64,000 nucleotides of DNA from Nostoc sp. FACHB-280 (GTDB lineage Bacteria > Cyanobacteriota > Cyanobacteriia > Cyanobacteriales > Nostocaceae), in assembly GCF_014697615.1 (NCBI RefSeq), contig NZ_JACJSD010000021.1:1-64000 (forward strand), read 5' to 3'. Under the pieces are notes generated by a model that was not told the origin of the DNA, searched no databases, and worked only from the letters and a program-made list of their open reading frames with translations. This document shows positions 1-64,000 of the stretch, one piece after another. A program made the position numbers and the translations under genes. Position 1 is the first letter of the stretch. Each line of letters opens with the position of its first letter.

Positions 1-2
1 AA

Positions 3-2690
3 TTAGATAGCGATAATTCTGCTTCTCCTCAACCAGAGATAGTAGAAAATGACTATTCACGAACTGAGATAAATGAACAAGCGATCGCACCTTCTCATAC
101 TGGTACAGAATCAAACATTATTCAACCGAAAATAGATAGCGATAATTCTGCTTCTTCTCAACCAGAGATAGTAGAAAATGACTATTCACGAACTGAGATA
201 AATGAACAAGCGATCGTACCTTCTAATAATGCTACAGAACCAAATATTATTCAAGCAAAAATAAATCACAGTGATTCTGGGTCTACTCAACCAAAGATAG
301 AAGAAAGTGAAAACTCACGAACTGCGTTAAGTGAAAAAGCGATCGTACCTTCTAATAATGCTACAGAACCAAGTATTATTCAAGCAAAAATAAATAACAG
401 TAATTCTGGTTCTACTCAACCAAAAATAGCAGAACTTGACCACTCGCTAAGTGTGTCAAATGAAGAAGCGATCGCAGCAAAAACAGACAGTGCTAATTCT
501 GCGTCTCCTCAAACAGAAATACCAGAACTTGACCATTCACTAACTGAGTTAAGTGAAAAAGCCATCACACCTTCTAATACTTTTACAGCATCAACAGTTA
601 TTCAAACAAAAACAGATAGTGATAATTCTGCGTCTCCTCAAACAGAGATAGTAGAAATTGACTATTCACGAACTGAGTTAAACCCAACACCGATCGCAGC
701 ATCTAAAACTGGTACACCATCAAATATTATTCAACCAAAATTAGATAGTGATAATTCTGCTTCTCATCAAACAGAGATGGTAGAAATCGAACATTCTCAA
801 ACTACTTCAAATGAAAAGGCAATTTTACCACATAATCTTGTTACACAATCACCAGGTATTCAAGCCAAAATTGGCAATGATTCTGTCTATCATCAATCAG
901 ATAAAGTAGAAATTGAACATTTACAAACTAAGTTAAAACAACCAGCGATTGCACCATCTAATATTGATACACAATCAGTGATTATTCAATCAAAAATCAA
1001 GAGTGATAATTCTGTTTATCATCAACCAGAGATAGTAGAAACTGACGACTCACACATTGAGTTAAGTGAAGCAGCGATCGCACTACCTAATACTGCTACA
1101 AAATCAGACATTATTCAACCAAAAATAGATAGTAATAATTCTGTCTCTCCTCAACCAGAGGTAGTTGAAATTGACAACTCACAAACTGCGTTAAATGAAG
1201 AAGCGATCGCACCTTCTCATACTGCTACAGAATCAAACATTATTCAACCGAAAACAGCTAGTAATAATTATGCTTCTCCTCAACCAGAGATAGTAGAAAT
1301 TGACCACTCACGAACTGAGTTAAATAAAAAAGCGATCGCACCTTCTAATGGTGTGTTAAGTGAAAAAGCGATCATACCTTCTAATACTGGTACAACATCA
1401 CCAATTATTCAAGCAAAAATAGATAGTGATAATTCCGCTTTTCCTCAACCAAATAGTCAGGAAGCGATCGCACTATCTAATACTGGTATACAACCAAACA
1501 TTATTCAAGCAAATTTAGGTAGTAGTAATTCTGTTTATCCTCAACCAGAGATAGTAGAAATTGACTACTCACGAAATGAGTTAAATGAAAAAGCGATCGC
1601 ACCTTCCAATACTGGTACAGAATCAGAAATTATTCAATCGAAATTAGATAGCGATGATTCTGTCTCTCCTCAACCAAAGATGGTAGAAACTGACGAATCA
1701 CACACTGCGTTAAATAAAAAAGCGATCATACCTTCTAATGGTGTTACAGAATCACCAGTTATTCAACCAAAATTAGATAGTAATAGTTCTGCTTCTTCTC
1801 AACCAGCGATAGTAGAAATTGACCACTCACGAACTGAGTTCAATGAAAAAGCGATCGCACCACCTAACAAAGTTACAGAATCAGATATTATTCAACCAAA
1901 ATTAGATAGTAATAGTTCTGCTTCTTCTCAACCAGCGATAGTAGAAATTGACCACTCACGAACTGAGTTCAATGAAAAAGCGATCTCACCACCTAACAAG
2001 GTTACAGAATCAGAGATTATTCAAGCAAAATTAGATAGTAATAGTTCTGCTTCTTCTCAACCAGAGGTAACAGAAATTGACAACTCACGAACTGCGTTAA
2101 GTGAAAAAGCGATCGTACCTTTCAACAATGCTAAAGAATCATTAATTATTCAAGCAAAATTAGATAGTGATAATTCTGCTTCTTCTCAACCAGAGATATT
2201 AGAAACTGACCATTCACGAACTGAGTTCAATGAAAAAGCGATCGCACCTTCTAATACTGATACAGAATCAGATATTATTCAAGCAAAAATAGATAGTGAT
2301 AATTCTGCTTATTCTCAACCAGATATAGTAGAAATTGACCACTCACAAACTGCATTAAATGAAAAAGCGATCGCACCTTTCAATACTGCTACAGAATCAC
2401 CAGTTATTCAACCAAAATTATATAGTGATCATTCTGTCTCTTCTCAACCAGAGATAGCAGAAATTGATCATTCACTCACTGAGTTAAACGAAAAAGCGAT
2501 CGCACCTTTCAATACTGCTACAGAATCACTAATTATTCAACCAAAAACAGATAGTGATAATTCGATATCTTCTCAATCAGTTGTCGAGGAAATTGAACAC
2601 TCACTAACTGCATCAAATCAAAAACAGATTGCACCTGCAAATACTAGTACAGATTCAGAAATTATTCAGCCAAAAATAGATAGTAACTTA
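3..2690 (+). repeat. Coding minisatellite, 129-bp unit, about 20 copies
   Basis: The unit is exactly 129 bp (43 codons): the same segment starts at 1771, 1900 and 2029, and these three copies are nearly identical in DNA. Other copies are diverged. Most units carry GCGATCGC or a one-base variant (for example GCGATCGTA at 207 and 341) at the codons for KAIAP, so the HIP1 octamer recurs at multiples of about 129 bp. Confidence 0.9.
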
Positions 2691-3314
2691 ACAAATGATA
2701 ATCTAAAAATTACATCGGCATCAGCAGAAAATATATTAAGTAAAACAGAAATTTCTCAATTGCCTAAAGCTTTAAAAAATATCTCAATTTTTTCTCCACT
2801 TTCTCAAATATCGAAATCTACATCATCTACGGCAAAGGATAAAACAAATTCACCAAAAGTTACTCAGACTCTTGCTCAATCTCATAATCCTACTTACAAT
2901 ATTCAAAGAAAATTAGCACAAGATATACCAAACTCATGGTCAAATATTGCTGAGTTATTTGATGAAATTCAAGTTAATAGTATTAGTCCACAAACTATTA
3001 TACAAACGCTCAGAGAAAATAACCAATCTTACAATAAGCCAAAAGCTGTAAAACAAATTAGAAGTGTAGGTAATGATTTTCCTAACAATGAAAATTCTAT
3101 GCAATTTATCCAAGCCAGTTATGAAACATTCAACTCAGCCGATTCTGTTCAACAAGATAATAGTAATTCATTAACTAACGAAGATTCTACTTCAGAAGAT
3201 GAATCGAAAAACTTAGATACTCTTGCACACGAAATATACAAGATGCTGAAACAGCGTTTGGATATAGAAAGGGAACGCCGAGGAAATAATTATTCCGGGC
3301 GTTTACCTTGGTAA
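3..3314 (+). CDS. Long tandem-repeat protein, 5' end outside the window
   Basis: The frame is open from base 3 with no stop, so the gene begins before the window; the first in-window ATG (453) lies inside the repeat array and is not the true start. About 900 residues consist of a 43-residue unit whose core reads IIQPKLDSDNSASPQPEIVE followed by ID.SRTELNEKAIAPSNT. The last ~220 residues are not repetitive and end in a charged helix and the tail SGRLPW. The repeats are hydrophilic, Ser/Asn/Glu-rich and likely disordered. I do not recognise the family with confidence. From memory, the IIQ(P/A)K motifs and the C-terminal helix recall cyanobacterial DUF4157-type proteins of contractile-injection clusters, but this is a weak inference. 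Confidence 0.8.
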   Translation, partial: LDSDNSASPQPEIVENDYSRTEINEQAIAPSHTGTESNIIQPKIDSDNSASSQPEIVENDYSRTEINEQAIVPSNNATEPNIIQAKINHSDSGSTQPKIEESENSRTALSEKAIVPSNNATEPSIIQAKINNSNSGSTQPKIAELDHSLSVSNEEAIAAKTDSANSASPQTEIPELDHSLTELSEKAITPSNTFTASTVIQTKTDSDNSASPQTEIVEIDYSRTELNPTPIAASKTGTPSNIIQPKLDSDNSASHQTEMVEIEHSQTTSNEKAILPHNLVTQSPGIQAKIGNDSVYHQSDKVEIEHLQTKLKQPAIAPSNIDTQSVIIQSKIKSDNSVYHQPEIVETDDSHIELSEAAIALPNTATKSDIIQPKIDSNNSVSPQPEVVEIDNSQTALNEEAIAPSHTATESNIIQPKTASNNYASPQPEIVEIDHSRTELNKKAIAPSNGVLSEKAIIPSNTGTTSPIIQAKIDSDNSAFPQPNSQEAIALSNTGIQPNIIQANLGSSNSVYPQPEIVEIDYSRNELNEKAIAPSNTGTESEIIQSKLDSDDSVSPQPKMVETDESHTALNKKAIIPSNGVTESPVIQPKLDSNSSASSQPAIVEIDHSRTEFNEKAIAPPNKVTESDIIQPKLDSNSSASSQPAIVEIDHSRTEFNEKAISPPNKVTESEIIQAKLDSNSSASSQPEVTEIDNSRTALSEKAIVPFNNAKESLIIQAKLDSDNSASSQPEILETDHSRTEFNEKAIAPSNTDTESDIIQAKIDSDNSAYSQPDIVEIDHSQTALNEKAIAPFNTATESPVIQPKLYSDHSVSSQPEIAEIDHSLTELNEKAIAPFNTATESLIIQPKTDSDNSISSQSVVEEIEHSLTASNQKQIAPANTSTDSEIIQPKIDSNLTNDNLKITSASAENILSKTEISQLPKALKNISIFSPLSQISKSTSSTAKDKTNSPKVTQTLAQSHNPTYNIQRKLAQDIPNSWSNIAELFDEIQVNSISPQTIIQTLRENNQSYNKPKAVKQIRSVGNDFPNNENSMQFIQASYETFNSADSVQQDNSNSLTNEDSTSEDESKNLDTLAHEIYKMLKQRLDIERERRGNNYSGRLPW

Positions 3315-3326
3315 ATTTATCTCATA

Positions 3327-4193
3327 TCAGGAATCAATGTTTAATTCATAATGCTGACAAAGAGTTTTGAGTTTTTGCTTGAGGCGATCGCGCATCGGTT
3401 CAGGTGAGATAATTACACATTCATCCCAATAGCGTGCAACTTCCCGAATTAGCCAAAACTCGTTGACAACCCGCCGCACTACCTGACGCACATCTCCAAT
3501 GATTTCATCTTCTAAGTCATCTTCTCTAAGCTGATAAGATTTTACCATCCAACCTCTAAAGTGTAAGTACACTTTTATGTAATCTAATCCCTCTTCTCGC
3601 CAATCACCGCTTGCGGGTACAATTGAACGGATTCTATCGAAGGTTAAATTACGGTTGTGCCAAAGTTCTGGCAAATCTGGAATCAAATTTTCTACATCCT
3701 CTGTTTCTTCACACCAAATCATCAAATAAAAGCGTCTATCAAAGAAGCGTGGTTCTGCGTAACGTACTGTATACAGTAGCTCTAGCCCTTGAGAATTTTC
3801 ATAAAGCAGGTGAAAGGGCTGTTGATTTTGCCTGTATTCATTTATTCGCTCTTGCCATGCTTGCAAAAGTTTACTAGCCTGCTTCAATAAAGACTGGCGG
3901 ATTGCTGGATCTAAATTTCCACGTTCTATCAAAAGTGCAATTACAGTTTGAGCTTCACCAATGCGACCAGCATCACTGAGGGCTTTGATGGCTTGTTGTA
4001 AGGCATTCGCTTGATTAGAGTCTAGCGTGAAAGGCTTTCCGAGTTCTACGGATTGTTGAGCGATCGCTACTATTAAGCCAGAAATACTAGGGTCTTTACC
4101 CCAATATATGTTGAGATTGCGAGCGATCGCTTCTAGTTTTTCCTTGGTTCCAGGCGGAATTGACAGTGTAATCGTTTCTTTTTTTCTCGGCAT
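3327..4193 (-). CDS. WYL-domain transcriptional regulator of the type I-D CRISPR locus
   Basis: A 288-residue protein transcribed away from the cas operon. The N-terminus (KKETITLSIPPGTKEKLEAI) looks like a ribbon-helix-helix or similar DNA-binding element. Residues ~130-280 resemble a WYL ligand/nucleotide-binding domain (YTVRYAEPRFFDRRFYLMIW onward). Related WYL proteins (Sll7009 type) sit beside type I-D loci in cyanobacteria and regulate them; that is family knowledge. I place the start at the ATG at 4193; the TTG two codons upstream is less likely. Its own promoter would lie in 4194-4360. The 16-bp palindrome at 4491-4506 is a possible operator, which is inference. Confidence 0.85.
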   Translation of the reverse strand: MPRKKETITLSIPPGTKEKLEAIARNLNIYWGKDPSISGLIVAIAQQSVELGKPFTLDSNQANALQQAIKALSDAGRIGEAQTVIALLIERGNLDPAIRQSLLKQASKLLQAWQERINEYRQNQQPFHLLYENSQGLELLYTVRYAEPRFFDRRFYLMIWCEETEDVENLIPDLPELWHNRNLTFDRIRSIVPASGDWREEGLDYIKVYLHFRGWMVKSYQLREDDLEDEIIGDVRQVVRRVVNEFWLIREVARYWDECVIISPEPMRDRLKQKLKTLCQHYELNIDS

Positions 4194-4364
4194 TCTCAAA
4201 AATGTACTTGCACTTTTAAAAGATTTGTGCCATATTGTTATTTGTAATTGTAAATCAGGATTTTACTCTAAAGTGCATAGACACAGCCAAAGTAACGATA
4301 CTTATCACATGAAACTGTATTGACATTTCTGTGATGCTCTATCAATTTAGTTGTCGAAAACATG

Positions 4365-4389
4365 AAAAAAGCCAGAGTAAATCTCTGGC
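4365..4389 (-). terminator. Rho-independent terminator of the crRNA-like RNA
   Basis: On the minus strand GCCAGAG, loop ATTTA, CTCTGGC is followed directly by six T. There is no T-run on the plus strand, so it is oriented to stop transcripts coming from the cas side, right after pseudo-repeat 2. Confidence 0.75.
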
Positions 4390-4489
4390 TGATCATCCCT
4401 GATAGGGATTAGTTGATGAAAATAAACCAACCCCTATGTATATATGTCACTATTTGCAATCCCTGTTAGGGATTAAGCAATTTTTGGGG
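4365..4489 (-). ncRNA. Predicted crRNA-like regulatory RNA (degenerate repeat-spacer-repeat)
   Basis: Read on the minus strand, pseudo-repeat 1 (4489 to 4453) keeps the stem AATCCCTA..AGGGATT and a handle ATTGCAAA, against ATTGAAAC in the array. The pseudo-spacer begins at 4452. Pseudo-repeat 2 (4425 to 4389) keeps TCAAcTAATCCCTATcAGGG but has lost the handle. A hairpin plus T-run ends the unit. The repeat orientation matches minus-strand transcription. The pseudo-spacer start TAGTGACATATATACATAG matches TAGTGTCATATAAACATTG at 4563-4545 (minus strand), which is preceded by GTT. CreA/CreR-type RNAs that guide Cascade to its own promoter have this layout; that function here is inference. The 5' end is approximate. 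Confidence 0.72.
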
Positions 4490-4490
4490 C

Positions 4491-4506
4491 GTTATACAAG
4501 TATAAC
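4491..4506. promoter_or_regulatory. 16-bp palindrome with divergent -10-like boxes
   Basis: GTTATAC-AA-GTATAAC is a perfect inverted repeat (7-bp arms). It contains TATACA/TATAAC on the plus strand and TATACT/TATAAC on the minus strand. It lies just upstream of the predicted crRNA-like RNA (minus) and about 50 bp upstream of the first cas-operon gene (plus). It could be overlapping divergent promoters, a WYL operator, or both. No convincing -35 box was found. Confidence 0.45.
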
Positions 4507-4539
4507 CCAAGATGACCCCAAACTGGAGGTTGGAAAATA

Positions 4540-4566
4540 AACATCAATGTTTATATGACACTAAAC
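4540..4566 (-). promoter_or_regulatory. Predicted protospacer of the crRNA-like RNA, with GTT PAM
   Basis: On the minus strand GTT (4566-4564) is followed by a 24-nt stretch matching the pseudo-spacer at 19 positions. Positions 1-5 are perfect, and mismatches fall at 6, 13, 18, 20 and 21. Type I effectors tolerate mismatches at every sixth position, and type I-D uses a GTN/GTH PAM (family knowledge). The site covers the ATG at 4555, so binding would block the start of the operon. Confidence 0.68.
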
Positions 4567-4800
4567 AAAAAAAATAAGCCTATACTTAGAGCAGGTAGAT
4601 TTCGTTCAATCTGCAAAAGGCTATGGGTTATGAACTACTCAGTGGAATATATCGCTCACAAGATTGCTGAATGTCTGGTTCTGATTGACAAATATCAACG
4701 TGAAATCTGTCGATTAAGAAAGGTAATCGCAGATTTGAAATGTCAACCAGTAACTAACGACGAAGGCGAAGTTATAAGTTATAACGACTTTGAAAGCTAA
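4555..4800 (+). CDS. Small basic protein of unknown function, first gene of the cas operon
   Basis: An 81-residue protein, 23 bp upstream of cas10d and in the same direction. The N-terminal half is rich in Lys/Arg (NKKNKP, RAGRFRSICKRLW). Residues ~30-63 form a probable amphipathic helix (EYIAHKIAECLVLIDKYQRE). I do not recognise the family. A shorter product could start at Met26. The ATG lies inside the predicted protospacer, with no clear Shine-Dalgarno sequence. It may be a leader gene of the operon, a small Cas accessory protein, or, by analogy with CreTA modules, something toxic that the effector represses. None of these is shown. Confidence 0.55.
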   Translation: MTLNKKNKPILRAGRFRSICKRLWVMNYSVEYIAHKIAECLVLIDKYQREICRLRKVIADLKCQPVTNDEGEVISYNDFES

Positions 4801-4823
4801 ATCTAGGTAGCAGTTAGCATTAT

Positions 4824-7517
4824 ATGATCAAGCGCAATAGGCTTTTAAACCGCCCTCCCAAAAGCCTGGAGGAGCGTTATTTCAGCGAAATCCGCCCCCA
4901 GCTATACGAAAATCACGCACATCATGATCAGTATGGGGTTAGGAAGGGAACAACCCTTGCAGAACATCTTGACTCCGCGTGTCAATTTATTTTGACAGTC
5001 AGTCAAATAGCAGGAGTAGCAGAAGATAAAAGACCTTTGCTATTAGCTGCGACGGCTGTTCATGACCTGAATAAATTAGATCCTCAAGAACGAAAAGTAA
5101 AAACTCTGGCTAGAGACAAGGACTTTTTAAGAGAACAGCTAGAAAAAGCTTGTGTATTAACTTTCGTGCAGACAGACGATGATTTTGAGTTAGTCAGAAA
5201 GCTAATTGAACGTCATTCTGGTCATAATGTCAGCGATGGAGCAAGATTTCTACCAGAAGATCCGAATATTGAACGTTGGGCGGCGATGCTGACTGCTGCT
5301 GACTTGTTTGATTTGGGTATTCCCGATGAAAAACGCTTTCGCAAACTGGAAACAGAATTAACCGTTGCTTTTGATAGAAGTTGCAAACTTTTCAGAGTAG
5401 GCCTTTCTGAAGATAAAGGTTATATTACAGCTTTATTACTGGGTGCGTGCGAAGAAGTTTTACAAAAGCATGGCTTACATTGTTTAGCTATCTTCCCTGA
5501 TGGGGCATTATTTGAAGGCGAAGTTTTACCAAATGCAGATTTAACAAAAGAGATAGCTGCTGTTTGGCAAAGTAAAATTAACCAAGTTTTTGGTAATAAC
5601 ATAGAAAGACTTGTCAGACCTACAAAAGATGGTATTAAAGTTACTCAACAAGCTATCCAGCAAAATATTGATGAAGTGCTGGTAAATATAGAGGCTCTTT
5701 TAGAGAAGAAAAAAGCTGGTTATAAATCAGACAAGATTGCTAAAGATGTAACTAAGTGGGGTGAGGCTGCTGGTGCAGAAGCAATAAAACAAGCGGCTGA
5801 ACTTGGTTTAATTCCCGTAAGTAATGACGAAGAATTTGCTATATCAGAAGGATTAAAAGCTGCTTATTTGAGCTACCGTGAGGCTGGATTAAGCCCTAAA
5901 GAAGTTTGGGATAAAATTGCTCATCATACTGGTATTTCTGAACATCAGCGCAGTGCAATTGAGCCATTGAATGGCCAATATGGACGACCTTTATTTGCTG
6001 CTAAGGCTGCTGTTAAAGGAATTGAGGGTATTAAAGAAGCTTTAAAAGAATCTTTCCAGTTAAGACAAACAAGTACACAAACCTCAGAGGAAGTAGAAAT
6101 ATCTGAGGAAATGGTTGCAGCCGTTAACAGAATGGTAAATTTACCTTTTGCTATTCAGTTAAATGGAGTCAATGATTTAAATGCTTATATAGAAGCTAAT
6201 CCTAAACAAAGATGCTCTTTAGGTTATACATCTACTGATATAGATGAGCTAATTTCAGATAATATGCCTCCTGGGACAAAAGTACAAGCTTTTTCTAACC
6301 GCTTACCAGGTGGGATTAGTGCAGAACCTAAAAGACAAGCAGATTCAATTGCAGCTTTAGCTTATCAATTGATTACGGTTGGTGCAAATTTTCCGGCTGT
6401 TAAAAAACAAGATCCACTTTATTTACATTTCTCATTACCTAAAGGTTCTACACCAGAATTATTAAGGATTTGGCGTGAACTTCTGCAACAAATTGCTGCA
6501 ACAAATGGTGAGGGTGGCACTGTCACCGTTGATGAATTGAAACTATATCGAGATAACAATCTTGAATTTAAAGCCAATAAAGTAGTTGGTGCAGCATTAC
6601 CTAAACGTCCAGATTTTGTACATACAACAGTTATTATTCCTTTAGTTTGGGGAGATATTAATGCTTCGTTAGCTCTACTAAAATCGCTGAGACTAGGTTT
6701 AGAAATATCCTTATCTTTAGATATTGGCTTTCCCTTTACTCTGAGTAGCAACTTAGAAGTTGAGTTATTTGATGATGTTTATGGACGAGTAGAGGGAATA
6801 CCTGCTGCACTACAAACTTTGCTCGGAAGTGGACAATATCAGCAGAGTGGAGATGCAGAAAAAATTCTAGAGAGACTGCGCTGCATTGGCGAATTAGCAA
6901 TAACTGTTGCGAGTATTCAAAAAGCTGATGATTGTTTATATGATTTGGCGCGTGCTTGCGTTAGACCAATTGAAATTTATTTTGTTTTGCTACGTTGGAT
7001 TTTACGAGAACAAGATGAACCAAATATAAGCATGATTTGGAGTCGGATTTGTGAGCCACTAAATACTTTATTGGAGAGCTTTATGCCAAATGAAAATTCG
7101 TTATTAACCAAGTATCTCAAAGAAGCTGCTCAAATTGCAGCAGAAGGAAAAATTTGGGGTAGTTCTTTTAAGAGAACTGCTCAAACAGAACCTTTCACAG
7201 CTTTTATAGCTGCAATTCGTTCTCAAAAATCTCATTTAGATTTAGAGATTATTTTCGCTGCTTTAGTACAGCAATATCATACTCGATTAGACCGTATTCG
7301 TGAACACGGTGTAGGTGCAACAAAGTTAGAACAAGTCAAGCGTTACTACGATGTTTTGCGAAAGCTATATGAGGAGATTTATTCAGCACGTCCTGAGAAG
7401 TTATTATCTGACCAAAAAACTTTAGAAGCTGCTTATTTATTCTTTCTTGAAGATGCACGTAAGCAACAAAAAAGCCAATCTGAAGATAATTCAAGCGAAA
7501 CAACTACAACTGTGTAA
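4824..7517 (+). CDS. cas10d: Type I-D CRISPR large subunit with HD nuclease, Cas10d (Csc3)
   Basis: 897 residues, the size expected for Csc3. The N-terminal HD domain shows H48 (AEHLD), H80-D81 (AVHDLNK), H131/H134 (ERHSGHN) and D160 (LTAADLFD). In subtype I-D the HD nuclease is on Cas10d rather than on Cas3, which agrees with the HD-less helicase four genes down. The middle and C-terminal parts should hold the degenerate polymerase-like palm and the helical region of the effector; I see no GGDD motif, as is usual for Cas10d. The gene ends 17 bp before csc2, whose ribosome-binding site AGGAG lies in the gap. Confidence 0.96.
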   Translation: MIKRNRLLNRPPKSLEERYFSEIRPQLYENHAHHDQYGVRKGTTLAEHLDSACQFILTVSQIAGVAEDKRPLLLAATAVHDLNKLDPQERKVKTLARDKDFLREQLEKACVLTFVQTDDDFELVRKLIERHSGHNVSDGARFLPEDPNIERWAAMLTAADLFDLGIPDEKRFRKLETELTVAFDRSCKLFRVGLSEDKGYITALLLGACEEVLQKHGLHCLAIFPDGALFEGEVLPNADLTKEIAAVWQSKINQVFGNNIERLVRPTKDGIKVTQQAIQQNIDEVLVNIEALLEKKKAGYKSDKIAKDVTKWGEAAGAEAIKQAAELGLIPVSNDEEFAISEGLKAAYLSYREAGLSPKEVWDKIAHHTGISEHQRSAIEPLNGQYGRPLFAAKAAVKGIEGIKEALKESFQLRQTSTQTSEEVEISEEMVAAVNRMVNLPFAIQLNGVNDLNAYIEANPKQRCSLGYTSTDIDELISDNMPPGTKVQAFSNRLPGGISAEPKRQADSIAALAYQLITVGANFPAVKKQDPLYLHFSLPKGSTPELLRIWRELLQQIAATNGEGGTVTVDELKLYRDNNLEFKANKVVGAALPKRPDFVHTTVIIPLVWGDINASLALLKSLRLGLEISLSLDIGFPFTLSSNLEVELFDDVYGRVEGIPAALQTLLGSGQYQQSGDAEKILERLRCIGELAITVASIQKADDCLYDLARACVRPIEIYFVLLRWILREQDEPNISMIWSRICEPLNTLLESFMPNENSLLTKYLKEAAQIAAEGKIWGSSFKRTAQTEPFTAFIAAIRSQKSHLDLEIIFAALVQQYHTRLDRIREHGVGATKLEQVKRYYDVLRKLYEEIYSARPEKLLSDQKTLEAAYLFFLEDARKQQKSQSEDNSSETTTTV

Positions 7518-7534
7518 TTAATTAGGAGTTCATT

Positions 7535-8554
7535 ATGTCAATTCAAAAGCTTTCCTCAGTTCTTGCAACTACTTATGAGAATTTCCCAAAAGGGCGTTTT
7601 GTTACCTTAGTTGTTTTAAGAACAACTCATTCTGAAACTATCTTTCGCACAGAAGGTTCTGGTGAACCGATGTGTAGTGAGTTTGTGCAAGCTGGTGTTA
7701 CTAATGACAATATTATTCAACGTTTGGTAATGACTAAGCGTAAACAAATAGCACCGGAAAGACGCTACGGAAGAGAACATTTAAGAGCGCACGAGCTTTT
7801 ATACACTAATATTAAAGATGGTTCTCTGTGTTCGTTAAATACTAATTCACCATGCGAAATGTGTGTAGATTGTTTTCTCTACGGTTTCGCTGCTGGTGGA
7901 GGTGGCGCACAAAAAAGCCGCATTTGGACTGAAGATGCTTTTAGTATTTTACCTGCTAGTGATGTTGTAGGCGATCGCACTATTAACGCCATCTATGAAA
8001 ATGGCACAATGCGCGATGAAAAAGGTAATGCTTCCACCGCTTTAAATACTAGCGAATATATCAAACCAGGTGTACATTTTCTTGATGTTGTCACTTTAAA
8101 AGATGTCACGGCTGATGAACTGCGATACATCATCGGTAATATTCTGTTCACCAGTCGCTATGGTGCAGTTTCCAGCCGTGTGGGACGTATGGAAAACCAA
8201 ATATTAGGCATATTTGGCAGTATTACAGAACTTCCTAGTTCTTTGGAACTTGTGCAAGCTACATACGATGTTTTAGGTAAGCCTTTAGAACACCCTCTGA
8301 ATACTAACCAATTAATTACAGCCAGTAGACAAGTAATAGCTAATTGGCAAAACAAGAGAGGCGTATCTGTGTATTTATCTGAAGCAGAATTAGCAAACTT
8401 AATTACTGATGTAGAAACTCATTGGTCAGAAGCAGAACGTGATAATTTCCTGAAACGTTTAAGCCAATCTTATGAACCTTTCCGCCAAGTTGCGGCTGAG
8501 AAGAAAAAAGCTAAAGGTAAAGGCAAAAATACACCAGTTGAAGTAGAGAGTTAG
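7535..8554 (+). CDS. csc2: Type I-D backbone subunit Cas7d (Csc2)
   Basis: 339 residues. This subunit forms the helical backbone that wraps the crRNA spacer in the I-D effector. A cysteine cluster C99, C107, C110, C113 (SPCEMCVDC) is the zinc-binding knuckle typical of Csc2, followed by the glycine run GFAAGGGG. The C-terminus is lysine-rich (EKKKAKGKGK), suited to nucleic-acid contact. AGGAG lies about 8 bp before the ATG, and csc1 follows after 3 bp, so the genes are translationally close. Confidence 0.96.
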   Translation: MSIQKLSSVLATTYENFPKGRFVTLVVLRTTHSETIFRTEGSGEPMCSEFVQAGVTNDNIIQRLVMTKRKQIAPERRYGREHLRAHELLYTNIKDGSLCSLNTNSPCEMCVDCFLYGFAAGGGGAQKSRIWTEDAFSILPASDVVGDRTINAIYENGTMRDEKGNASTALNTSEYIKPGVHFLDVVTLKDVTADELRYIIGNILFTSRYGAVSSRVGRMENQILGIFGSITELPSSLELVQATYDVLGKPLEHPLNTNQLITASRQVIANWQNKRGVSVYLSEAELANLITDVETHWSEAERDNFLKRLSQSYEPFRQVAAEKKKAKGKGKNTPVEVES

Positions 8555-8557
8555 ATT

Positions 8558-9316
8558 ATGTCAACAATTCCTTTTCAGCAGGCAAAACTTGTTGAATTAC
8601 ACTGTCTTGAACCAGTCTTTTTTGCCTCTAGGGAGTTGTCTGATACCTATTACACTGAGGGGTTAATTGGGAATTATGCTCTTACCTATGCTTTAGGTTT
8701 AGTTAATTCCCCCTATCGCCTCCAAGGTCAGGCTACAGGACGACCAACCTACAAAGAAGATTTACAACCAATAGCACAGAATGTTTATATTTTACCAGCT
8801 TCACCTATAGGTAGAGTAACATTCAGATTTGAACGTTTCAATGCTCTTTCTGATGCTTATTGGTATGCAATGACTAATAACCGAGTTGCTACGGCGCGAG
8901 AAGATTTACCGTTACAACGCCAAGGGAAAAAACCAAATTCATTTCGACCAAGTAATTTCCCGCAAACTGGAAGACTGCGAATGATTGAACGAGGGAATAA
9001 ATTCCAAACTTTGGTATTTGGAAATCTTCAATTACCTGCTTATATTCGTCTTGGTAAATTCATGAGTAAAGTCAAAGTAAATGTACTCAATGAATTACCA
9101 GTAACTTTACTACCAGAAGGTGAATATCAAACGCAACATTATCTAAATGTTGCTGATATACCACAGCAAATAGAGACATTAGCTTTCGATTTAATTTCTA
9201 TTCCTCCTGCACCTATTATTAAAAATCTGCGTTTTCGCGGTGCTGCTTGGCAGGTTGGAGAAATGATTGTACCAGCAGGATTACATTTTTGCGGTAGAGC
9301 AAGTAGCAATGAGTAA
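8558..9316 (+). CDS. csc1: Type I-D effector subunit Cas5d (Csc1)
   Basis: 252 residues, the usual length of Csc1. In the I-D effector this Cas5-like protein caps the 5' handle end of the crRNA. The N-terminus (VELHCLEPVFFASRELSDTY) and the following YTEGLIGNYALTYALG are typical of the family. The stop overlaps the start of the helicase gene by 8 bp (ATGAGTAA), indicating coupled translation within the cas operon. Confidence 0.94.
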   Translation: MSTIPFQQAKLVELHCLEPVFFASRELSDTYYTEGLIGNYALTYALGLVNSPYRLQGQATGRPTYKEDLQPIAQNVYILPASPIGRVTFRFERFNALSDAYWYAMTNNRVATAREDLPLQRQGKKPNSFRPSNFPQTGRLRMIERGNKFQTLVFGNLQLPAYIRLGKFMSKVKVNVLNELPVTLLPEGEYQTQHYLNVADIPQQIETLAFDLISIPPAPIIKNLRFRGAAWQVGEMIVPAGLHFCGRASSNE

Positions 9317-11585
9317 TCAAAAATTAGTTATCAGGTTAGAACCTCGTAGTATTTCAGCTTGTGCATCACCAGATAAAATATCTTTTATTAGTAATGCACT
9401 TCAACATCAAATAGATGTATTTGAGCAATCTAAGGATGCTGACATTATCCTGGATTTAGCACCAACTGGCACAGGTAAAACTAAAGCTGGATTAGCAGTA
9501 TTAAAACATCAGCCTAATAAAAGTGCTGTTTATATTGCTCCAACTAATGCTTTAATTGAACAACAAACAGAAGCAGCAAAACAGTTTGTACGAGATGCTA
9601 ATTTACCTCATGTTGTGAAAGCGGCTTCAGCTAAAGATGTGAAAAACTGGACTAACGATAAAGTTGGCAGACGTTCAGGAGAAAAACTATATAATATTTT
9701 GCGAAATCCGGCGACAGTTTTTGATGATGTGGGAGCAAATACACCAATTATCTTAGTGACAAATCCTGATACTTTCTACTATGCAACTTTCTTTGCATAT
9801 AACAAGCTAGATAGAGGAAATATTGCTGCTGGCTTTTACACAAAATTTTCTACAGTCATTTTTGATGAGTTTCATCTCTACGATGCGAAACAGCTTGTAG
9901 GATTACTGTTTTATCTTGCCTATTCTCATGTTTTTCGCTTTTTTCAAAATGGACGCAAGGTTGTATTACTGACAGCAACACCAGAGTCAGCTTGTGAATT
10001 AGCATTGAAAAATTTAAAACAGGCTGGTGTGAAAATAGCAATAATTAATGGAGAATCAGGTAATACCAATCTGTTGCCATCACAAACAGCAGTTAATTTA
10101 GAATTAAGACCAAAACCAGAAAGTAAAGAAGATTGGTTAGCAGAATTAGCAGCAGAAGTTGTAAATCGTTTCCGAGAAAGACCAAGTGAAAATGGTGCTG
10201 TAATTTTAGATTCTCTCGATAATATTAATCGTCTATCAGATTTGCTGCGACAGCAAGGACTCGGTGATGATATAGGACGGATAACTGGCCCTGCACCTAA
10301 AAAAGATAGACAAAGGGCTATGCAGCGTCAAATAATTTTAGCAACTAGCACTGTAGATGTCGGATTTAACTTTGAAAGACATCCTCAACCGACGCGACAA
10401 AATTTAGATTGGTTGATTTTTTCAGCACGCGATCGCGCCGCATTTTGGCAGAGAATTGGTAGAGTTGGGCGTGTTTTAGGTAAATCTGAAACTAACATTG
10501 ATTCAGAGGCTATTGCTTACTTACCTGCTGATGCTTGGAAGGAAGGTTTAATTAATCTTGATACTACTGGAGGACGTACAGCATTGAAAGAAATGCTGGA
10601 TAACCTTTCCTGTTTGGATAAACCTTTTTTAACAGCTTACTGGCGTTCAGAAGCTTCTCTAGAAATTGCGCGTCCTTTGTTAGAACTGGAAGAAGTATTT
10701 GAAAATTTACCAGATGCAGAATTAATTCCCAAACTGTTTAATACTTTAAAATCTGTTTTGGATACTAAACGTAGTTGGGAAGATTATCGGCATAGAATGA
10801 AAGTTTTACGAGGTGCGGAAAACATTGCTAAAGAATCTTTGGATAAGTTAAAGACAGGCTGGAAATTTCTTAAAGGTGGTCAAGCTTTTGTCAAAACTTT
10901 TATCAAGGTAACATCCCCTGAAGAGTGGGATGATTTACAAGCTGGACGCACGAAATTAGACGCATACGAGAAGGTTTTTAAAGAACATAATGATTTAGTG
11001 GCTGACCTAAAAGAATTTGCTGAGGTTTTTAGTACAAGCTATGCACCATTATTTAGTTTTCGTTACAGTTTGTTTGAAAGTCTTCCCATTCGTGACCCTT
11101 ATAATTTAGTCACAGATGAATCTGAAGAAACTCAATTAGATCCCTTTCATCTGTTGCGCTATTACGAATTTGCTCAAAATGGTGATTTAATCGAAATCAA
11201 AAGTCGTGCTACTGAAACCTATAAACTGAGTTTTAGAATGCGCTATTGTGGTAGCCGACAGGAGTTTGCTAGTACAGAGATAAATAAGTTAACGGCTTTT
11301 AAAAATTGTACCGTTGTCCGCAGTATTGGCGAAGCAATACGACCTACACCTGAATTACAAGCATTATCAAAACATCTGTTACCAGGAGTTATTATTTGTC
11401 CTCGAACTAATGCTACTGCTCTTTTTCAATTACGAAAACAAGGAATTGTTTCTTATCCTATAAATATTGTTGGTCATGATGGTGAAAGACTATACGAGTT
11501 TCTAGCAGGCTTATCAGGAATTTTAACAATGGCTATGAAGTATAAACAGCTACGTCTCCCAGATGATGAAGTTTTTATTGCGTGA
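9309..11585 (+). CDS. cas3: CRISPR-associated helicase Cas3 (Cas3d, no HD domain)
   Basis: 758 residues from the ATG at 9309, which overlaps the csc1 stop; an upstream in-frame start at 9267 would lie deep inside csc1 and is less likely. It is a superfamily 2 helicase: Walker A APTGTGKT (51-58), DEFH box (186-189), motif III TATP (222-225) and motif VI QRIGRVGR. In type I-D it unwinds target DNA, while cleavage is by the HD domain of Cas10d. The protein starts directly with the helicase domain and lacks an HD nuclease, as expected for this subtype. Confidence 0.95.
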   Translation: MSNQKLVIRLEPRSISACASPDKISFISNALQHQIDVFEQSKDADIILDLAPTGTGKTKAGLAVLKHQPNKSAVYIAPTNALIEQQTEAAKQFVRDANLPHVVKAASAKDVKNWTNDKVGRRSGEKLYNILRNPATVFDDVGANTPIILVTNPDTFYYATFFAYNKLDRGNIAAGFYTKFSTVIFDEFHLYDAKQLVGLLFYLAYSHVFRFFQNGRKVVLLTATPESACELALKNLKQAGVKIAIINGESGNTNLLPSQTAVNLELRPKPESKEDWLAELAAEVVNRFRERPSENGAVILDSLDNINRLSDLLRQQGLGDDIGRITGPAPKKDRQRAMQRQIILATSTVDVGFNFERHPQPTRQNLDWLIFSARDRAAFWQRIGRVGRVLGKSETNIDSEAIAYLPADAWKEGLINLDTTGGRTALKEMLDNLSCLDKPFLTAYWRSEASLEIARPLLELEEVFENLPDAELIPKLFNTLKSVLDTKRSWEDYRHRMKVLRGAENIAKESLDKLKTGWKFLKGGQAFVKTFIKVTSPEEWDDLQAGRTKLDAYEKVFKEHNDLVADLKEFAEVFSTSYAPLFSFRYSLFESLPIRDPYNLVTDESEETQLDPFHLLRYYEFAQNGDLIEIKSRATETYKLSFRMRYCGSRQEFASTEINKLTAFKNCTVVRSIGEAIRPTPELQALSKHLLPGVIICPRTNATALFQLRKQGIVSYPINIVGHDGERLYEFLAGLSGILTMAMKYKQLRLPDDEVFIA

Positions 11586-11596
11586 TAGGTAATGAA

Positions 11597-11621
11597 ATTC
11601 TTGCGCCAATGGTGCGAGAAT
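11597..11621 (+). other. RNA hairpin in the cas3/oxygenase intergenic gap
   Basis: ATTCTTGCGCC-AAT-GGTGCGAGAAT forms an 11-bp stem with two G-T wobbles and is not followed by a T-run. It sits 12 bp after the cas3 stop. It may be an RNA-stability or processing element separating the effector genes from the genes downstream. Confidence 0.4.
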
Positions 11622-11664
11622 TTATCGGAAGTTAATTTATAAGTATTATTTCTCTCACACACCT

Positions 11665-12276
11665 GTGAAACACTACCAACAACAACCAAACGCCTTCCCC
11701 AGCGAATACCTCAATAACTTGTGGGGAGAAATTCACGCTTGTCCTTATTTTGCTGTCAACAACCTCAACCGCGATTTTGTCGGTACTAAGGGATTTTCTG
11801 TAGTGTTTAGGCGATCGCACATCTCCACAGTAGAGCAAAAATTCCCCTATTTCAAACCTTACCTCGATTTAGCTCTCCAGCCTAACTGTAACGCTTTTTA
11901 CCTCAACCCCTTACTCCTCAAAGAAGGTTCTCGCGTCGATCCGCATATAGATCGTTCTCTGCGTTCCTACTGCAAAACCGTTGAACCGCCTACCTTTGTT
12001 AGCGTTCTCTATGTGCGTATACCAGAAAATATGGAAGGTGGTGAACTGGTACTCAAATCACACAAACGCCAACTCGGACAAATTAAGCCGCAGATGAATA
12101 CGTTACTTTACTTTCAAGGTGATTTGACTCATTCTGTCAATGCTGTGAAAACTTCTGGAAGTCGCCTCAGTTTAGTGTGCGAACAGTATACTTTAAGCGA
12201 TGCTGAACTCGTAGACATACCAGAGTTTACAGTAGAGTCTAGAGTTGCTCAAAATACAACAAAGAAACGCAAGTAA
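11665..12276 (+). CDS. 2-oxoglutarate/Fe(II)-dependent oxygenase embedded in the cas operon
   Basis: 203 residues starting at GTG. The double-stranded beta-helix signature of Fe(II)/2-oxoglutarate dioxygenases is complete: H94-x-D96 (DPHIDRS), distal H156 (DLTHSVN) and R167 eleven residues later (SGSRLSL) for the 2-oxoglutarate carboxylate. YFQGDLTH and VLYVRIPENMEGGEL are typical of the prolyl-4-hydroxylase/PKHD-like branch. It lies between cas3 and cas6 in the same direction, 79 bp and 26 bp from them. It is not a core Cas protein. The substrate is unknown and could be protein, nucleic acid or a small molecule. Family assignment is firm; a CRISPR role is inference from position. Confidence 0.85.
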   Translation: MKHYQQQPNAFPSEYLNNLWGEIHACPYFAVNNLNRDFVGTKGFSVVFRRSHISTVEQKFPYFKPYLDLALQPNCNAFYLNPLLLKEGSRVDPHIDRSLRSYCKTVEPPTFVSVLYVRIPENMEGGELVLKSHKRQLGQIKPQMNTLLYFQGDLTHSVNAVKTSGSRLSLVCEQYTLSDAELVDIPEFTVESRVAQNTTKKRK

Positions 12277-12302
12277 GCTTTTTGACTTTTGACTTTTAAA
12301 GT

Positions 12303-13139
12303 ATGCCGCACAGCCTAGTTCTTAACCTACTACCTCAGTCGCCGATTCCATCGCAATATCTCACCGGGAGACATTTACACGCTTTATTTTTAACCCTGGT
12401 TAGTTCTGTAGATCGCACATTAGGCGATCGCTTACATGATTCTACCGCAGACAAAGCCTTTACCCTCTCTCCTCTCCAAATTAGTAATGCTAATTCCCCC
12501 CTTTTGAAGGCGGGTAAGGGGGGATCTAAACTGCGCTGGGAACATCAACAAGCAATTTCCGCCGGAACTCCCTGCTGGTGGCGCGTTTCCTTGTTAGATG
12601 ACACCCTATTTAGTCAACTAACGCAACTATGGCTAAATCTCAATCCTAGTCACCCTTGGCATCTTGGCCCGGCTGACTTGTATATTACCAGCATTCAAGG
12701 CACACCCCAATCAACGCAACCTTGGGCAAATGCTTGCACCTACACTCAATTGTATGAGGAAGCCAGTGATAGCGATCGCTCTCTTAATTTGAGCTTTGCC
12801 ACACCTACCGCCTTCCGTCAAGGACATTTCGATACTACCCTTCCTACCAGAGAATGTGTTTTTAATTCCCTACTTTCGCGGTGGAATAAATATAGTGGAA
12901 TAGAATTATCTGGAATTTCTCTGGAGTCAATATTTCCTTCTTTTATTAATATCCACACAGAAATATTAGCCGACTCCCGCAGTAAATTTATTGGCGTTAT
13001 TGGTGAAATTAATTATCGCATATTAGGCGAAGCTGAACCAATTCAAATTAAACAACTTAACACCTTGGCTAACTTTGCTTTATATGCAGGTGTGGGACGG
13101 AAAACAACAATGGGAATGGGGATGGTAAGAAGGTTATAG
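12303..13139 (+). CDS. cas6: CRISPR pre-crRNA endoribonuclease Cas6
   Basis: 278 residues. The N-terminal ferredoxin fold begins SLVLNLLPQSPIPSQYLTGR with H24/H26 in the position of the family's candidate catalytic histidine. The C-terminus has the glycine-rich loop (YAGVGRKTTMGMGM) shared by Cas6 proteins. It cuts the repeat at the base of the stem to leave the 8-nt 5' handle. Residues ~64-77 (NSPLLKAGKGGSKL) are encoded by a palindromic repeat that has entered the gene in frame. Confidence 0.93.
   Translation: MPHSLVLNLLPQSPIPSQYLTGRHLHALFLTLVSSVDRTLGDRLHDSTADKAFTLSPLQISNANSPLLKAGKGGSKLRWEHQQAISAGTPCWWRVSLLDDTLFSQLTQLWLNLNPSHPWHLGPADLYITSIQGTPQSTQPWANACTYTQLYEEASDSDRSLNLSFATPTAFRQGHFDTTLPTRECVFNSLLSRWNKYSGIELSGISLESIFPSFINIHTEILADSRSKFIGVIGEINYRILGEAEPIQIKQLNTLANFALYAGVGRKTTMGMGMVRRL
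12495..12524. repeat. Palindromic element inserted in frame in cas6
   Basis: TCCCCCCTT (12495-12503) pairs with AAGGGGGGA (12516-12524) around a 12-base loop. This C6/G6 palindrome is unlike the surrounding cas6 codons and resembles dispersed cyanobacterial repeats. It encodes NSPLLKAGKGGSKL without breaking the frame. Confidence 0.6.
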
Positions 13140-13200
13140 GTTATAGGTAACAGGTTACAGGGGATAGGGGATAGGTTATGGGTTACAGGGGATAGGAGAT
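13134..13200. repeat. Degenerate heptamer repeat between cas6 and cas4
   Basis: Short units of the type GGTTATA, GGTAACA, GGTTACA and GGGATAG are strung together directly after the cas6 stop. Related units occur before cas2 (15218-15249) and, in the opposite orientation, inside the first codons of cas4 (13484-13510). They are short tandemly repeated sequences typical of Nostocales. Confidence 0.7.
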
Positions 13201-13215
13201 ATAAGAAGGGAAGAA

Positions 13216-13431
13216 GAGATAGCTGAAGGTCACGGACGCAGTAGTAGCAAACATGATTATGCTCATTTTCTTGCAATATCTAAAGGCTCATTAATGGAAA
13301 CAAAAACTTTATTGATGTTAACAATAAAGCTCAATTATCTTTCTTCTGAAGAAGCTAATTCAACATTATCTTTGATTACAGAAATCAGCAAAATGCTCAC
13401 CACTCTTCGCCACCGTATATTAAAAAGCTAA
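13216..13431 (+). pseudogene. Truncated four-helix-bundle (S23-type) protein gene
   Basis: The frame from 13216 reads EIAEGHGRSS then YAHFLAISKGSLMETKTLL and ends ILKS. This matches the C-terminal ~70 residues of the four-helix-bundle family (usual length ~115-120; consensus IAEGYGR, RFL.IA.GSL.E). There is no ATG, GTG or TTG between the upstream in-frame TAG (13165) and this segment, so the N-terminal two helices are gone and repeat DNA stands in their place. Its stop codon shares bases with the cas4 start (TAATG). It is probably a remnant whose reading frame may still affect cas4 translation. Confidence 0.7.
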
Positions 13432-14093
13432 TGAATAATCAAAACATCACTAATATTCTTTCATCTGAAACCTCCAATCTGTCACCTGTCACCTATCACC
13501 TGTCACCTGATGAATATATTCCGATCGCAGCATTAAATCAATATGCCTACTGTTCGCATCGCTGCTGGCGGATGTTTTGTGCGGGGGAATTTGTTGACAA
13601 CCAATACACAATTGAAGGTACGACATTACACGATCGCGTCCATACTGTAGGAGAAGGACAACGTGAAGAAATTTGGCAGATACGAGCCATTTGGTTGAAG
13701 TCTGATCAGTACAAGCTGATTGGCAAAGCAGATTTAATTGAATTAGAAAATGGCGAATACTATCCCATCGAATATAAACGTGGACGCAAAGGTGAATGGG
13801 ATAACGATGAATTACAAGTTTGCGCTCAAGCTTTGTGTTTAGAAGAAATGACGGGTAAATCTATCAACACTGGCTATATTTATTATGCCCATTCCCACCA
13901 ACGCCAATTAGTGGAGATTTCTGAAGAGTTAAGGCAAAGTGCGATCGCCACAATTGAAGCTGTGCAAATGCTATTATTTACAGGCGCAATGCCTAAAGCT
14001 ATCAAAACAAAACGCTGTGATGGATGCAGTTTATCTCCTCAATGTTTGCCTCAAACTGCTGACAAAGTAAAACGTTATCAGGAAGCAGCATAA
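13431..14093 (+). CDS. cas4: CRISPR adaptation nuclease Cas4
   Basis: 220 residues. RecB-type nuclease core D101 (GKADLIE), E114-x-K116 (PIEYKRG) and Q129. The Fe-S cluster cysteines are C41 (YCSHRCW) and C196, C199, C205 (CDGCSLSPQC). Cas4 trims prespacers and helps select PAM during spacer acquisition with Cas1-Cas2. The family usually begins near YIPIAALNQY (residue 29). The first ~28 residues here include SPVTYHLSP encoded by a TCACCTG-type repeat, so they are an acquired extension. No later in-frame ATG is well placed, so I keep the ATG at 13431. Confidence 0.93.
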   Translation: MNNQNITNILSSETSNLSPVTYHLSPDEYIPIAALNQYAYCSHRCWRMFCAGEFVDNQYTIEGTTLHDRVHTVGEGQREEIWQIRAIWLKSDQYKLIGKADLIELENGEYYPIEYKRGRKGEWDNDELQVCAQALCLEEMTGKSINTGYIYYAHSHQRQLVEISEELRQSAIATIEAVQMLLFTGAMPKAIKTKRCDGCSLSPQCLPQTADKVKRYQEAA

Positions 14094-14128
14094 ATAATTT
14101 GGTGTTGCTGAGAATATTTTTGAAAAGC

Positions 14129-14157
14129 TCACGCAAAGGCGCAAAGGCGCAAAGAAG
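14129..14157. repeat. Short dispersed repeat between cas4 and cas1
   Basis: CACGCAAAGGCGCAAAGGCGCAAAG-type sequence, two tandem GGCGCAAA units. The same family recurs at 40893-40919 (CACAGAGGCGCAGAGGACACAGAG form). Apart from this, 14094-14214 holds only the ribosome-binding site AAAGGAAA for cas1. Confidence 0.6.
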
Positions 14158-14214
14158 AAGAGATACATTAATCTGCGTTACAAAAATAAGCTCTCTTAAA
14201 TAAAGGAAACAATC

Positions 14215-15219
14215 ATGGGTACAGTTTACATTTCCCAGGAAGATGCTTTCATTGGCAAAATTGATGAACGTCTTAGCGTCAAGTTTGAGAAAAAGATAAT
14301 TTTAGATGTCCCACTCATCAAAATAGAAGGTGTAGTAGTTTTAGGACGTGCTACTGTTTCGCCGGCTGTGATTTCGGAACTTTTAGAACGCAGTATTCCT
14401 CTCACATTCCTCACGGAAAATGGTCGTTATTTAGGACGCATAGAACCAGAGGTGACTAAAAATATATTTGTTAGGAAAGCTCAATGGCAAGCCGCCGGAG
14501 AATCACCCCAAGCAATTCATGTTGTACAAGGATTTGTGCGTGGTAAATTGAAAAATTATCGCCAAATTCTTACCCGTCGTCAGCGCGAATCTTCAGATAT
14601 AGATTTATCTAAAAAGATAACCCAATTGGAACAAGCGATCGCACCAATCGACACCACACACAATATCAACTCACTGCGCGGTTTAGAAGGTGCGGGTAGT
14701 GCAGCTTATTTTGGTTGTTTTAATCAACTAATTCGCAATGCAGAATTTCAATTTTCTCACCGCCTACGCCGTCCGCCAACAGATCCGGTAAATTCTTTAC
14801 TCAGTTTTGGTTACTCGTTATTACGTCATGATGTGCAGGGGGCGATTAATATAGTTGGTTTTGATCCATATTTAGGATATCTGCATTGCGATCGCTATGG
14901 TAGACCTTCTCTCGCATTAGACTTAATGGAGGAATTTCGCCCCCTGGTGGTAGACGCGGTTGTGTTATCTACCTTAAACAAGCAACTGCTAACACCCGCA
15001 GATTTTATCACCGAACCCTTAAGCGGTGCAGTTTCCCTCACACCAGAAGGACGCAAAACATTCTTGCGCTTATACGCACAGAAAAAACAATCGGAATTTA
15101 AGCATCCGGTTATGGGGCGCAAATGCACTTATCAAGAAGCCTTTGAACTCCAAGCGCGACTGTTAGCGAAATACCTCATGGGTGAAACGGAGAAGTATCC
15201 GCCATTGGTTTTGAAATAG
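14215..15219 (+). CDS. cas1: CRISPR integrase Cas1
   Basis: 334 residues, the usual length for type I Cas1. The N-terminal beta domain (GTVYISQEDAFIGKIDERLS) is followed by the all-alpha catalytic domain. Metal-binding residues are E158 (RGLEGAGS), H224 (YLHCDRYGR) and the D236/E239 segment (LDLMEEFRP). With Cas2 it inserts new spacers at the leader end of the array. It is preceded by AAAGGAAA and followed after 42 bp by cas2, with a short heptamer repeat in the gap. Confidence 0.97.
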   Translation: MGTVYISQEDAFIGKIDERLSVKFEKKIILDVPLIKIEGVVVLGRATVSPAVISELLERSIPLTFLTENGRYLGRIEPEVTKNIFVRKAQWQAAGESPQAIHVVQGFVRGKLKNYRQILTRRQRESSDIDLSKKITQLEQAIAPIDTTHNINSLRGLEGAGSAAYFGCFNQLIRNAEFQFSHRLRRPPTDPVNSLLSFGYSLLRHDVQGAINIVGFDPYLGYLHCDRYGRPSLALDLMEEFRPLVVDAVVLSTLNKQLLTPADFITEPLSGAVSLTPEGRKTFLRLYAQKKQSEFKHPVMGRKCTYQEAFELQARLLAKYLMGETEKYPPLVLK

Positions 15220-15261
15220 GTGACAGGTGAGAGGTTACAGGTGACAGAGGGAGATGTTTGA

Positions 15262-15552
15262 GTGAAAGACGAATTAAAAAAGAAAGTGGTTGTATCTTAC
15301 GATGTTCCAGAAGATAAACGCCGTACCAAAATCCATAAAATTTTAAAGTCTTATGGACAGTGGGTGCAGTACAGTGTGTTTGAGTGCCAGTTGACTGAGA
15401 CTCAATATGCCAAATTGCGATCGCGTTTGCACAAACTCATTAAACCAGATACCGACAGCATCCGCTTTTACTTTCTCTGCGCCTGCTGTTTTGATAAAAT
15501 CGAACGCATCGGTGGCGAACAACCCCGCGACGAAAGCATTTTCTTTGCCTAA
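15262..15552 (+). CDS. cas2: CRISPR adaptation protein Cas2
   Basis: 96 residues with a GTG start preceded by GAGGGAG. Ferredoxin-like fold: first strand VVVSYDV with the conserved Asp, then DKRRTKIHKILKSYG and QYSVFECQLT. It forms the structural core of the Cas1-Cas2 integrase. The C-terminus RDESIFFA ends at the leader; the array follows 226 bp downstream in the same direction. Confidence 0.96.
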   Translation: MKDELKKKVVVSYDVPEDKRRTKIHKILKSYGQWVQYSVFECQLTETQYAKLRSRLHKLIKPDTDSIRFYFLCACCFDKIERIGGEQPRDESIFFA

Positions 15553-15778
15553 TGCGCGGATGGGTAGGTGTAAAAAATTAGCCTTGAGGAAAAATGGCTG
15601 TCTCCCTTTCAGCACAAGCTTTTGCCGAAAAATTCAATTAAAATCACCCGCGCACCTTATACAGCAACGGTTTCAGCCATTTTCCTCAAATCAACTGACT
15701 TTTGATACTGTTATAATCAACCCATCCGCGAAACAGAACCTTGAAAACCACATATATATTAGCTTTCCGGCTTCCGCA
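15553..15778 (+). promoter_or_regulatory. CRISPR leader with nested inverted repeats and a TATAAT box
   Basis: The 226 bp between cas2 and the first repeat hold a -10-like TATAAT at 15712-15717, so a transcript would start about 55 bp before repeat 1. An outer perfect 11-bp inverted repeat (CGCGGATGGGT 15555-15565, ACCCATCCGCG 15720-15730) encloses an inner one (TTGAGGAAAAATGGCTG 15584-15600, complement at 15674-15689, one base shorter). The function of the symmetry is unknown. Confidence 0.7.
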
Positions 15779-16628
15779 GTTGAAATTTCAATTAATCCCT
15801 ATTAGGGATTGAAACCTAAAATATATTGAGCATAGTAAATTTTTAAAGGGGTTGAAATTTCAATTAATCCCTATTAGGGATTGAAACGGAATGGGATGAA
15901 TGGGAAGCAGCAAACTCAGACGTTGAAATTTCAATTAATCCCTATTAGGGATTGAAACAATCAAGCAATGGTTCATTACTGGGGCAACCAGCGTAGTTGA
16001 AATTTCAATTAATCCCTATTAGGGATTGAAACAGGGATTGGGTAATCTGCGCCGAGGTTTAACTTTGTTGAAATTTCAATTAATCCCTATTAGGGATTGA
16101 AACACGTCGAATTGCGCCGTTACCGTGGCGGTAAAAATTGTTGAAATTTCAATTAATCCCTATTAGGGATTGAAACCACAGGTGCTTGGGGTAGTGTTGC
16201 GCTACAGACTTACGTTGAAATTTCAATTAATCCCTATTAGGGATTGAAACACTCTTGCCCCCGGTTGGTATTATCAAGACAATGTTCTTTAGTTGAAATT
16301 TCAATTAATCCCTATTAGGGATTGAAACTACGTATTCAATAAACCTTAAATCTTTTAATCTAGGGTTGAAATTTCAATTAATCCCTATTAGGGATTGAAA
16401 CCTGTGGGATAGATGCACCGGAGATTAAACATGGCAAGTTGAAATTTCAATTAATCCCTATTAGGGATTGAAACCATGAGTCCTGCCCAAAATTTTGGGA
16501 ACAAAGTTGAAATTTGTTGAAATTTCAATTAATCCCTATTAGGGATTGAAACAGCTCTTCTGTTAAAGCTAGTGGTGGATTCTGCTGCACGTTGAAATTT
16601 CAATTAATCCCTATTAGGGATTTAAAAC
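15779..16628 (+). CRISPR. Type I-D CRISPR array, 12 repeats, 11 spacers
   Basis: The 37-bp repeat starts GTTGAAATTTCAATT, then the stem AATCCCT-ATT-AGGGATT, then GAAAC. Repeat starts are 15779, 15851, 15922, 15996, 16067, 16140, 16214, 16292, 16365, 16438, 16516 and 16591. Spacers are 34-41 bp. The first eleven repeats are identical; the last is degenerate (GGGATTTAAAAC end). The GAAAC end, the position of cas2 and leader, and the decayed distal repeat all indicate transcription on the plus strand. Spacer 10 ends with a copy of the first 10 bases of the repeat. The last repeat overlaps the 3' end of holB. Confidence 0.98.
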
Positions 16629-17585
16629 ATTGCATTGTTGATGTACAGATAATAAAGTACATTCCCAAACTAAACGCGGTTGGGCATAAACTAAAAGTGC
16701 CTTACGTGCTTGTTCTAGCTGATTAATAATTCCTGGTTGATGCCATTTTTGCCAATAAGAATGTTGCAGGTAATCAATTAACCATAGTTGTGATTCTGTA
16801 TCTAAATCTTTATCAATTGTTTTAGCTAATTCTAAAGCGTGGCGGGCAGATTTTGGGGCTGCGGTGAGGTGTGTGAGTAACTCAGAGGGGATAACTTGTA
16901 ATTGTTCATAACAGGCGATCGCATTTCCCGGACTGCCCGCCGCTATACTCAACACAGCCGGATGCTGCAAAATTTCTGGATGATTGGTTTGCTGCAATAC
17001 TTGAGTTAAAGCTGCACTATCCAAGCAATAAAAAGGAATCTTTTGACAGCGCGAAACCAGAGTTGGCAAAACCGACTCCGGCGCAGGTGCAATTAAAATA
17101 ATCGTTGCTTGTCCTGGTTCTTCTAAAGTTTTGAGTAGTGCATTTGCGGCTGGTTCAGCCATTGTTTGTGCTTCTTCCAACACCACCACATTTCTTGGTG
17201 CTTCCAAAGCCGGACGACTGAGAAACTCTGTAATTTCCCGAATTTGTTCTAACCGAATTAAAGGCGGTGCTTTGCGCTTGAGTTTCTTTTCGGCTGCTTC
17301 GGCGGCTGTTAATCTTTGCCCTTGATATTGATATGTTGGCTGTACCCACAACAAATCAGGATGATTCCCTTGACGCACCCGATTCTGCACAGATGCAACC
17401 AAATGTGTTTCCACAACACTAGAAAATAATAACTCGACAAAACACCGAGCCGCTAAACTTCTGCCTACACCATCTGTTCCCACAAACAAATAAGCTGGTG
17501 CAACTCGATTTTGTCTCACAGCCTCAGTCAATAATTCTATAGCTTGCTGTTGTCCAACAAGTTGTGCAAATGGATTGTTAGTCAT
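16614..17585 (-). CDS. holB: DNA polymerase III delta' subunit
   Basis: 323 residues, a clamp-loader subunit of the AAA+ family. N-terminus FAQLVGQQQAIELLTEAV and YLFVGTDGVGRSLAARCF; the P-loop is imperfect (GxxGxGRS), as in non-hydrolysing delta' subunits. LEEAQTMAEPAANALLKTLE is the family's SRC-preceding helix, and LVSRCQKIPF carries the SRC motif. The last codons and stop are provided by the terminal CRISPR repeat (VLNP then TAA at 16616-16614). The gene converges with the array. Confidence 0.92.
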   Translation of the reverse strand: MTNNPFAQLVGQQQAIELLTEAVRQNRVAPAYLFVGTDGVGRSLAARCFVELLFSSVVETHLVASVQNRVRQGNHPDLLWVQPTYQYQGQRLTAAEAAEKKLKRKAPPLIRLEQIREITEFLSRPALEAPRNVVVLEEAQTMAEPAANALLKTLEEPGQATIILIAPAPESVLPTLVSRCQKIPFYCLDSAALTQVLQQTNHPEILQHPAVLSIAAGSPGNAIACYEQLQVIPSELLTHLTAAPKSARHALELAKTIDKDLDTESQLWLIDYLQHSYWQKWHQPGIINQLEQARKALLVYAQPRLVWECTLLSVHQQCNVLNP

Positions 17586-17957
17586 GAGTCAATTGTAGAT
17601 TGAGCCAGCTTGCTGTGATGGACACACCAAAACCTTTCAACCCCACCCCCACAAAGCTGTGCTTCGTCTCTCCTCCTCGTGAACCTACGGTGTACAAACA
17701 AATCTGGGTTGAGTCCCACCTCAAAATTTATTCCGAGTCTCATAGCGCAAGTCCTCTAAAGAGGACTCAAAAAGAAGTTCATTCCAGTCCACTTGAGTGG
17801 ACTTTAGCTATGAGCCTGGAACTAAAGTTCCAGGCGGGATGAGGTTTAATACAGCAAATTTTCGACTTGTGTGTATCTGGTAAGGTCACGAAAAGAGGTT
17901 GAAGTTCAATAATTTGGGCTATTTTTCTGTAATGGGGTGTGGGTGTGCATCACCTGT
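17586..17957. repeat. Intergenic region holding three perfect-arm palindromes
   Basis: AGTCCTCT-AA-AGAGGACT (17750-17767), AGTCCACT-TG-AGTGGACT (17786-17803) and CCTGGAACT-AA-AGTTCCAGG (17815-17834) follow each other within 85 bp. The first two differ by compensatory base changes, so pairing is conserved while sequence drifts. GTCTCATAGC and GCTATGAGCC flank them as outer arms. The open frame across them (17600-17842) follows the repeat and is not a gene. The element may be a mobile palindrome or structured RNA. Confidence 0.6.
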
Positions 17958-18587
17958 TTAAACTTGCAAACGCTGACGCAAAATTTCTTGAATAAAACTG
18001 CTAACAGTTTCTTTACTCAAACTACCATCAACACGCACAATACGGGACGGGTGCGCCGCAGCTAACTGGCTATATCCTTGTTGAACGCGGCGATGAAAAG
18101 CGATGGTTTCTTGTTCAATGCGGTCTAAACCTGCTGCGTCTTTGTGTTTACGGCTAAATCCCACTTCAACATCCACATCTAACCAAATCGTCAAATCACT
18201 AGTTAAGCCAGATGTGGCAATATCATTGAGTTTTTCAATTAAACTCATATTCAAACCCCGACCGTAACCTTGATAAGCAACGGTAGAATCAGTGTAGCGA
18301 TCGCACAATATATATTTTCCGGAGGCTAAATTGGGTTTGAGTTCTTGTTCAACATGCTGGGCGCGATCGGCGGCGTATAATAATAATTCAGTAACATCTG
18401 CAACTGGTTTATCCTCCGACTTCTCCAACAATAAACGCCGCAAATGTACACCCAACTCTGTTCCCCCAGGTTCACGAGTGACAATGACTGAAATACCCAA
18501 ACTTTCTAACCACTGACAACAAAGCTGCATTTGCGTCGTTTTACCGCAGCCTTCTACCCCTTCAAATACAATTAATTTGCCACTCAT
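17958..18587 (-). CDS. tmk: Thymidylate kinase
   Basis: 209 residues. P-loop FEGVEGCGKTTQ (8-19), the DRX-type motif TREPGGTELG, and CDRYTDSTVAYQGYGRG with the substrate-binding residues. It phosphorylates dTMP to dTDP. It lies head to tail upstream of holB on the minus strand, an order (tmk-holB) seen in many bacteria, but 372 bp of palindromic DNA separate them here. Confidence 0.96.
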   Translation of the reverse strand: MSGKLIVFEGVEGCGKTTQMQLCCQWLESLGISVIVTREPGGTELGVHLRRLLLEKSEDKPVADVTELLLYAADRAQHVEQELKPNLASGKYILCDRYTDSTVAYQGYGRGLNMSLIEKLNDIATSGLTSDLTIWLDVDVEVGFSRKHKDAAGLDRIEQETIAFHRRVQQGYSQLAAAHPSRIVRVDGSLSKETVSSFIQEILRQRLQV

Positions 18588-18784
18588 ATTAGTTTACCGA
18601 AAATATGGGTTTAAGGTTCCTCGCCCTTTCAAGGCCACTTTGTTTAATTTAGGGGAAATCTGGGAATTTTAGCCTTGAATTTTTTTGTAAAAGGAGACAT
18701 ACTTCCACCGAACTGTACTAGTAAAAAAATTGCCCATCTCAAGAGTTGATGTCCACTCTCATAAAGTTCACTTAGGAGTGCATT

Positions 18785-19396
18785 ATGCCGCGCAAATTCG
18801 GAGAAATTGCTTTTACACCAGAAGTTCAAGCCGCACAGCTACAAAGAGGTTCACGGCAAACTTACGAACGCTACATTGCCAATGGCCCAGCTAATGATTC
18901 AATTACCCCACAAATTGCAGAATTTATTGCTCATCTTGATGGATTTTATTTAGGAACAGTCAGTTCTAATGGCTATCCATATATCCAGTTTCGTGGCGGA
19001 GCGCCTGGCTTTCTCAAACTTATAAATGACAAAACCTTGGGCTTTGCTGACTTTTCTGGAAACGTGCAGTATATCACAGTCGGTAACTTATCAGGAGAGT
19101 CCAAAGCATTTCTATTTTTAATGGATTACCGCCATCGAAAACGCATTAAAATCTGGGGAACAGCCGAATATATTGAAGATGATGCTGTTTTAATTGAGCA
19201 ACTCCGAATCCCCGACTACCCCGCAGAAATTGAAAGAGCAATTTTGTTTCATGTCGAAGCCATCAGTGAGAATTGTCCCCAGCATATTCCCATTCGCTAT
19301 TCTATGACTGAAGTTGAAGCAATGATGGCTCCTTTACAAGCGCGAATTTCCGAATTAGAGCAGTTGTTAAAGGAAAAGAATTCTCCATCCGATTGA
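18785..19396 (+). CDS. Pyridoxamine 5'-phosphate oxidase-fold flavoprotein
   Basis: 203 residues. The region FIAHLDGFYLGTVSSNGYPY followed by FRGGAPGFLKLIND is the FMN-binding split-barrel of PPOX-like proteins; KRIKIWGTAEYI is the C-terminal strand pattern. The exact substrate is unknown. It has a short coiled C-terminal helix (APLQARISELEQLLKEK). A ribosome-binding site TAGGAG lies 6 bp before the ATG. Confidence 0.8.
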   Translation: MPRKFGEIAFTPEVQAAQLQRGSRQTYERYIANGPANDSITPQIAEFIAHLDGFYLGTVSSNGYPYIQFRGGAPGFLKLINDKTLGFADFSGNVQYITVGNLSGESKAFLFLMDYRHRKRIKIWGTAEYIEDDAVLIEQLRIPDYPAEIERAILFHVEAISENCPQHIPIRYSMTEVEAMMAPLQARISELEQLLKEKNSPSD

Positions 19397-19478
19397 CGAA
19401 GAAACTCTCAGAAGTTGTTTGAAAAGTGATTGCCTTCTGCTATAGCAGTCCTAAATCATTTGTTAAATTTCTGGGTGC

Positions 19479-19575
19479 TTATCTTGGCGCTCTTGGCGAC
19501 TTGGCGGTTCGATATTTTTTAACAAACCGCAAAGAGCGCATAGACGCGATAGCGGCTTCCCGCAGGGTAGGACAC
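19479..19575. repeat. Dispersed repeat (CTTGGCG / GCAAAGAGCGCATAGACGCG type)
   Basis: A cyanobacterial interspersed element with CTTGGCGCTCTTGGCGACTT, CCGCAAAGAGCGCATAGACG and AGCGGCTTCCCGCAGGGTAG. Parts recur in inverted form at 25725-25805. The open frame across it (19426-19617) has no protein-like character. Confidence 0.55.
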
Positions 19576-19646
19576 AAAGAAAGAGAAAGAGGAAAAGAAA
19601 GAGAATTTCACAAATGATTTAGGATGGCTATATAAGTTGCATAATT

Positions 19647-20471
19647 TTAAATTTTTCTGCCAATATGAAAAGCCGAAATGAATGAAAGTTGCAAATTCCC
19701 ATCAAAATCATGATCAATTCTTTGACTTAACTCAGCAAATAAAGCTTTTTTAATTTCTGGCTCTAACTTAATGTAAGGAGAATAGGTATTGAGCAAAGTT
19801 AAATATTCATCAGTGCTGTAAACTACCTCAGATTCCACTTGCCCAAACTGAATATCTTGAAATTTACCTGAATCAATTAATATATTGCCAAATTCTTGAA
19901 ATACTTTTTGTTGAGCTTCCCAATCTTCATAACGGTCAAGAGAAGGAGCATATTTTTGATAAACTGCCGACAAGCTTAGGTAAACCTCATAACTAGGTTG
20001 TAATTCCTTATTCCAGAATAAAAGTAAATGACCATTTTCTTTTAAAGCACTTGCCGCTTTGGGATATCCTATATCTGGAGGTATCCAATGAAAAGAACTA
20101 GCAGCTAAAACGGCATCAAACTGTTCAGGTTGCAAACTCCATTCTTCAAAAGATGTATTTTGAATTTCCACATTTGAATAAGACCGACAATTCTGTTTAG
20201 CTAACTCGCAAAAATCGGGATTTGGTTCTAAACAAAGCATTGAATAACCTAATTGAGCGAAAGAAATTGTAGCTGTCCCAGGGCCACATCCTACTTCCAA
20301 AATTCTGGAACCTGGAGATAATTGAGAAAGCTGAATAACTTGCTCAATAAAATTTTTGGGATAACGCGGTCTAGCTTTGTTATATGCCTCGGCTGCTGGC
20401 GAGTACCAATTTTTTCGCACTTCCAAATCTTTTTGAGAGAAACTGGCTATTTTTTGTTTGAGGTCTTCCAT
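19647..20471 (-). CDS. SAM-dependent class I methyltransferase
   Basis: 274 residues. Motif I ILEVGCGPGTATISFA, acidic motif II LCLEPNPDFC, and FDAVLAASSFHWIPPD are the usual class I signature. The family resembles small-molecule methyltransferases; the substrate cannot be read from sequence. It lies 60 bp downstream of the alpha/beta hydrolase gene on the same strand, so the two may be co-transcribed. Confidence 0.82.
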   Translation of the reverse strand: MEDLKQKIASFSQKDLEVRKNWYSPAAEAYNKARPRYPKNFIEQVIQLSQLSPGSRILEVGCGPGTATISFAQLGYSMLCLEPNPDFCELAKQNCRSYSNVEIQNTSFEEWSLQPEQFDAVLAASSFHWIPPDIGYPKAASALKENGHLLLFWNKELQPSYEVYLSLSAVYQKYAPSLDRYEDWEAQQKVFQEFGNILIDSGKFQDIQFGQVESEVVYSTDEYLTLLNTYSPYIKLEPEIKKALFAELSQRIDHDFDGNLQLSFISAFHIGRKI

Positions 20472-20531
20472 AATTTATTTAATATGAATATAAGCAATTG
20501 AAGTTATTAACTATACAACAATCTATTAAAT

Positions 20532-21332
20532 CTATTGCTGAAATTTCGCTAAAAACTTGAGTATAGCTTGAGTAACTGCTGCTGTTGATTCAATCAAAAA
20601 ACCATGACCACCATTTTCAATTACTTGCAGTTCAGCTTGAGGAATATTTTGAGCCAGTTGTTCTGAAAAGGCTACAGGTGTGAGAATATCTTGTTTACCA
20701 ACTATGACTAAAGTTGGACAATGAATATTTTTAATTCTATCTGTTGTGTCATGATTAATAATGGCTCGGCTTTGATGGTATATTCCCTGTGTTGTCGGTG
20801 CAAAAGGATAGTTAATTGCCCATTCAATGAGTTGGTCGATCATTTCGGGAATAGCGTAGAAATCATCCGTAAATATCCAAGGCAATATCAGCTTTTCATA
20901 TAACATTAAATCTATTTTTCCAGCAAGATTACCCCAGGTTTCAATTACGCTATTAAAGCGTTCATTGCCTTTAGCTAAAGAAGACATTAAAACTAAACTT
21001 TTAACTTTTTCAGGATATAAAAAAGCTAATTCTTGGGCGATTTGACCACCCATTGAATGACCAATTATATGTGCTTGTTTGATACCAAGAATATCTAGTA
21101 GGGCGGCGGCATCTTCCGCCATTTTCTGAGTGCTATAAGGACTGTTGGGAATAGAACTTTGCCCGATACCTCGGTTATCAAAACGAATAACTTGATACTG
21201 AGAAACTAAGTGTGGTTGTAATAGCGACCAATAAGTGCGATCGCACATAAACCCAGCAATCAACAATACAGGTTCACCAGTACCTTTAACTTCGTAAAAT
21301 ATGTCAATTCCATTAACCTGAACTTTGGGCAT
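20532..21332 (-). CDS. Alpha/beta-fold hydrolase
   Basis: 266 residues. HGX-like oxyanion region LLIAGFMCDRTYW, nucleophile elbow GHSMGGQ, acid near GKQDILTPV and catalytic His in ENGGHGFLIE form a complete triad. The start VQVNGIDIFYEVKGTGEPVL is typical of the 3-oxoadipate enol-lactonase/haloperoxidase-like branch. The substrate is unknown. Confidence 0.85.
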   Translation of the reverse strand: MPKVQVNGIDIFYEVKGTGEPVLLIAGFMCDRTYWSLLQPHLVSQYQVIRFDNRGIGQSSIPNSPYSTQKMAEDAAALLDILGIKQAHIIGHSMGGQIAQELAFLYPEKVKSLVLMSSLAKGNERFNSVIETWGNLAGKIDLMLYEKLILPWIFTDDFYAIPEMIDQLIEWAINYPFAPTTQGIYHQSRAIINHDTTDRIKNIHCPTLVIVGKQDILTPVAFSEQLAQNIPQAELQVIENGGHGFLIESTAAVTQAILKFLAKFQQ

Positions 21333-21768
21333 TACTAATTCATCATAATCGGGTTCACAGCAGCTTCAAGAACTTGAAATCTGCTTTAAGTTATTTTCCC
21401 AGATAATTGCATCACATCAAATCAGAAAATCAATAATATTCCCGAATTCACACCCATAAACCCAGAGGATGTATAAGATTTATCATCAAACGAAAACACG
21501 TACTTTTCCTCAAATTTGTTTAATTTCAAAAAATATAAATCTTAATTTTATCAACCTTCCGCATAAATAATGAAAACATTCAATTGCGGGATTTTACGGA
21601 AGACTTACCTAGAAAAATCAGGATAGGTTAATAAAAAAAGTAAGTAATATCAACAACTTACAATTCAGCGTTTAGCCCAGGTAAATCGGATTGTGCAGAA
21701 TACAAAAACCACAGCCAAATAAATAGCTAGGCTAAGTTTTTGTTGACCAATTTTCCTAATTTATTAAA
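21333..21768. other. Intergenic region with no gene seen
   Basis: AT-rich DNA between a minus-strand hydrolase and a plus-strand methyltransferase. It should contain both promoters. I see no repeat, hairpin with T-run or open frame that I can support. It ends in a strong Shine-Dalgarno AAGGAGG (21769-21775). Confidence 0.5.
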
Positions 21769-21888
21769 AAGGAGGTAATAGTTATCAAAACCGTTGAATA
21801 TTCTCCCCTCAAACCTTACCTGGCATCTAACATTAATGCTGACTTAGATGCACAAAGCATTTTAACTTATCCCATCTCGCAAAAAACC

Positions 21889-22674
21889 TTGGCAATTGAA
21901 GCCAATAGTTATTACTTTGGGCATCCTGAATGGGCAAAAAACTACTTTGAAGCTTGTCACCGTAGTGATATATTCAAATCTCGCTGGCAAGCTGCCACAG
22001 GTAGTTGGGATGACAAAATTGTAGTAGATATCGGTTGTGGCCCTGGTAATCTCTTTGCCACACTTGGCGGTAAACCAAAATTACTCATTGGTGTGGACGT
22101 GAGTTATGGCGGACTGGAAATGGCGCAAAGTCTTGGCTATACTCCAGTGTTAGCAGATGCTCATAACTTGCCGTTTGTCTCTGGTTTTGCTGATATTGTG
22201 GCGGTGAATGCCACTTTACATCATTGTGATCAGATGGATGTGGTTTTAGCAGAAGCCGCGCGTTTAGTTCGTCCTGGGGGAATTTTAATCACAGACCATG
22301 ATCCTCATCGCAGTGCTTGGAATTTCCAAGGCTTGGGTATGTGGTTATGGCAATTTCGTTTAGGACTTTATCGATTAATTAAACGCGGTGGTCATGCTTC
22401 CGCCGCAGAACAAAGCTGGGGACTAGCAACTGAAGTTCATCACCGTCCGGGGGATGGAGTCACAGCAGAAATGTTTCACAGAACTTTAGAACCGCTTGGG
22501 TTTACTGTGAAAACTTACCCTCATAATCATCAGTTGGGTGCAGAAACTTTTGAGGGTAATTATGGCCAGTCTGAATGGAAGTATCGCTTTGCTCAATTTT
22601 TGTCGGGGATCAATCCCAATTCACCACAAGCAGCCCTATCGCTGATGTGTGTTGCTACCCGGCGTGCTGAGTAA
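21889..22674 (+). CDS. SAM-dependent methyltransferase with uncertain start
   Basis: Class I methyltransferase: VVDIGCGPGNLFATLGG (motif I), LLIGVDVSYGGLEMA, and VNATLHHCDQMDVVLAEAAR. 261 residues from the TTG at 21889. The frame stays open 105 bases further upstream (TVEYSPLKPYLASNINADLD), and an unusually good AAGGAGG lies 8 bp before an in-frame ATC at 21784. Either translation starts at a rare non-AUG codon there or an ATG has been lost and the TTG now serves. The substrate is unknown. Confidence 0.75.
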   Translation: MAIEANSYYFGHPEWAKNYFEACHRSDIFKSRWQAATGSWDDKIVVDIGCGPGNLFATLGGKPKLLIGVDVSYGGLEMAQSLGYTPVLADAHNLPFVSGFADIVAVNATLHHCDQMDVVLAEAARLVRPGGILITDHDPHRSAWNFQGLGMWLWQFRLGLYRLIKRGGHASAAEQSWGLATEVHHRPGDGVTAEMFHRTLEPLGFTVKTYPHNHQLGAETFEGNYGQSEWKYRFAQFLSGINPNSPQAALSLMCVATRRAE

Positions 22675-22679
22675 GAATA

Positions 22680-23879
22680 TTAACCCCTAACCTCTGCTTC
22701 AGCTTTGCCTTTGGTAAATAACCAAGTTGCAAGTAAGGCGAGGACAATTCCGGCAATGATAAAACAAGGTATATAGCCAAAATTATCTACCACCCTCCCA
22801 AATACAGCTGCACCAATTCCCTGACCAATAAATAAGTTAAAGGCAAACAACGAAACTGCTGTACCCCGCGCTTCTGGTGCGAGTTCGGTGGCTTGGGTTT
22901 GCAGGGTGCTGTGCATCATATAAAAAGCTAATCCCATTAGGGCGCAGAAGGGAATAAATAATAGCCAATTGTGTAATAATGCGATCGCTAAAAAGCAAAT
23001 GCACATTAACCAGCCACCAACTCCCATCAGTCCAATTTCCCCTAGTCGCTGCACTAACCACTTGACGCTGCGGCTATAAATTAAGCCACCCAAACCAAAA
23101 CTACTCAACATAAACCCAATGGTTACATAAGGTAAGCCGTATCTATCGCGGAGAAATGCACCACAGTAAGCAAATGCTCCCATTAAGCAAAAGCCTTCAA
23201 TAAATACGGCGATAATTACCGTCCGGGCAGTGGGTTGGGTGAGTAATTGGTAATATGGCTTGAATGTTGCTAGACTAAATCGCTCTGTAGAACGATTGCC
23301 ATCTCGAAAATTACGTGTTCCTCGCCATAGTAAACCAGCGATCGCTAAAGAAACAATCCCAAATAATAAAAAGATATCGCGCCAGCTAATATACTCGCCA
23401 AATATTCCGCCTAAACTACCGCCGAGAATTTGACCCAATACCAATGCACTCAAATATTTACCAATGGCGGCTTGACGTTCTGTGTAGGGAAAATTATCCC
23501 CAATATAAGCCAAGGTAACAGGAATAATCCCGGCGGCAAACACCCCTGTGAGAAACCGCAGTAAGGTAAGTAGGGCAATATTAGATACAAACGCACAAAG
23601 GGCTGTCCCTACAGCAAAGGCTGTTAATGCGGCTGTAATAACTTTTAATTTACCGATGCGATCGCCCAACGGCCCGTAAACTAACTGAAACAAACCGTAG
23701 GGAATGGTATACGCTGAAACAATCACCGCCGCACTACCCACACCAACATTAAATTCTTTGGCAATAATATGCAGCAGAGGGTCAATCACCCGCACATCGG
23801 CAATCACCATAAAAGCAGCAGCACCCAACAGCCCTAAAGAGACAGGTGTTTTATCTGTGTGTCCTACTAACCTACCCAC
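22680..23879 (-). CDS. Major facilitator superfamily transporter
   Basis: 399 residues with about 12 hydrophobic segments. The loop 2-3 motif GPLGDRIGKLKVI is the MFS signature, and SVKWLVQRLGEIG its counterpart in the second half. It resembles drug/metabolite efflux permeases (LGLLGAAAFMVIADVRVIDP start). Substrate unknown. It converges with the methyltransferase gene, 5 bp apart. Confidence 0.88.
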   Translation of the reverse strand: MGRLVGHTDKTPVSLGLLGAAAFMVIADVRVIDPLLHIIAKEFNVGVGSAAVIVSAYTIPYGLFQLVYGPLGDRIGKLKVITAALTAFAVGTALCAFVSNIALLTLLRFLTGVFAAGIIPVTLAYIGDNFPYTERQAAIGKYLSALVLGQILGGSLGGIFGEYISWRDIFLLFGIVSLAIAGLLWRGTRNFRDGNRSTERFSLATFKPYYQLLTQPTARTVIIAVFIEGFCLMGAFAYCGAFLRDRYGLPYVTIGFMLSSFGLGGLIYSRSVKWLVQRLGEIGLMGVGGWLMCICFLAIALLHNWLLFIPFCALMGLAFYMMHSTLQTQATELAPEARGTAVSLFAFNLFIGQGIGAAVFGRVVDNFGYIPCFIIAGIVLALLATWLFTKGKAEAEVRG

Positions 23880-23955
23880 TTAGTTCTCCTGTGTAAAGTG
23901 CTGAGTGCTGAGACGGGTGTAAAGGTTTGAAAGTGATACCCAATATATAATAATT

Positions 23956-24007
23956 AGCCTGCGGAGGCAGGCTTTGTTTGTATAGCCCCAGACTTCCAGT
24001 CTGAGGG
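23956..24007. repeat. Composite palindromic repeat (hairpin, TTTGTTTGTATAGCC, hairpin)
   Basis: AGCCTGC-GGAG-GCAGGCT is followed by TTTGTTTGTATAGCC and CAGACT-TCC-AGTCTG. The same composite recurs at 38466-38500 (second half identical) and in variant form at 28347-28452, so it is a dispersed family and not a gene-specific terminator, although the first hairpin with TTTG could also end transcripts. Confidence 0.7.
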
Positions 24008-24041
24008 GTTTGTATACGGACACCCCTAACCCCTCAATTAT

Positions 24042-24740
24042 TTAATTTGCAACTGTCTTGGCTGATTGGTTAAACAACAAACTGCGGGATTTTTCTACAT
24101 CTAATGCCTGATTTTTGAAAGCTTCAGCTTTCTCGTAGGCGCGAATTGTGGCTGGACGAGCTTTAATAGTTTCAAACCAGCGTTGGATATTGGGGAAATC
24201 TTCTAGTTTTTGACCTTGCCGTTCATAAGGCACAATCCAAGGATAAGCGGCGATATCTGCAATGGAATAATCACCAGCGATAAATTCTTTATCTGCTAGT
24301 TGCTTATTTAACACTGCATATAACCGCCCCGTTTCGTTGACATAACGGTTAATTGCATACTCAATTTTTTCGGGAGCATAGCTGCTAAAGTGGTGATTCT
24401 GTCCAGCCATTGGCCCTAAACCTGCCATTTGCCAAAACAACCATTGCAGTACTTCTACGCGCTTTCTGAGATCAGCAGGAATTAATTTCCCGGTTTTTTC
24501 TGCTAGATACAGCAAAATTGCCCCAGATTCAAAAACTGAGACTGGCGCACCACCATCTGCTGGTTCATGGTCAACGATCGCCGGGATACGATTGTTAGGA
24601 GAAATCTTGAGAAAGTCTGGTTGAAACTGCTCCCCAGCGCCGATATTGATAGGCACAATTTTATAAGGTATTTCCGCTTCTTCCAGAAACATCGTGATTT
24701 TATGACCGTTGGGCGTTGTCCAATAGTAAAGCTCAATCAT
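24042..24740 (-). CDS. Glutathione S-transferase family protein (YfcG/Ure2-like)
   Basis: 232 residues from the ATG at 24740, which has GGGGA 8 bp upstream. N-terminal thioredoxin-like domain YYWTTPNGHKITMFLEEAEI with Asn/Thr near the glutathione thiol, and SPNNRIPAIVDHE carrying the cis-Pro; then an all-helical C-terminal domain. Nu-class relatives reduce disulfides with glutathione. It is in a minus-strand group with nitroreductase, SDR and thioredoxin, suggesting detoxification of electrophiles or oxidants. Confidence 0.88.
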   Translation of the reverse strand: MIELYYWTTPNGHKITMFLEEAEIPYKIVPINIGAGEQFQPDFLKISPNNRIPAIVDHEPADGGAPVSVFESGAILLYLAEKTGKLIPADLRKRVEVLQWLFWQMAGLGPMAGQNHHFSSYAPEKIEYAINRYVNETGRLYAVLNKQLADKEFIAGDYSIADIAAYPWIVPYERQGQKLEDFPNIQRWFETIKARPATIRAYEKAEAFKNQALDVEKSRSLLFNQSAKTVAN

Positions 24741-24889
24741 GATTTGATTCCCCATTTGAGTGCTGAGTGCTGAGTGCTGTACACTGAGCGCAGTCGAAGT
24801 GTGAGTGCTGAGTCAGAATTCTACCCCTACACCCACACACCCTTATTCCCACACCCCCTACAACCCCCACACCCTTGCACCCTTAATTT

Positions 24890-25555
24890 TTACCCTTGAT
24901 ATGGATTACCAACTCTATCTACAAACACGTTGTAAGAAAATGGTAAGCGGCCTGGATTTAAGCGAGGCTCTGCGGCATAACCTACAGGAACGATAACAGC
25001 GATCGCTAAATTTGGATCATCTGTTGCACCAATTACTTCTTTTACTTTGTCTTCAATCCAGCCATTCATAAAGCAGGTGGATAATCCCAAGCTTTCGGCG
25101 GCTAATACTAAATGAGTAGAAGCAATAATCGCATCTTTGATGGCATATTCCCGGCGCTTGTCTCCTAAACCAGCTTGAAATTGCGGAATGGAATTTCTAA
25201 AGTAGTTGACTGTACCTTCATTCCAAGCACCTGTTTGCAATCCCTGGTCTAAAATTGGAGTCAAATCTCGTTCACCAGCCGTAACATCAGCCGCAAACAC
25301 AAAAGTTACAGGTGCTTCAATAACTTGCTTTTGATTCCAAGATGCAGCAGCTAAAGCTTGTTTTTGTGCTTCATCTTGCACCAAAATAATTCGCCAGTCT
25401 TGAATGTTAAAGCTACTGGGTGCGGCTACAGTTAACTCTACCAGTTGCTTTAGTAGTTCTGGTGCAATGGGATCTGTTTTAAAAGTTTTGATCGAACGAC
25501 GCTGAAGAATAGCGGTAGGTACATCTAAAGCTTTTGTTTGAGCGATTTGATTCAT
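24890..25555 (-). CDS. Nitroreductase-family flavoenzyme
   Basis: 221 residues from the ATG at 25555 (AGGGGA 7 bp upstream); an earlier in-frame ATG at 25588 lacks such a site. The FMN-binding start AILQRRSIKTFK and AAPSSFNIQDWRIILV are diagnostic, and VLAAESLGLSTCFMNGW and IVPVGYAAE complete the fold. It reduces nitro compounds or quinones with NAD(P)H. The natural substrate is unknown. Confidence 0.88.
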   Translation of the reverse strand: MNQIAQTKALDVPTAILQRRSIKTFKTDPIAPELLKQLVELTVAAPSSFNIQDWRIILVQDEAQKQALAAASWNQKQVIEAPVTFVFAADVTAGERDLTPILDQGLQTGAWNEGTVNYFRNSIPQFQAGLGDKRREYAIKDAIIASTHLVLAAESLGLSTCFMNGWIEDKVKEVIGATDDPNLAIAVIVPVGYAAEPRLNPGRLPFSYNVFVDRVGNPYQG

Positions 25556-25588
25556 GAGATTTTCCCCTGAAAGATAGGTTACAGGCAT

Positions 25589-25881
25589 TATATATTTGGC
25601 TACCTGCTGACTGGCAGATTTAACTATTGATAAATATTTACCTATTGGACTTAAATATCTATCGACAGAAGAAGACAGCAGTAAATTAGGACTTACGCAA
25701 GAACCCTCTCAAACTCTTATAACTTCGTGTCCTACCCTTCGGGAAGCCACTTCGTGTCTATGCGCCCTTTGCGGTACCCTTCGGGAAGCCGCTTGCGCGT
25801 CTACGTTTTTTCATGATTTTGCGTCATCCTAATATTTTTACTTTTATCTTCTCTAATCTCTAACCTCTATTTTCCAACTCG
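25589..25881. repeat. Intergenic region with inverted dispersed repeats
   Basis: Contains ACTTACGCA (25691), then GTGTCCTACCCTTCGGGAAG and a second TACCCTTCGGGAAGCCGC unit about 50 bp on. These elements are shared with 19479-19575 and are widespread in Nostocales. No gene seen. Confidence 0.55.
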
Positions 25882-26676
25882 TTAAATAATTGACCGAATG
25901 ACACCACCATCAACCCGCACAGCCGCACCATTCGTAGCCGAAGCTAAAGGACTGGAAAGGTAAGCTACGAGTGTGGCGACTTCTTCGTTAGTTGCAAAGC
26001 GTTGGATAAGAGAACTGGGACGTACTTTTTGAAAAAATTCCGCCTCAACTTCCTTGGCGCTGATTCCCTTTTCTTTTCCCATCTGGGTAATAAATTCCTC
26101 AACACCTTCTGAACGTGTAGGCCCTGGTAGTACAGAATTTACTGTCACGGCTGTACCAACGGTCAGTTCTGCTAAACCCCTGGCGAGAGAAATTTGAGCC
26201 GTTTTCGTTACACCGTAGTGAATCATTTCTACAGGAATTTGAACACCAGACTCGCTGGAGATAAAAATCACTCGTCCCCAGTTTTTTTCCAACATTTTTT
26301 GCAGATATTTGCGACTTAAGCGCACTCCGCTAAGTACGTTCACTTCCAATATATGCAGCCAATCTTCGTCAGTAATCTCAAAAAATGCTTTCGGTTCGTA
26401 AATTCCCAGATTATTAATCAGGATATCAACTTGCGGAAATTGAGCAAAAACTTGCTCGACTCCAACTGGTGTTGCTAAATCGGCAACAATGCCTGTAACT
26501 TTTGCATCAGGAGTGGTTTGCTTAATCTTGTCAATCGCCTGGGTGACTCGTTGTTCACTGCGACCATTGACAATTACTGCTGCACCTTCTTGTGCTAAAG
26601 TTTGGGCGATTGCAAAACCAATACCTGTGGTAGAACCACTAACCAACGCTGATTTATTATCTAATTTCAAATCCAT
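25882..26676 (-). CDS. Short-chain dehydrogenase/reductase (SDR)
   Basis: 264 residues. Cofactor motif GSTTGIG (14-20), NNLG (NAG equivalent), catalytic Ser in FISSESG and YxxxK in IHYGVTK. SGSTTGIGFAIAQTLAQEGA and the R at NGRS suggest NADP(H). Substrate unknown. Separated from thioredoxin by 134 bp that include a short TACACTGAGCGAAG repeat. Confidence 0.9.
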   Translation of the reverse strand: MDLKLDNKSALVSGSTTGIGFAIAQTLAQEGAAVIVNGRSEQRVTQAIDKIKQTTPDAKVTGIVADLATPVGVEQVFAQFPQVDILINNLGIYEPKAFFEITDEDWLHILEVNVLSGVRLSRKYLQKMLEKNWGRVIFISSESGVQIPVEMIHYGVTKTAQISLARGLAELTVGTAVTVNSVLPGPTRSEGVEEFITQMGKEKGISAKEVEAEFFQKVRPSSLIQRFATNEEVATLVAYLSSPLASATNGAAVRVDGGVIRSII

Positions 26677-26810
26677 ATTGCTTCCCCTCTACAGGTGAAG
26701 TGCTTTTCGTACACTGAGCGAAGTGGGAGTAATGAGTGATGAGTAACGTACACCCATACACCCCTACACCCACACCCATACACACCCCTAAATCACCACA
26801 CTCCTGCCTC

Positions 26811-27143
26811 TTATTCCTGCGGAATATGCTGTGCTAAAGTCTTAGTTAATGTAGATTTCGGCACTGCACCAACTACCGTATCTACTTGTCGCCCATCCTT
26901 AAAAATCATGAGTGTGGGTATGGTGCGAATACCGTAATGACTGGCAATAGTAGGATTTTGATCGGTGTTCACCTTCACTACTTTTACCTGTCCTTCGTAT
27001 TCATTGGCAACTTCATCGACTACTGGCGCAACCATCCGACAAGGGCCACACCAAGGAGCCCAAAAATCTACTAAAACTGGAACCTCACTTTCTAAAACTT
27101 CTGGCTTGAACGTGGCTTCTGTGACATTTGTAACGGATGACAT
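26811..27143 (-). CDS. trxA: Thioredoxin
   Basis: 110 residues with active site WCGPC (31-35), cis-Pro in [10 protein letters not shown] and [13 protein letters not shown]. The length and motifs are those of a classical thioredoxin reducing protein disulfides. Its start lies 25 bp from a perfect inverted repeat shared with the divergent ArsR-type gene, which suggests that this thioredoxin is under that regulator. Confidence 0.93.
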
Positions 27144-27167
27144 AGTTGCCTTCCTGTTTTAATTCGT

Positions 27168-27188
27168 TTATTCGATTTTATCGAATAA
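27168..27188. promoter_or_regulatory. Operator-like inverted repeat between thioredoxin and ArsR genes
   Basis: TTATTCGAT-TTT-ATCGAATAA has perfect 9-bp arms. It is centred between divergent starts (27143 minus, 27224 plus), about 36 bp from the regulator's ATG. ArsR-family repressors bind imperfect palindromes of this size next to their own gene, so autoregulation and control of trxA are likely. Confidence 0.7.
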
Positions 27189-27223
27189 TTAAAATATACG
27201 CTAGTTTAAGAGATAATACAAGT

Positions 27224-27562
27224 ATGAGATTTTTATATCACCCAGACAGAAAAGATATATCGTTACCGGCGGTGTTGTATGCCTTGGGCGACCCAGTGCG
27301 GCTAGAGATTGTGAGATTATTAGCGAGTAAAGGGGAGCAATGCTGCGCGGATTTTGATTTTGCGATCGCCAAGTCTACCATGTCCAACCACTTCAAAATT
27401 CTGAGAGAGTCAGGAGTAGTTCTGACCCATAAAGAAGGAACCCAGCACATCAATCAGTTGCGGCGCGAAGACTTAGAATTGTTATTTCCTGGTTTATTAG
27501 AAGCAGTATTGCGATCGGCTCAACCATTATTGTCTCAAAAATCAATGGTCAAGAGTCAATAG
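27224..27562 (+). CDS. ArsR-type winged-helix transcriptional regulator
   Basis: 112 residues from the ATG at 27224; an upstream start at 27146 would run through the operator. Winged helix: VLYALGDPVRLEIVRLLASK, recognition helix KSTMSNHFKILRESGVV, wing KEGTQHINQLRRED. Two adjacent Cys (EQCCADF) lie next to the helix-turn-helix and could sense thiol oxidation or a metal. The divergent neighbours are redox enzymes, so a redox or electrophile signal is a reasonable guess. Confidence 0.86.
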   Translation: MRFLYHPDRKDISLPAVLYALGDPVRLEIVRLLASKGEQCCADFDFAIAKSTMSNHFKILRESGVVLTHKEGTQHINQLRREDLELLFPGLLEAVLRSAQPLLSQKSMVKSQ

Positions 27563-27580
27563 TCATTTGTCCTTGGTCAT

Positions 27581-27637
27581 TCCCCACACTCCCCACACTT
27601 CCCACACTTCCCACACTTCCCACACTTCCCACACTCC
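27581..27637. repeat. Tandem decamer microsatellite (CTTCCCACAC)
   Basis: Five to six copies of a 10-bp unit CTTCCCACAC between the regulator gene and recR. Similar C-rich text (CACCCACACC) occurs at 24820-24890 and 26750-26790. Confidence 0.8.
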
Positions 27638-27665
27638 CTTTCACCCTATGTCATCATAGTTAAGG

Positions 27666-28286
27666 TTGAACAATTCTGGAGATAAGACCACGGTTTACGC
27701 ACGTCCCCTAGCACGGTTAATTGAGCAGTTGCAACGCCTACCAGGAGTTGGCCCCAAATCAGCCCAGCGACTGGCTCTGCACATTTTAAAGCGCCCAGAA
27801 GCAGAAGTAGAAGCTCTGGCGCAGGCTTTGGTTGATGCCAAAAAGCAGGTAGGCTTATGTTCAGTCTGCTTTCACTTATCTGCGGAACCAGTTTGTGAAA
27901 TTTGCCGCAACCCCAACCGCGACAATCAAACTATCTGTGTTGTAGCTGATTCCCGCGATGTAATTGCGCTGGAAAAAACCCGCGAATACAAAGGTAAATA
28001 TCATGTTTTGGGCGGAGTAATTTCGCCGATGGATGGAATTGGCCCAGAACAGCTAAATCTCCAACCCTTAGTGCGGCGGGTAAGTCAGCAAAAACCCCAG
28101 GAAGTGATTTTAGCAATTAGTCCCAGTGTAGAAGGGGAAACCACCACACTATATATAGGTCAACTACTGAAACCTTTTACAAAAGTGACACGCATTGCCT
28201 TTGGCCTACCTGTAGGCGGAGATTTAGAATACGCCGACGAAGTAACCTTAGCCAGAGCCTTAGAAGGACGACGGGAGTTAGATTGA
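27666..28286 (+). CDS. recR: Recombination mediator protein RecR
   Basis: 206 residues. Helix-hairpin-helix [21 protein letters not shown]4 zinc finger (CSVC and CEIC) and Toprim domain ([15 protein letters not shown]). RecR acts with RecO/RecF to load RecA at gaps. No ATG is available: the frame opens at TTG 27666, and family proteins usually begin near residue 9 ([13 protein letters not shown]), where the codons are AAG ACC ACG. The start is therefore uncertain, though the protein is otherwise complete. Confidence 0.92.
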
Positions 28287-28346
28287 TGGGTGTACTGATT
28301 CAAAACCTCTATAATCACATCTTGCACCAAGCGACTGAAGTCGCGG

Positions 28347-28452
28347 CTACACGAACAAAACCCGCCTGCGCGGGTTCAAAACCCTTGACTTTACATTAGT
28401 CCGCGTAGGCGGACTTCGTTTTTATAGCCGCGAATTCCATTCGTCGGGGCTA
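28347..28452. repeat. Composite palindromic repeat, third variant
   Basis: AACCCGC-CTGC-GCGGGTT, then AGTCCGC-GTAG-GCGGACT, then TTCGTTTTTATAGCCGCG and CGAATTCCATTCG. The arrangement hairpin, T-rich link with TATAGCC, hairpin is the same as at 23956 and 38466, but stems carry different, compensated bases. No gene in 28287-28560. Confidence 0.65.
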
Positions 28453-28560
28453 GGTTGCAAGATATGTGTATACCGTTCGGCTGACGCTCACGGCGAAGCC
28501 CTATACCCTTACACCCACACACCCACTCTTAACATACAATCTTTGTGCATAAATCCTGAA

Positions 28561-29682
28561 CTATTGACTATTAGCCAAAAGTTGATTCCAAGCTTTAATG
28601 ACTTGCTGTAAATCTTGAGGCAAGTTGCTTTGAGAAATATCATTATACTGCACAGTACCCTGTCTGCTGGTAAGAGTATAGGTAATAAAATCTGCTGCAC
28701 CTGTGGGTGCGGGATAACTGCGGTTGTTAAATTCCTTGCGGGTACGTTGGAGTAATTGTTGAAATTGTCGCAGTTGTTGGCGCGAAGTTCTCTTGACACT
28801 GCGTTCAGAATCATTCGCATCACCAATACGCACTCGAATCACGCGACCATCATTGAGTAATACTGTTTGGTAGGTTCTTCCAGCAAAACCACCGCTAGAA
28901 ATCTGGCGGAAGACTACACCTTGATCTAAAGGTGGCGGTAATTCATTGGTAGGAATGGGAATTGATTTGGCTGTGTTAGTTTGGTTTTCACCTGAAGCCA
29001 ACTTGACGCGCGAACCATCGTTATCGGATAAAAACACCCAACGCTGATTTGCTGCACCTACGGTTACTTGCCAACCAGTAACCGATATGGGATCACAAGG
29101 ATAAGGAGGGGTGGAGCGATCGCAACCATCTGCCCAATTTTTGGCTGTAAAATTGAGGATAGATAGCGATCGCACTGATAATCCTGAAACTGCTTGCGCT
29201 TCTTGTAAAACTCCATCCCGCACTTTTTTCGGCAATTTTTTCTGTGATGAATTAGTTGCTGAAGCTAAACGCAAAGAACGCCCATTATTATTAGTGTGAT
29301 AAGTCCATTTCTGCTCACCATTTGATACCACAACTAACCAACCAGGAACTAATGCTTGAGTACAGAATTCATTCGGTTGTGCTAATTCCAAACAACCATT
29401 ACGCCAAGTCTTACGGCTATAGTTAACAATTTGTAGTTCTCTCTTCGATACGCCATTTCTGCTCACCACATCTTGAAAAACTGCATTAGTAACTAACGTG
29501 GGTAAGCCATTAGATTTATTTTTATTGGCGTAAACTTCATTTGTAGTTGTTGCCGAAAAACTAGCTGGATTTGCTGTGGCACTTTTAATCAATGTTAGTC
29601 CACTACCAACAGACAAAATACTAGTCAAAACTAAGGCGGTTAAAATTCTCGCTTGATTGACAATATGTTGATTTTTTCGCAT
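28561..29682 (-). CDS. Exported protein with two ~75-residue repeats, function unknown
   Basis: 373 residues with a signal peptide or N-terminal anchor (ILTALVLTSILSVGSGLTLI). Two homologous domains follow: residues ~67-140 (LQIVNYSRKTWRNGCLELA, GWLVVVSNGEQKWTYH) and ~155-230 (LSILNFTAKNWADGCDRS, GWQVTVGAANQRWVFL), each with a Trp-x-x-Gly-Cys and a second Cys that may form a disulfide. The C-terminal ~110 residues (QISSGGFAGRTYQTVLLNDG) form a third, different domain. I know similar cyanobacterial proteins only as hypothetical; inhibitor- or lipocalin-like roles are speculation. Confidence 0.8.
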   Translation of the reverse strand: MRKNQHIVNQARILTALVLTSILSVGSGLTLIKSATANPASFSATTTNEVYANKNKSNGLPTLVTNAVFQDVVSRNGVSKRELQIVNYSRKTWRNGCLELAQPNEFCTQALVPGWLVVVSNGEQKWTYHTNNNGRSLRLASATNSSQKKLPKKVRDGVLQEAQAVSGLSVRSLSILNFTAKNWADGCDRSTPPYPCDPISVTGWQVTVGAANQRWVFLSDNDGSRVKLASGENQTNTAKSIPIPTNELPPPLDQGVVFRQISSGGFAGRTYQTVLLNDGRVIRVRIGDANDSERSVKRTSRQQLRQFQQLLQRTRKEFNNRSYPAPTGAADFITYTLTSRQGTVQYNDISQSNLPQDLQQVIKAWNQLLANSQ

Positions 29683-30523
29683 TTTTTCCTAAATAGAATG
29701 CCTTTATTGTGAATATTTAAGGCATTAAAAACCAATATTTTAGTAATTAATGACAACAAAATACTCAGTTTCCGAATTATAAGTAGAAGCACTAAATTAA
29801 ACCTAACTTGAGATTACCAAGTTCAACAATTCGGCAAAGCTCAGTGAGCAATATGATTAACCTTATTCTCATCAGCTTATTGAGCATTGAGCGAAGTCGA
29901 AATGCGAATTTTATCCACCTACTTATAAACTCGGAATTTTTGAAAGGTCTGTCATCAAAAGCAGACATAGGCAAGAGACGCAGGGATAGTGATACTTTGT
30001 TCCTTAATCTTTATCCAAATTTTACAAAATGAAAAACACTTCGATTACCTGTATAAATTATGGCGTTGCTGATTAGCACGATGTTTTTTGTTTCGCGCAA
30101 AAATGCAAACAATCTTTACTGCAATTAAATTGCAAGATTTTATACTGTAGCTAAGGTTGTCGATGTTTAGCATAAGTATAGTATAAGAATCTTAAAACGT
30201 ATTTTTTAACATCAGTACTGTTGGGTAGTTAATAAAATTTTCCTTTTTTAAGCTGATATTAGCCAATGTAAATATTTATTGCGGAATCCTTTGATACCAA
30301 TTTTTAGTAAGTAATATTGTCGTTTTATCCCCTGCTATCCAAGGGTAATTACTTAGATAAAGCTGACATAATAAGCATCCATTTTTATTATTTTATCGGA
30401 GATAAATATCAATAGCTATTCAAGCTAATTCAGAACTGGTAACAGACAAAGAAAATGACTGCGAACAACAATTGAGTAAGCATTTTCATTCTTCCTGGTA
30501 ACACTCGTCATAGTGGCATTAAT
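29683..30523. other. Long intergenic region upstream of the caspase-EAL gene
   Basis: 840 bp, AT-rich. 29879-29900 holds one GAGCGAAGTCGAAATGC dispersed repeat. 30397-30402 is a Shine-Dalgarno-like CGGAGA, followed by a 29-codon frame opening with ATA (30412-30501, IAIQANSELV to HFHSSW) and no standard start. I see no other gene. The region should contain the promoter of the following gene. Confidence 0.5.
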
Positions 30524-32788
30524 ATGGCAAAAATAGGATTACTAATCGGTGTTGATGAATACGAACCTGGATTAAATCCTCTTCCAGCAGCAGGGAAAGA
30601 TATTGAAGCATTACGTCGAGTTTTACAAGATCCTGAGATGGGAGATTTTCATGAGCTAAAAAGCTTAAAAAATCCTGATCCTCAGATCATGCAATATGAA
30701 ATTGAAGCACTTTTTTCAGAGCGAACGAGAGAAGATTTAATCCTTTTGTATTTTTCCGGTCATGGGATTAAAGATGATGCAGGTAACTTATATTTTGCAA
30801 CCCGCGCAACCAAGAAAAACTCAAAAGGAGAATTAGTTAGGTCTACAGCAGTCCCCGCTAATTTTATTCATGAAGTCATGAAACGCAGTCGCGCTAAACG
30901 TCAAGTAATTATCTTAGACTGCTGTTTTAGTGGCGCATTCGACCCAATTTTATATGCAAAAAATGATAACTCTATTGATTTACAAGGACAACTAGGTTCA
31001 GAAGGACGTGTGGTTCTCGCATCTTCGAGTTCTACTGAATATTCTTTTGAACAAGAAGGGTCAGAACTATCTGTTTATACTCGTTATTTAATAGAAGGTA
31101 TTGAAACAGGAGCCGGAGATTTAAATAGAGATGGACAAATTTCTATTTTAGAACTGCATGAATATGCTAGTGGTAAGATACAAGAATTATTACCGAATCT
31201 CAACCCTAAAATTATTGTTTTGCGAGATAAGGGTTTTGAAATTATCTTAGCCAAAGCCAAATTTCATCCACCCAATATTTTAGAAACTACTCATAGTAAA
31301 ATTAATATTGGAGAAATTAAATTAGAGTACTCTAGTAAACTAAATAATGATAGGTACTATAATCCTATCCCCAGTCTATTACAACCTTTTGAATCATTTA
31401 TTAGTAGGTTAATTACCAAATTAAACGAATTTTCGGAAAGATTTTTATTTAAATATAAAGAAGAAACCATTGCAATTCAAAATTCTATTCTAGAAATCAT
31501 CAGATTAACTTCCGATGCAGACCTAGTTTTTGTTATGAGTCGTGCTAACCACCAAAATGTTTGGGATATTAAAGCACAGAGTAACTTTAGTGAAGTTATT
31601 GATGATGATGATTATGCTGAGATTATTAAAAATAAAATTTTGGCTAATATTCCCATTAACTCTATATTTACTCCAGATCATCATGGAATTTATAGAAGCC
31701 ATTATGATGAACAAGCATCAGTATCTAAAGCTTTTATTCTCATACCCTTAGATACATTAGATAATGAGTTTATTTTAGTTTGTGGTTTATTGCGAGATTC
31801 TTACCTAATCAGTGATGCTTACTGTACGATTATCTCTAGTTTCTACTTATCTAGTCAGAAATTTTATCTCCAATCAGCCAGAGTAGAAGCATCTATTTTG
31901 GATAACTTAAAAAAAGTATATGGTTTTGTGCCAATTTCTTTTTATGAGAAAAGATTTAGTCTTTTCTGCGATCGTCTTACTAAAATTATTATCTATTTTG
32001 AGCCAATTCTTGATTTAGATACATTTTCAATTAGTGGCTGGGAAGCTTTAGCGCGTGACCCCGATAGCCTAACCGCGCCTGTAGATTTATTCTATGCTGC
32101 TGAGTTATGGGGACGAAAATTTACCATAGAATTAGATAAATTTCTCCTCAAGTTAGCGGCTAATAGCTACAGAAAAGCATTGATAGAAGCAAAACAAAAT
32201 CGAGCCTATGAAATACTTCCTCTGTCTGTGAATGTATATCCAGAATCTTTGATGCGAACAGCGTATTTTGAAACTGTGCGTGAAATTGTCAAGGAAGGAA
32301 AAAGCAATCAAATTCCAGCCAGAAAACTAATTTTAGAAATTTCTGAAAAAGCTGATTTACCTATGTATCAAGATGGAATCAAACTACTATCGCCATTAGA
32401 TACCTTTAAATTGAGATTGTCTAAATATGTTCAAGAATTAAAAGTTAAGTTTGGGATTGATGATTTTGGTGTAGGTTATGCTTCAGTCTCTCGATTAGCT
32501 GGACTTAACCCGCCTTATGTCAAAATTGATAGGGAAATTCTGCATCGTGAACCAGTAAGTGTTATTATCAATTTTGTCCAACAAATAGTTTCATCAACAA
32601 ATCCACTCAATCCAGCCAGCATCATTGTTGAGGGATTAGATAAAACTTCACCAGTAAAATTATGTCAATTGAGAAAGTTAGATATTAGCTATGTACAAGG
32701 TCATTTAATTGGCAAAGCTGAACCAGGAATTTATCGTTTATCTCAGGAAAAAAGTGAGTTTTTGCGAGAACAAATTTTTTCGGAATAA
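30524..32788 (+). CDS. Caspase-like protease fused to EF-hand, GAF-like and c-di-GMP EAL phosphodiesterase domains
   Basis: 754 residues. Residues 1-245 are a peptidase C14 (orthocaspase) domain with catalytic H80 (YFSGHG) and C134 (LDCCFSGAF). An EF-hand loop D200-L-N-R-D-G-Q-I-S..E211 suggests Ca2+ control. Residues ~310-460 look like a GAF sensor. Residues ~490-740 are an EAL domain with an intact catalytic set: E508 (WEALAR), N571 (SVNVYP), E606 (LILEISE), D647-D648 (GIDDFGVGYAS), K668 (VKID), E704 (IVEGLD) and Q726 (YVQGHL). So both enzymes look active. The idea that c-di-GMP turnover or binding gates proteolysis is inference. No transmembrane segment; cytosolic. Confidence 0.9.
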   Translation: MAKIGLLIGVDEYEPGLNPLPAAGKDIEALRRVLQDPEMGDFHELKSLKNPDPQIMQYEIEALFSERTREDLILLYFSGHGIKDDAGNLYFATRATKKNSKGELVRSTAVPANFIHEVMKRSRAKRQVIILDCCFSGAFDPILYAKNDNSIDLQGQLGSEGRVVLASSSSTEYSFEQEGSELSVYTRYLIEGIETGAGDLNRDGQISILELHEYASGKIQELLPNLNPKIIVLRDKGFEIILAKAKFHPPNILETTHSKINIGEIKLEYSSKLNNDRYYNPIPSLLQPFESFISRLITKLNEFSERFLFKYKEETIAIQNSILEIIRLTSDADLVFVMSRANHQNVWDIKAQSNFSEVIDDDDYAEIIKNKILANIPINSIFTPDHHGIYRSHYDEQASVSKAFILIPLDTLDNEFILVCGLLRDSYLISDAYCTIISSFYLSSQKFYLQSARVEASILDNLKKVYGFVPISFYEKRFSLFCDRLTKIIIYFEPILDLDTFSISGWEALARDPDSLTAPVDLFYAAELWGRKFTIELDKFLLKLAANSYRKALIEAKQNRAYEILPLSVNVYPESLMRTAYFETVREIVKEGKSNQIPARKLILEISEKADLPMYQDGIKLLSPLDTFKLRLSKYVQELKVKFGIDDFGVGYASVSRLAGLNPPYVKIDREILHREPVSVIINFVQQIVSSTNPLNPASIIVEGLDKTSPVKLCQLRKLDISYVQGHLIGKAEPGIYRLSQEKSEFLREQIFSE

Positions 32789-32808
32789 CTGATGTAATAC
32801 TCAGCTTT

Positions 32809-33306
32809 TTACGCCCATAAAACTTGATTTTCAACTAATTTAGGGTTATCAACATCAAACCTAATAGTAGTAGCCGCCCAGTTTTTTAAATCTGGTGCTA
32901 ACCAAACTAGCTGACTGAGAACTTCATCGTTAACCCACAGCACTACGGGGAAATGCAGATTTTTGCGAAACTCATCGCGCATGAGATTAGTGCTAATTAG
33001 CAGTTGTGGAATTGCTACGACTGACTCTAAACCATGCACTATCAAAGCTTGAGGATGAGGAAGACCAATATTATTAGTGATTGTCGTATAAAGTGTTTCA
33101 TCTGTAGGTGACAAGATGAGTTCTTGGATGGCTACCGATGACAATTCTTTTAAAAATTTCAGTATCTGCTGTCGTTGAGAAATAGAGTCACAACAAACGA
33201 GTATCAAAGAAAATTCCCCAGCAGCAACCTTAATTGCTCTTGCTAACCTCTCTGCTGCGGCTGCATTATTTCCTACGCTTTCTGGGAAATTACTGCTAGT
33301 ATTCAT
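32809..33306 (-). CDS. Possible N-terminal domain of a STAND/TPR-type NTPase, free-standing
   Basis: 165 residues, tail to tail with the caspase-EAL gene (20 bp apart). AERLARAIKVAAGEFSLILV, ALIVHGLESVVAIPQLL, TNLMRDEFRKNLHFPVVLWV and APDLKNWAATTIRFD are, from memory, the opening domain of large cyanobacterial NTPase/TPR or WD40 proteins. There it precedes the repeat domains; here the gene stops after it. It may be a remnant or a stand-alone partner. In cyanobacteria such proteins often neighbour orthocaspases. Confidence 0.65.
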   Translation of the reverse strand: MNTSSNFPESVGNNAAAAERLARAIKVAAGEFSLILVCCDSISQRQQILKFLKELSSVAIQELILSPTDETLYTTITNNIGLPHPQALIVHGLESVVAIPQLLISTNLMRDEFRKNLHFPVVLWVNDEVLSQLVWLAPDLKNWAATTIRFDVDNPKLVENQVLWA

Positions 33307-33762
33307 TCCATACCCTGCATTTGATATTCAAAATAGCTAGTTTTTATAGTGAACTTACTTAATTTAAGGTTATTTATATTACCTTAATGAAGTTGGAAAT
33401 TGACAGAGATTCTTTCTGATAATAAATAGCATAATCCTAAATGTCCAAGAGTAGGGAAAAAAATTAAGATTTGTATACAGATGATAAATGTGGGTTTGTG
33501 TAACTATAGTTACAATGTCATGAAAGCCAGACAGAACTAATATTGTGTTTGGTGAAAGACTTATTATTCAATTAGAGACAGGGAAGACAAGGGAGACAAG
33601 GGAGACAAGGGAGACAAGGGAGACAAGGGAGAGAGAGATTTACCTTGTTTTTTATTCCCGTTCACATTCAGAATTTTGTACTTTGCTTGAGCAGGTGAGC
33701 AAGCAACTTCTGTTGAGGTATACCAGTCAATTGTCCATGTTTTCTGTTGTTTGTAACCAAAG
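33307..33762. repeat. Intergenic region with a 9-bp microsatellite
   Basis: 33581-33638 holds six copies of GGGAGACAA. The same unit occurs at 38401-38450 and, with its complement, at 58026-58135. The frame read across it (33545-33766) gives KTRETRETR and is an artefact. The rest should hold divergent promoters; nothing else recognised. Confidence 0.7.
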
Positions 33763-35019
33763 ATGAAAAGATTTCTCAAGCGGTGTGTTGAGGTAGTTGT
33801 TTGGAATTTGGGTCAAAGTCGCAAACAGGCTTTCTTTGGCATTATGGTTGTTCTCAGTGCGATCGCTACACTCCTACTTTCATTTCCCATTGCAGCACAA
33901 AATTTGCCAGCGAATTCAGAATTAAGGGGAGTATGGTTAACTAATATTGATAGTGATGTGTTGTTTGAGCGCAACCGCCTCAAGAATGCACTGCAAAAGC
34001 TCGATGAATTAAACTTCAATACTGTTTATCCGGCGGTGTGGAATTGGGGATATACATTATATCCCAGCAAAGTAGCTGCGAAAGTTATTGGGCGATCGCT
34101 TGATCCCACACCAGGGTTGCAAGGGCGCGATATGCTCAAAGAAATTGTTGATACAGGACATAAACAAGGGTTAACGGTGATTCCTTGGTTTGAATTTGGC
34201 TTTATGGCTCCTGCTGATTCTTTATTAGCCAAAAACCGTCCCCAGTGGCTAACAAGTCGCAGCAACGGTACAAAAATTGTCAAAGAAGGTATACACGATA
34301 GAGTTTGGCTAAATCCCTTCCACCCAGATGTTCAGAAATTTATTCAAGATTTAATCGTGGAAATTGTTCGCAATTACGACATTGACGGGATTCAATTTGA
34401 TGACCATTTTGGCTTGCCTTCAGAATTAGGCTACGATGCTTATACAGTGGCACTTTATAAAAAAGAACACGGTGGTAAAGCACCCTCGAAAAATTCCCAA
34501 GATTTAGAATGGGTGCGTTGGCGAGCAAATAAGATCACCGACTTTATGAAGCGGGTATTTACAGCGATTAAAACCACGAAAAAGAACTGTTTAGTTTCCG
34601 TTGCACCAAATCCTCAGCGTTTTTCTTACGAATACTTTTTAGCCGACTGGCAAAAATGGGAACGTTTGGGACTGGTGGAAGAATTGGTGTTGCAGATATA
34701 TCGGGATGACTTGAATGTATTTATCAAAGAATTAGAGTATCCAGAAGTGAAAGCGGCACGTAGTCATATCCCTGTGAGTATAGGAATTATAGCTGGTTTG
34801 AAGAACAAAAATGTACCCATTGACCAAATTCAAACCCAGGTGCAGAAAGTACGCGATCGCAACTTTGCTGGTGTCTCTTTCTTTTTCTATGAAACTCTGT
34901 GGAACTTAAGCAAAGAATCAGCCTCAGTGCGTCAAGCTGGCTTACAGAAAATTTTCCCCACCCCAGCAAATTATCCAAACTTATTGGCAGGTTGGAATAA
35001 GGCTGTTAAAGCTCAATAA
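33763..35019 (+). CDS. Family-10-like glycosylhydrolase, exported (GHL10/DUF187 type)
   Basis: 418 residues. An N-terminal hydrophobic segment (FFGIMVVLSAIATLLLSFPI) ending AAQ is a signal peptide. The (beta/alpha)8 barrel begins ELRGVWLTNIDSDVLFERN and contains FNTVYPAVWNWGYTLYPS, IPWFEFGFMAPAD and DGIQFDDHFGLP, the family's conserved segments with acidic residues. It probably acts on cell-wall or envelope polysaccharide in the periplasm. Substrate unknown. Confidence 0.87.
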   Translation: MKRFLKRCVEVVVWNLGQSRKQAFFGIMVVLSAIATLLLSFPIAAQNLPANSELRGVWLTNIDSDVLFERNRLKNALQKLDELNFNTVYPAVWNWGYTLYPSKVAAKVIGRSLDPTPGLQGRDMLKEIVDTGHKQGLTVIPWFEFGFMAPADSLLAKNRPQWLTSRSNGTKIVKEGIHDRVWLNPFHPDVQKFIQDLIVEIVRNYDIDGIQFDDHFGLPSELGYDAYTVALYKKEHGGKAPSKNSQDLEWVRWRANKITDFMKRVFTAIKTTKKNCLVSVAPNPQRFSYEYFLADWQKWERLGLVEELVLQIYRDDLNVFIKELEYPEVKAARSHIPVSIGIIAGLKNKNVPIDQIQTQVQKVRDRNFAGVSFFFYETLWNLSKESASVRQAGLQKIFPTPANYPNLLAGWNKAVKAQ

Positions 35020-35055
35020 TCATTATTTTCACACCCTTCATCATGAGGCTTGATA

Positions 35056-35565
35056 TCAAACTCCATCAAAAGTAGGTGGATAAACAACCTTTCCCGTATA
35101 CTTTGGCTGATAGTTTTGCAGTGGTTTAACCATAAAAACATCATCTGGTACGGGAAAAGGCGACTCAATTTGATAAATCACAGAAGGCTGAAAACCAAAG
35201 CGATTATAGAAGTGGGGATGACCTAATACAATTACTAAAACTTCTCCTTTGTCATTGGCTATTTTTAACCCTACTTCTGCTAAGGCGCTGCCAATACCTT
35301 GTTTTTGAAATTGGGGATGAACAGCCAAAGGTGCTAAACCAATTACCTGGAGAGTCTCTGTATTTACTAGATCAATATAGCTAAATAAAATGTGACCAAC
35401 TATGAGATTATCTATTTCAGCAACTAATGAAAGTTCTGGAATATAGCGGTCTGAACGGCGAATTTTATCTATTAGGTTAGCCTCGTTTGCTTGCCCAAAG
35501 GCTAAATTATTCACTTCTGCTATTGCTGAATAGTCTGCTAAAGTTTCACAGCGAATATTGACCAT
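35056..35565 (-). CDS. GNAT-family N-acetyltransferase
   Basis: 169 residues from the ATG at 35565, where homology starts (MVNIRCETLADYSAIAEVNN); the upstream in-frame ATG at 35646 adds a hydrophobic stretch unlike the family. The acetyl-CoA site QFQKQGIGSALAEVGL (Q/RxxGxG/A) and LGLAPLAVHP strand are clear, with HPHFYNRFGF near the C-terminus. It resembles YhbS-type acetyltransferases. Substrate unknown. Confidence 0.85.
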   Translation of the reverse strand: MVNIRCETLADYSAIAEVNNLAFGQANEANLIDKIRRSDRYIPELSLVAEIDNLIVGHILFSYIDLVNTETLQVIGLAPLAVHPQFQKQGIGSALAEVGLKIANDKGEVLVIVLGHPHFYNRFGFQPSVIYQIESPFPVPDDVFMVKPLQNYQPKYTGKVVYPPTFDGV

Positions 35566-35683
35566 TTTAAAATTAATACTCAAAAATTTAGTTATCAGGA
35601 AGCTGAAATACAGAGTTGAATCAAAGCTATACTTAGGATAGTGCAAGTATTTGATGTTAATTTATAAAAATTCTGCAATTATT

Positions 35684-35848
35684 ATGACTGGACAAACTCA
35701 GACAGAGAAAGACAAATTACAAGCAAGCACTAATGTAGAAATAAATCCAGAAATGGAAGCAGAAAAAATTCTCTGTCCTCATTGTTTGCGTACCGCTACG
35801 AATGGGATTAAATGTAAAGGAATTTGTGTCGCTGACAGTGATTATTAA
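35684..35848 (+). CDS. Small zinc-ribbon-like protein of unknown function
   Basis: 54 residues. CPHCLRTATNGIKCKGIC has CxxC and CxxxC pairs spaced to bind one metal. The start could also be at 35654. Its last 4 bp overlap the end of the convergent SMI1 gene. No function can be given. Confidence 0.55.
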   Translation: MTGQTQTEKDKLQASTNVEINPEMEAEKILCPHCLRTATNGIKCKGICVADSDY

Positions 35849-36435
35849 GGTATACCGCTCATACCTCTTGAAGTGAGCATTTCCCAAAAAGACTGATAAC
35901 GTTTAACGCCAGGAATATGATTACTAAATAACCAAGCTTCCCATTCTTGATTATGAGTAATTTGAGGGTTAAGTAAAATAACTTCACCATCCAACGCATC
36001 ACTAATTTGTAGGGTTGTTTGTAGATACTCTACACGTATATCTTGCTCTAAATTTTTTCCATATATCAAGTATTGCTCATCAGATATAGGTGGTAAATTT
36101 CTCAGGCTTTCTGTCCGGATGTCAATCCAGTTCTGATGCTCAACATAAAACCAGTCTAGTTCTTTAGCCATCCGTAACCTTAGAACTCCTGGATATCCAT
36201 GCCAGCCATTTGTAACCTTTAAAAATTCCCGGTAAGATAGGGGTAATTTTGTCCTCAAACGAGATTCAGTAGCCGTAATTTCTTTTTCTGATGCTCTTGG
36301 TAAACCTAACCATTCTGATTGAATCGCTTCATCTGGAAAATCTACGACTGTCCAATATATTTCACCATTTTCGTAATTATAAAGTACTTTTTGACTCTCT
36401 TTTTTCAGGAAAGAATACCAATTAGAATTATTCAT
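35845..36435 (-). CDS. SMI1/KNR4 family protein
   Basis: 196 residues. The family motif is clear: ASEKEITATESRLRTKLPLS followed by YREFLKVTNGWHG, with the later WEAWLFSNHIPG. SMI1/KNR4 proteins often act as immunity proteins against contact-dependent or other secreted nuclease toxins; no toxin gene is visible nearby, so the role here is open. Confidence 0.85.
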   Translation of the reverse strand: MNNSNWYSFLKKESQKVLYNYENGEIYWTVVDFPDEAIQSEWLGLPRASEKEITATESRLRTKLPLSYREFLKVTNGWHGYPGVLRLRMAKELDWFYVEHQNWIDIRTESLRNLPPISDEQYLIYGKNLEQDIRVEYLQTTLQISDALDGEVILLNPQITHNQEWEAWLFSNHIPGVKRYQSFWEMLTSRGMSGIP

Positions 36436-36650
36436 AATTTGGCGTTACTTAAGAAATCTCTTGTTAGCAGGACTTACGCAAAATCAAGAAACTAACCGCA
36501 AATGACACGAAGGATAACTTTAGAGTGTTATTGCGTAAATGCTAGTTAGTTTACTAAATTTTTTAGCGAAGAGGAATCAAGTGGTAAATGCGAAGTTTTC
36601 AGTGGCGTGGGCTAATTAATAGAGTTCACGCCACTAATAATTTGAATTAA

Positions 36651-38138
36651 TTACCCAATACCTAAACGCCCAGCTAAACCGGGGGTTAAGGGCAGAAGAG
36701 TGGCAATCATTAAGAATAGTGCCAATAGACCTAACGCGGCTCTAGCATCATCGGGTTCGGTGATTTCGTTTAAGCTGGGGCGTTCTAAATCTCGTTGTAA
36801 TAAAAGAATGACAATTGCCCAATACATTGCCAAGGTGTTACCGAGAGAAACTAACGCCAGCAAAACTAAAGTGGCAAATGTGGCTCTTTTCGCAGTTGTG
36901 CGCCCATAAATTGCTTGCACGATACGTCCACCATCTAAAGCACCAGCAGGCATAAGGTTTAAAGCGGTGATGACTAAACCCAGCCAACCAATAATTACTA
37001 AGGGATGGACGTTAACTAAGGATGATTGTAAGGCGGAACCGAGGACGACTCGCGCCAAGCTGCCGACTAAAATGGAGCCTTGGAAAAATTGATTGGGTAA
37101 TTGAAATAAACTGCCTGGGTGGGAAAGCAGTAACCCAACAATTAACATGACTAAAGAGACGATACCGCCAGCGGCCGGCCCTGCCAAACTAATATCAAAT
37201 AATGCTGTGCGGTTGGGTAAGAGAGATTCAAAGCGGGTAATTGAACCAAAGGAACCAATTTGTACAGCAGGTAAAAAGAAAGGCCAGCCAAGACGGACTT
37301 GATAACGCCGCGCCAGTACCCAATGACCAATTTCGTGGGCGATTAAAATTATAAAAATGCCGAGGCCGATAGGTAAGGCTTGGGTGAACTTGGCTGGGTT
37401 GGCAAATAAATCAAAGTTGAGGAGTAACCCGGCAGTTTCTAAACAGGTAGCAATGGTAGCGATGAGCAAAATCCCGGCAAAGGCTTTCTGTCCTGCGGTG
37501 GTGGGACGAGGATCGTTACGGCTAGGCAGTACAATTACTACAGGTTTACCGTCTGTATTTTCTACTAAAAACAGGCGATATTGCTCACCCAGACGTTCTT
37601 TTAAGTTGGCGCTGAGGCGGTTGTGAACTTCTTGGGGTTCGCCGCGTAAATTACCTTTAAAGATAGCGCCTTCTTGGTAGGCGATCGTTTCTGTGGCGAA
37701 AAATGTATCCAGGCCAAAAATGCCTTTAATCGCATTTAAATCAGCTTCGGGAATTGATAATACTTCAATTTTGAGTTCGGCGGTGACTGGTGATGGTGTA
37801 TTACCTTCTGGTGCGGTATCAGCAGCCAGCCTTTCTGTTGCCCGTTGCTTCAGGATGGCATCTTGTCCAGCTGCCCGTAATTGTCTGCCAAGGTAGATAT
37901 ACAACCCGGCAGAAGCTACTATCAAGAACAATATGCCGACGATGTTGAGATAAACGCCAGCAGCAAACAAACCAAAAAATAACAGCCAGGGAGTCATCAA
38001 AACCACTGACTGCAACCAGGCTAAGATTCCCAGTTTTCCAAAAGGTCTGGCGCGATAAAAGCCCCAACCTAAAATTCCGAAAGCTACTAATACAATGGCT
38101 GCAATTATAGGAGTCTCTGAGGAAGCAAACATTTCCAA
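36651..38138 (-). CDS. Site-2 protease family membrane metalloprotease (EGY-like)
   Basis: 495 residues, polytopic. Zinc-binding HEIGHW in the ILIAHEIGHWVLARR helix and the third ligand in NLMPAGALDGGRI mark an M50 peptidase. The N-terminal half has two TM segments and a soluble domain (LNAIKGIFGLDTFFATETIA, EGAIFKGNLRG) typical of the cyanobacterial/plastid EGY branch. It likely cleaves within the membrane; the substrate is unknown. Confidence 0.92.
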   Translation of the reverse strand: MEMFASSETPIIAAIVLVAFGILGWGFYRARPFGKLGILAWLQSVVLMTPWLLFFGLFAAGVYLNIVGILFLIVASAGLYIYLGRQLRAAGQDAILKQRATERLAADTAPEGNTPSPVTAELKIEVLSIPEADLNAIKGIFGLDTFFATETIAYQEGAIFKGNLRGEPQEVHNRLSANLKERLGEQYRLFLVENTDGKPVVIVLPSRNDPRPTTAGQKAFAGILLIATIATCLETAGLLLNFDLFANPAKFTQALPIGLGIFIILIAHEIGHWVLARRYQVRLGWPFFLPAVQIGSFGSITRFESLLPNRTALFDISLAGPAAGGIVSLVMLIVGLLLSHPGSLFQLPNQFFQGSILVGSLARVVLGSALQSSLVNVHPLVIIGWLGLVITALNLMPAGALDGGRIVQAIYGRTTAKRATFATLVLLALVSLGNTLAMYWAIVILLLQRDLERPSLNEITEPDDARAALGLLALFLMIATLLPLTPGLAGRLGIG

Positions 38139-38517
38139 ACCCTTCGCTGTGAAAGACCAAGCCTAGTTGGTCAGGTGTGAGAAGCAGGAGGCACTCCGGC
38201 TTTGCCGGAGAAGTCAAAAGTAAAAAACCAAAAGTCAAAAGTATTCTTGATTTTTGACTTTTACCTTTTGACTTGCCGCTACGCGGTTGAGGCAGGAGGA
38301 GCTACGCTCACCAACCGAGGTGGGAGGTAGTACCTTCTGTCTGAAGCTCTATGCTTTTATTAATGTATAACGCCACCTGTTTTTCGCTCAAATCAATCGA
38401 AGGGACAAGAGAGACAAGGGGGACAAAGGGGACAAGGGAGACAGGGGGAGTTTGGCTGTCTCGCCTTTGTTTTTATAGCCCCAGACTTCCAGTCTGAGGA
38501 GATAATTGGATTTACTT
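38139..38517. repeat. Intergenic region full of dispersed repeats
   Basis: 38205-38275 carries AAAGTCAAAAG and TTTTGACTTTT inverted units; 38260-38330 has ACTTGCCGCTACGCGGTTGA; 38401-38450 is the GACAAGGGA microsatellite; 38466-38500 is the TATAGCCCCAGACTTCCAGT composite repeat. No gene seen. Confidence 0.65.
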
Positions 38518-40446
38518 TTAAGACTCTCTGCCTGATGTCCAGGTGTCGCGCCATTTGACTGTGCCTTCTTTGGCGACTACCCAACGGCGGGGTGTGGTGT
38601 TTTCTCGCAGGGGCGATCGCCCTTCACGCCACATGGCATATTTATAACTAATTAATTTGCCCGCGCTTTCATCAAAGGGAATCTCGGCAAACCAAGTATT
38701 GGTGTTGATGTATTCTAGGGGATAAGCTTTGCTAATATCCCAATTGCCTAATTCTGGGCAGTCACCCGTGACGACAATTGTTTCCCCAGGCTGGGTTTGT
38801 ACGCCATTGAGTTGTACCCGAATAATAGTTTGGCCTTTGATGCGTTCGCCTACGTGGCTGAAGACAATTACTCCCCGTTCTTCTAGGTGCAGGTCGGAAA
38901 TTTTGCCGTCTTTGACTTCGTATTTATTGCGGGTGATGACACAAGTATGTTCGCCGTCGGGTAGTTCTGTCTCGATTTCTGGTAAGGTGACTTCGCCGCC
39001 GCGGTTGAGGGCAACAAAGCACAGGGAATCACGATAACGACGCACGTAGCAGTAAACATCGGGGGTGATGTATTTTTGCCAATGACTACCCATTGAAATG
39101 GCTGGGTTGAGCCGCCGCAAACCGGAAAGTAAGCGGAGGTAACGATAAATTTCGGTGTCATTGTCCCATTTTTCCATCATGGGGCGGTTGTAGGGATCGT
39201 TACCGCCGTCGGTGTCGTTATGCAAATACTGTTCTGTACCGTAATAAATGCAGGGAATACCACGGGATGTCATAATTAGGGCGATCGCAACTCTCAACAT
39301 TGCTGGGTCAGGGTTCAGCGATTGAAAGCGTGGCATATCGTGGTTATCGATGAAGGTAATTAACTCGGTTGCGCCGTTGTAGCGGTAGTCTTCATCAAAA
39401 ATGTATTGAATGGTGTGAAATCCGTTTTCGGAACCTTGGGCGAGGGCGGCGCGAATGGCAACACACAAGCCAAAGTCTAGCATCGTCATCCCGGAATTAT
39501 TGGCAAATTCCAAAGAGCGATCGTCCTGTGGCCCACTATAAATCCATTCGCCAAAAATAAATACATCTGGTCTGTGATTGTACATATCACCTGTAAATTC
39601 TTGCCAAAACCAGATGGGCATGTGTTTTACAGTGTCTACCCGCAAGGCATCTACGCCTCTATCTAGCCATTGTTTAATTGCAGATTTAATATATTCCCGA
39701 TATTCGCTGTTGTTTTCATTAAAGGTGGCTAAACCAGCTAATTCACAGTTTTGAACTTGCCATTCATCTTCCCAATTCTGCACTTCACCGTAATGGTGAT
39801 ACCAGTTATTTACATCATCATTGAAGTCGGCAATTTTTACGCCGTCATCATACAATTCACCTTTACTACCACTGGTATCAGGGGTACTGTGGTTACAAAC
39901 AATATCTAATACTAACTTCATATTCCGCTTATGCAACTCATCAATTAAGCGGTCAAAGGTAGTATTTCTAGTTTCTTGGGTTTCATTTAACGAAGGATTT
40001 TCATCTTTACCAATATATCTGGGATTGATGCGTTTAAAATCTTTTGTCCAATAGCCATGTATGGCTGCATTGCCCACAAATAATTCTTCTACTTGCTCAA
40101 ATAAAGGAGTTAACCAAACAGCAGTAACTCCCATATTTTTGAGATAGTCTAATTTGTCAATTACACCTTGCAAGTCGCCGCCCCAATATTTACCCCAGTC
40201 CTGCCCGGTGGGGTCATACAATTCTGGGTTAATACCTTCGCTATTTTCGGGGTCGCCGTCATGAAAGCGATCGACAACGATAAAGTAAATGGTTTCTTGG
40301 CGAAATTCAATATCCCTGGTGTAAAGAAATTCTAAATTAAGTTCTGTATCTGATGGTGGGGTTTGGATGAGAGCTTCGACTTCGGCTGTGGCTGAATCGA
40401 CTTTGTACTGCTCTGGTGAGAATTGGGATGGAGGTGTTTGCACCAT
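38518..40446 (-). CDS. Alpha-amylase with C-terminal starch-binding (CBM20) domain
   Basis: 642 residues. GH13 barrel: LDIVCNHS (region I), nucleophile D271 in DALRVDTVKH (region II), acid/base E300 in IFGEWIY (region III) and D370 in FIDNHD (region IV). Residues ~540-642 (IIRVQLNGVQTQPGETIVVT, LGNWDISKAYPLEY) are a CBM20 module. No signal peptide is seen, so it probably acts on cytosolic glycogen. Confidence 0.95.
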   Translation of the reverse strand: MVQTPPSQFSPEQYKVDSATAEVEALIQTPPSDTELNLEFLYTRDIEFRQETIYFIVVDRFHDGDPENSEGINPELYDPTGQDWGKYWGGDLQGVIDKLDYLKNMGVTAVWLTPLFEQVEELFVGNAAIHGYWTKDFKRINPRYIGKDENPSLNETQETRNTTFDRLIDELHKRNMKLVLDIVCNHSTPDTSGSKGELYDDGVKIADFNDDVNNWYHHYGEVQNWEDEWQVQNCELAGLATFNENNSEYREYIKSAIKQWLDRGVDALRVDTVKHMPIWFWQEFTGDMYNHRPDVFIFGEWIYSGPQDDRSLEFANNSGMTMLDFGLCVAIRAALAQGSENGFHTIQYIFDEDYRYNGATELITFIDNHDMPRFQSLNPDPAMLRVAIALIMTSRGIPCIYYGTEQYLHNDTDGGNDPYNRPMMEKWDNDTEIYRYLRLLSGLRRLNPAISMGSHWQKYITPDVYCYVRRYRDSLCFVALNRGGEVTLPEIETELPDGEHTCVITRNKYEVKDGKISDLHLEERGVIVFSHVGERIKGQTIIRVQLNGVQTQPGETIVVTGDCPELGNWDISKAYPLEYINTNTWFAEIPFDESAGKLISYKYAMWREGRSPLRENTTPRRWVVAKEGTVKWRDTWTSGRES

Positions 40447-41145
40447 AAAAGTTTGAATTTAAAGATTTACCATGTGTTGCTTTGCACTTCGGTATTATGC
40501 CATCCTGCTCTTGATAAAGAAAATCTATCAAGAGCTAGTTTATATTTCTATCGTGAGACATATTTCCCTTGCTAGAGGTTGAAAAATCGTTGTTCTAGCA
40601 GTTCTTTCGTCATCAATATTAAATTAATCATAAGAATTTGGCTTTGAGCAAAATATTATGTAGTTAATCTTGTCAAGATTATGAGATACAAAGCACTCAA
40701 AATTTGAGTGTTTTTATTTTTAGGCAGATAAATAAAATTTTAGGTTTTCTCAGTTTTATCTAATGATGAGAGAGTTTATAGAACTGTTAAAAAAAATTAT
40801 AAGTTGCTTTTTTATGGTAATCATTAGCAGTAGATGAATGAGGAAATTGAGAAATTTGGCAGGACTTAAGCACGAGTTACGGAATAATGAACCACAGAGG
40901 CGCAGAGGACACAGAGAAATGAGAGTTTGAGCATTTTTATGGGTGAGTTTTATTAGAATAAGAGATTATTTAGTAATATTTTTGTAAACGTATTGCTAAT
41001 TATTATTTGGATGTTTCATTCGGAGGATGAAGAAAGGTAAGAGAATTTTATACAAATAAATTTTAATAGTGAGGATTTGAAGAGAAAATTCAGGCGATCG
41101 CACATTTTTAACCAAGCTAGTAAGCAAGCAAAAGAGGTAACATTT
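40447..41145. other. Intergenic region, 0.7 kb
   Basis: AT-rich. 40681-40715 has CAAAGCACTCAAAATTTGAG with TTTTTATTTTT after it, a possible terminator-like stem. 40862-40919 holds AGGACTTAAGCACGAGTTAC and the CACAGAGGCGCAGAGGACAC dispersed repeat. The Shine-Dalgarno GAGGTAA for the next gene is at 41134-41140. No gene seen. Confidence 0.5.
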
Positions 41146-42198
41146 ATGACTAAATATGATAAGGTTTTTAACTCACAAAAAACACTAGCAGAATCTTTAA
41201 CACCAGAAGAAGCTGTCGCTGCAATTGCTGTGGTAACTGCACTTGCTGATGCTTCGGTGGAAGAAATAGATCCTGAAGGGTTAGCTGGGATTTTGTGGCA
41301 ATTTGAAGTTTTTGAAGAATACTCTGAAGATGAGTTATTAGAAATTGTTAACAAACTCATTGATATTGCAGAATCACAAGGGCTAAGTCCGTTGTTTAAT
41401 ACTGCTAATGAATCGCTTACAGAAGAAGTCGTATTAGATGGTTTTGCGGCTGGGGTAGTGACACTTTTAGATGACGAAGAATTCACTATTCCCAAAAGTA
41501 AAGAACCTTTCTTGAAAAAGTTACAGGAAGCTTTGGAACTGGAAGATGAAGAAGCTGATGAAATTACTAAGGAAATAATTGCAGCTTTTCAAGCAGGAGA
41601 AAATGCCGAATATTTGGAGGAGGAAGAAGGGATATTAACTGAGGTTGAATATATCGAAGATGTTTATGAATCGCCTTTAGGGAATTTTACAGTTCCAATT
41701 CCGGTTGATGCAGAACAAGGAGGGAGAATTCAAACGCAAGAAGGTGTGGTAGGTTTTTCTGATGACTTCGGCACTTTGCTCAGAATTGATTATTACCCCA
41801 TACCACCAGAACAGTTAGAAGAATTAGAATCGGAAGGGCAGGAAGAATATTTAAAAAATATTATAGTAGATAAATATGTGCCACAGGCAATTTTTGCACA
41901 TCTACCAGCTTCGGAAATCAGGTATGGCGAATATTTAGAAGATATTTTTGCTGGCGCATATTACGCCTTAGTTGATATGCCAAAAGGTTCAACAATGTCT
42001 CAACAAGAAAATAACGGTAGTTCTACTAGATTAGATGCCTACCGTGGATTGCTGGCATTTATTAATGGCGAGTTTTTATATATAGTTAGTAGCCAACGCA
42101 GCTTTTTAAATGGCGAAACACCAAATGCGATCGCAGAAGAAGCTGAGTACATTAAAGATAATATTTTGTCCTTTGTGGAGACGATGGAGTTTAGTTAA
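41146..42198 (+). CDS. TerB-like domain protein, acidic
   Basis: 350 residues from the ATG at 41146, preceded by GAGGTAA. Residues ~15-150 resemble the all-helical TerB (tellurite-resistance-like) fold with acidic helices (TPEEAVAAIAVVTALADAS, DGFAAGVVTLLDDEEFTIP). Residues ~185-350 (YESPLGNFTVPIPVDAEQGG, VGFSDDFGTLLRIDYYPIP) form a second domain I cannot name. TerB-like domains occur in metal or membrane stress systems. It converges with ligA 11 bp away. Confidence 0.75.
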   Translation: MTKYDKVFNSQKTLAESLTPEEAVAAIAVVTALADASVEEIDPEGLAGILWQFEVFEEYSEDELLEIVNKLIDIAESQGLSPLFNTANESLTEEVVLDGFAAGVVTLLDDEEFTIPKSKEPFLKKLQEALELEDEEADEITKEIIAAFQAGENAEYLEEEEGILTEVEYIEDVYESPLGNFTVPIPVDAEQGGRIQTQEGVVGFSDDFGTLLRIDYYPIPPEQLEELESEGQEEYLKNIIVDKYVPQAIFAHLPASEIRYGEYLEDIFAGAYYALVDMPKGSTMSQQENNGSSTRLDAYRGLLAFINGEFLYIVSSQRSFLNGETPNAIAEEAEYIKDNILSFVETMEFS

Positions 42199-42209
42199 TC
42201 TCCCCTAGT

Positions 42210-44552
<2,343 letters not shown>

Positions 44553-45548
44553 ATGAATAAAAAACCAATCATTATTGCTCATCGTGGCGCAAGTGGCTAT
44601 CGCCCAGAACATACTTTAGCCGCTTACGAATTAGCAATTAATTTTGGTGCAGACTACATTGAACCAGATTTAGTTTCCACTCAAGATGGTGTTTTAATTG
44701 CGCGTCACGAAAACGAAATTTCAGAAACCACTAACGTTGCGAAGCATTCCGAATTTGCTCAACGACGCACGACTAAAATCATCGATGGCGAAATCAAAAC
44801 AGGCTGGTTTACAGAAGACTTTACCCTAGCCGAAATCAAGACATTACGCGCCAAAGAAAGGATACCTCAATTACGTCAGCAAAATACTTTTTATGATGAT
44901 TGGTGGGAAATTCCCACACTCCAAGAAATTATTGATTTAGCCAAAAATTATAGTAAGCAATTGGGTCGCAAGATTGGGATTTATCCTGAAACAAAACATC
45001 CCACTTATTTTAAGTCTATCAACTTAAGTTTAGAAGAACCTTTACTCCAAACCTTACAAGCAAACGGTTATCACGAAAAAACTGCACCAATTTTTATTCA
45101 ATCTTTTGAAGTGAGTAACTTACAATATTTAGCCCAAAAAACTCATTTACCTTTAGTCCAGTTAATCAATATTACTGGTCAACCTTATGATTTTGTTGTT
45201 AGTGGTGATATTCGCACATATAGCGACTTGGTAACAAAACCAGGGTTAGAGGAGATTGCTAAATACGCTCAAGCAATTGGTATTCATAAAGATATTTTAG
45301 TCCCTAGAGATAATCAAAATCAATTGCGATCGCCCACATCTGTGGTACAAAATGCTCATGCTACTAACTTGCAAGTACACGCTTGGACTTTTCGCAACGA
45401 AGACTACTTTCTACCTCTAGACTTCCAAGGTAATCCCCAAGGAGAATATGAACTATTTTTTAGTTTAGGGATTGATGGCGTATTTAGTGACTTTTCTGAT
45501 ACTGCTTTAAGTGTGCGCGATCGCAGCCAATCACTTGATATTTCTTAA
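44553..45548 (+). CDS. glpQ: Glycerophosphodiester phosphodiesterase
   Basis: 331 residues from the ATG at 44553. The GDPD signature is IIAHRGASGYRPEHTLAAY with catalytic His, EPDLVSTQDGVLIARHE with the metal-binding acids and second His, and YPETKHPTYF. Long insertions (residues ~75-150) mark the larger GlpQ-type subclass. No clear signal peptide is present. It hydrolyses glycerophosphodiesters to glycerol 3-phosphate; the gene name is by similarity. Confidence 0.88.
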   Translation: MNKKPIIIAHRGASGYRPEHTLAAYELAINFGADYIEPDLVSTQDGVLIARHENEISETTNVAKHSEFAQRRTTKIIDGEIKTGWFTEDFTLAEIKTLRAKERIPQLRQQNTFYDDWWEIPTLQEIIDLAKNYSKQLGRKIGIYPETKHPTYFKSINLSLEEPLLQTLQANGYHEKTAPIFIQSFEVSNLQYLAQKTHLPLVQLINITGQPYDFVVSGDIRTYSDLVTKPGLEEIAKYAQAIGIHKDILVPRDNQNQLRSPTSVVQNAHATNLQVHAWTFRNEDYFLPLDFQGNPQGEYELFFSLGIDGVFSDFSDTALSVRDRSQSLDIS

Positions 45549-45717
45549 TAATTGCTCTGCCAAGTTAAAAAACTAAAATTATACTTAAGACTACTTTTAA
45601 AAGTATGCGAAATATCCTAAATCAATAATTATCTGGTCTTATTTCCTTCATCCCAACCTCTATCACCATAGAGAATTTCACAACAACTGACTAGTGCATA
45701 CCAAAATAAAGGTAGTT

Positions 45718-46419
45718 ATGGTAACTAAATTAGACGCATTTAAATCACCTCGATTTATAGGTAAACCTCTTTTAGCAGACATTGATTTTTTTGACTCACT
45801 AGAAAAAGTTGATCGATTTGCGACTGATGCAGGTATTAAAATTTATGTCACTAGTTCTACCCGTTTACAAGGTGGTGTAGTGTCAGGTGCAATTGTCCGT
45901 CCTGCAAGTCGTTCAAATCATTTAGTCGGTCATAGCATTGATATGAATGTGATGCTAGGGGATAAGCTATTTAACAGCAATGCTCTTGATAAAAGCAACT
46001 TAAAAAATCTACCACAAAGCATTCAAAACTTTATTCAAAGCATACGTAATGACCCGATGTTGCGCTGGGGAGGAGATTTTACACCAGCAGATTCAGTTCA
46101 TATTGATGATGGCTTAAATGTCAGAGATCCTGCTACTTGGGATGCAAAATTTCCCATTATCCAAGCAGAAATGCGAGCTTTATCCCAACCTAATTCTGTT
46201 TCTGGACAGCCAAGACTGTTATTTTTGACTGACCCACCAATGCGAGGAGATGATGTACTTGCTGTACAAAACGCTCTTAACCAAAAAGGCTTTAATCTCA
46301 AAGCCGATGGTATATTTGGCGCAGCTACCGATGATGCTGTAACAGCATTTCAACAAAAGCAAGGTTTAACAGCAGATGGTATTGTCGGGCCAGGTACGCG
46401 CAAAGCATTAGGATTGTGA
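45718..46419 (+). CDS. M15-type peptidase with C-terminal peptidoglycan-binding domain
   Basis: 233 residues from the ATG at 45718; a GTG at 45694 is an alternative. The M15 zinc site is H68-x6-D75 (NHLVGHSID) and H128 (SVHID). The last ~60 residues (MRGDDVLAVQNALNQKGF, DGIVGPGTRKALGL) form a PG_binding_1 module. It probably cleaves the peptide stem of peptidoglycan. No signal peptide is evident, which is unusual for such a role. Confidence 0.85.
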   Translation: MVTKLDAFKSPRFIGKPLLADIDFFDSLEKVDRFATDAGIKIYVTSSTRLQGGVVSGAIVRPASRSNHLVGHSIDMNVMLGDKLFNSNALDKSNLKNLPQSIQNFIQSIRNDPMLRWGGDFTPADSVHIDDGLNVRDPATWDAKFPIIQAEMRALSQPNSVSGQPRLLFLTDPPMRGDDVLAVQNALNQKGFNLKADGIFGAATDDAVTAFQQKQGLTADGIVGPGTRKALGL

Positions 46420-46484
46420 TATTGGGAGAAGGCAGGAGGCAGGAGGTAAAATTACACAATATCCTAATTTTTCTGTAAAAAACA

Positions 46485-46517
46485 AGATACCCGACTTCTT
46501 TAAGAAGTCGGGTATCT
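46485..46517. terminator. Strong 16-bp hairpin between convergent genes
   Basis: AGATACCCGACTTCTT, T, AAGAAGTCGGGTATCT: a perfect 16-bp stem between the convergent M15-peptidase and superoxide dismutase genes. No long T-run follows on either side. Probably a bidirectional terminator; the sequence also resembles a palindrome common in Nostoc genomes. Confidence 0.7.
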
Positions 46518-46544
46518 GAGCTTATTTGTATTTACAAATCAACC

Positions 46545-47291
46545 TTAATAAGCAAATTTATTTGCTGCTGCAAATCGGTTGTTAATCTCATCCCAATTAA
46601 CAACATTCCACCATGCTGTTAAATAATCAGCGCGGCGGTTTTGATAGTTGAGATAATAGGCATGTTCCCAAACATCATTGCCGAGAATGGGATATTTACC
46701 TTCACTAATGGGATTATCTTGATTAGCTGTAGTTGTGATTTCTAACTTGCCATTTTTGTTACGCACAAGCCAAACCCAACCACTACCAAAACGTGCAGCA
46801 CCAGCTTCATTAAATTGCTTTTTAAAAGCGGCAAAATTACCAAAGTTTTGATTAATTGCAGTGGCGATTTCTCCGGTTGGTTCTCCGCCTCCCTCTGGCT
46901 TCATAATTTTCCAAAACATCGAGTGGTTAATATGACCACCGCCGTTATTGCGAACTGTGGTGCGGATATCTGCGGGAACTTTGCCAAGTTTACGTAACAG
47001 TTCTTCAACAGATTTGTTTTTCAGTTCTGGGTGTTTTTCTAATGCAGCATTCAAGTTTTTCACATAAGCCGCATGGTGCTTATCGTGATGGAACTGCATT
47101 GTTTTCGCATCAATGTGTGGTTCTAATGCTTCGTAAGCATAAGGTAAAGGTGGTAGTTCAATTACGCCTGTGGTGCTGGTGCTTGGTGCTTGACTAAGAG
47201 GTGATTTGTCAGCCAACGCCAAAGAATCTAATGCAAAAGTACCTGCACCTGCACCCAGTAAAAATAAGAAATGTCTGCGGTTAAGAGTCAT
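46545..47291 (-). CDS. sodA: Superoxide dismutase (Mn/Fe family), exported
   Basis: 248 residues. A twin-arginine-like signal ([20 protein letters not shown]) suggests export or membrane anchoring as a folded metalloprotein. Metal ligands: H68 (QFHHDKHH), His in [10 protein letters not shown], and Asp/His in [20 protein letters not shown] is closer to manganese forms. Membrane-bound MnSOD is known in Anabaena. Confidence 0.93.
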
Positions 47292-47409
47292 AAGAATTTT
47301 TTACAGCAAATCTACGCAATTTGTTGTCAATTTTTATTGTCATAGATTTAGGCTACAAAAAATCACCTTTATGGCTTAAATATCAAAATAAATATGGTTA
47401 AGTTTAATA

Positions 47410-47491
47410 TGCGTAGGGTGTGTTAGGCATAAGCCGTAACGCACAAAAACTTTGCGGTAGATGCGTTACGCTGTCGCTAACACATCCTACA
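47410..47491. repeat. Palindromic dispersed element (GTAGGGTGTGTTAGGC type)
   Basis: TGCGTAGGGTGTGTTAGGC at one end and GCTAACACATCCTACAT at the other are inverted, with GCCGTAACGCA and TGCGTTACGC as inner arms. About 80 bp, MITE-like, a well-known cyanobacterial interspersed repeat. No gene in 47292-47534. Confidence 0.7.
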
Positions 47492-47534
47492 TACATTTCA
47501 AAAATTAAAGATGAATCTTATAGTTAAATTTAGG

Positions 47535-48245
47535 TTAAATACTATCAGGATCTACACCCAAAGCTTTTAATCTCTCTGCTAGTAATTGGGCGCGTTGTTC
47601 TGCTTGTTGTGCGCGTTGTTCTGCTTGTTGTGCGCGTTCGTCACCAGTCAGTAAAATACTACCTGCTTGGTCACACCAGCGCAACCAAGTATCATTTCTC
47701 CCTTCAAATTCTCCAGTCCACAAGGTAACGCCTAAACCAATGTCTTCTAACCAATTATTTGTAGTTTCTATATAACGCCTACCCTTAATTGTATAAATTC
47801 TTAAAACTTGCTCTCCTAAATTTTGATGTGGGTCATAGACAATATAATAAGCAACTCGCATTTTTTCATAAATTTGGAGTTTCTCATCTAATTCATTGCC
47901 TTTTTTATTGGAGACAATTTCAATTACTAATTCTGGCGACTTACCAAATTTCCAAACGAGGTAACAGCGATTTTCTTTTTCCCACCAATTCTCTGGTGTT
48001 TGAACATCAAAACTTACAAACACATCAGGAACAATCGCAGGTTCAGTATATGTATGGTAAACACCAACATTAGCTTCAGCTAAAAAAACTTGATTTTGTA
48101 AAGAACTATAAAGAGAACTAACTAAAAGGCGTTGTTGTTTGGCAGATGCAAGGTTATCCACTGGCGTATCATCTTCAGTTATTAGTAGGTTAGCATCTGG
48201 TATGTCACAATTATCAATATCTTTGATTAAAAGTTGCTCACCCAT
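47535..48245 (-). CDS. Uma2 family endonuclease-like protein with heptad-repeat tail
   Basis: 236 residues from the ATG at 48245. PD-(D/E)xK fold of the Uma2/DUF820 family: EPAIVPDVFVSFDV, LVWKFGKSPELVIEIVSNKK with the E-x-V active-site strand, and YEKMRVAYYIVYDPH. The C-terminus has three heptads (RAQQAEQ) forming a short coiled coil. Such genes are numerous in cyanobacteria; substrate unknown. Confidence 0.85.
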   Translation of the reverse strand: MGEQLLIKDIDNCDIPDANLLITEDDTPVDNLASAKQQRLLVSSLYSSLQNQVFLAEANVGVYHTYTEPAIVPDVFVSFDVQTPENWWEKENRCYLVWKFGKSPELVIEIVSNKKGNELDEKLQIYEKMRVAYYIVYDPHQNLGEQVLRIYTIKGRRYIETTNNWLEDIGLGVTLWTGEFEGRNDTWLRWCDQAGSILLTGDERAQQAEQRAQQAEQRAQLLAERLKALGVDPDSI

Positions 48246-48310
48246 GATTTTATCCACTACTGAAGGGTTGTATTTATTATAAGTAAAATTCTCACTGCTC
48301 TCAACCTGAC

Positions 48311-48859
48311 TTAACCTAATAATTCATTTACGTCAACATTAAAACCTATAAGTACATTTTGAGTTTTGACGATTTCACCTGCAATAAATACCAGTCGCTG
48401 ATTTTTAGTAATTACAATAATCCAACTGTTTTCAGGAAATACTAACCAAACTTCTTCACTACCAGATTGCAAATATTCTTGAGATTTTGCAATCATATCT
48501 TCTGCTAAATCTGTGGGGGAAATAATCTCAGCTATTAAAGGAAAACTTTGCGGTAAAACCGCAGGTTCACCAAATTGCTGCATTAGTTCTGGGGTAAGAT
48601 AAGCCACATCAGGACGACGACCTTGTTTGTTCGTCAGACAAGGTGCTTCTGTATAAACTTCCCCGCCTTGTCCACTAGTGTCTTTGTAATTTCTCCAGTA
48701 AGTAGCTACTTTCGCCTGTATACGGCTGTGTTTCAATGTCACTTCTTCTTTCTCCAGCAGTTCCCCATTTACCAATTCTGTACCTTCGGGGGGACTTTGC
48801 AGCCAATCTTCTAGCGAATAGTCTGTTGAAGTCGTGTCTTTAATTGGTGTGATTACCAT
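48311..48859 (-). CDS. Uma2 family endonuclease-like protein
   Basis: 182 residues, standard Uma2/DUF820: YSLEDWLQSPPEGTELVNGE, RRPDVAYLTPE, FPLIAEIISPTDLAEDM with active-site Asp/Glu, and SGSEEVWLVFPENSWIIV. It is 65 bp upstream of the other Uma2 gene, and the two are from different subgroups, so this is not a recent tandem duplication. Confidence 0.88.
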   Translation of the reverse strand: MVITPIKDTTSTDYSLEDWLQSPPEGTELVNGELLEKEEVTLKHSRIQAKVATYWRNYKDTSGQGGEVYTEAPCLTNKQGRRPDVAYLTPELMQQFGEPAVLPQSFPLIAEIISPTDLAEDMIAKSQEYLQSGSEEVWLVFPENSWIIVITKNQRLVFIAGEIVKTQNVLIGFNVDVNELLG

Positions 48860-48911
48860 AATTATCTATTCTTATGAGCAAGATATTATTAATATTATGA
48901 CTTAGAGGTTA

Positions 48912-49421
48912 ATGAAAATGACACAAGAATTAACCGACCTCAGAAATAGTATTTTACAAGGACGTTACGAAGATGCTTTGGCGATTGTTGATGAGTTAGA
49001 GGGGATGAGTAGACAGGCAATACTGAGAAATATTCAATCTTATTTAAAGATTTTATTAATTCATTTAATAAAAAACCAAGTAGAAAAGCGACTAATAAAT
49101 TCTTGGTCTGCTTCTATTCGTAACTCTGTACGAGAAATTCAAAAACTTAATATTAAAGACAATAAAAAATCTTATTATGTCAATCAAGATGAATGGGAAA
49201 GCTTAATAGAAGAAGAAGTAATTGAAGATGCGATCGCAGATGCTAGTTTAGAAGTTATGAACGGTACATATAACCAATTTCAACTAGCTGATGTAGTCAA
49301 TCGGCAAGAATTAACACAGCAGGCTGTAGAATTTTTGCTCTTGACTTATACTTATTCACCAAAAGAATTACCCAGGATTGTTGCAGAAAAATTGATTCAA
49401 TTATCTGGTGCTGAAGATTAG
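48912..49421 (+). CDS. DUF29 family protein
   Basis: 169 residues. RYEDALAIVDELEGMSRQAI, NIQSYLKILLIHLIKNQVEK and SWSASIRNSVREIQK are the helical DUF29 pattern, with extra C-terminal sequence. Function unknown; the family is common and multicopy in cyanobacteria. Confidence 0.7.
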   Translation: MKMTQELTDLRNSILQGRYEDALAIVDELEGMSRQAILRNIQSYLKILLIHLIKNQVEKRLINSWSASIRNSVREIQKLNIKDNKKSYYVNQDEWESLIEEEVIEDAIADASLEVMNGTYNQFQLADVVNRQELTQQAVEFLLLTYTYSPKELPRIVAEKLIQLSGAED

Positions 49422-49434
49422 CAAGTTTAAATCA

Positions 49435-49477
49435 TTAATTCTTTTAGGATGGGGTTCTCCCATCCTAAAAGAATTAA
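49435..49477. terminator. Bidirectional terminator between DUF29 gene and icd
   Basis: A perfect 19-bp stem: 49435-49453 (TTAATTCTTTTAGGATGGG) pairs with 49459-49477 around loop GTTCT. It is flanked by A/T runs on both strands and lies between convergent genes. Confidence 0.88.
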
Positions 49478-49483
49478 CGGCAA

Positions 49484-50905
49484 TTAACCGAAATGTTGAA
49501 TAATTGCGTCGGCAAATTCAGAACATTTGAGAGGTTCTACAGGTGGTTCCATTAACCTTGCTAAATCGTAGGTGACTTGACCATTAGCGATCGCATCCCC
49601 TAAACCTTTCTTAACTAAGTCGGCGGCTTCTTGCCAACCCAGATATTCCAACATCATCACGCCAGACAAAATCACTGAACCAGGATTAATTTTGTCTAAA
49701 CCAGCGTGTTTGGGTGCTGTACCGTGAGTAGCTTCAAAAACGGCGCAAGCATCGCCAATATTTGCCCCAGGCCCCATACCCAAACCACCAACAATGGCTG
49801 CGGCTGCATCCGACAAATAATCGCCGTTGAGGTTCATTGTAGCCAGAATCGAATATTCATCTGGTCTGGTTTGGATTTGTTGAAAAATACTATCAGCAAT
49901 TCGGTCATTGACCATGACTTTATCTTTCCACTTGCCGTTACCGTGGCTATCCCAAATTGAGTTAAGAACTGTTTCCACTTCCTTGACAATTTGCGATTTT
50001 TTCTCCTGGGTAAGAGCATCAAAACCAGGGTCAATTTGACGGGCGTTGTCTTCTAGGGAAATGTTAGGATTTTTTTCTTTGTTGCTTAAAATCCAAGATT
50101 CCCGTTCAGTGACAGTTTCTTGACGAAATTCGCTGGTGGCTAATTCATAACCCCAATCACGAAACGCGCCTTCGGTGTACTTCATGATGTTACCCTTATG
50201 CACCAGCGTGACTTGTTGCTTGTGTTTGGGCAAAGTTAAGGCGTGTTTGATGGCGCGACGTACTAGACGCTGGGAACCAGTTTTGCTGATGGGTTTAATC
50301 CCGATCCCCGCATCGAGGGGGATTTGCTTTTTACCGTGTTCTGGGGTGGCGGGGATCAGTTCTTTGTTGAGGATGGAAATTAAGCGTGAACCAATTTCAC
50401 TACCTTGTTTCCATTCGATTCCCAAATATATATCTTCAGTATTTTCCCGATAAACAATGACATCTAGCTTTTCAGGGTTTTTGTGGGGTGAAGGCGTACC
50501 AGCATAGTAACGGCAAGGACGCACGCAAGCATACAAGTCAAAAATTTGCCGCAATGCCACGTTTAAAGAACGAATCCCACCGCCTATAGGAGTGGTCAAA
50601 GGCCCTTTAATTGCCACACCATATTCTTTAATCGCGGTGAGAGTATCTTCGGGTAAATACTGATAAGTGCCGTATAAATCACAAGCCTCATCACCAGCAT
50701 AAATTTTAAACCAACTGATTTGGCGTTTACCCTGATACGCCTTAGCTACCGCAGCATCTAGTACCTTTTGGGTAGCAGGCCAGATATCAATACCTGTGCC
50801 ATCGCCCCGAATAAACGGGATAATTGGATTGTCAGGCACAACTGGCTCACCATTCTTAAAGGTGATTTTTGATCCACTAGTCGGGGGGGTAATCTTTTCG
50901 TACAT
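49484..50905 (-). CDS. icd: NADP-dependent isocitrate dehydrogenase
   Basis: 473 residues, the length of the cyanobacterial enzyme. [16 protein letters not shown] (substrate/Mg site), [34 protein letters not shown] and [20 protein letters not shown] are diagnostic. It makes 2-oxoglutarate, the nitrogen-status signal of cyanobacteria and the co-substrate of the oxygenase in the cas operon. I could not find a clear NtcA site (GTA-N8-TAC) in the 265-bp upstream gap. Confidence 0.97.
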
Positions 50906-51170
50906 AGTTCAAACACTCCAGAAAATATTTTGATATTGGGTACTGGACAATGGCATTCAGAAATCCTTTCTAGCCTCTAGTCCCTAGCCCCTAGCCCCTA
51001 ATTATGCAGATTTTCCCCCTATTTCCCTTTTACAGCATTTGGGGATTAAGTGAAACTGACGCAATTTTGTACGATCAAAAATAGTAAACTACTTTTCGCT
51101 ATCAGTGTTTCATCATCAAGAATCCACGATAGCGATCGCTTGTTCACTGACCGCTAACACGAGTAATGGC

Positions 51171-51884
51171 ATGACAGACCCAATGATTGTATCAGGCACT
51201 GCTAATGACATCGACTCCCTCAGACAACGCTTAATCGCTGGGTCTCTTCAAGTCCAACAACAGATCATCCCACAGTTAGCCGAATTAGGTAATGAGGGAT
51301 TGGAAGTGTTGAGGGAATTTTTATTGAAACGTCGTGAGTCCCCAGCAACTTGGATTGATGGTAAAGCTTACCAAGTCCTTTACAACTCTGATGCACCAAA
51401 CGCCAGAGAATTTCTCCAAACAAATTTTCCTGAAGGCATTGTACCTCTAAAATCAGACGTAGGGATCAATTACAAACCTTTACAACAGCTACTTGCTGCT
51501 CAAGACTTCCAAGCCGCCGATCGTATGACTATTGAGAAAATGTGTGAAGTAGCAGGGCCAACGGCTGTCAAACGCAAATGGCTGTATTTTACAGAAGTTG
51601 ACAATATCCCTGTAACTGACTTACACACCATTAATAATTTGTGGTTAGTTCATTCGGAAGGAAAATTTGGCTTTTCGGTACAGCGAGAAATTTGGTTAAG
51701 CCTCGGCAAAAATTGGGATAATTTCTGGACGAAAATCGCCTGGAAAAATGGTAATACTTGGACACGTTATCCTAATAGCTTTATTTGGGATTTGAGTGCG
51801 CCAAAAGGTCATTTACCTTTATCCAATCAACTGCGAGGTGTGCGCGTTATTGCGTCTTTATTTGCTCATCCGGCGTGGAAATAG
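51171..51884 (+). CDS. gun4: GUN4 tetrapyrrole-binding regulator of Mg-chelatase
   Basis: 237 residues from the ATG at 51171; the frame extends to a GTG at 51105 through a HIP1 site but family length fits the later start. N-terminal helical repeat domain (LRQRLIAGSLQVQQQIIPQL) and C-terminal GUN4 core: DVGINYKPLQQLLAAQDFQA, ADRMTIEKMCEVAG, WLVHSEGKFGFSVQ. It binds protoporphyrin IX/Mg-protoporphyrin and stimulates Mg-chelatase in chlorophyll synthesis. Confidence 0.95.
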   Translation: MTDPMIVSGTANDIDSLRQRLIAGSLQVQQQIIPQLAELGNEGLEVLREFLLKRRESPATWIDGKAYQVLYNSDAPNAREFLQTNFPEGIVPLKSDVGINYKPLQQLLAAQDFQAADRMTIEKMCEVAGPTAVKRKWLYFTEVDNIPVTDLHTINNLWLVHSEGKFGFSVQREIWLSLGKNWDNFWTKIAWKNGNTWTRYPNSFIWDLSAPKGHLPLSNQLRGVRVIASLFAHPAWK

Positions 51885-51918
51885 TCAATTGTCAATGGTC
51901 ATTAATCCTTTGTTATAA

Positions 51919-51975
51919 AAATATAGGACAAATGACAAATAACAAATGACAAATAACAAATGACAAAGGACAAAA
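51919..51975. repeat. Tandem heptamer microsatellite (AAATGAC/AAATAAC)
   Basis: Alternating CAAATGA and CAAATAA units, about seven copies, between gun4 and the ABC ATPase gene. It replaces any obvious promoter motif in this 98-bp gap. Confidence 0.75.
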
Positions 51976-51982
51976 TTAAATA

Positions 51983-53086
51983 ATGGCAAAAGTACGTCTC
52001 GAAGAAATTAAACGTCGGTTTAATAACGTCACCGCCATCGAAGATATTAGCTTTGAAATTCCCGATGGCGAGTTTTGGGTGTTAGTCGGGCCTTCTGGTT
52101 GTGGGAAATCGACAATTTTAAGGACGATCGCGGGTTTAGAAACTGCCACTTCTGGCAAGCTATTTATAGGCGATCGCTTAATGAATAACATCCCAGCTAG
52201 ACAGCGCGATGTGGCGATGGTATTTCAAAACTATGCCCTTTATCCGCACATGACGGTGGCGGAAAATATCGCCTTTGGTTTGCAGATGCGAAAGGTGGAC
52301 ACGAAACTCATTCAAGAACGAGTGGGGACGGTGGCGCGATCGCTTTCGTTGGAACATTTGTTAGATCGCAAACCCAAACAGCTTTCTGGTGGACAGCAAC
52401 AACGGGTAGCATTAGGAAGAGCGATCGCCCGTGAACCTCAAGTATTTTTATTAGATGAACCTTTATCTAATTTAGATGCTCAATTGCGCGATGATACCAG
52501 AGCCGAATTAAAACAACTCCATCAAGAGTTAGGAATTACTACGGTTTATGTAACTCACGACCAAGTTGAGGCAATGACCTTGGCTGATAAAATTGTCGTG
52601 CTGAATCGTGGGAGAATCCAACAAATTGGCGAACCTCAAAGCATTTACGCGCTTCCAAATAATCTAATGGTGGCAACTTTTTTAGGCAATCCACCAATGA
52701 ATATTTTGTCAGCAAAATATACCAATGATGGCTTTGATGTGGGTGAGCAATTAATTGCAGTTCCCGAAGTTGTGAAGGAAAAATTACAACTGCGTCCAGG
52801 ACAGAATTATGATTTGGGTATTCGTCCAGAACATATTTCTATTAACAATAACTCAGCACTTGGTGTACAGAACTCAGCACTTTCCGTAGAAGTGAAGGTG
52901 GTTGAGCCTTTGGGGAGAGAAACTTTAATTCGTGCGAGTTTACCTGGTTCGACAGTGTTATTGAATGTGCAACTTGGTGGGAATGTGCGTGTGAATGTAG
53001 GCGATCGCTTGTCTTTACAATTAGATTTAACTCAGTTATTTATCTTTGATTCTATTACTGGAGATAGGATATGGCCTGAGTCATAA
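51983..53086 (+). CDS. ABC transporter ATP-binding protein, sugar type (MalK/UgpC-like)
   Basis: 367 residues. Walker A GPSGCGKST (36-44), signature LSGGQQQR (134-141), Walker B VFLLDEP, H-loop H192, and a C-terminal TOBE/regulatory domain (FLGNPPMNIL, YDLGIRPEHISI). It energises uptake of sugars or glycerol phosphate; no permease genes are adjacent, as is common for shared ATPases of this type. Residues ~288-301 (NNSALGVQNSALSV) are encoded by a dispersed ACTCAGCACT repeat that has entered in frame. Confidence 0.93.
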   Translation: MAKVRLEEIKRRFNNVTAIEDISFEIPDGEFWVLVGPSGCGKSTILRTIAGLETATSGKLFIGDRLMNNIPARQRDVAMVFQNYALYPHMTVAENIAFGLQMRKVDTKLIQERVGTVARSLSLEHLLDRKPKQLSGGQQQRVALGRAIAREPQVFLLDEPLSNLDAQLRDDTRAELKQLHQELGITTVYVTHDQVEAMTLADKIVVLNRGRIQQIGEPQSIYALPNNLMVATFLGNPPMNILSAKYTNDGFDVGEQLIAVPEVVKEKLQLRPGQNYDLGIRPEHISINNNSALGVQNSALSVEVKVVEPLGRETLIRASLPGSTVLLNVQLGGNVRVNVGDRLSLQLDLTQLFIFDSITGDRIWPES

Positions 53087-53095
53087 AATTAAGAA

Positions 53096-53263
53096 TTAGG
53101 GTAAATTACGCTGCTGCCACTTGTCAGTTTCACAAGCAGCTTGATCATGCCAAATTCTACAACTAATTACAGGATATAAATAGAGAAATGCTACTCCAAT
53201 AATCACAAAAGCCCAAGCAAAACGAATAGCTCAGGTTTTTAGGTTAAATGGTTTTTTATACAT
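53096..53263 (-). pseudogene. Small membrane protein gene with an in-frame TGA
   Basis: A 55-codon frame begins MYKKPFNLKT, meets TGA at 53233-53231, then continues AIRFAWAFVIIGVAFLYLYP with a single transmembrane helix and a Cys-containing tail ending QQRNLP and TAA. Hydrophobic pattern and codon use continue across the stop, so this is a recently broken gene, a sequence error, or readthrough. No other gene in 53087-53397. Confidence 0.45.
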
Positions 53264-53397
53264 GAATACCCTAGATTAGTTTCACATATTTGATCATCTA
53301 TAGCAATCCTAAATGATTTATAAACATCCCTCTCCCTTGTCTCCTCTGTCTCCTTGTCTTTATTGTTCACATATCAACTAAAACTGCTATGTATCTT

Positions 53398-53868
53398 TTA
53401 CTGAGTCAAAACTTCCATCTTGGTAATGATTGATTCTTTTTTAGTTTTGCCGCATGGTTCAGCACTTTGACAATCACTTACCGATTCAATTGTGTAAGAT
53501 GCACGGACTTTTTTGTTTAAAAATTTCGCTGATTCTGCACAAATTTCAAAAGATGCGCCTACTGGACGTTCAACTCCTTGCTCATCAATTAATGTGGCAT
53601 AACACAATAAATCACCGTTGACTAGTTCTTTGACTGTACCAATAGTTGGTAAATCTTTTGTTGATGTTTCTGGGTTTTCTGATGGCGAAACATCGGTTGT
53701 GGGAGTTGGTTCAGGAGATGTAGTCACTTCAGTAATTTGTCTAGGACTTTGGGGAATTTTAGATTTAGTTGTCGGGTTTTCTTGGCTAACTTCTGTAGAA
53801 GAATTAGCACAACCGCTAATCCAAATTAGACAAATAATTAATCCAGTGATGAAGCTAGGTTTGTTCAT
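53398..53868 (-). CDS. Putative lipoprotein of unknown function
   Basis: 156 residues. N-terminal hydrophobic stretch with lipobox-like ISGC (FITGLIICLIWISGCANSS) suggests lipid attachment at Cys20. A Ser/Thr/Pro-rich linker (residues 21-70) leads to a small domain (GTVKELVNGDLLCYATLIDE, with several Cys). Not recognised beyond this. Confidence 0.7.
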   Translation of the reverse strand: MNKPSFITGLIICLIWISGCANSSTEVSQENPTTKSKIPQSPRQITEVTTSPEPTPTTDVSPSENPETSTKDLPTIGTVKELVNGDLLCYATLIDEQGVERPVGASFEICAESAKFLNKKVRASYTIESVSDCQSAEPCGKTKKESIITKMEVLTQ

Positions 53869-54052
53869 AGTTAGAGTCTATTTATAAATTACAAGTAGGT
53901 TGTGTTACAGGTGTGCAAGGATTTGGTAATGTTCAATAATTAATTTTGAAAGCCAGAATGCCCACAATAGTAATATTCTTACCTCCTGCCTCGGTTGGTG
54001 AGCGTACTTGTACTGAGCGCAGTCGAAGTAGCCGAACCACTGCCTCCTGCCT

Positions 54053-55249
54053 CTAAGGTGTTAAAACTAAACTTCCTGATTCCACAACTCCTAGTGCATT
54101 GGGTTTATCAAAGCGCCAGTGTTGTTGATATTTATTGAGAAAGTTTTGTCCAATAATACCTTCTACACCAGGAAGCTTAAGAATATTGCTCTCTTCAACA
54201 ATAACAGCATCAATTTCAGTTACTTGATGTTGCTGAATTTGCAGCTTATTTAATTTAATTTTTTTGACTGTTTCCCGTCCTCCTAACCCGAAAACTTCTG
54301 TGGTTTGGGCGTTACGCGTGTCAATTCCTAATTTTTGCGCGATAGATTTAGAAATTGCAATTGTATAGGAACCTGTATCTAAAACAAAGTTAAACGGCCC
54401 TTCACCATTAATGTAAACTTGAGTAGTTAAAATCCCAAAACGTCCCTTTAAAGGAATAGCACCCGTAATAGGTTCAGAAGGCGGTAATAGTTGTAATTGT
54501 TGTTTTTTGGGATTGAGTACAACATCGAATTTACTGAGAAAATCTAATCCTAAAACTCCAGATATATCCTGTGGTAATGCTGGTGTAGGTAATTCTAAGC
54601 CATAAAGACCAGAAACAGTTGCAGAATTTACACCTAAAGCTGGTAAGAGATGAGTCTTAACTTCCAGTTTTTTGAAGTTATTACCAACAACGGGTTTATA
54701 TTCTAAAAGTCCATTAGGAATAGGTTTACTATTCAGACCTAATTGTTGAGCAATTCTAGTATTAATAATTGTTTGACCACTGCCAGTATCTAAAATAAAA
54801 GTTTGAGTTTGTCTGCCAATGCGGACGGGAATTCTAAACACAGAACTCTCACTATCTAATTGTAATTTGATGTTGGCTTGTCCTTGACTAGTTGATTGCG
54901 GGAGTTTCACACCAACTGCTTCCATAAAAGCGGTGACACGCTCAATAGCATCAGGGCGAAACTCTCCATTTGAACCTAAAGTGAGAATTTGTAAAGCACA
55001 TTTCGTCACAATAGTTTCTGATTCTGCTTGTTGAGCGGCAATTTTAGCCTCAGCACATTTTGAGACTTCTTGTAAAAGTTGCTGTCCAAGATTAACTTGA
55101 CCAGCCGCAGGTGTCGGTAACAAAGAAACTAGACTGCTGAAAAAAACGCCTGCCGTAAATAAATGAGAAAGCAGGCTTTTGCTTCGGTGGGAATGTTGAT
55201 TTGTTGGAGTCTGGTATTTTTTCTGCCGAGGCTGAATAGCAATTTGCAT
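54053..55249 (-). CDS. Exported retropepsin-like aspartic protease with two catalytic motifs
   Basis: 398 residues with a signal/anchor segment (SLLSHLFTAGVFFSSLVSLL). Two aspartyl protease half-domains: D154 in FILDTGSGQTIINT (residues ~135-250) and D291 in FVLDTGSYTIAISK (~270-395), each followed by a flap-like region and an ILG/IIG(Q) motif (GVLGLDFL, GIIGQNFL). Retropepsins work as dimers of one DTG unit; here two units are on one chain, so it may fold as an internal dimer in the periplasm. Substrate unknown. Confidence 0.88.
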   Translation of the reverse strand: MQIAIQPRQKKYQTPTNQHSHRSKSLLSHLFTAGVFFSSLVSLLPTPAAGQVNLGQQLLQEVSKCAEAKIAAQQAESETIVTKCALQILTLGSNGEFRPDAIERVTAFMEAVGVKLPQSTSQGQANIKLQLDSESSVFRIPVRIGRQTQTFILDTGSGQTIINTRIAQQLGLNSKPIPNGLLEYKPVVGNNFKKLEVKTHLLPALGVNSATVSGLYGLELPTPALPQDISGVLGLDFLSKFDVVLNPKKQQLQLLPPSEPITGAIPLKGRFGILTTQVYINGEGPFNFVLDTGSYTIAISKSIAQKLGIDTRNAQTTEVFGLGGRETVKKIKLNKLQIQQHQVTEIDAVIVEESNILKLPGVEGIIGQNFLNKYQQHWRFDKPNALGVVESGSLVLTP

Positions 55250-55266
55250 AAAAACAGTGATGATAG

Positions 55267-56331
55267 TTAGTTAACACACTGTTTTAACTGGTACTTTGCT
55301 AAATCACCAGGTGCAAATGCTCCATTTTCTGTAATGATGGCTGTGATTAACTCGGCTGGGGTGACATCAAAAGCTGGGTTGTAAAAATCTACACCTTCTG
55401 GGGTGAGTCTGGTGTCCCCAACTTGATAAATTTCTTCTGGGTGACGTTCTTCTATGGGGATTTGACTACCATTAGATAAGCCAAAATCAACGGTAGAAAA
55501 AGGTGCGGCGATAAAGAAGGGTACATTGTGAGCTTTAGCAACGATCGCTAAACTATAGGTACCAATTTTATTAGCTGTGTCACCATTCGCCGCAATCCTA
55601 TCAGCGCCAACAACAACAGCATGAATTAAACCCCTCTGCATACAATGGGCGGCCATGTTATCGGTAATTACCGTCACGGGAATTTTTTCCTGCACACATT
55701 CCCACGCTGTGAGTTTTGCACCTTGCAACCGGGGGCGGGTTTCGTCAGCAAACAACTTTTCTAAACGCCCTTCGCGCCAAGCAGAACGTACAACTCCCAA
55801 AGCAGTACCATAACCCGCAGTTGCTAAAGCCCCAGCATTGCAGTGAGTCAGTAAAGTTAGCTTTGCGGGTGTTTTCGGCAATACAGTTAAACCATGATCA
55901 CCCATCGCCTGACAAGTTTGCAAATCTTCTTTATTAATAGCTTGGGCGGTTTGGAATAAAACTTGTTTGATATCTTCGACGCTTCCCTCAGTGGCGTGGG
56001 CAGTTTTTAACATCCGATTAATTGCCCAGAATAAGTTTACCGCCGTGGGACGAGTAGAGCGTAATAATTGCGCGACGCTTTCTAGTTGGGTTAAAAACTC
56101 AGTGCGATCGCTTGTTGTAATTTCTCGCGCCCCAAGGTACATTCCATAAGCCGCCGCCACCCCAATAGCCGGCGCACCCCGCACAATCATCGTTTTAATC
56201 GCCCGCGCCATGTCTTGACTACTATGAATTTCCACAAAGGCGTATTCATTGGGTAAACGGGTTTGGTCAATTAGTGATACGGAATCGTTGTGCCAAATGA
56301 CTGGATAAACTTGGTTTGCGGAGTTTGTCAT
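55267..56331 (-). CDS. mtnA: S-methyl-5-thioribose-1-phosphate isomerase
   Basis: 354 residues. The eIF2B-like fold with [38 protein letters not shown] (catalytic Cys) and [20 protein letters not shown] (catalytic Asp) is diagnostic of MtnA in methionine salvage. It is 17 bp upstream of the retropepsin gene on the same strand. Confidence 0.96.
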
Positions 56332-56453
56332 AAAAATTGCTAGGTATGATGAATTGTTTACACAAGGAAGGACTAGGGATGCTCCTCACTCCATCTTCCT
56401 CTATCAGTCCTACTATTAAAAAAGTGCCTCTTGAATACTAACTCCCGCTACCC

Positions 56454-58004
56454 ATGCCTTTATCGCGCATAGTAACGCTAATTGTTGGTCTAATTGTCAT
56501 TTTGGCCATGAGCCTATGGCTGATAGATTCCCTATCGCGCCTTTATTGGCAATTGTCTTATTCGCCATTACTCGGTAATTTGCTGCTTTTGCTGCTGGTG
56601 GTCTTGATTGGTGGATTAGTGGCGGCGTTTGTTTATTACGTTCTGGTGCTTCAGGCTGGAGAAAAAAGTTCTCGCCAAAAACGCAAGCGGGTGACACCAG
56701 CCCAAATCCCAGCAGCAAAATCGGATGCAGCTTCCTCCACACTCCAAGCTGTGCGCCAACAAGTATCACAAATTCAAGATGAAGTCGCTCGACAAGCGTT
56801 ATTAAGTCGATCGCGGGAAATTGAAGCCAATTTAGCACGGGGTGAAATTCAAGTGGTGGTGTTCGGTACGGGAAGCGCAGGTAAAACTTCTCTGGTGAAT
56901 GCAATTATGGGGCGGATGGTAGGTCAAGTTAATGCGCCAATGGGGACAACCACAGTCGGCGAAACTTATTGTCTGCGGTTAAAGGGATTAGAGCGCAAAA
57001 TTTTAATTACCGACACACCGGGAATTTTAGAAGCAGGAGTCGCCGGTACAGAAAGAGAACAGTTAGCGAGAGAACTGGCAACAGCCGCAGATTTATTATT
57101 GTTTGTGGTGGATAATGACCTGCGGCGTTCAGAATATGAACCATTGCGGGGTTTAGCAGAAATTGGCAAGCGATCGCTGTTAATTCTGAATAAAACTGAC
57201 CTTTATACCGATGAAAATAAAGAAGTGATTTTGGCGCGGTTGCGTGAACGAGTCCGGGGTTTTATTTCCGCTCACGATGTAGTGGCGATCGCAGCTAACC
57301 CCCAATCGGCAGAATTAGAAACAGGGGAACTTTATCAACCAGAACCAGATATTGTCCCACTGCTGCGGCGGATGGCAGCTGTACTGCGGGCTGAGGGCGA
57401 GGATTTAGTGGCGGATAACATTTTGCTGCAATCGTTACGCCTAGGTGAAGAAGCACGTAAACTCATCGATGCCCAGCGTCGCCGTCAAGCCGATAAAATT
57501 GTGGAGCGATTTCAATGGATTGGGGCGGGTGTGGTTTCCGTTACACCCTTACCAGTTGTAGATTTATTGGCGACAGCCGCCGTCAACGCCCAAATGGTTG
57601 TAGAAATTGGCAGAGTCTATGGCTGCGAGTTGAACATGGAACGGGGGCGGGAGTTAGCTTTATCTTTAGCGAAAACTATCGCTAGTTTAGGAATAGTCAA
57701 AGGCGCGATTCAATTAGTCTCCACAGCTTTGCAACTGAATGTTGCCACATTTATTATTGGCCGAGCCATTCAAGGGGTAACAGCAGCATATTTAACCCGC
57801 ATTGCCGGCAAAAGTTTTATTGAGTATTTTCGCCATGATCAAGATTGGGGCGACGGCGGAATGACCGAGGTCGTACAGCGTCAGTTTCAAATGAACCGCC
57901 GCGATGAGTTTATTAAAGCTTTTATCCAAGAAGCGATCGCCAGAGTTGTCAAACCTTTACAAGACAAAGTAGAAGCCCTTGATCAAGATGAAGGAACTCA
58001 GTAG
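56454..58004 (+). CDS. Membrane-associated GTPase (DUF697/YcjF-like)
   Basis: 516 residues. Two N-terminal transmembrane segments (residues ~5-25 and 40-66). G1 FGTGSAGKTSLVNA (137-150), G3 DTPGI, G4 NKTD. The C-terminal region (QWIGAGVVSVTPLPVVDLLA, YGCELNMERGRELALSLAKT) is a DUF697 domain that inserts in or contacts the membrane. Function unknown; homologues are universal in cyanobacteria and plastids. Confidence 0.87.
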   Translation: MPLSRIVTLIVGLIVILAMSLWLIDSLSRLYWQLSYSPLLGNLLLLLLVVLIGGLVAAFVYYVLVLQAGEKSSRQKRKRVTPAQIPAAKSDAASSTLQAVRQQVSQIQDEVARQALLSRSREIEANLARGEIQVVVFGTGSAGKTSLVNAIMGRMVGQVNAPMGTTTVGETYCLRLKGLERKILITDTPGILEAGVAGTEREQLARELATAADLLLFVVDNDLRRSEYEPLRGLAEIGKRSLLILNKTDLYTDENKEVILARLRERVRGFISAHDVVAIAANPQSAELETGELYQPEPDIVPLLRRMAAVLRAEGEDLVADNILLQSLRLGEEARKLIDAQRRRQADKIVERFQWIGAGVVSVTPLPVVDLLATAAVNAQMVVEIGRVYGCELNMERGRELALSLAKTIASLGIVKGAIQLVSTALQLNVATFIIGRAIQGVTAAYLTRIAGKSFIEYFRHDQDWGDGGMTEVVQRQFQMNRRDEFIKAFIQEAIARVVKPLQDKVEALDQDEGTQ

Positions 58005-58025
58005 TACTCAGTGCTGAGTTGAATT

Positions 58026-58135
58026 AGACAAGGTAGAGGGGGGAGACAAGGTAGAGGGGGAGACAAGGTAGAAATCTTGCTTCCTTGTCTCCCTTGTCCC
58101 CCTTGTCTCCCTTGTCTCCCTTGTCTCCCTACCCC
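58026..58135. repeat. Inverted GACAAGGTAGAGG/CCTTGTCTCCC microsatellite
   Basis: Three GAGACAAGGTAGAGGG units are followed by five CCTTGTCTCCC units in the opposite orientation, so the whole can fold into one long hairpin. It follows the GTPase gene. Confidence 0.75.
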
Positions 58136-58407
58136 CTAGCCTCTAGCCCCTAACCTCTTTCATTGTAAACTTTCCACTAAGTAAAAATTACGTAAGTAAT
58201 GTGGCATCTTCGGATATCAGTATTGATAAATCCTTACGTAATCAAATACAGAGAGAATTTTCACTGAGATAGTACGGAAATAGGAATTTAATCTTTTCGT
58301 AAAATAACCAGATTTTTATTGCCGTTTTCTTTTTCTACTGACAGTATAGAAATGTGCGAAGGCAACGATGACAATCGAGCTTCACTGAACTAGGGAGTTA
58401 ATTAGAA

Positions 58408-58656
58408 ATGTTAGGCGGCAAGTTAATTAATCTACTTTTTTAATTGAGCAAGTGCGTAGCCAAAAAAGCATTTCTGACATCACAAAAGCTATTGAACCTC
58501 ATAATTTTGACTGCCACTAATTTGTGTAATATCGCTGTTTTAGCGCGGTTTTGTGCTGATAAAGCATTATGCAAACAAGCAGGAAATTACTTAAAAGAAA
58601 TTACTGAGGCTATCAAGCTAGTTGATATAAAACTCGCCATTAATGCAATTACTTAA
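58408..58656 (+). pseudogene. Small gene interrupted by an in-frame TAA
   Basis: An ATG at 58408 with AGGGAG upstream opens MLGGKLINLLF, then TAA (58441), then the same frame continues for 70 codons (LTSQKLLNLIILTATNLCNI, KEITEAIKLVDIKLAINAI). A TTG directly after the stop could restart translation. I do not recognise the product. It may be a decayed gene or not a gene at all. Confidence 0.3.
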
Positions 58657-58766
58657 TGTCCAATTTCTTAATATCTAGGGATTTTTCTCTAGTGCGGAAT
58701 TAATTTGGCAAAAAGTTTATTTGCACTCCCCATTTTATGAAACCTACTTTTGGAGAAACTCAACTT

Positions 58767-59396
58767 ATGCTGACAAAATCTTACAAAAAACTATCTCAAG
58801 CTACTGCTGGTATTGCTCTTGGTGCTGCTATGTTAGCGACTGTGGGTAATGCTCCTGCACAAGCTGTAACTTTAAAAACATTTAATATTTCTGGACAATT
58901 CGCGCCTCAAGCTATTTCTGGTTCTACTGGAGTGGCTGTAGATTTACAAAATGGTTCTTTTTTTGGAACTTATACAGTAGATATAGACCAACTACCAACT
59001 GCTACAAGCGTCTCTTTGAATGATTGGTCTATTGTTCTCAAAGATGCTTCTAACAATATTTTGAGAACATTTTCTAGCAGCCTGCTGGGACACACTGGTC
59101 AAGTCATGCAGAATAACTTGCTATTTACTAACAACATAGGTACAAACGAAGGTGAAGTCACAGAAAGTTTAGGATTAAAATTTCCCTCTGGTTTTACAGG
59201 CTTACCTATGGCTGTTGCATCTAGCGGAAGATTCAGTAGTGTCATAGACTTCAACGATACTTTAACTGCTGGAAGAATAGCAATCACATCTGCAACTGTC
59301 AAACCAGTCCCAGAACCTGTTTCTACTGCTGGTGTTGCTGTGGCTGGTGTTATGGGTTTATGGATGAAGCGTAAGCAAAAAGCAACCACAGCATAG
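58767..59396 (+). CDS. PEP-CTERM sorted exported protein
   Basis: 209 residues from the ATG at 58767 (GGAG upstream; an ATG at 58737 has none). Signal peptide ATAGIALGAAMLATVGNAPAQA, then a beta-rich domain, then the C-terminal sorting signal VPEP, TM helix and basic tail (MGLWMKRKQK) recognised by an exosortase. Such proteins are processed at the cell surface. Function unknown. Confidence 0.88.
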   Translation: MLTKSYKKLSQATAGIALGAAMLATVGNAPAQAVTLKTFNISGQFAPQAISGSTGVAVDLQNGSFFGTYTVDIDQLPTATSVSLNDWSIVLKDASNNILRTFSSSLLGHTGQVMQNNLLFTNNIGTNEGEVTESLGLKFPSGFTGLPMAVASSGRFSSVIDFNDTLTAGRIAITSATVKPVPEPVSTAGVAVAGVMGLWMKRKQKATTA

Positions 59397-59476
59397 TTGC
59401 ATTCCTGAAAGACGGGGATAATTCATAAACTGGATTAGCTTGATTGCAGAGTTCTTTTTTACGCAAATACGCACTG

Positions 59477-59509
59477 GGGTTCCTTCTCTCCTCGCAAAGG
59501 AACCCTTTT
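59477..59509 (+). terminator. Rho-independent terminator after the PEP-CTERM gene
   Basis: GGGTTCCTT, 11-base loop, AAGGAACCC, then TTTT. A 9-bp stem about 80 bp after the stop codon. The rest of 59397-59774 has CCTATCTCCCTCGTCCCCCT-type repeat text and the promoter of the kinase gene; no gene. Confidence 0.8.
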
Positions 59510-59774
59510 CTTTGAAGTACTCCTATCTCCCTCGTCCCCCTTGTCTCTAAATAATGCGTAAGTCCCCTCTGAGAATATTGCCAGTAAAAACACTGTATTG
59601 ATGGCTCTTTTTGGGATACTATATTCAATGTTTGGATGATTTAGATTGATGTGTAGTGCAAATAGCAAAAAAAGTTGAATTTGTGGATAAAAATACGTAA
59701 AAATTAATAAGCTAGGACAACCTTAAGTAAAGCTCAGGTAATTATTTTGCAGGACATCCGGAAACAATCAGGGA

Positions 59775-61577
59775 ATGTCTGAAAAGTTATATACGGACTT
59801 ACTAAGTAACCAGCTTATGAGCCACTACATGATCGGTAAAGTACTACAATCACGGTACCAAATCGTTGAAAGTTTGGGTGCAGGGGTATTTGGGCAGACA
59901 TATACTGCTATTGACATTGAATACCCAGAAAACCCTAAATACGTCGTGAAGCAGTTGAAAACTCACAATTGCCAAGCCAGCTATTTAGAAACTTTAAGGT
60001 TACATTTCCTGACGGAAACAGAAACTCTCAAGCGTCTGGGTAGCCATCCCCAAATTCCAGAACTCATTGCCTGCTTTGAAGAACATGAGCGATTGTATCT
60101 GGTACAAGAGTTTGTAGAAGGACATGATTTAACAGCCGAACTACCCATCAATCAACTATGGGGATGTTTATGGACTGAAAGTGAGGTCGTGGAATTTTTA
60201 GAGGATGTTTTGCACATTTTAGAATTTGTGCATTCTCAAGGTGTGATTCATTGTGATATCAAACCAGAAAATTTAATTAGACGTTGTGTTGATGGCAAGC
60301 TGGTTTTAATTGACTTTGGTTCTATCCAGTCGGTGAAGTTTTCTTTAGATACAGAATTGCCAATAGATTGGATTCCTGTAACATCTTTGGGTTACATTCC
60401 ACCAGAGCAATTTATTGGTCAAACACGACCTAATAGTGATATTTATGCTTTGGGGATGATTGCTATTCAGGCGCTTACAGGTTTAGAACCGTTACAGTTT
60501 AAAGTTGATCCCCAAACGAATCAGATTATTTGGCGTTTACCAGATACTCCGGTGAGTGATTATTTAGCTGCTATTCTCAGCCAAATGATCCGCTATGATT
60601 TTCAAGAACGCTTTCAGTCGGCGGGTGAGGTATTGCGTATCCTCAAACAAATGCGCCGCGAAACGCAGCTATCGGAAGTGTTACCAATACAAAATTATGA
60701 GCCATCACAACTGGTAAGAACGAGTGATGAGACTCAGAAAAATCTCACCACCGATCAATTGGCACCCCTGATGACAGGGATGAAAATTGGACTAGCGGCT
60801 AATTCTTTATTGATGGGATTTGGTGTTTATTCTTTACTGAATAATTCGCCTGCATATTCAGAAAACGAAACTTTATATAAAGCGACGGAAAACTATCAAG
60901 CTGGAGATTTACAAGGTGCGATCGCTCTAGCTAAATCCATTCCATCCTATAGTAATGTTTATCCTGAAGTACAAGCCACCATTGAAGTTTGGCAAAAACA
61001 ATGGCTGCAAGCTGCGGAACAATATTTATTAGCGGAACAAGCTTTGAATGAGGGTAGATGGTCTGATGTTTTTAAAACAGCTAATCTAGTTCCTGATATT
61101 TTATATTGGCAATCCAAAACACAACTACTCGTACAAAAAGCCAGAGTTAATCTCGAAAGCCAAAGCCAAAGTTTACTAGCGAAAGCTTATGCAAAGGCGG
61201 AAGCGCGAGATTTTTCCAGCGCCTTAGAATATCTGCGCCAAATTCCCCAAGAAAGTTCGGCTGGGGCGATTGTCCAGAGAAAATTGACCGAGTATAATCA
61301 CAAACGACAGATTAGAGCTGCTTACTTTTTACAAAATGCTTATAAAAAAGCAGCTTTTGGCGACTTTGATAGTGCGGTTAAATTTCTGCGCCAAATTCCC
61401 AAAAACACAAAAGTATATGCTCAAGCGCAAGCTAAATTGCAAGAATACACTCAAAAGCAACGTTGGCAAACTCGCACTCAAGAATTAGCATTTGATGTAG
61501 ATTCACCTAAAAAAAATACAACTAAACTGATCAATTCTCATTTCGACTATCAACTACAAGAAGTAAATATTCGCTAG
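59775..61577 (+). CDS. Hanks-type serine/threonine protein kinase with TPR-like C-terminus
   Basis: 600 residues; the domain starts at MIGKVLQSRYQIVESLGAGV, so Met19 (59829) may be the true start. K59 (VVKQLK), catalytic D161 in HCDIKPENL, DFG-like D180 (LIDFGS), and EQFIGQTRPNSDIYALGMI. A single TM segment follows (GLAANSLLMGFGVYSLLNN), then helical repeats (ATENYQAGDLQGAIALAKSI and similar units) outside or across the membrane. Regulatory targets unknown. Confidence 0.92.
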   Translation: MSEKLYTDLLSNQLMSHYMIGKVLQSRYQIVESLGAGVFGQTYTAIDIEYPENPKYVVKQLKTHNCQASYLETLRLHFLTETETLKRLGSHPQIPELIACFEEHERLYLVQEFVEGHDLTAELPINQLWGCLWTESEVVEFLEDVLHILEFVHSQGVIHCDIKPENLIRRCVDGKLVLIDFGSIQSVKFSLDTELPIDWIPVTSLGYIPPEQFIGQTRPNSDIYALGMIAIQALTGLEPLQFKVDPQTNQIIWRLPDTPVSDYLAAILSQMIRYDFQERFQSAGEVLRILKQMRRETQLSEVLPIQNYEPSQLVRTSDETQKNLTTDQLAPLMTGMKIGLAANSLLMGFGVYSLLNNSPAYSENETLYKATENYQAGDLQGAIALAKSIPSYSNVYPEVQATIEVWQKQWLQAAEQYLLAEQALNEGRWSDVFKTANLVPDILYWQSKTQLLVQKARVNLESQSQSLLAKAYAKAEARDFSSALEYLRQIPQESSAGAIVQRKLTEYNHKRQIRAAYFLQNAYKKAAFGDFDSAVKFLRQIPKNTKVYAQAQAKLQEYTQKQRWQTRTQELAFDVDSPKKNTTKLINSHFDYQLQEVNIR

Positions 61578-61635
61578 TAGAATAAGGCAAAAAGCAAAAG
61601 TAAAAAGGCAAAACTCTTTCTCCCTTGTCTTGCTT

Positions 61636-63306
61636 CTACGCTCCTGGTTTGAAATAATCAAGGAGGCGATCGCCTGAATCAGCGCGAATTAATGCTACAA
61701 CTACATCAGGTAAGGCTGTCAAACTTGGGTAAACCAAATAACGGGGTTCCCAATTAGGACGAAACTTGTCTTTGTAGGCGTGTAAGCCTTGGAAGTTATA
61801 AAAGCCGTTCAAGTGTTCGTAAAGATAACGCAGCACTTTTTCTAAGCGGCGTGACGTGGAATTTTCACCGACTCCAGCTAAGGCGGACAGGCCAAAATTA
61901 AAGCTGTCGTAGCCTTTTTCTTGAAAGTGCTGAAGCAGAGAAGTAAACAGAAAATCCATCATTCCATTTTCCATTGAGGCACGATGCCGCATCATATCAA
62001 TGGTAATTTCATTCAGTTGGTACTCTGGCAAAATATTAGTAAAAGCTGCAATTCCACCATCAGGTGTATGCACAACCGCAATTTCGCAATTTCGCAGATA
62101 AGCTTCATCAAACCATCCTAAAGAAAAGCGTTTTTCGGAACCTTGCGCCATCTTTAACCATTCATCGCTGACAGATTTGAGTTGATGTAATAAGTCATGA
62201 TTTATTGGTGGTTGATAAAAACTTACTTGATAGCCGAGTTTAGTTAAACGATTAATTGATGGGCGAAAGTTCTTTCCGGCTTTCCCTTGGAGAGTAAAGT
62301 TTTTTAGGTCAACGATCGCTTCTTCGCCAATCTTCAGTATTCTAAATCCCAGAGAGATATATAAGTCAAGGTCATCGGGCGAGGTTTGATAAAAAGCCGG
62401 ATACCAGTCATTGCACTGACAAAACTGCTGAAAACTGACAATTACCTCTTGGCGTTCTTCAATGGGGCCGATGGGATCTCCGAGGGCGATCGCACCTCGC
62501 CCTTTTGGTACATAAGCAATTACACTTTTACCAGAAGGACTAAAAAAATAACTTTTATCGTTTAAAAGTGTAATTGCAGCTAACGAAGAACATCCATAAT
62601 CTTCTACTATTTTTTTGGCTTTTTGCTGCTCAATCAAAGTTGCTGGATTCTGTAAAAATACAGGCTGTAATAACATCACCACAGCAAATGTAATTGTACT
62701 GGCAGCAATAATATAAATAGAATCAGCAAAAAATTCACCAAATCTAGTTCTTGGTTGTAAGCCCCAATTATCCTCTGTGAAAAACATTGCTAAAGTCTGA
62801 ATTAGGGCATTCTTCCAACTAAAATTTTCTGTAAACTTGCCATCTAATAAATAAAATCCGATTGTGCCGTAAGCCAAGGTAAACAGCAACGCTCCCATTA
62901 AAACTCGCACACCCCTAGCAATAGAAGGTCGGTCTGATTGGGCTGTAAACACATGGCGCATCAAAATCAATTGTACTAGTAAAATCCCTGATAATATACT
63001 TTCTTCGTAATCTAACCCTTTGATTAAATGACTCAAAATCGAAATAACTAGTAATCCAATAGTTAATAGCCAAGCAACTCGCTTACGACGTAACAAATTA
63101 GTTGCCAAAGTTAATAATATAAACCCTGTTAAGGCAGCAAATACATGACCAGTAACCCGAATTTCAAAGGGTAAAAATTCTTTTAGCCAATAATTGCGAC
63201 CATACAGGGTGGGTGTAACTGCGGATAAAACATTAACTACGCCGACTAACCCTGTTAAGAAACCGACACTCCAAAGTCCAATCTGAATTCTTAAATCTTT
63301 ATTCAT
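61636..63306 (-). CDS. MprF-like phosphatidylglycerol lysyltransferase domain protein
   Basis: 556 residues. About six N-terminal transmembrane helices, then a soluble DUF2156-type domain (YVPKGRGAIALGDPIGP, AAFTNILPEYQLNEITIDMM, NFGLSALAGVGE). In bacteria such enzymes transfer lysine from lysyl-tRNA to phosphatidylglycerol. The number of TM helices is smaller than in full MprF. Confidence 0.85.
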   Translation of the reverse strand: MNKDLRIQIGLWSVGFLTGLVGVVNVLSAVTPTLYGRNYWLKEFLPFEIRVTGHVFAALTGFILLTLATNLLRRKRVAWLLTIGLLVISILSHLIKGLDYEESILSGILLVQLILMRHVFTAQSDRPSIARGVRVLMGALLFTLAYGTIGFYLLDGKFTENFSWKNALIQTLAMFFTEDNWGLQPRTRFGEFFADSIYIIAASTITFAVVMLLQPVFLQNPATLIEQQKAKKIVEDYGCSSLAAITLLNDKSYFFSPSGKSVIAYVPKGRGAIALGDPIGPIEERQEVIVSFQQFCQCNDWYPAFYQTSPDDLDLYISLGFRILKIGEEAIVDLKNFTLQGKAGKNFRPSINRLTKLGYQVSFYQPPINHDLLHQLKSVSDEWLKMAQGSEKRFSLGWFDEAYLRNCEIAVVHTPDGGIAAFTNILPEYQLNEITIDMMRHRASMENGMMDFLFTSLLQHFQEKGYDSFNFGLSALAGVGENSTSRRLEKVLRYLYEHLNGFYNFQGLHAYKDKFRPNWEPRYLVYPSLTALPDVVVALIRADSGDRLLDYFKPGA

Positions 63307-63427
63307 CAGCTTTCAACTTAAATCAATATGTTTTATCAGCGTCAACTTACGTTTAATGATTTATGCTTAAGAATTCAAAATCATTAATTAATCAGAATTC
63401 CTGCTCAATTATGAATTTTGGATTATT

Positions 63428-64000
63428 TTATTTTTTAAATGTTTTAAATTGTTCTCCCACATAAGCCAGAGAATCCTTTAAATGCTTGTGAAAATAATTC
63501 CAACCAACATCTGCACCAGATAAACCATGACCTCCAGGAAAAGCATAGAAAACGTTAGCAATACCTAGCTTATTTAAGGTTTGATGAAAAGTTTTAGTAG
63601 AAGCCAAAAAATTCTGATCATTCAATCCCGCATCAAGATATATACGTAGTCGTTTTCTATCGGTAATTGATAACTGTTGGACTATTTGTAATGGGCTATT
63701 TTGCGCCCCGCTACTATCGGTAAAGTAACCGCTATGACTAAATAATATATTGAAGTTGTTGAGATAGCGTAACCCAATATTAAATGCACCCCATCCACCA
63801 GAAGATAGACCACCCAACGCCCAAAATTCAGGGTTTTCTAGAGTCCGGTAACGTGACTTAACAACCTGGACTAATTCTGTACCAATTAAAGTCCCTATTT
63901 TGCCATTTGTCCCGTCATAATAATCAGGGTCATATAAAGGGCTAGAACCACGATTATCATTACCATCGGGAGTAATAATAATTGATGGTGGTAATTTGCC
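63428..64000 (-). CDS. Alpha/beta-fold esterase, 5' end outside the window
   Basis: The frame is open to the window edge, so only the C-terminal 190 residues are seen: PPSIIITPDGNDNRGSSPLY, nucleophile elbow ALGGLSSGGWGAFN, and catalytic His in FPGGHGLSGADVGW. It is an esterase D/antigen-85-like hydrolase. It may be in an operon with the downstream MprF-like gene (121 bp gap). Confidence 0.87.
   Translation of the reverse strand, partial: GKLPPSIIITPDGNDNRGSSPLYDPDYYDGTNGKIGTLIGTELVQVVKSRYRTLENPEFWALGGLSSGGWGAFNIGLRYLNNFNILFSHSGYFTDSSGAQNSPLQIVQQLSITDRKRLRIYLDAGLNDQNFLASTKTFHQTLNKLGIANVFYAFPGGHGLSGADVGWNYFHKHLKDSLAYVGEQFKTFKK

Follow-up and report, generated by a model that had tools for sequence, protein, structure and literature searches.

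The window, that is, the whole stretch of 64,000 nucleotides that was analysed, carries on its plus strand cas genes of type I-D, encoding Cas10d, Csc2, Csc1 and a separate Cas3′. The operon opens with a small gene of 56 amino acids (MNYSVEYIAHKIAEC...; 4630 to 4800, starting at ATG 4630), which has no family in NCBIfam or Pfam. It is followed by cas10d (4824 to 7517; PADLOC Cas10_Id, 1785 bits), cas7d or csc2 (7535 to 8554; NCBIfam TIGR03157), cas5d or csc1 (8558 to 9316; TIGR03159), cas3′ of type I-D (9267 to 11585, start codon uncertain; TIGR03158), cas6 (12303 to 13139; NCBIfam and PADLOC) and cas4, cas1d and cas2 (13431 to 15552; NCBIfam). The Cas10d of the window has no match in NCBIfam and none among solved structures at 0.001, and its identity is settled by the PADLOC match. 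The CRISPR array on the same strand (15779 to 16552) consists of 11 repeats of 37 nt, all exact copies of GTTGAAATTTCAATTAATCCCTATTAGGGATTGAAAC; the 3′ 22 nt of this repeat are matched with at most three mismatches at 209 places in the genome (59 forward, 150 reverse). A gene for a WYL/WCX-type regulator (3327 to 4199, minus strand; WCX just under the cut-off, WYL 31 bits) diverges from the operon. By eye, the 56-amino-acid product is conserved and coiled-coil-like. An open reading frame resembling 2OG-Fe(II) oxygenases is located between cas3′ and cas6 (11665 to 12276), and one of 953 amino acids at 453 to 3314 consists mostly of 43-residue repeats (a 129-bp tandem repeat in about 17 copies).

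Between the divergent regulator gene and the cas operon, the minus strand from 4504 to 4365 contains, in this order, a promoter-like box, a degenerate repeat that carries a crRNA handle, a pseudo-spacer, another degenerate repeat and a terminator. The box, a -10-like TATACT (4499 to 4504), precedes the guide start by 46 nt. Pseudo-repeat 1 (TTGCTTAATCCCTAACAGGGATTGCAAA, 4453 to 4480) has a stem-loop and the handle ATTGCAAA at 4453 to 4460, identical to ATTGAAAC in 6 of 8 positions. The pseudo-spacer occupies 4411 to 4452, guide positions 1 to 16 being 4452 to 4437, and is followed by pseudo-repeat 2 (AATCCCTATCAGGGAT, 4395 to 4410) and by an intrinsic-terminator-like hairpin, GCCAGAG/CTCTGGC plus T6 (4365 to 4389). 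The original prediction had described a minus-strand degenerate repeat-spacer-repeat closed by a hairpin and T6, in which the first pseudo-repeat keeps the crRNA handle and the second keeps the stem and loses the handle; all of this is present at 4480 to 4365, and the element itself is confirmed as observed. It lies outside the array and adjoins the cas operon, as do the CreR RNAs discussed below. The guide start and the stem of pseudo-repeat 2 are 42 nt apart, as against 49 to 56 nt for the equivalent distance in the array (spacers of 34 to 41 nt and 15 nt of repeat), which makes the pseudo-spacer a short one. In the predicted minimum-energy fold of the window's RNA, pseudo-repeat 2 pairs with the pseudo-spacer, which counts against the interpretation favoured below. 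This pairing covers 4437 to 4402 of the minus strand, from guide position 16 as far as the 5′ arm of pseudo-repeat 2, and begins at the point where the match between guide and target stops; it could set the end of the guide or mask the Cas6 stem. Two Rfam matches, far under the gathering score, were taken as chance.

The guide finds its target in the promoter region of the cas operon. Directly after a GTT, 19 of 24 nucleotides match minus-strand 4563 to 4540, with mismatches at guide positions 6, 13, 18, 20 and 21, exactly as the original prediction had counted them; over positions 1 to 16 (4548 to 4563, minus strand) 14 match, the mismatches being 6 and 13. The GTT (4564 to 4566, minus strand) agrees with the GTN PAM of type I-D and with the GTT used in binding by type I-D Cascade, as given in the retrieved passages of PMC10212523 and PMC9123187, respectively. 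When guides were scored over 14 core positions (1-5, 7-11 and 13-16), the best PAM-flanked match in 4200 to 4823 attained 13, a score reached by 3 of 135,370 dinucleotide shuffles of the same region; the 10 spacers of the window's array score 6 to 10 by this measure. Within the target, ATGACA (4555 to 4560, plus strand) is probably the -35 box of the cas promoter, whose predicted -10-like box, TATACT, lies at 4581 to 4586, 14 nt past the PAM. Partial complementarity is found together with the PAM of the subtype at the predicted cas promoter, which is the second property of CreR. The original prediction placed the target over the ATG of the first operon gene, and this must be revised: the ATG at 4555 precedes the predicted -10 box. 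As a start codon it was rejected, since the conserved start is ATG 4630 and ATGACA reads as a -35 box. The -35/-10 spacing is 20 nt in the window and 18 nt in L011, L018 and L108 (L-numbers label the cas10d upstream regions of the survey below), the three loci which share its guide TAGTGACATATA; this too counts against the favoured interpretation. L011 belongs to Cylindrospermum sp. NIES-4074 and L018 to Nostoc paludosum FACHB-159. It had also been proposed that the pseudo-spacer arose by duplication of the target, on account of GAAAATAAAC. Both copies are indeed present in the window, but the two sides were not seen together in L011, L018 and L108, and an origin by duplication is unproven.

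To place this pair among its relatives, regions upstream of cas10d were gathered by way of Cas10d from 24 named loci, all cyanobacterial by title, and from further genomes, where Cas10d was matched in 58 of 388 genomes of the order, 41 of 217 of the family and 33 of 388 of the class; these sets overlap, and part of the matches was fetched. The 106 regions scanned include two repeats, leaving 104 distinct ones, three of them shorter than 1 kb. The scan called for a handle and a GT PAM, with 9 or all 10 of guide positions 1-5 and 7-11 matched, after which matches were sorted by a stem filter or, by eye, for a stem and a second repeat. An element with a PAM-flanked target is present in 27 of the 104 regions, the window included; these loci span 11 taxonomic families and fall into 13 guide families. 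The remaining 77 regions have no pair, which makes the pair an optional component.

The scan taken alone is noisy, because wrong PAMs and wrong handles also yield loci. The first scan returned 16 loci against 0 to 4 in nine wrong-PAM or wrong-handle controls; the second returned 24 (19 kept, five judged noise) against 5 to 15 with seven wrong PAMs and 3 to 7 with five wrong handles. When the spacing and a -10 box were required as well, 24 loci were found, all within the 27, against 1 to 6 with seven wrong PAMs and 0 to 3 with four wrong handles. It is therefore the anatomy and the position profile that carry the claim. The final sorting of real from noise rested on the second repeat and the stem, judged by eye; matches were set aside if they lacked a second degenerate repeat or lay inside arrays, coding repeats or genes. 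In the second scan this applied to L031, L095, L101, L113 and L119 and to extra matches in L011, L018, L108, L116, L123 and the window, and in the stem-filtered scan to L109, L113, L119, L120, L127 and L169 and to extra matches in L011, L018, L108, L175, L183 and the window. Five loci missed by the stem filter (L090, L091, L123, L186 and L187, the last two being L059 and L061 of the second scan) were found in the second scan and kept among the 27. L172, L096 and L116 have two targets each, of which the higher-scoring was used. A relaxed scan with the -10 box added no locus among the regions lacking a strict pair, and a looser one without the box, over 81 regions, gave only weak scattered pairs where no pair was known. 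In 19 of the 27 loci the element is followed by a terminator-like hairpin, which occurs in 59 of 1080 random stretches. The distance from the -10-like box of the element to the guide downstream of it is 46-49 nt in families A, B, D, J and K and 31-93 nt in families C, E, F, G, H, I, M and N.

The guide sequences themselves differ widely. Besides TAGTGACATATA, TGTAGWAAAGA is found in seven loci from the window's own taxonomic family (one with TATAG), and further families include AGTGCCGCGATC, AATATCGCAATC, AGCAAGGTGATA, ACGAGTTACTCA, GCTGTCGCCTTC, AAGTGCCACGTT and AAATATGTCTGC. Families A, D, K, M and perhaps G are alike, in part because their targets overlap the TGACA-like -35 box, and for this reason the number of independent origins is 13 at most. 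Relatives of the 56-amino-acid first gene were recognised by eye in families A, D, J, M and perhaps K. The PAM of the 27 pairs is GTC in 15 and GTT in 12. Every guide attains at least 12 of 14 core positions in its own region (27 of 27), whereas none of 634 guides swapped between families attains 12 (the best reaches 11); nine guides set against 75 regions without an element gave 12 once in 675 comparisons. As the loci were picked for a match, the swap test gauges the chance of a target given the guide.

Guide positions 1-5, 7, 8 and 11 match the target in all 27 pairs, position 9 in 24 and position 10 in 22; positions 13 to 16 match in 19, 25, 26 and 22. Position 6 matches in 7 of 27 and position 12 in 10, near background, and beyond position 16 the counts fall to 10 at position 17, 4 at position 18 and 5-15 at positions 19 to 36, where around 7 are expected (background 0.27), so that pairing stops near position 16. 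Positions 6 and 12 to 18 were not used in finding the pairs; what is seen there, both the gaps (6, 12 and 18) and the matches at 13 to 16, is therefore nearly unbiased, apart from L096, L116 and L172, for which the higher-scoring of two targets was chosen. If each family is represented by a single locus, matches at positions 6 and 12 number 7 in 26 cells, as compared with 170 of 182 for the core (Fisher p 1.5e-13); positions 13 to 16 match in 43 of 52 (p 8e-17, background 0.27; 41 of 52, counted by hand, with the other L096 target), and positions 12, 17 and 18 in 4, 3 and 2 of 13, the first as by chance. In type I-D Cascade every sixth base is flipped out, according to the retrieved text of PMC10212523. 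A type I effector reading an RNA guide would be expected to leave gaps with a period of six; a protein operator or a plain repeat would not.

This profile bears directly on the idea that the two copies are a protein operator, bound by the WYL regulator or the small first gene product, with the likeness to a guide incidental. WYL regulators accompany type I-D loci, in the part of PMC10212523 that was retrieved, and one is encoded next door in the window. Yet the shared stretch begins right after the CRISPR handle on one side and right after GTN on the other, the match falls to background at 6, 12 and 18, and the sequence differs between families, all of which makes such an operator highly improbable. 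The same may be said, at a similar level, of a decoy RNA that would soak up Cas6 or Cascade in the manner of RNA anti-CRISPRs and guide nothing: solitary repeat-like units can act as decoys (PMC10651486), but a PAM-flanked target matched to the spacer would be needless for a decoy.

To the two properties of CreR named above we added a third, that guide and target be conserved or co-vary in relatives, and this is what was found in 27 of the 104 regions. The original prediction had counted a seed-target match that fails to persist in relatives among the results that would speak against it; the opposite is seen, as 26 further loci keep the element and a matched target flanked by GTT or GTC. Compensated changes of guide and target occur in four of five homologous groups, at positions 3, 10 and 15 in A/D, 2 in B, 4, 9 and 15 in G and 3 in M. 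When core positions are tallied over locus pairs as compensated, guide only and target only, the counts are 12, 4 and 4 for A and D, 6, 0 and 28 for B, 5, 1 and 5 for G, 0, 0 and 6 for K and 1, 1 and 0 for M; the counts for B and K indicate that the target drifts at core positions in these two families. At positions 6 and 12 together, 2 changes are compensated and 49 are not. L108 and L182 have near-identical DNA at and just before the start of cas10d, yet they belong to guide families A and B. Their sequences suggest that guide element and target move together, as if a regulatory module had been exchanged.

Some loci have lost parts of the system. The guide of L028 is intact and no target was found in its region; in L013 the guide start is altered and again no target was found; L012 and L130 hold remnants only, of the 3′ part of the element. 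L098, L099 and L102, genus-mates of L100, have no copy of its element. Decay in four loci (L012, L013, L028 and L130) and the degenerate repeats are what an array relic or an accidental self-spacer under no selection would look like, but the match of guide and target has persisted, with partial co-variation, and does not extend to the rest of the pseudo-spacer; conservation contradicts this explanation, to which we give hardly any weight.

The target also has a fixed place on the promoter. For 23 of 25 minus-strand targets there is a -10-like box 10-14 nt past the PAM, as against 832 of 14,525 random nearby sites (5.7%), and strong boxes accompany 16 of 25, as against 82 of 14,525; the two exceptions are L096 and L178, which have no -10 box at that distance. 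This arrangement sets the target, with the guide seed, on the -35 region. For targets on the same strand, the distance from guide to target is 85-151 nt in 24 of 25 loci; in L116 the scored target lies at 308 nt and a second one at 109. The targets of L185 and L100 lie on the opposite strand, ahead of a small gene, and in L100 a minus-strand gene separates the target from cas10d. Judged by eye, in 26 of the 27 loci the target promoter faces a small or intervening gene and cas10d in the same direction. Behind the target promoter, other loci encode a protein of 62-76 amino acids (MKDNLPDRM... and alike), which by eye we take to resemble a small winged-helix protein and which gave only a sub-threshold Pfam match, for one example.

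Genes of toxin-antitoxin type, identified by eye and located on the strand of cas10d, separate it from the target in 11 of the 27 loci (L108, L014, L182, L183, L017, L184, L114, L116, L091, L123 and L096); they are DUF433/DUF5615 (PIN-like; example L014) or nucleotidyltransferase/HepT-like (example L116), families that were checked on one example pair each. These genes raise the question of whether the guide serves as a guard in the manner of CreTA or CrePA, repressing something toxic that is encoded at the start of the operon, so that a cell deprived of Cascade would be harmed. The toxic product would be the small ORF or the toxin-antitoxin genes, and repression of cas would be a side effect. 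The intervening genes of the 11 loci speak for such a guard; against it, inspection by eye showed nothing but a small ORF ahead of cas10d in 15 of the remaining 16 loci, among them the window, the 56-amino-acid ORF of the window has no known domain, and the toxin-type genes bring their own partner. A guard is accordingly an unlikely explanation, though much less so than an operator, a decoy or a relic. Slightly more room can be given, still tentatively, to a combined role, in which a swappable guide-target module places cas and the embedded toxin-antitoxin genes (HEPN/nucleotidyltransferase, PIN-like/DUF433) under repression by Cascade, so that an attack on Cascade would boost cas and arm an abortive response.

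The interpretation we favour, with a probability of roughly 0.88, is that type I-D Cascade guided by a CreR-like RNA represses its own cas promoter. The element would give rise to a short minus-strand RNA, which Cas6 would cleave after the stem of pseudo-repeat 1 to leave an 8-nt handle; the predicted mature RNA, of about 66 nt with ATTGNAAN at its 5′ end, would be loaded into the type I-D Cascade of Cas10d, Cas7d, Cas5d and Cas6. By complementarity over about 16 nt, Cascade would occupy the -35 region at the GTT-flanked site and block transcription of cas. Such short pairing would form no full R-loop and hence would not trigger cutting; pairing of about 16 nt with a correct PAM at a -35 site fits a block of transcription without the R-loop needed for cutting, the mode of action given for CreR and CreA in the passages retrieved. 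Cascade would in this way repress its own operon, and repression could be lifted when abundant array crRNAs or anti-CRISPR proteins divert Cascade, a response carried over from CreR.

CreR is described, in the retrieved parts of three papers, as a mini-CRISPR RNA partly complementary to its own cas promoter and acting in autorepression (PMC12737573, PMC13131331, PMC12948488). It is named there for types I-B, I-E and V-A (PMC13131331) or more broadly for type I and V-A (PMC12737573). The element of the window shares the mini-CRISPR RNA layout and the partial complementarity to the cas promoter, differs in belonging to a cyanobacterial subtype I-D, and is known from sequence; as far as sequence tells, it belongs with CreR and would work like it. 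A literature search over titles, abstract starts and passages, with the primary CreR paper outside it, found no report of a CreR in type I-D. CreA of CreTA consists of a pseudo-spacer between two degenerate repeats and partly matches a promoter at a PAM-flanked site (PMC9458426, in the passages retrieved), a layout which the window's element shares. CreA represses a toxic RNA, whereas here the promoter leads to cas, in some loci by way of toxin-antitoxin-type genes. In CrePA, as outlined in the retrieved text of PMC12737573, the effector and a CreA RNA repress a toxin gene; there is no known toxin at the window's target, and a role of this kind is only a possibility for the 11 loci with toxin-antitoxin-type genes. 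Auto-repression by SpyCas9 is named as well in the passages retrieved from PMC13131331. Its likeness to the present case is that an effector, with a natural guide RNA, represses its own expression. The effector there is of class 2, and its RNA, named tracr-L, is unrelated to the element of the window. The reading put forward by the original prediction, autorepression of the CreR/CreA kind in subtype I-D, is well supported by the 13 guide families, the compensated changes and the mismatches at positions that would be unread.

If this reading is true, RNA-guided autorepression of cas genes would extend to I-D, a hybrid subtype between types I and III. The 27 pairs would show, from natural sequences, how a guide is read by a type I effector, probably in binding without cutting: positions 1-5, 7-11 and 13-16 matter and positions 6, 12 and those from 17 on do not. 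The same loci offer ready-made guide-target pairs for testing. For the organisms that carry the element, it is a possible explanation of why expression of the cas genes could remain low as long as Cascade is neither engaged nor inhibited.
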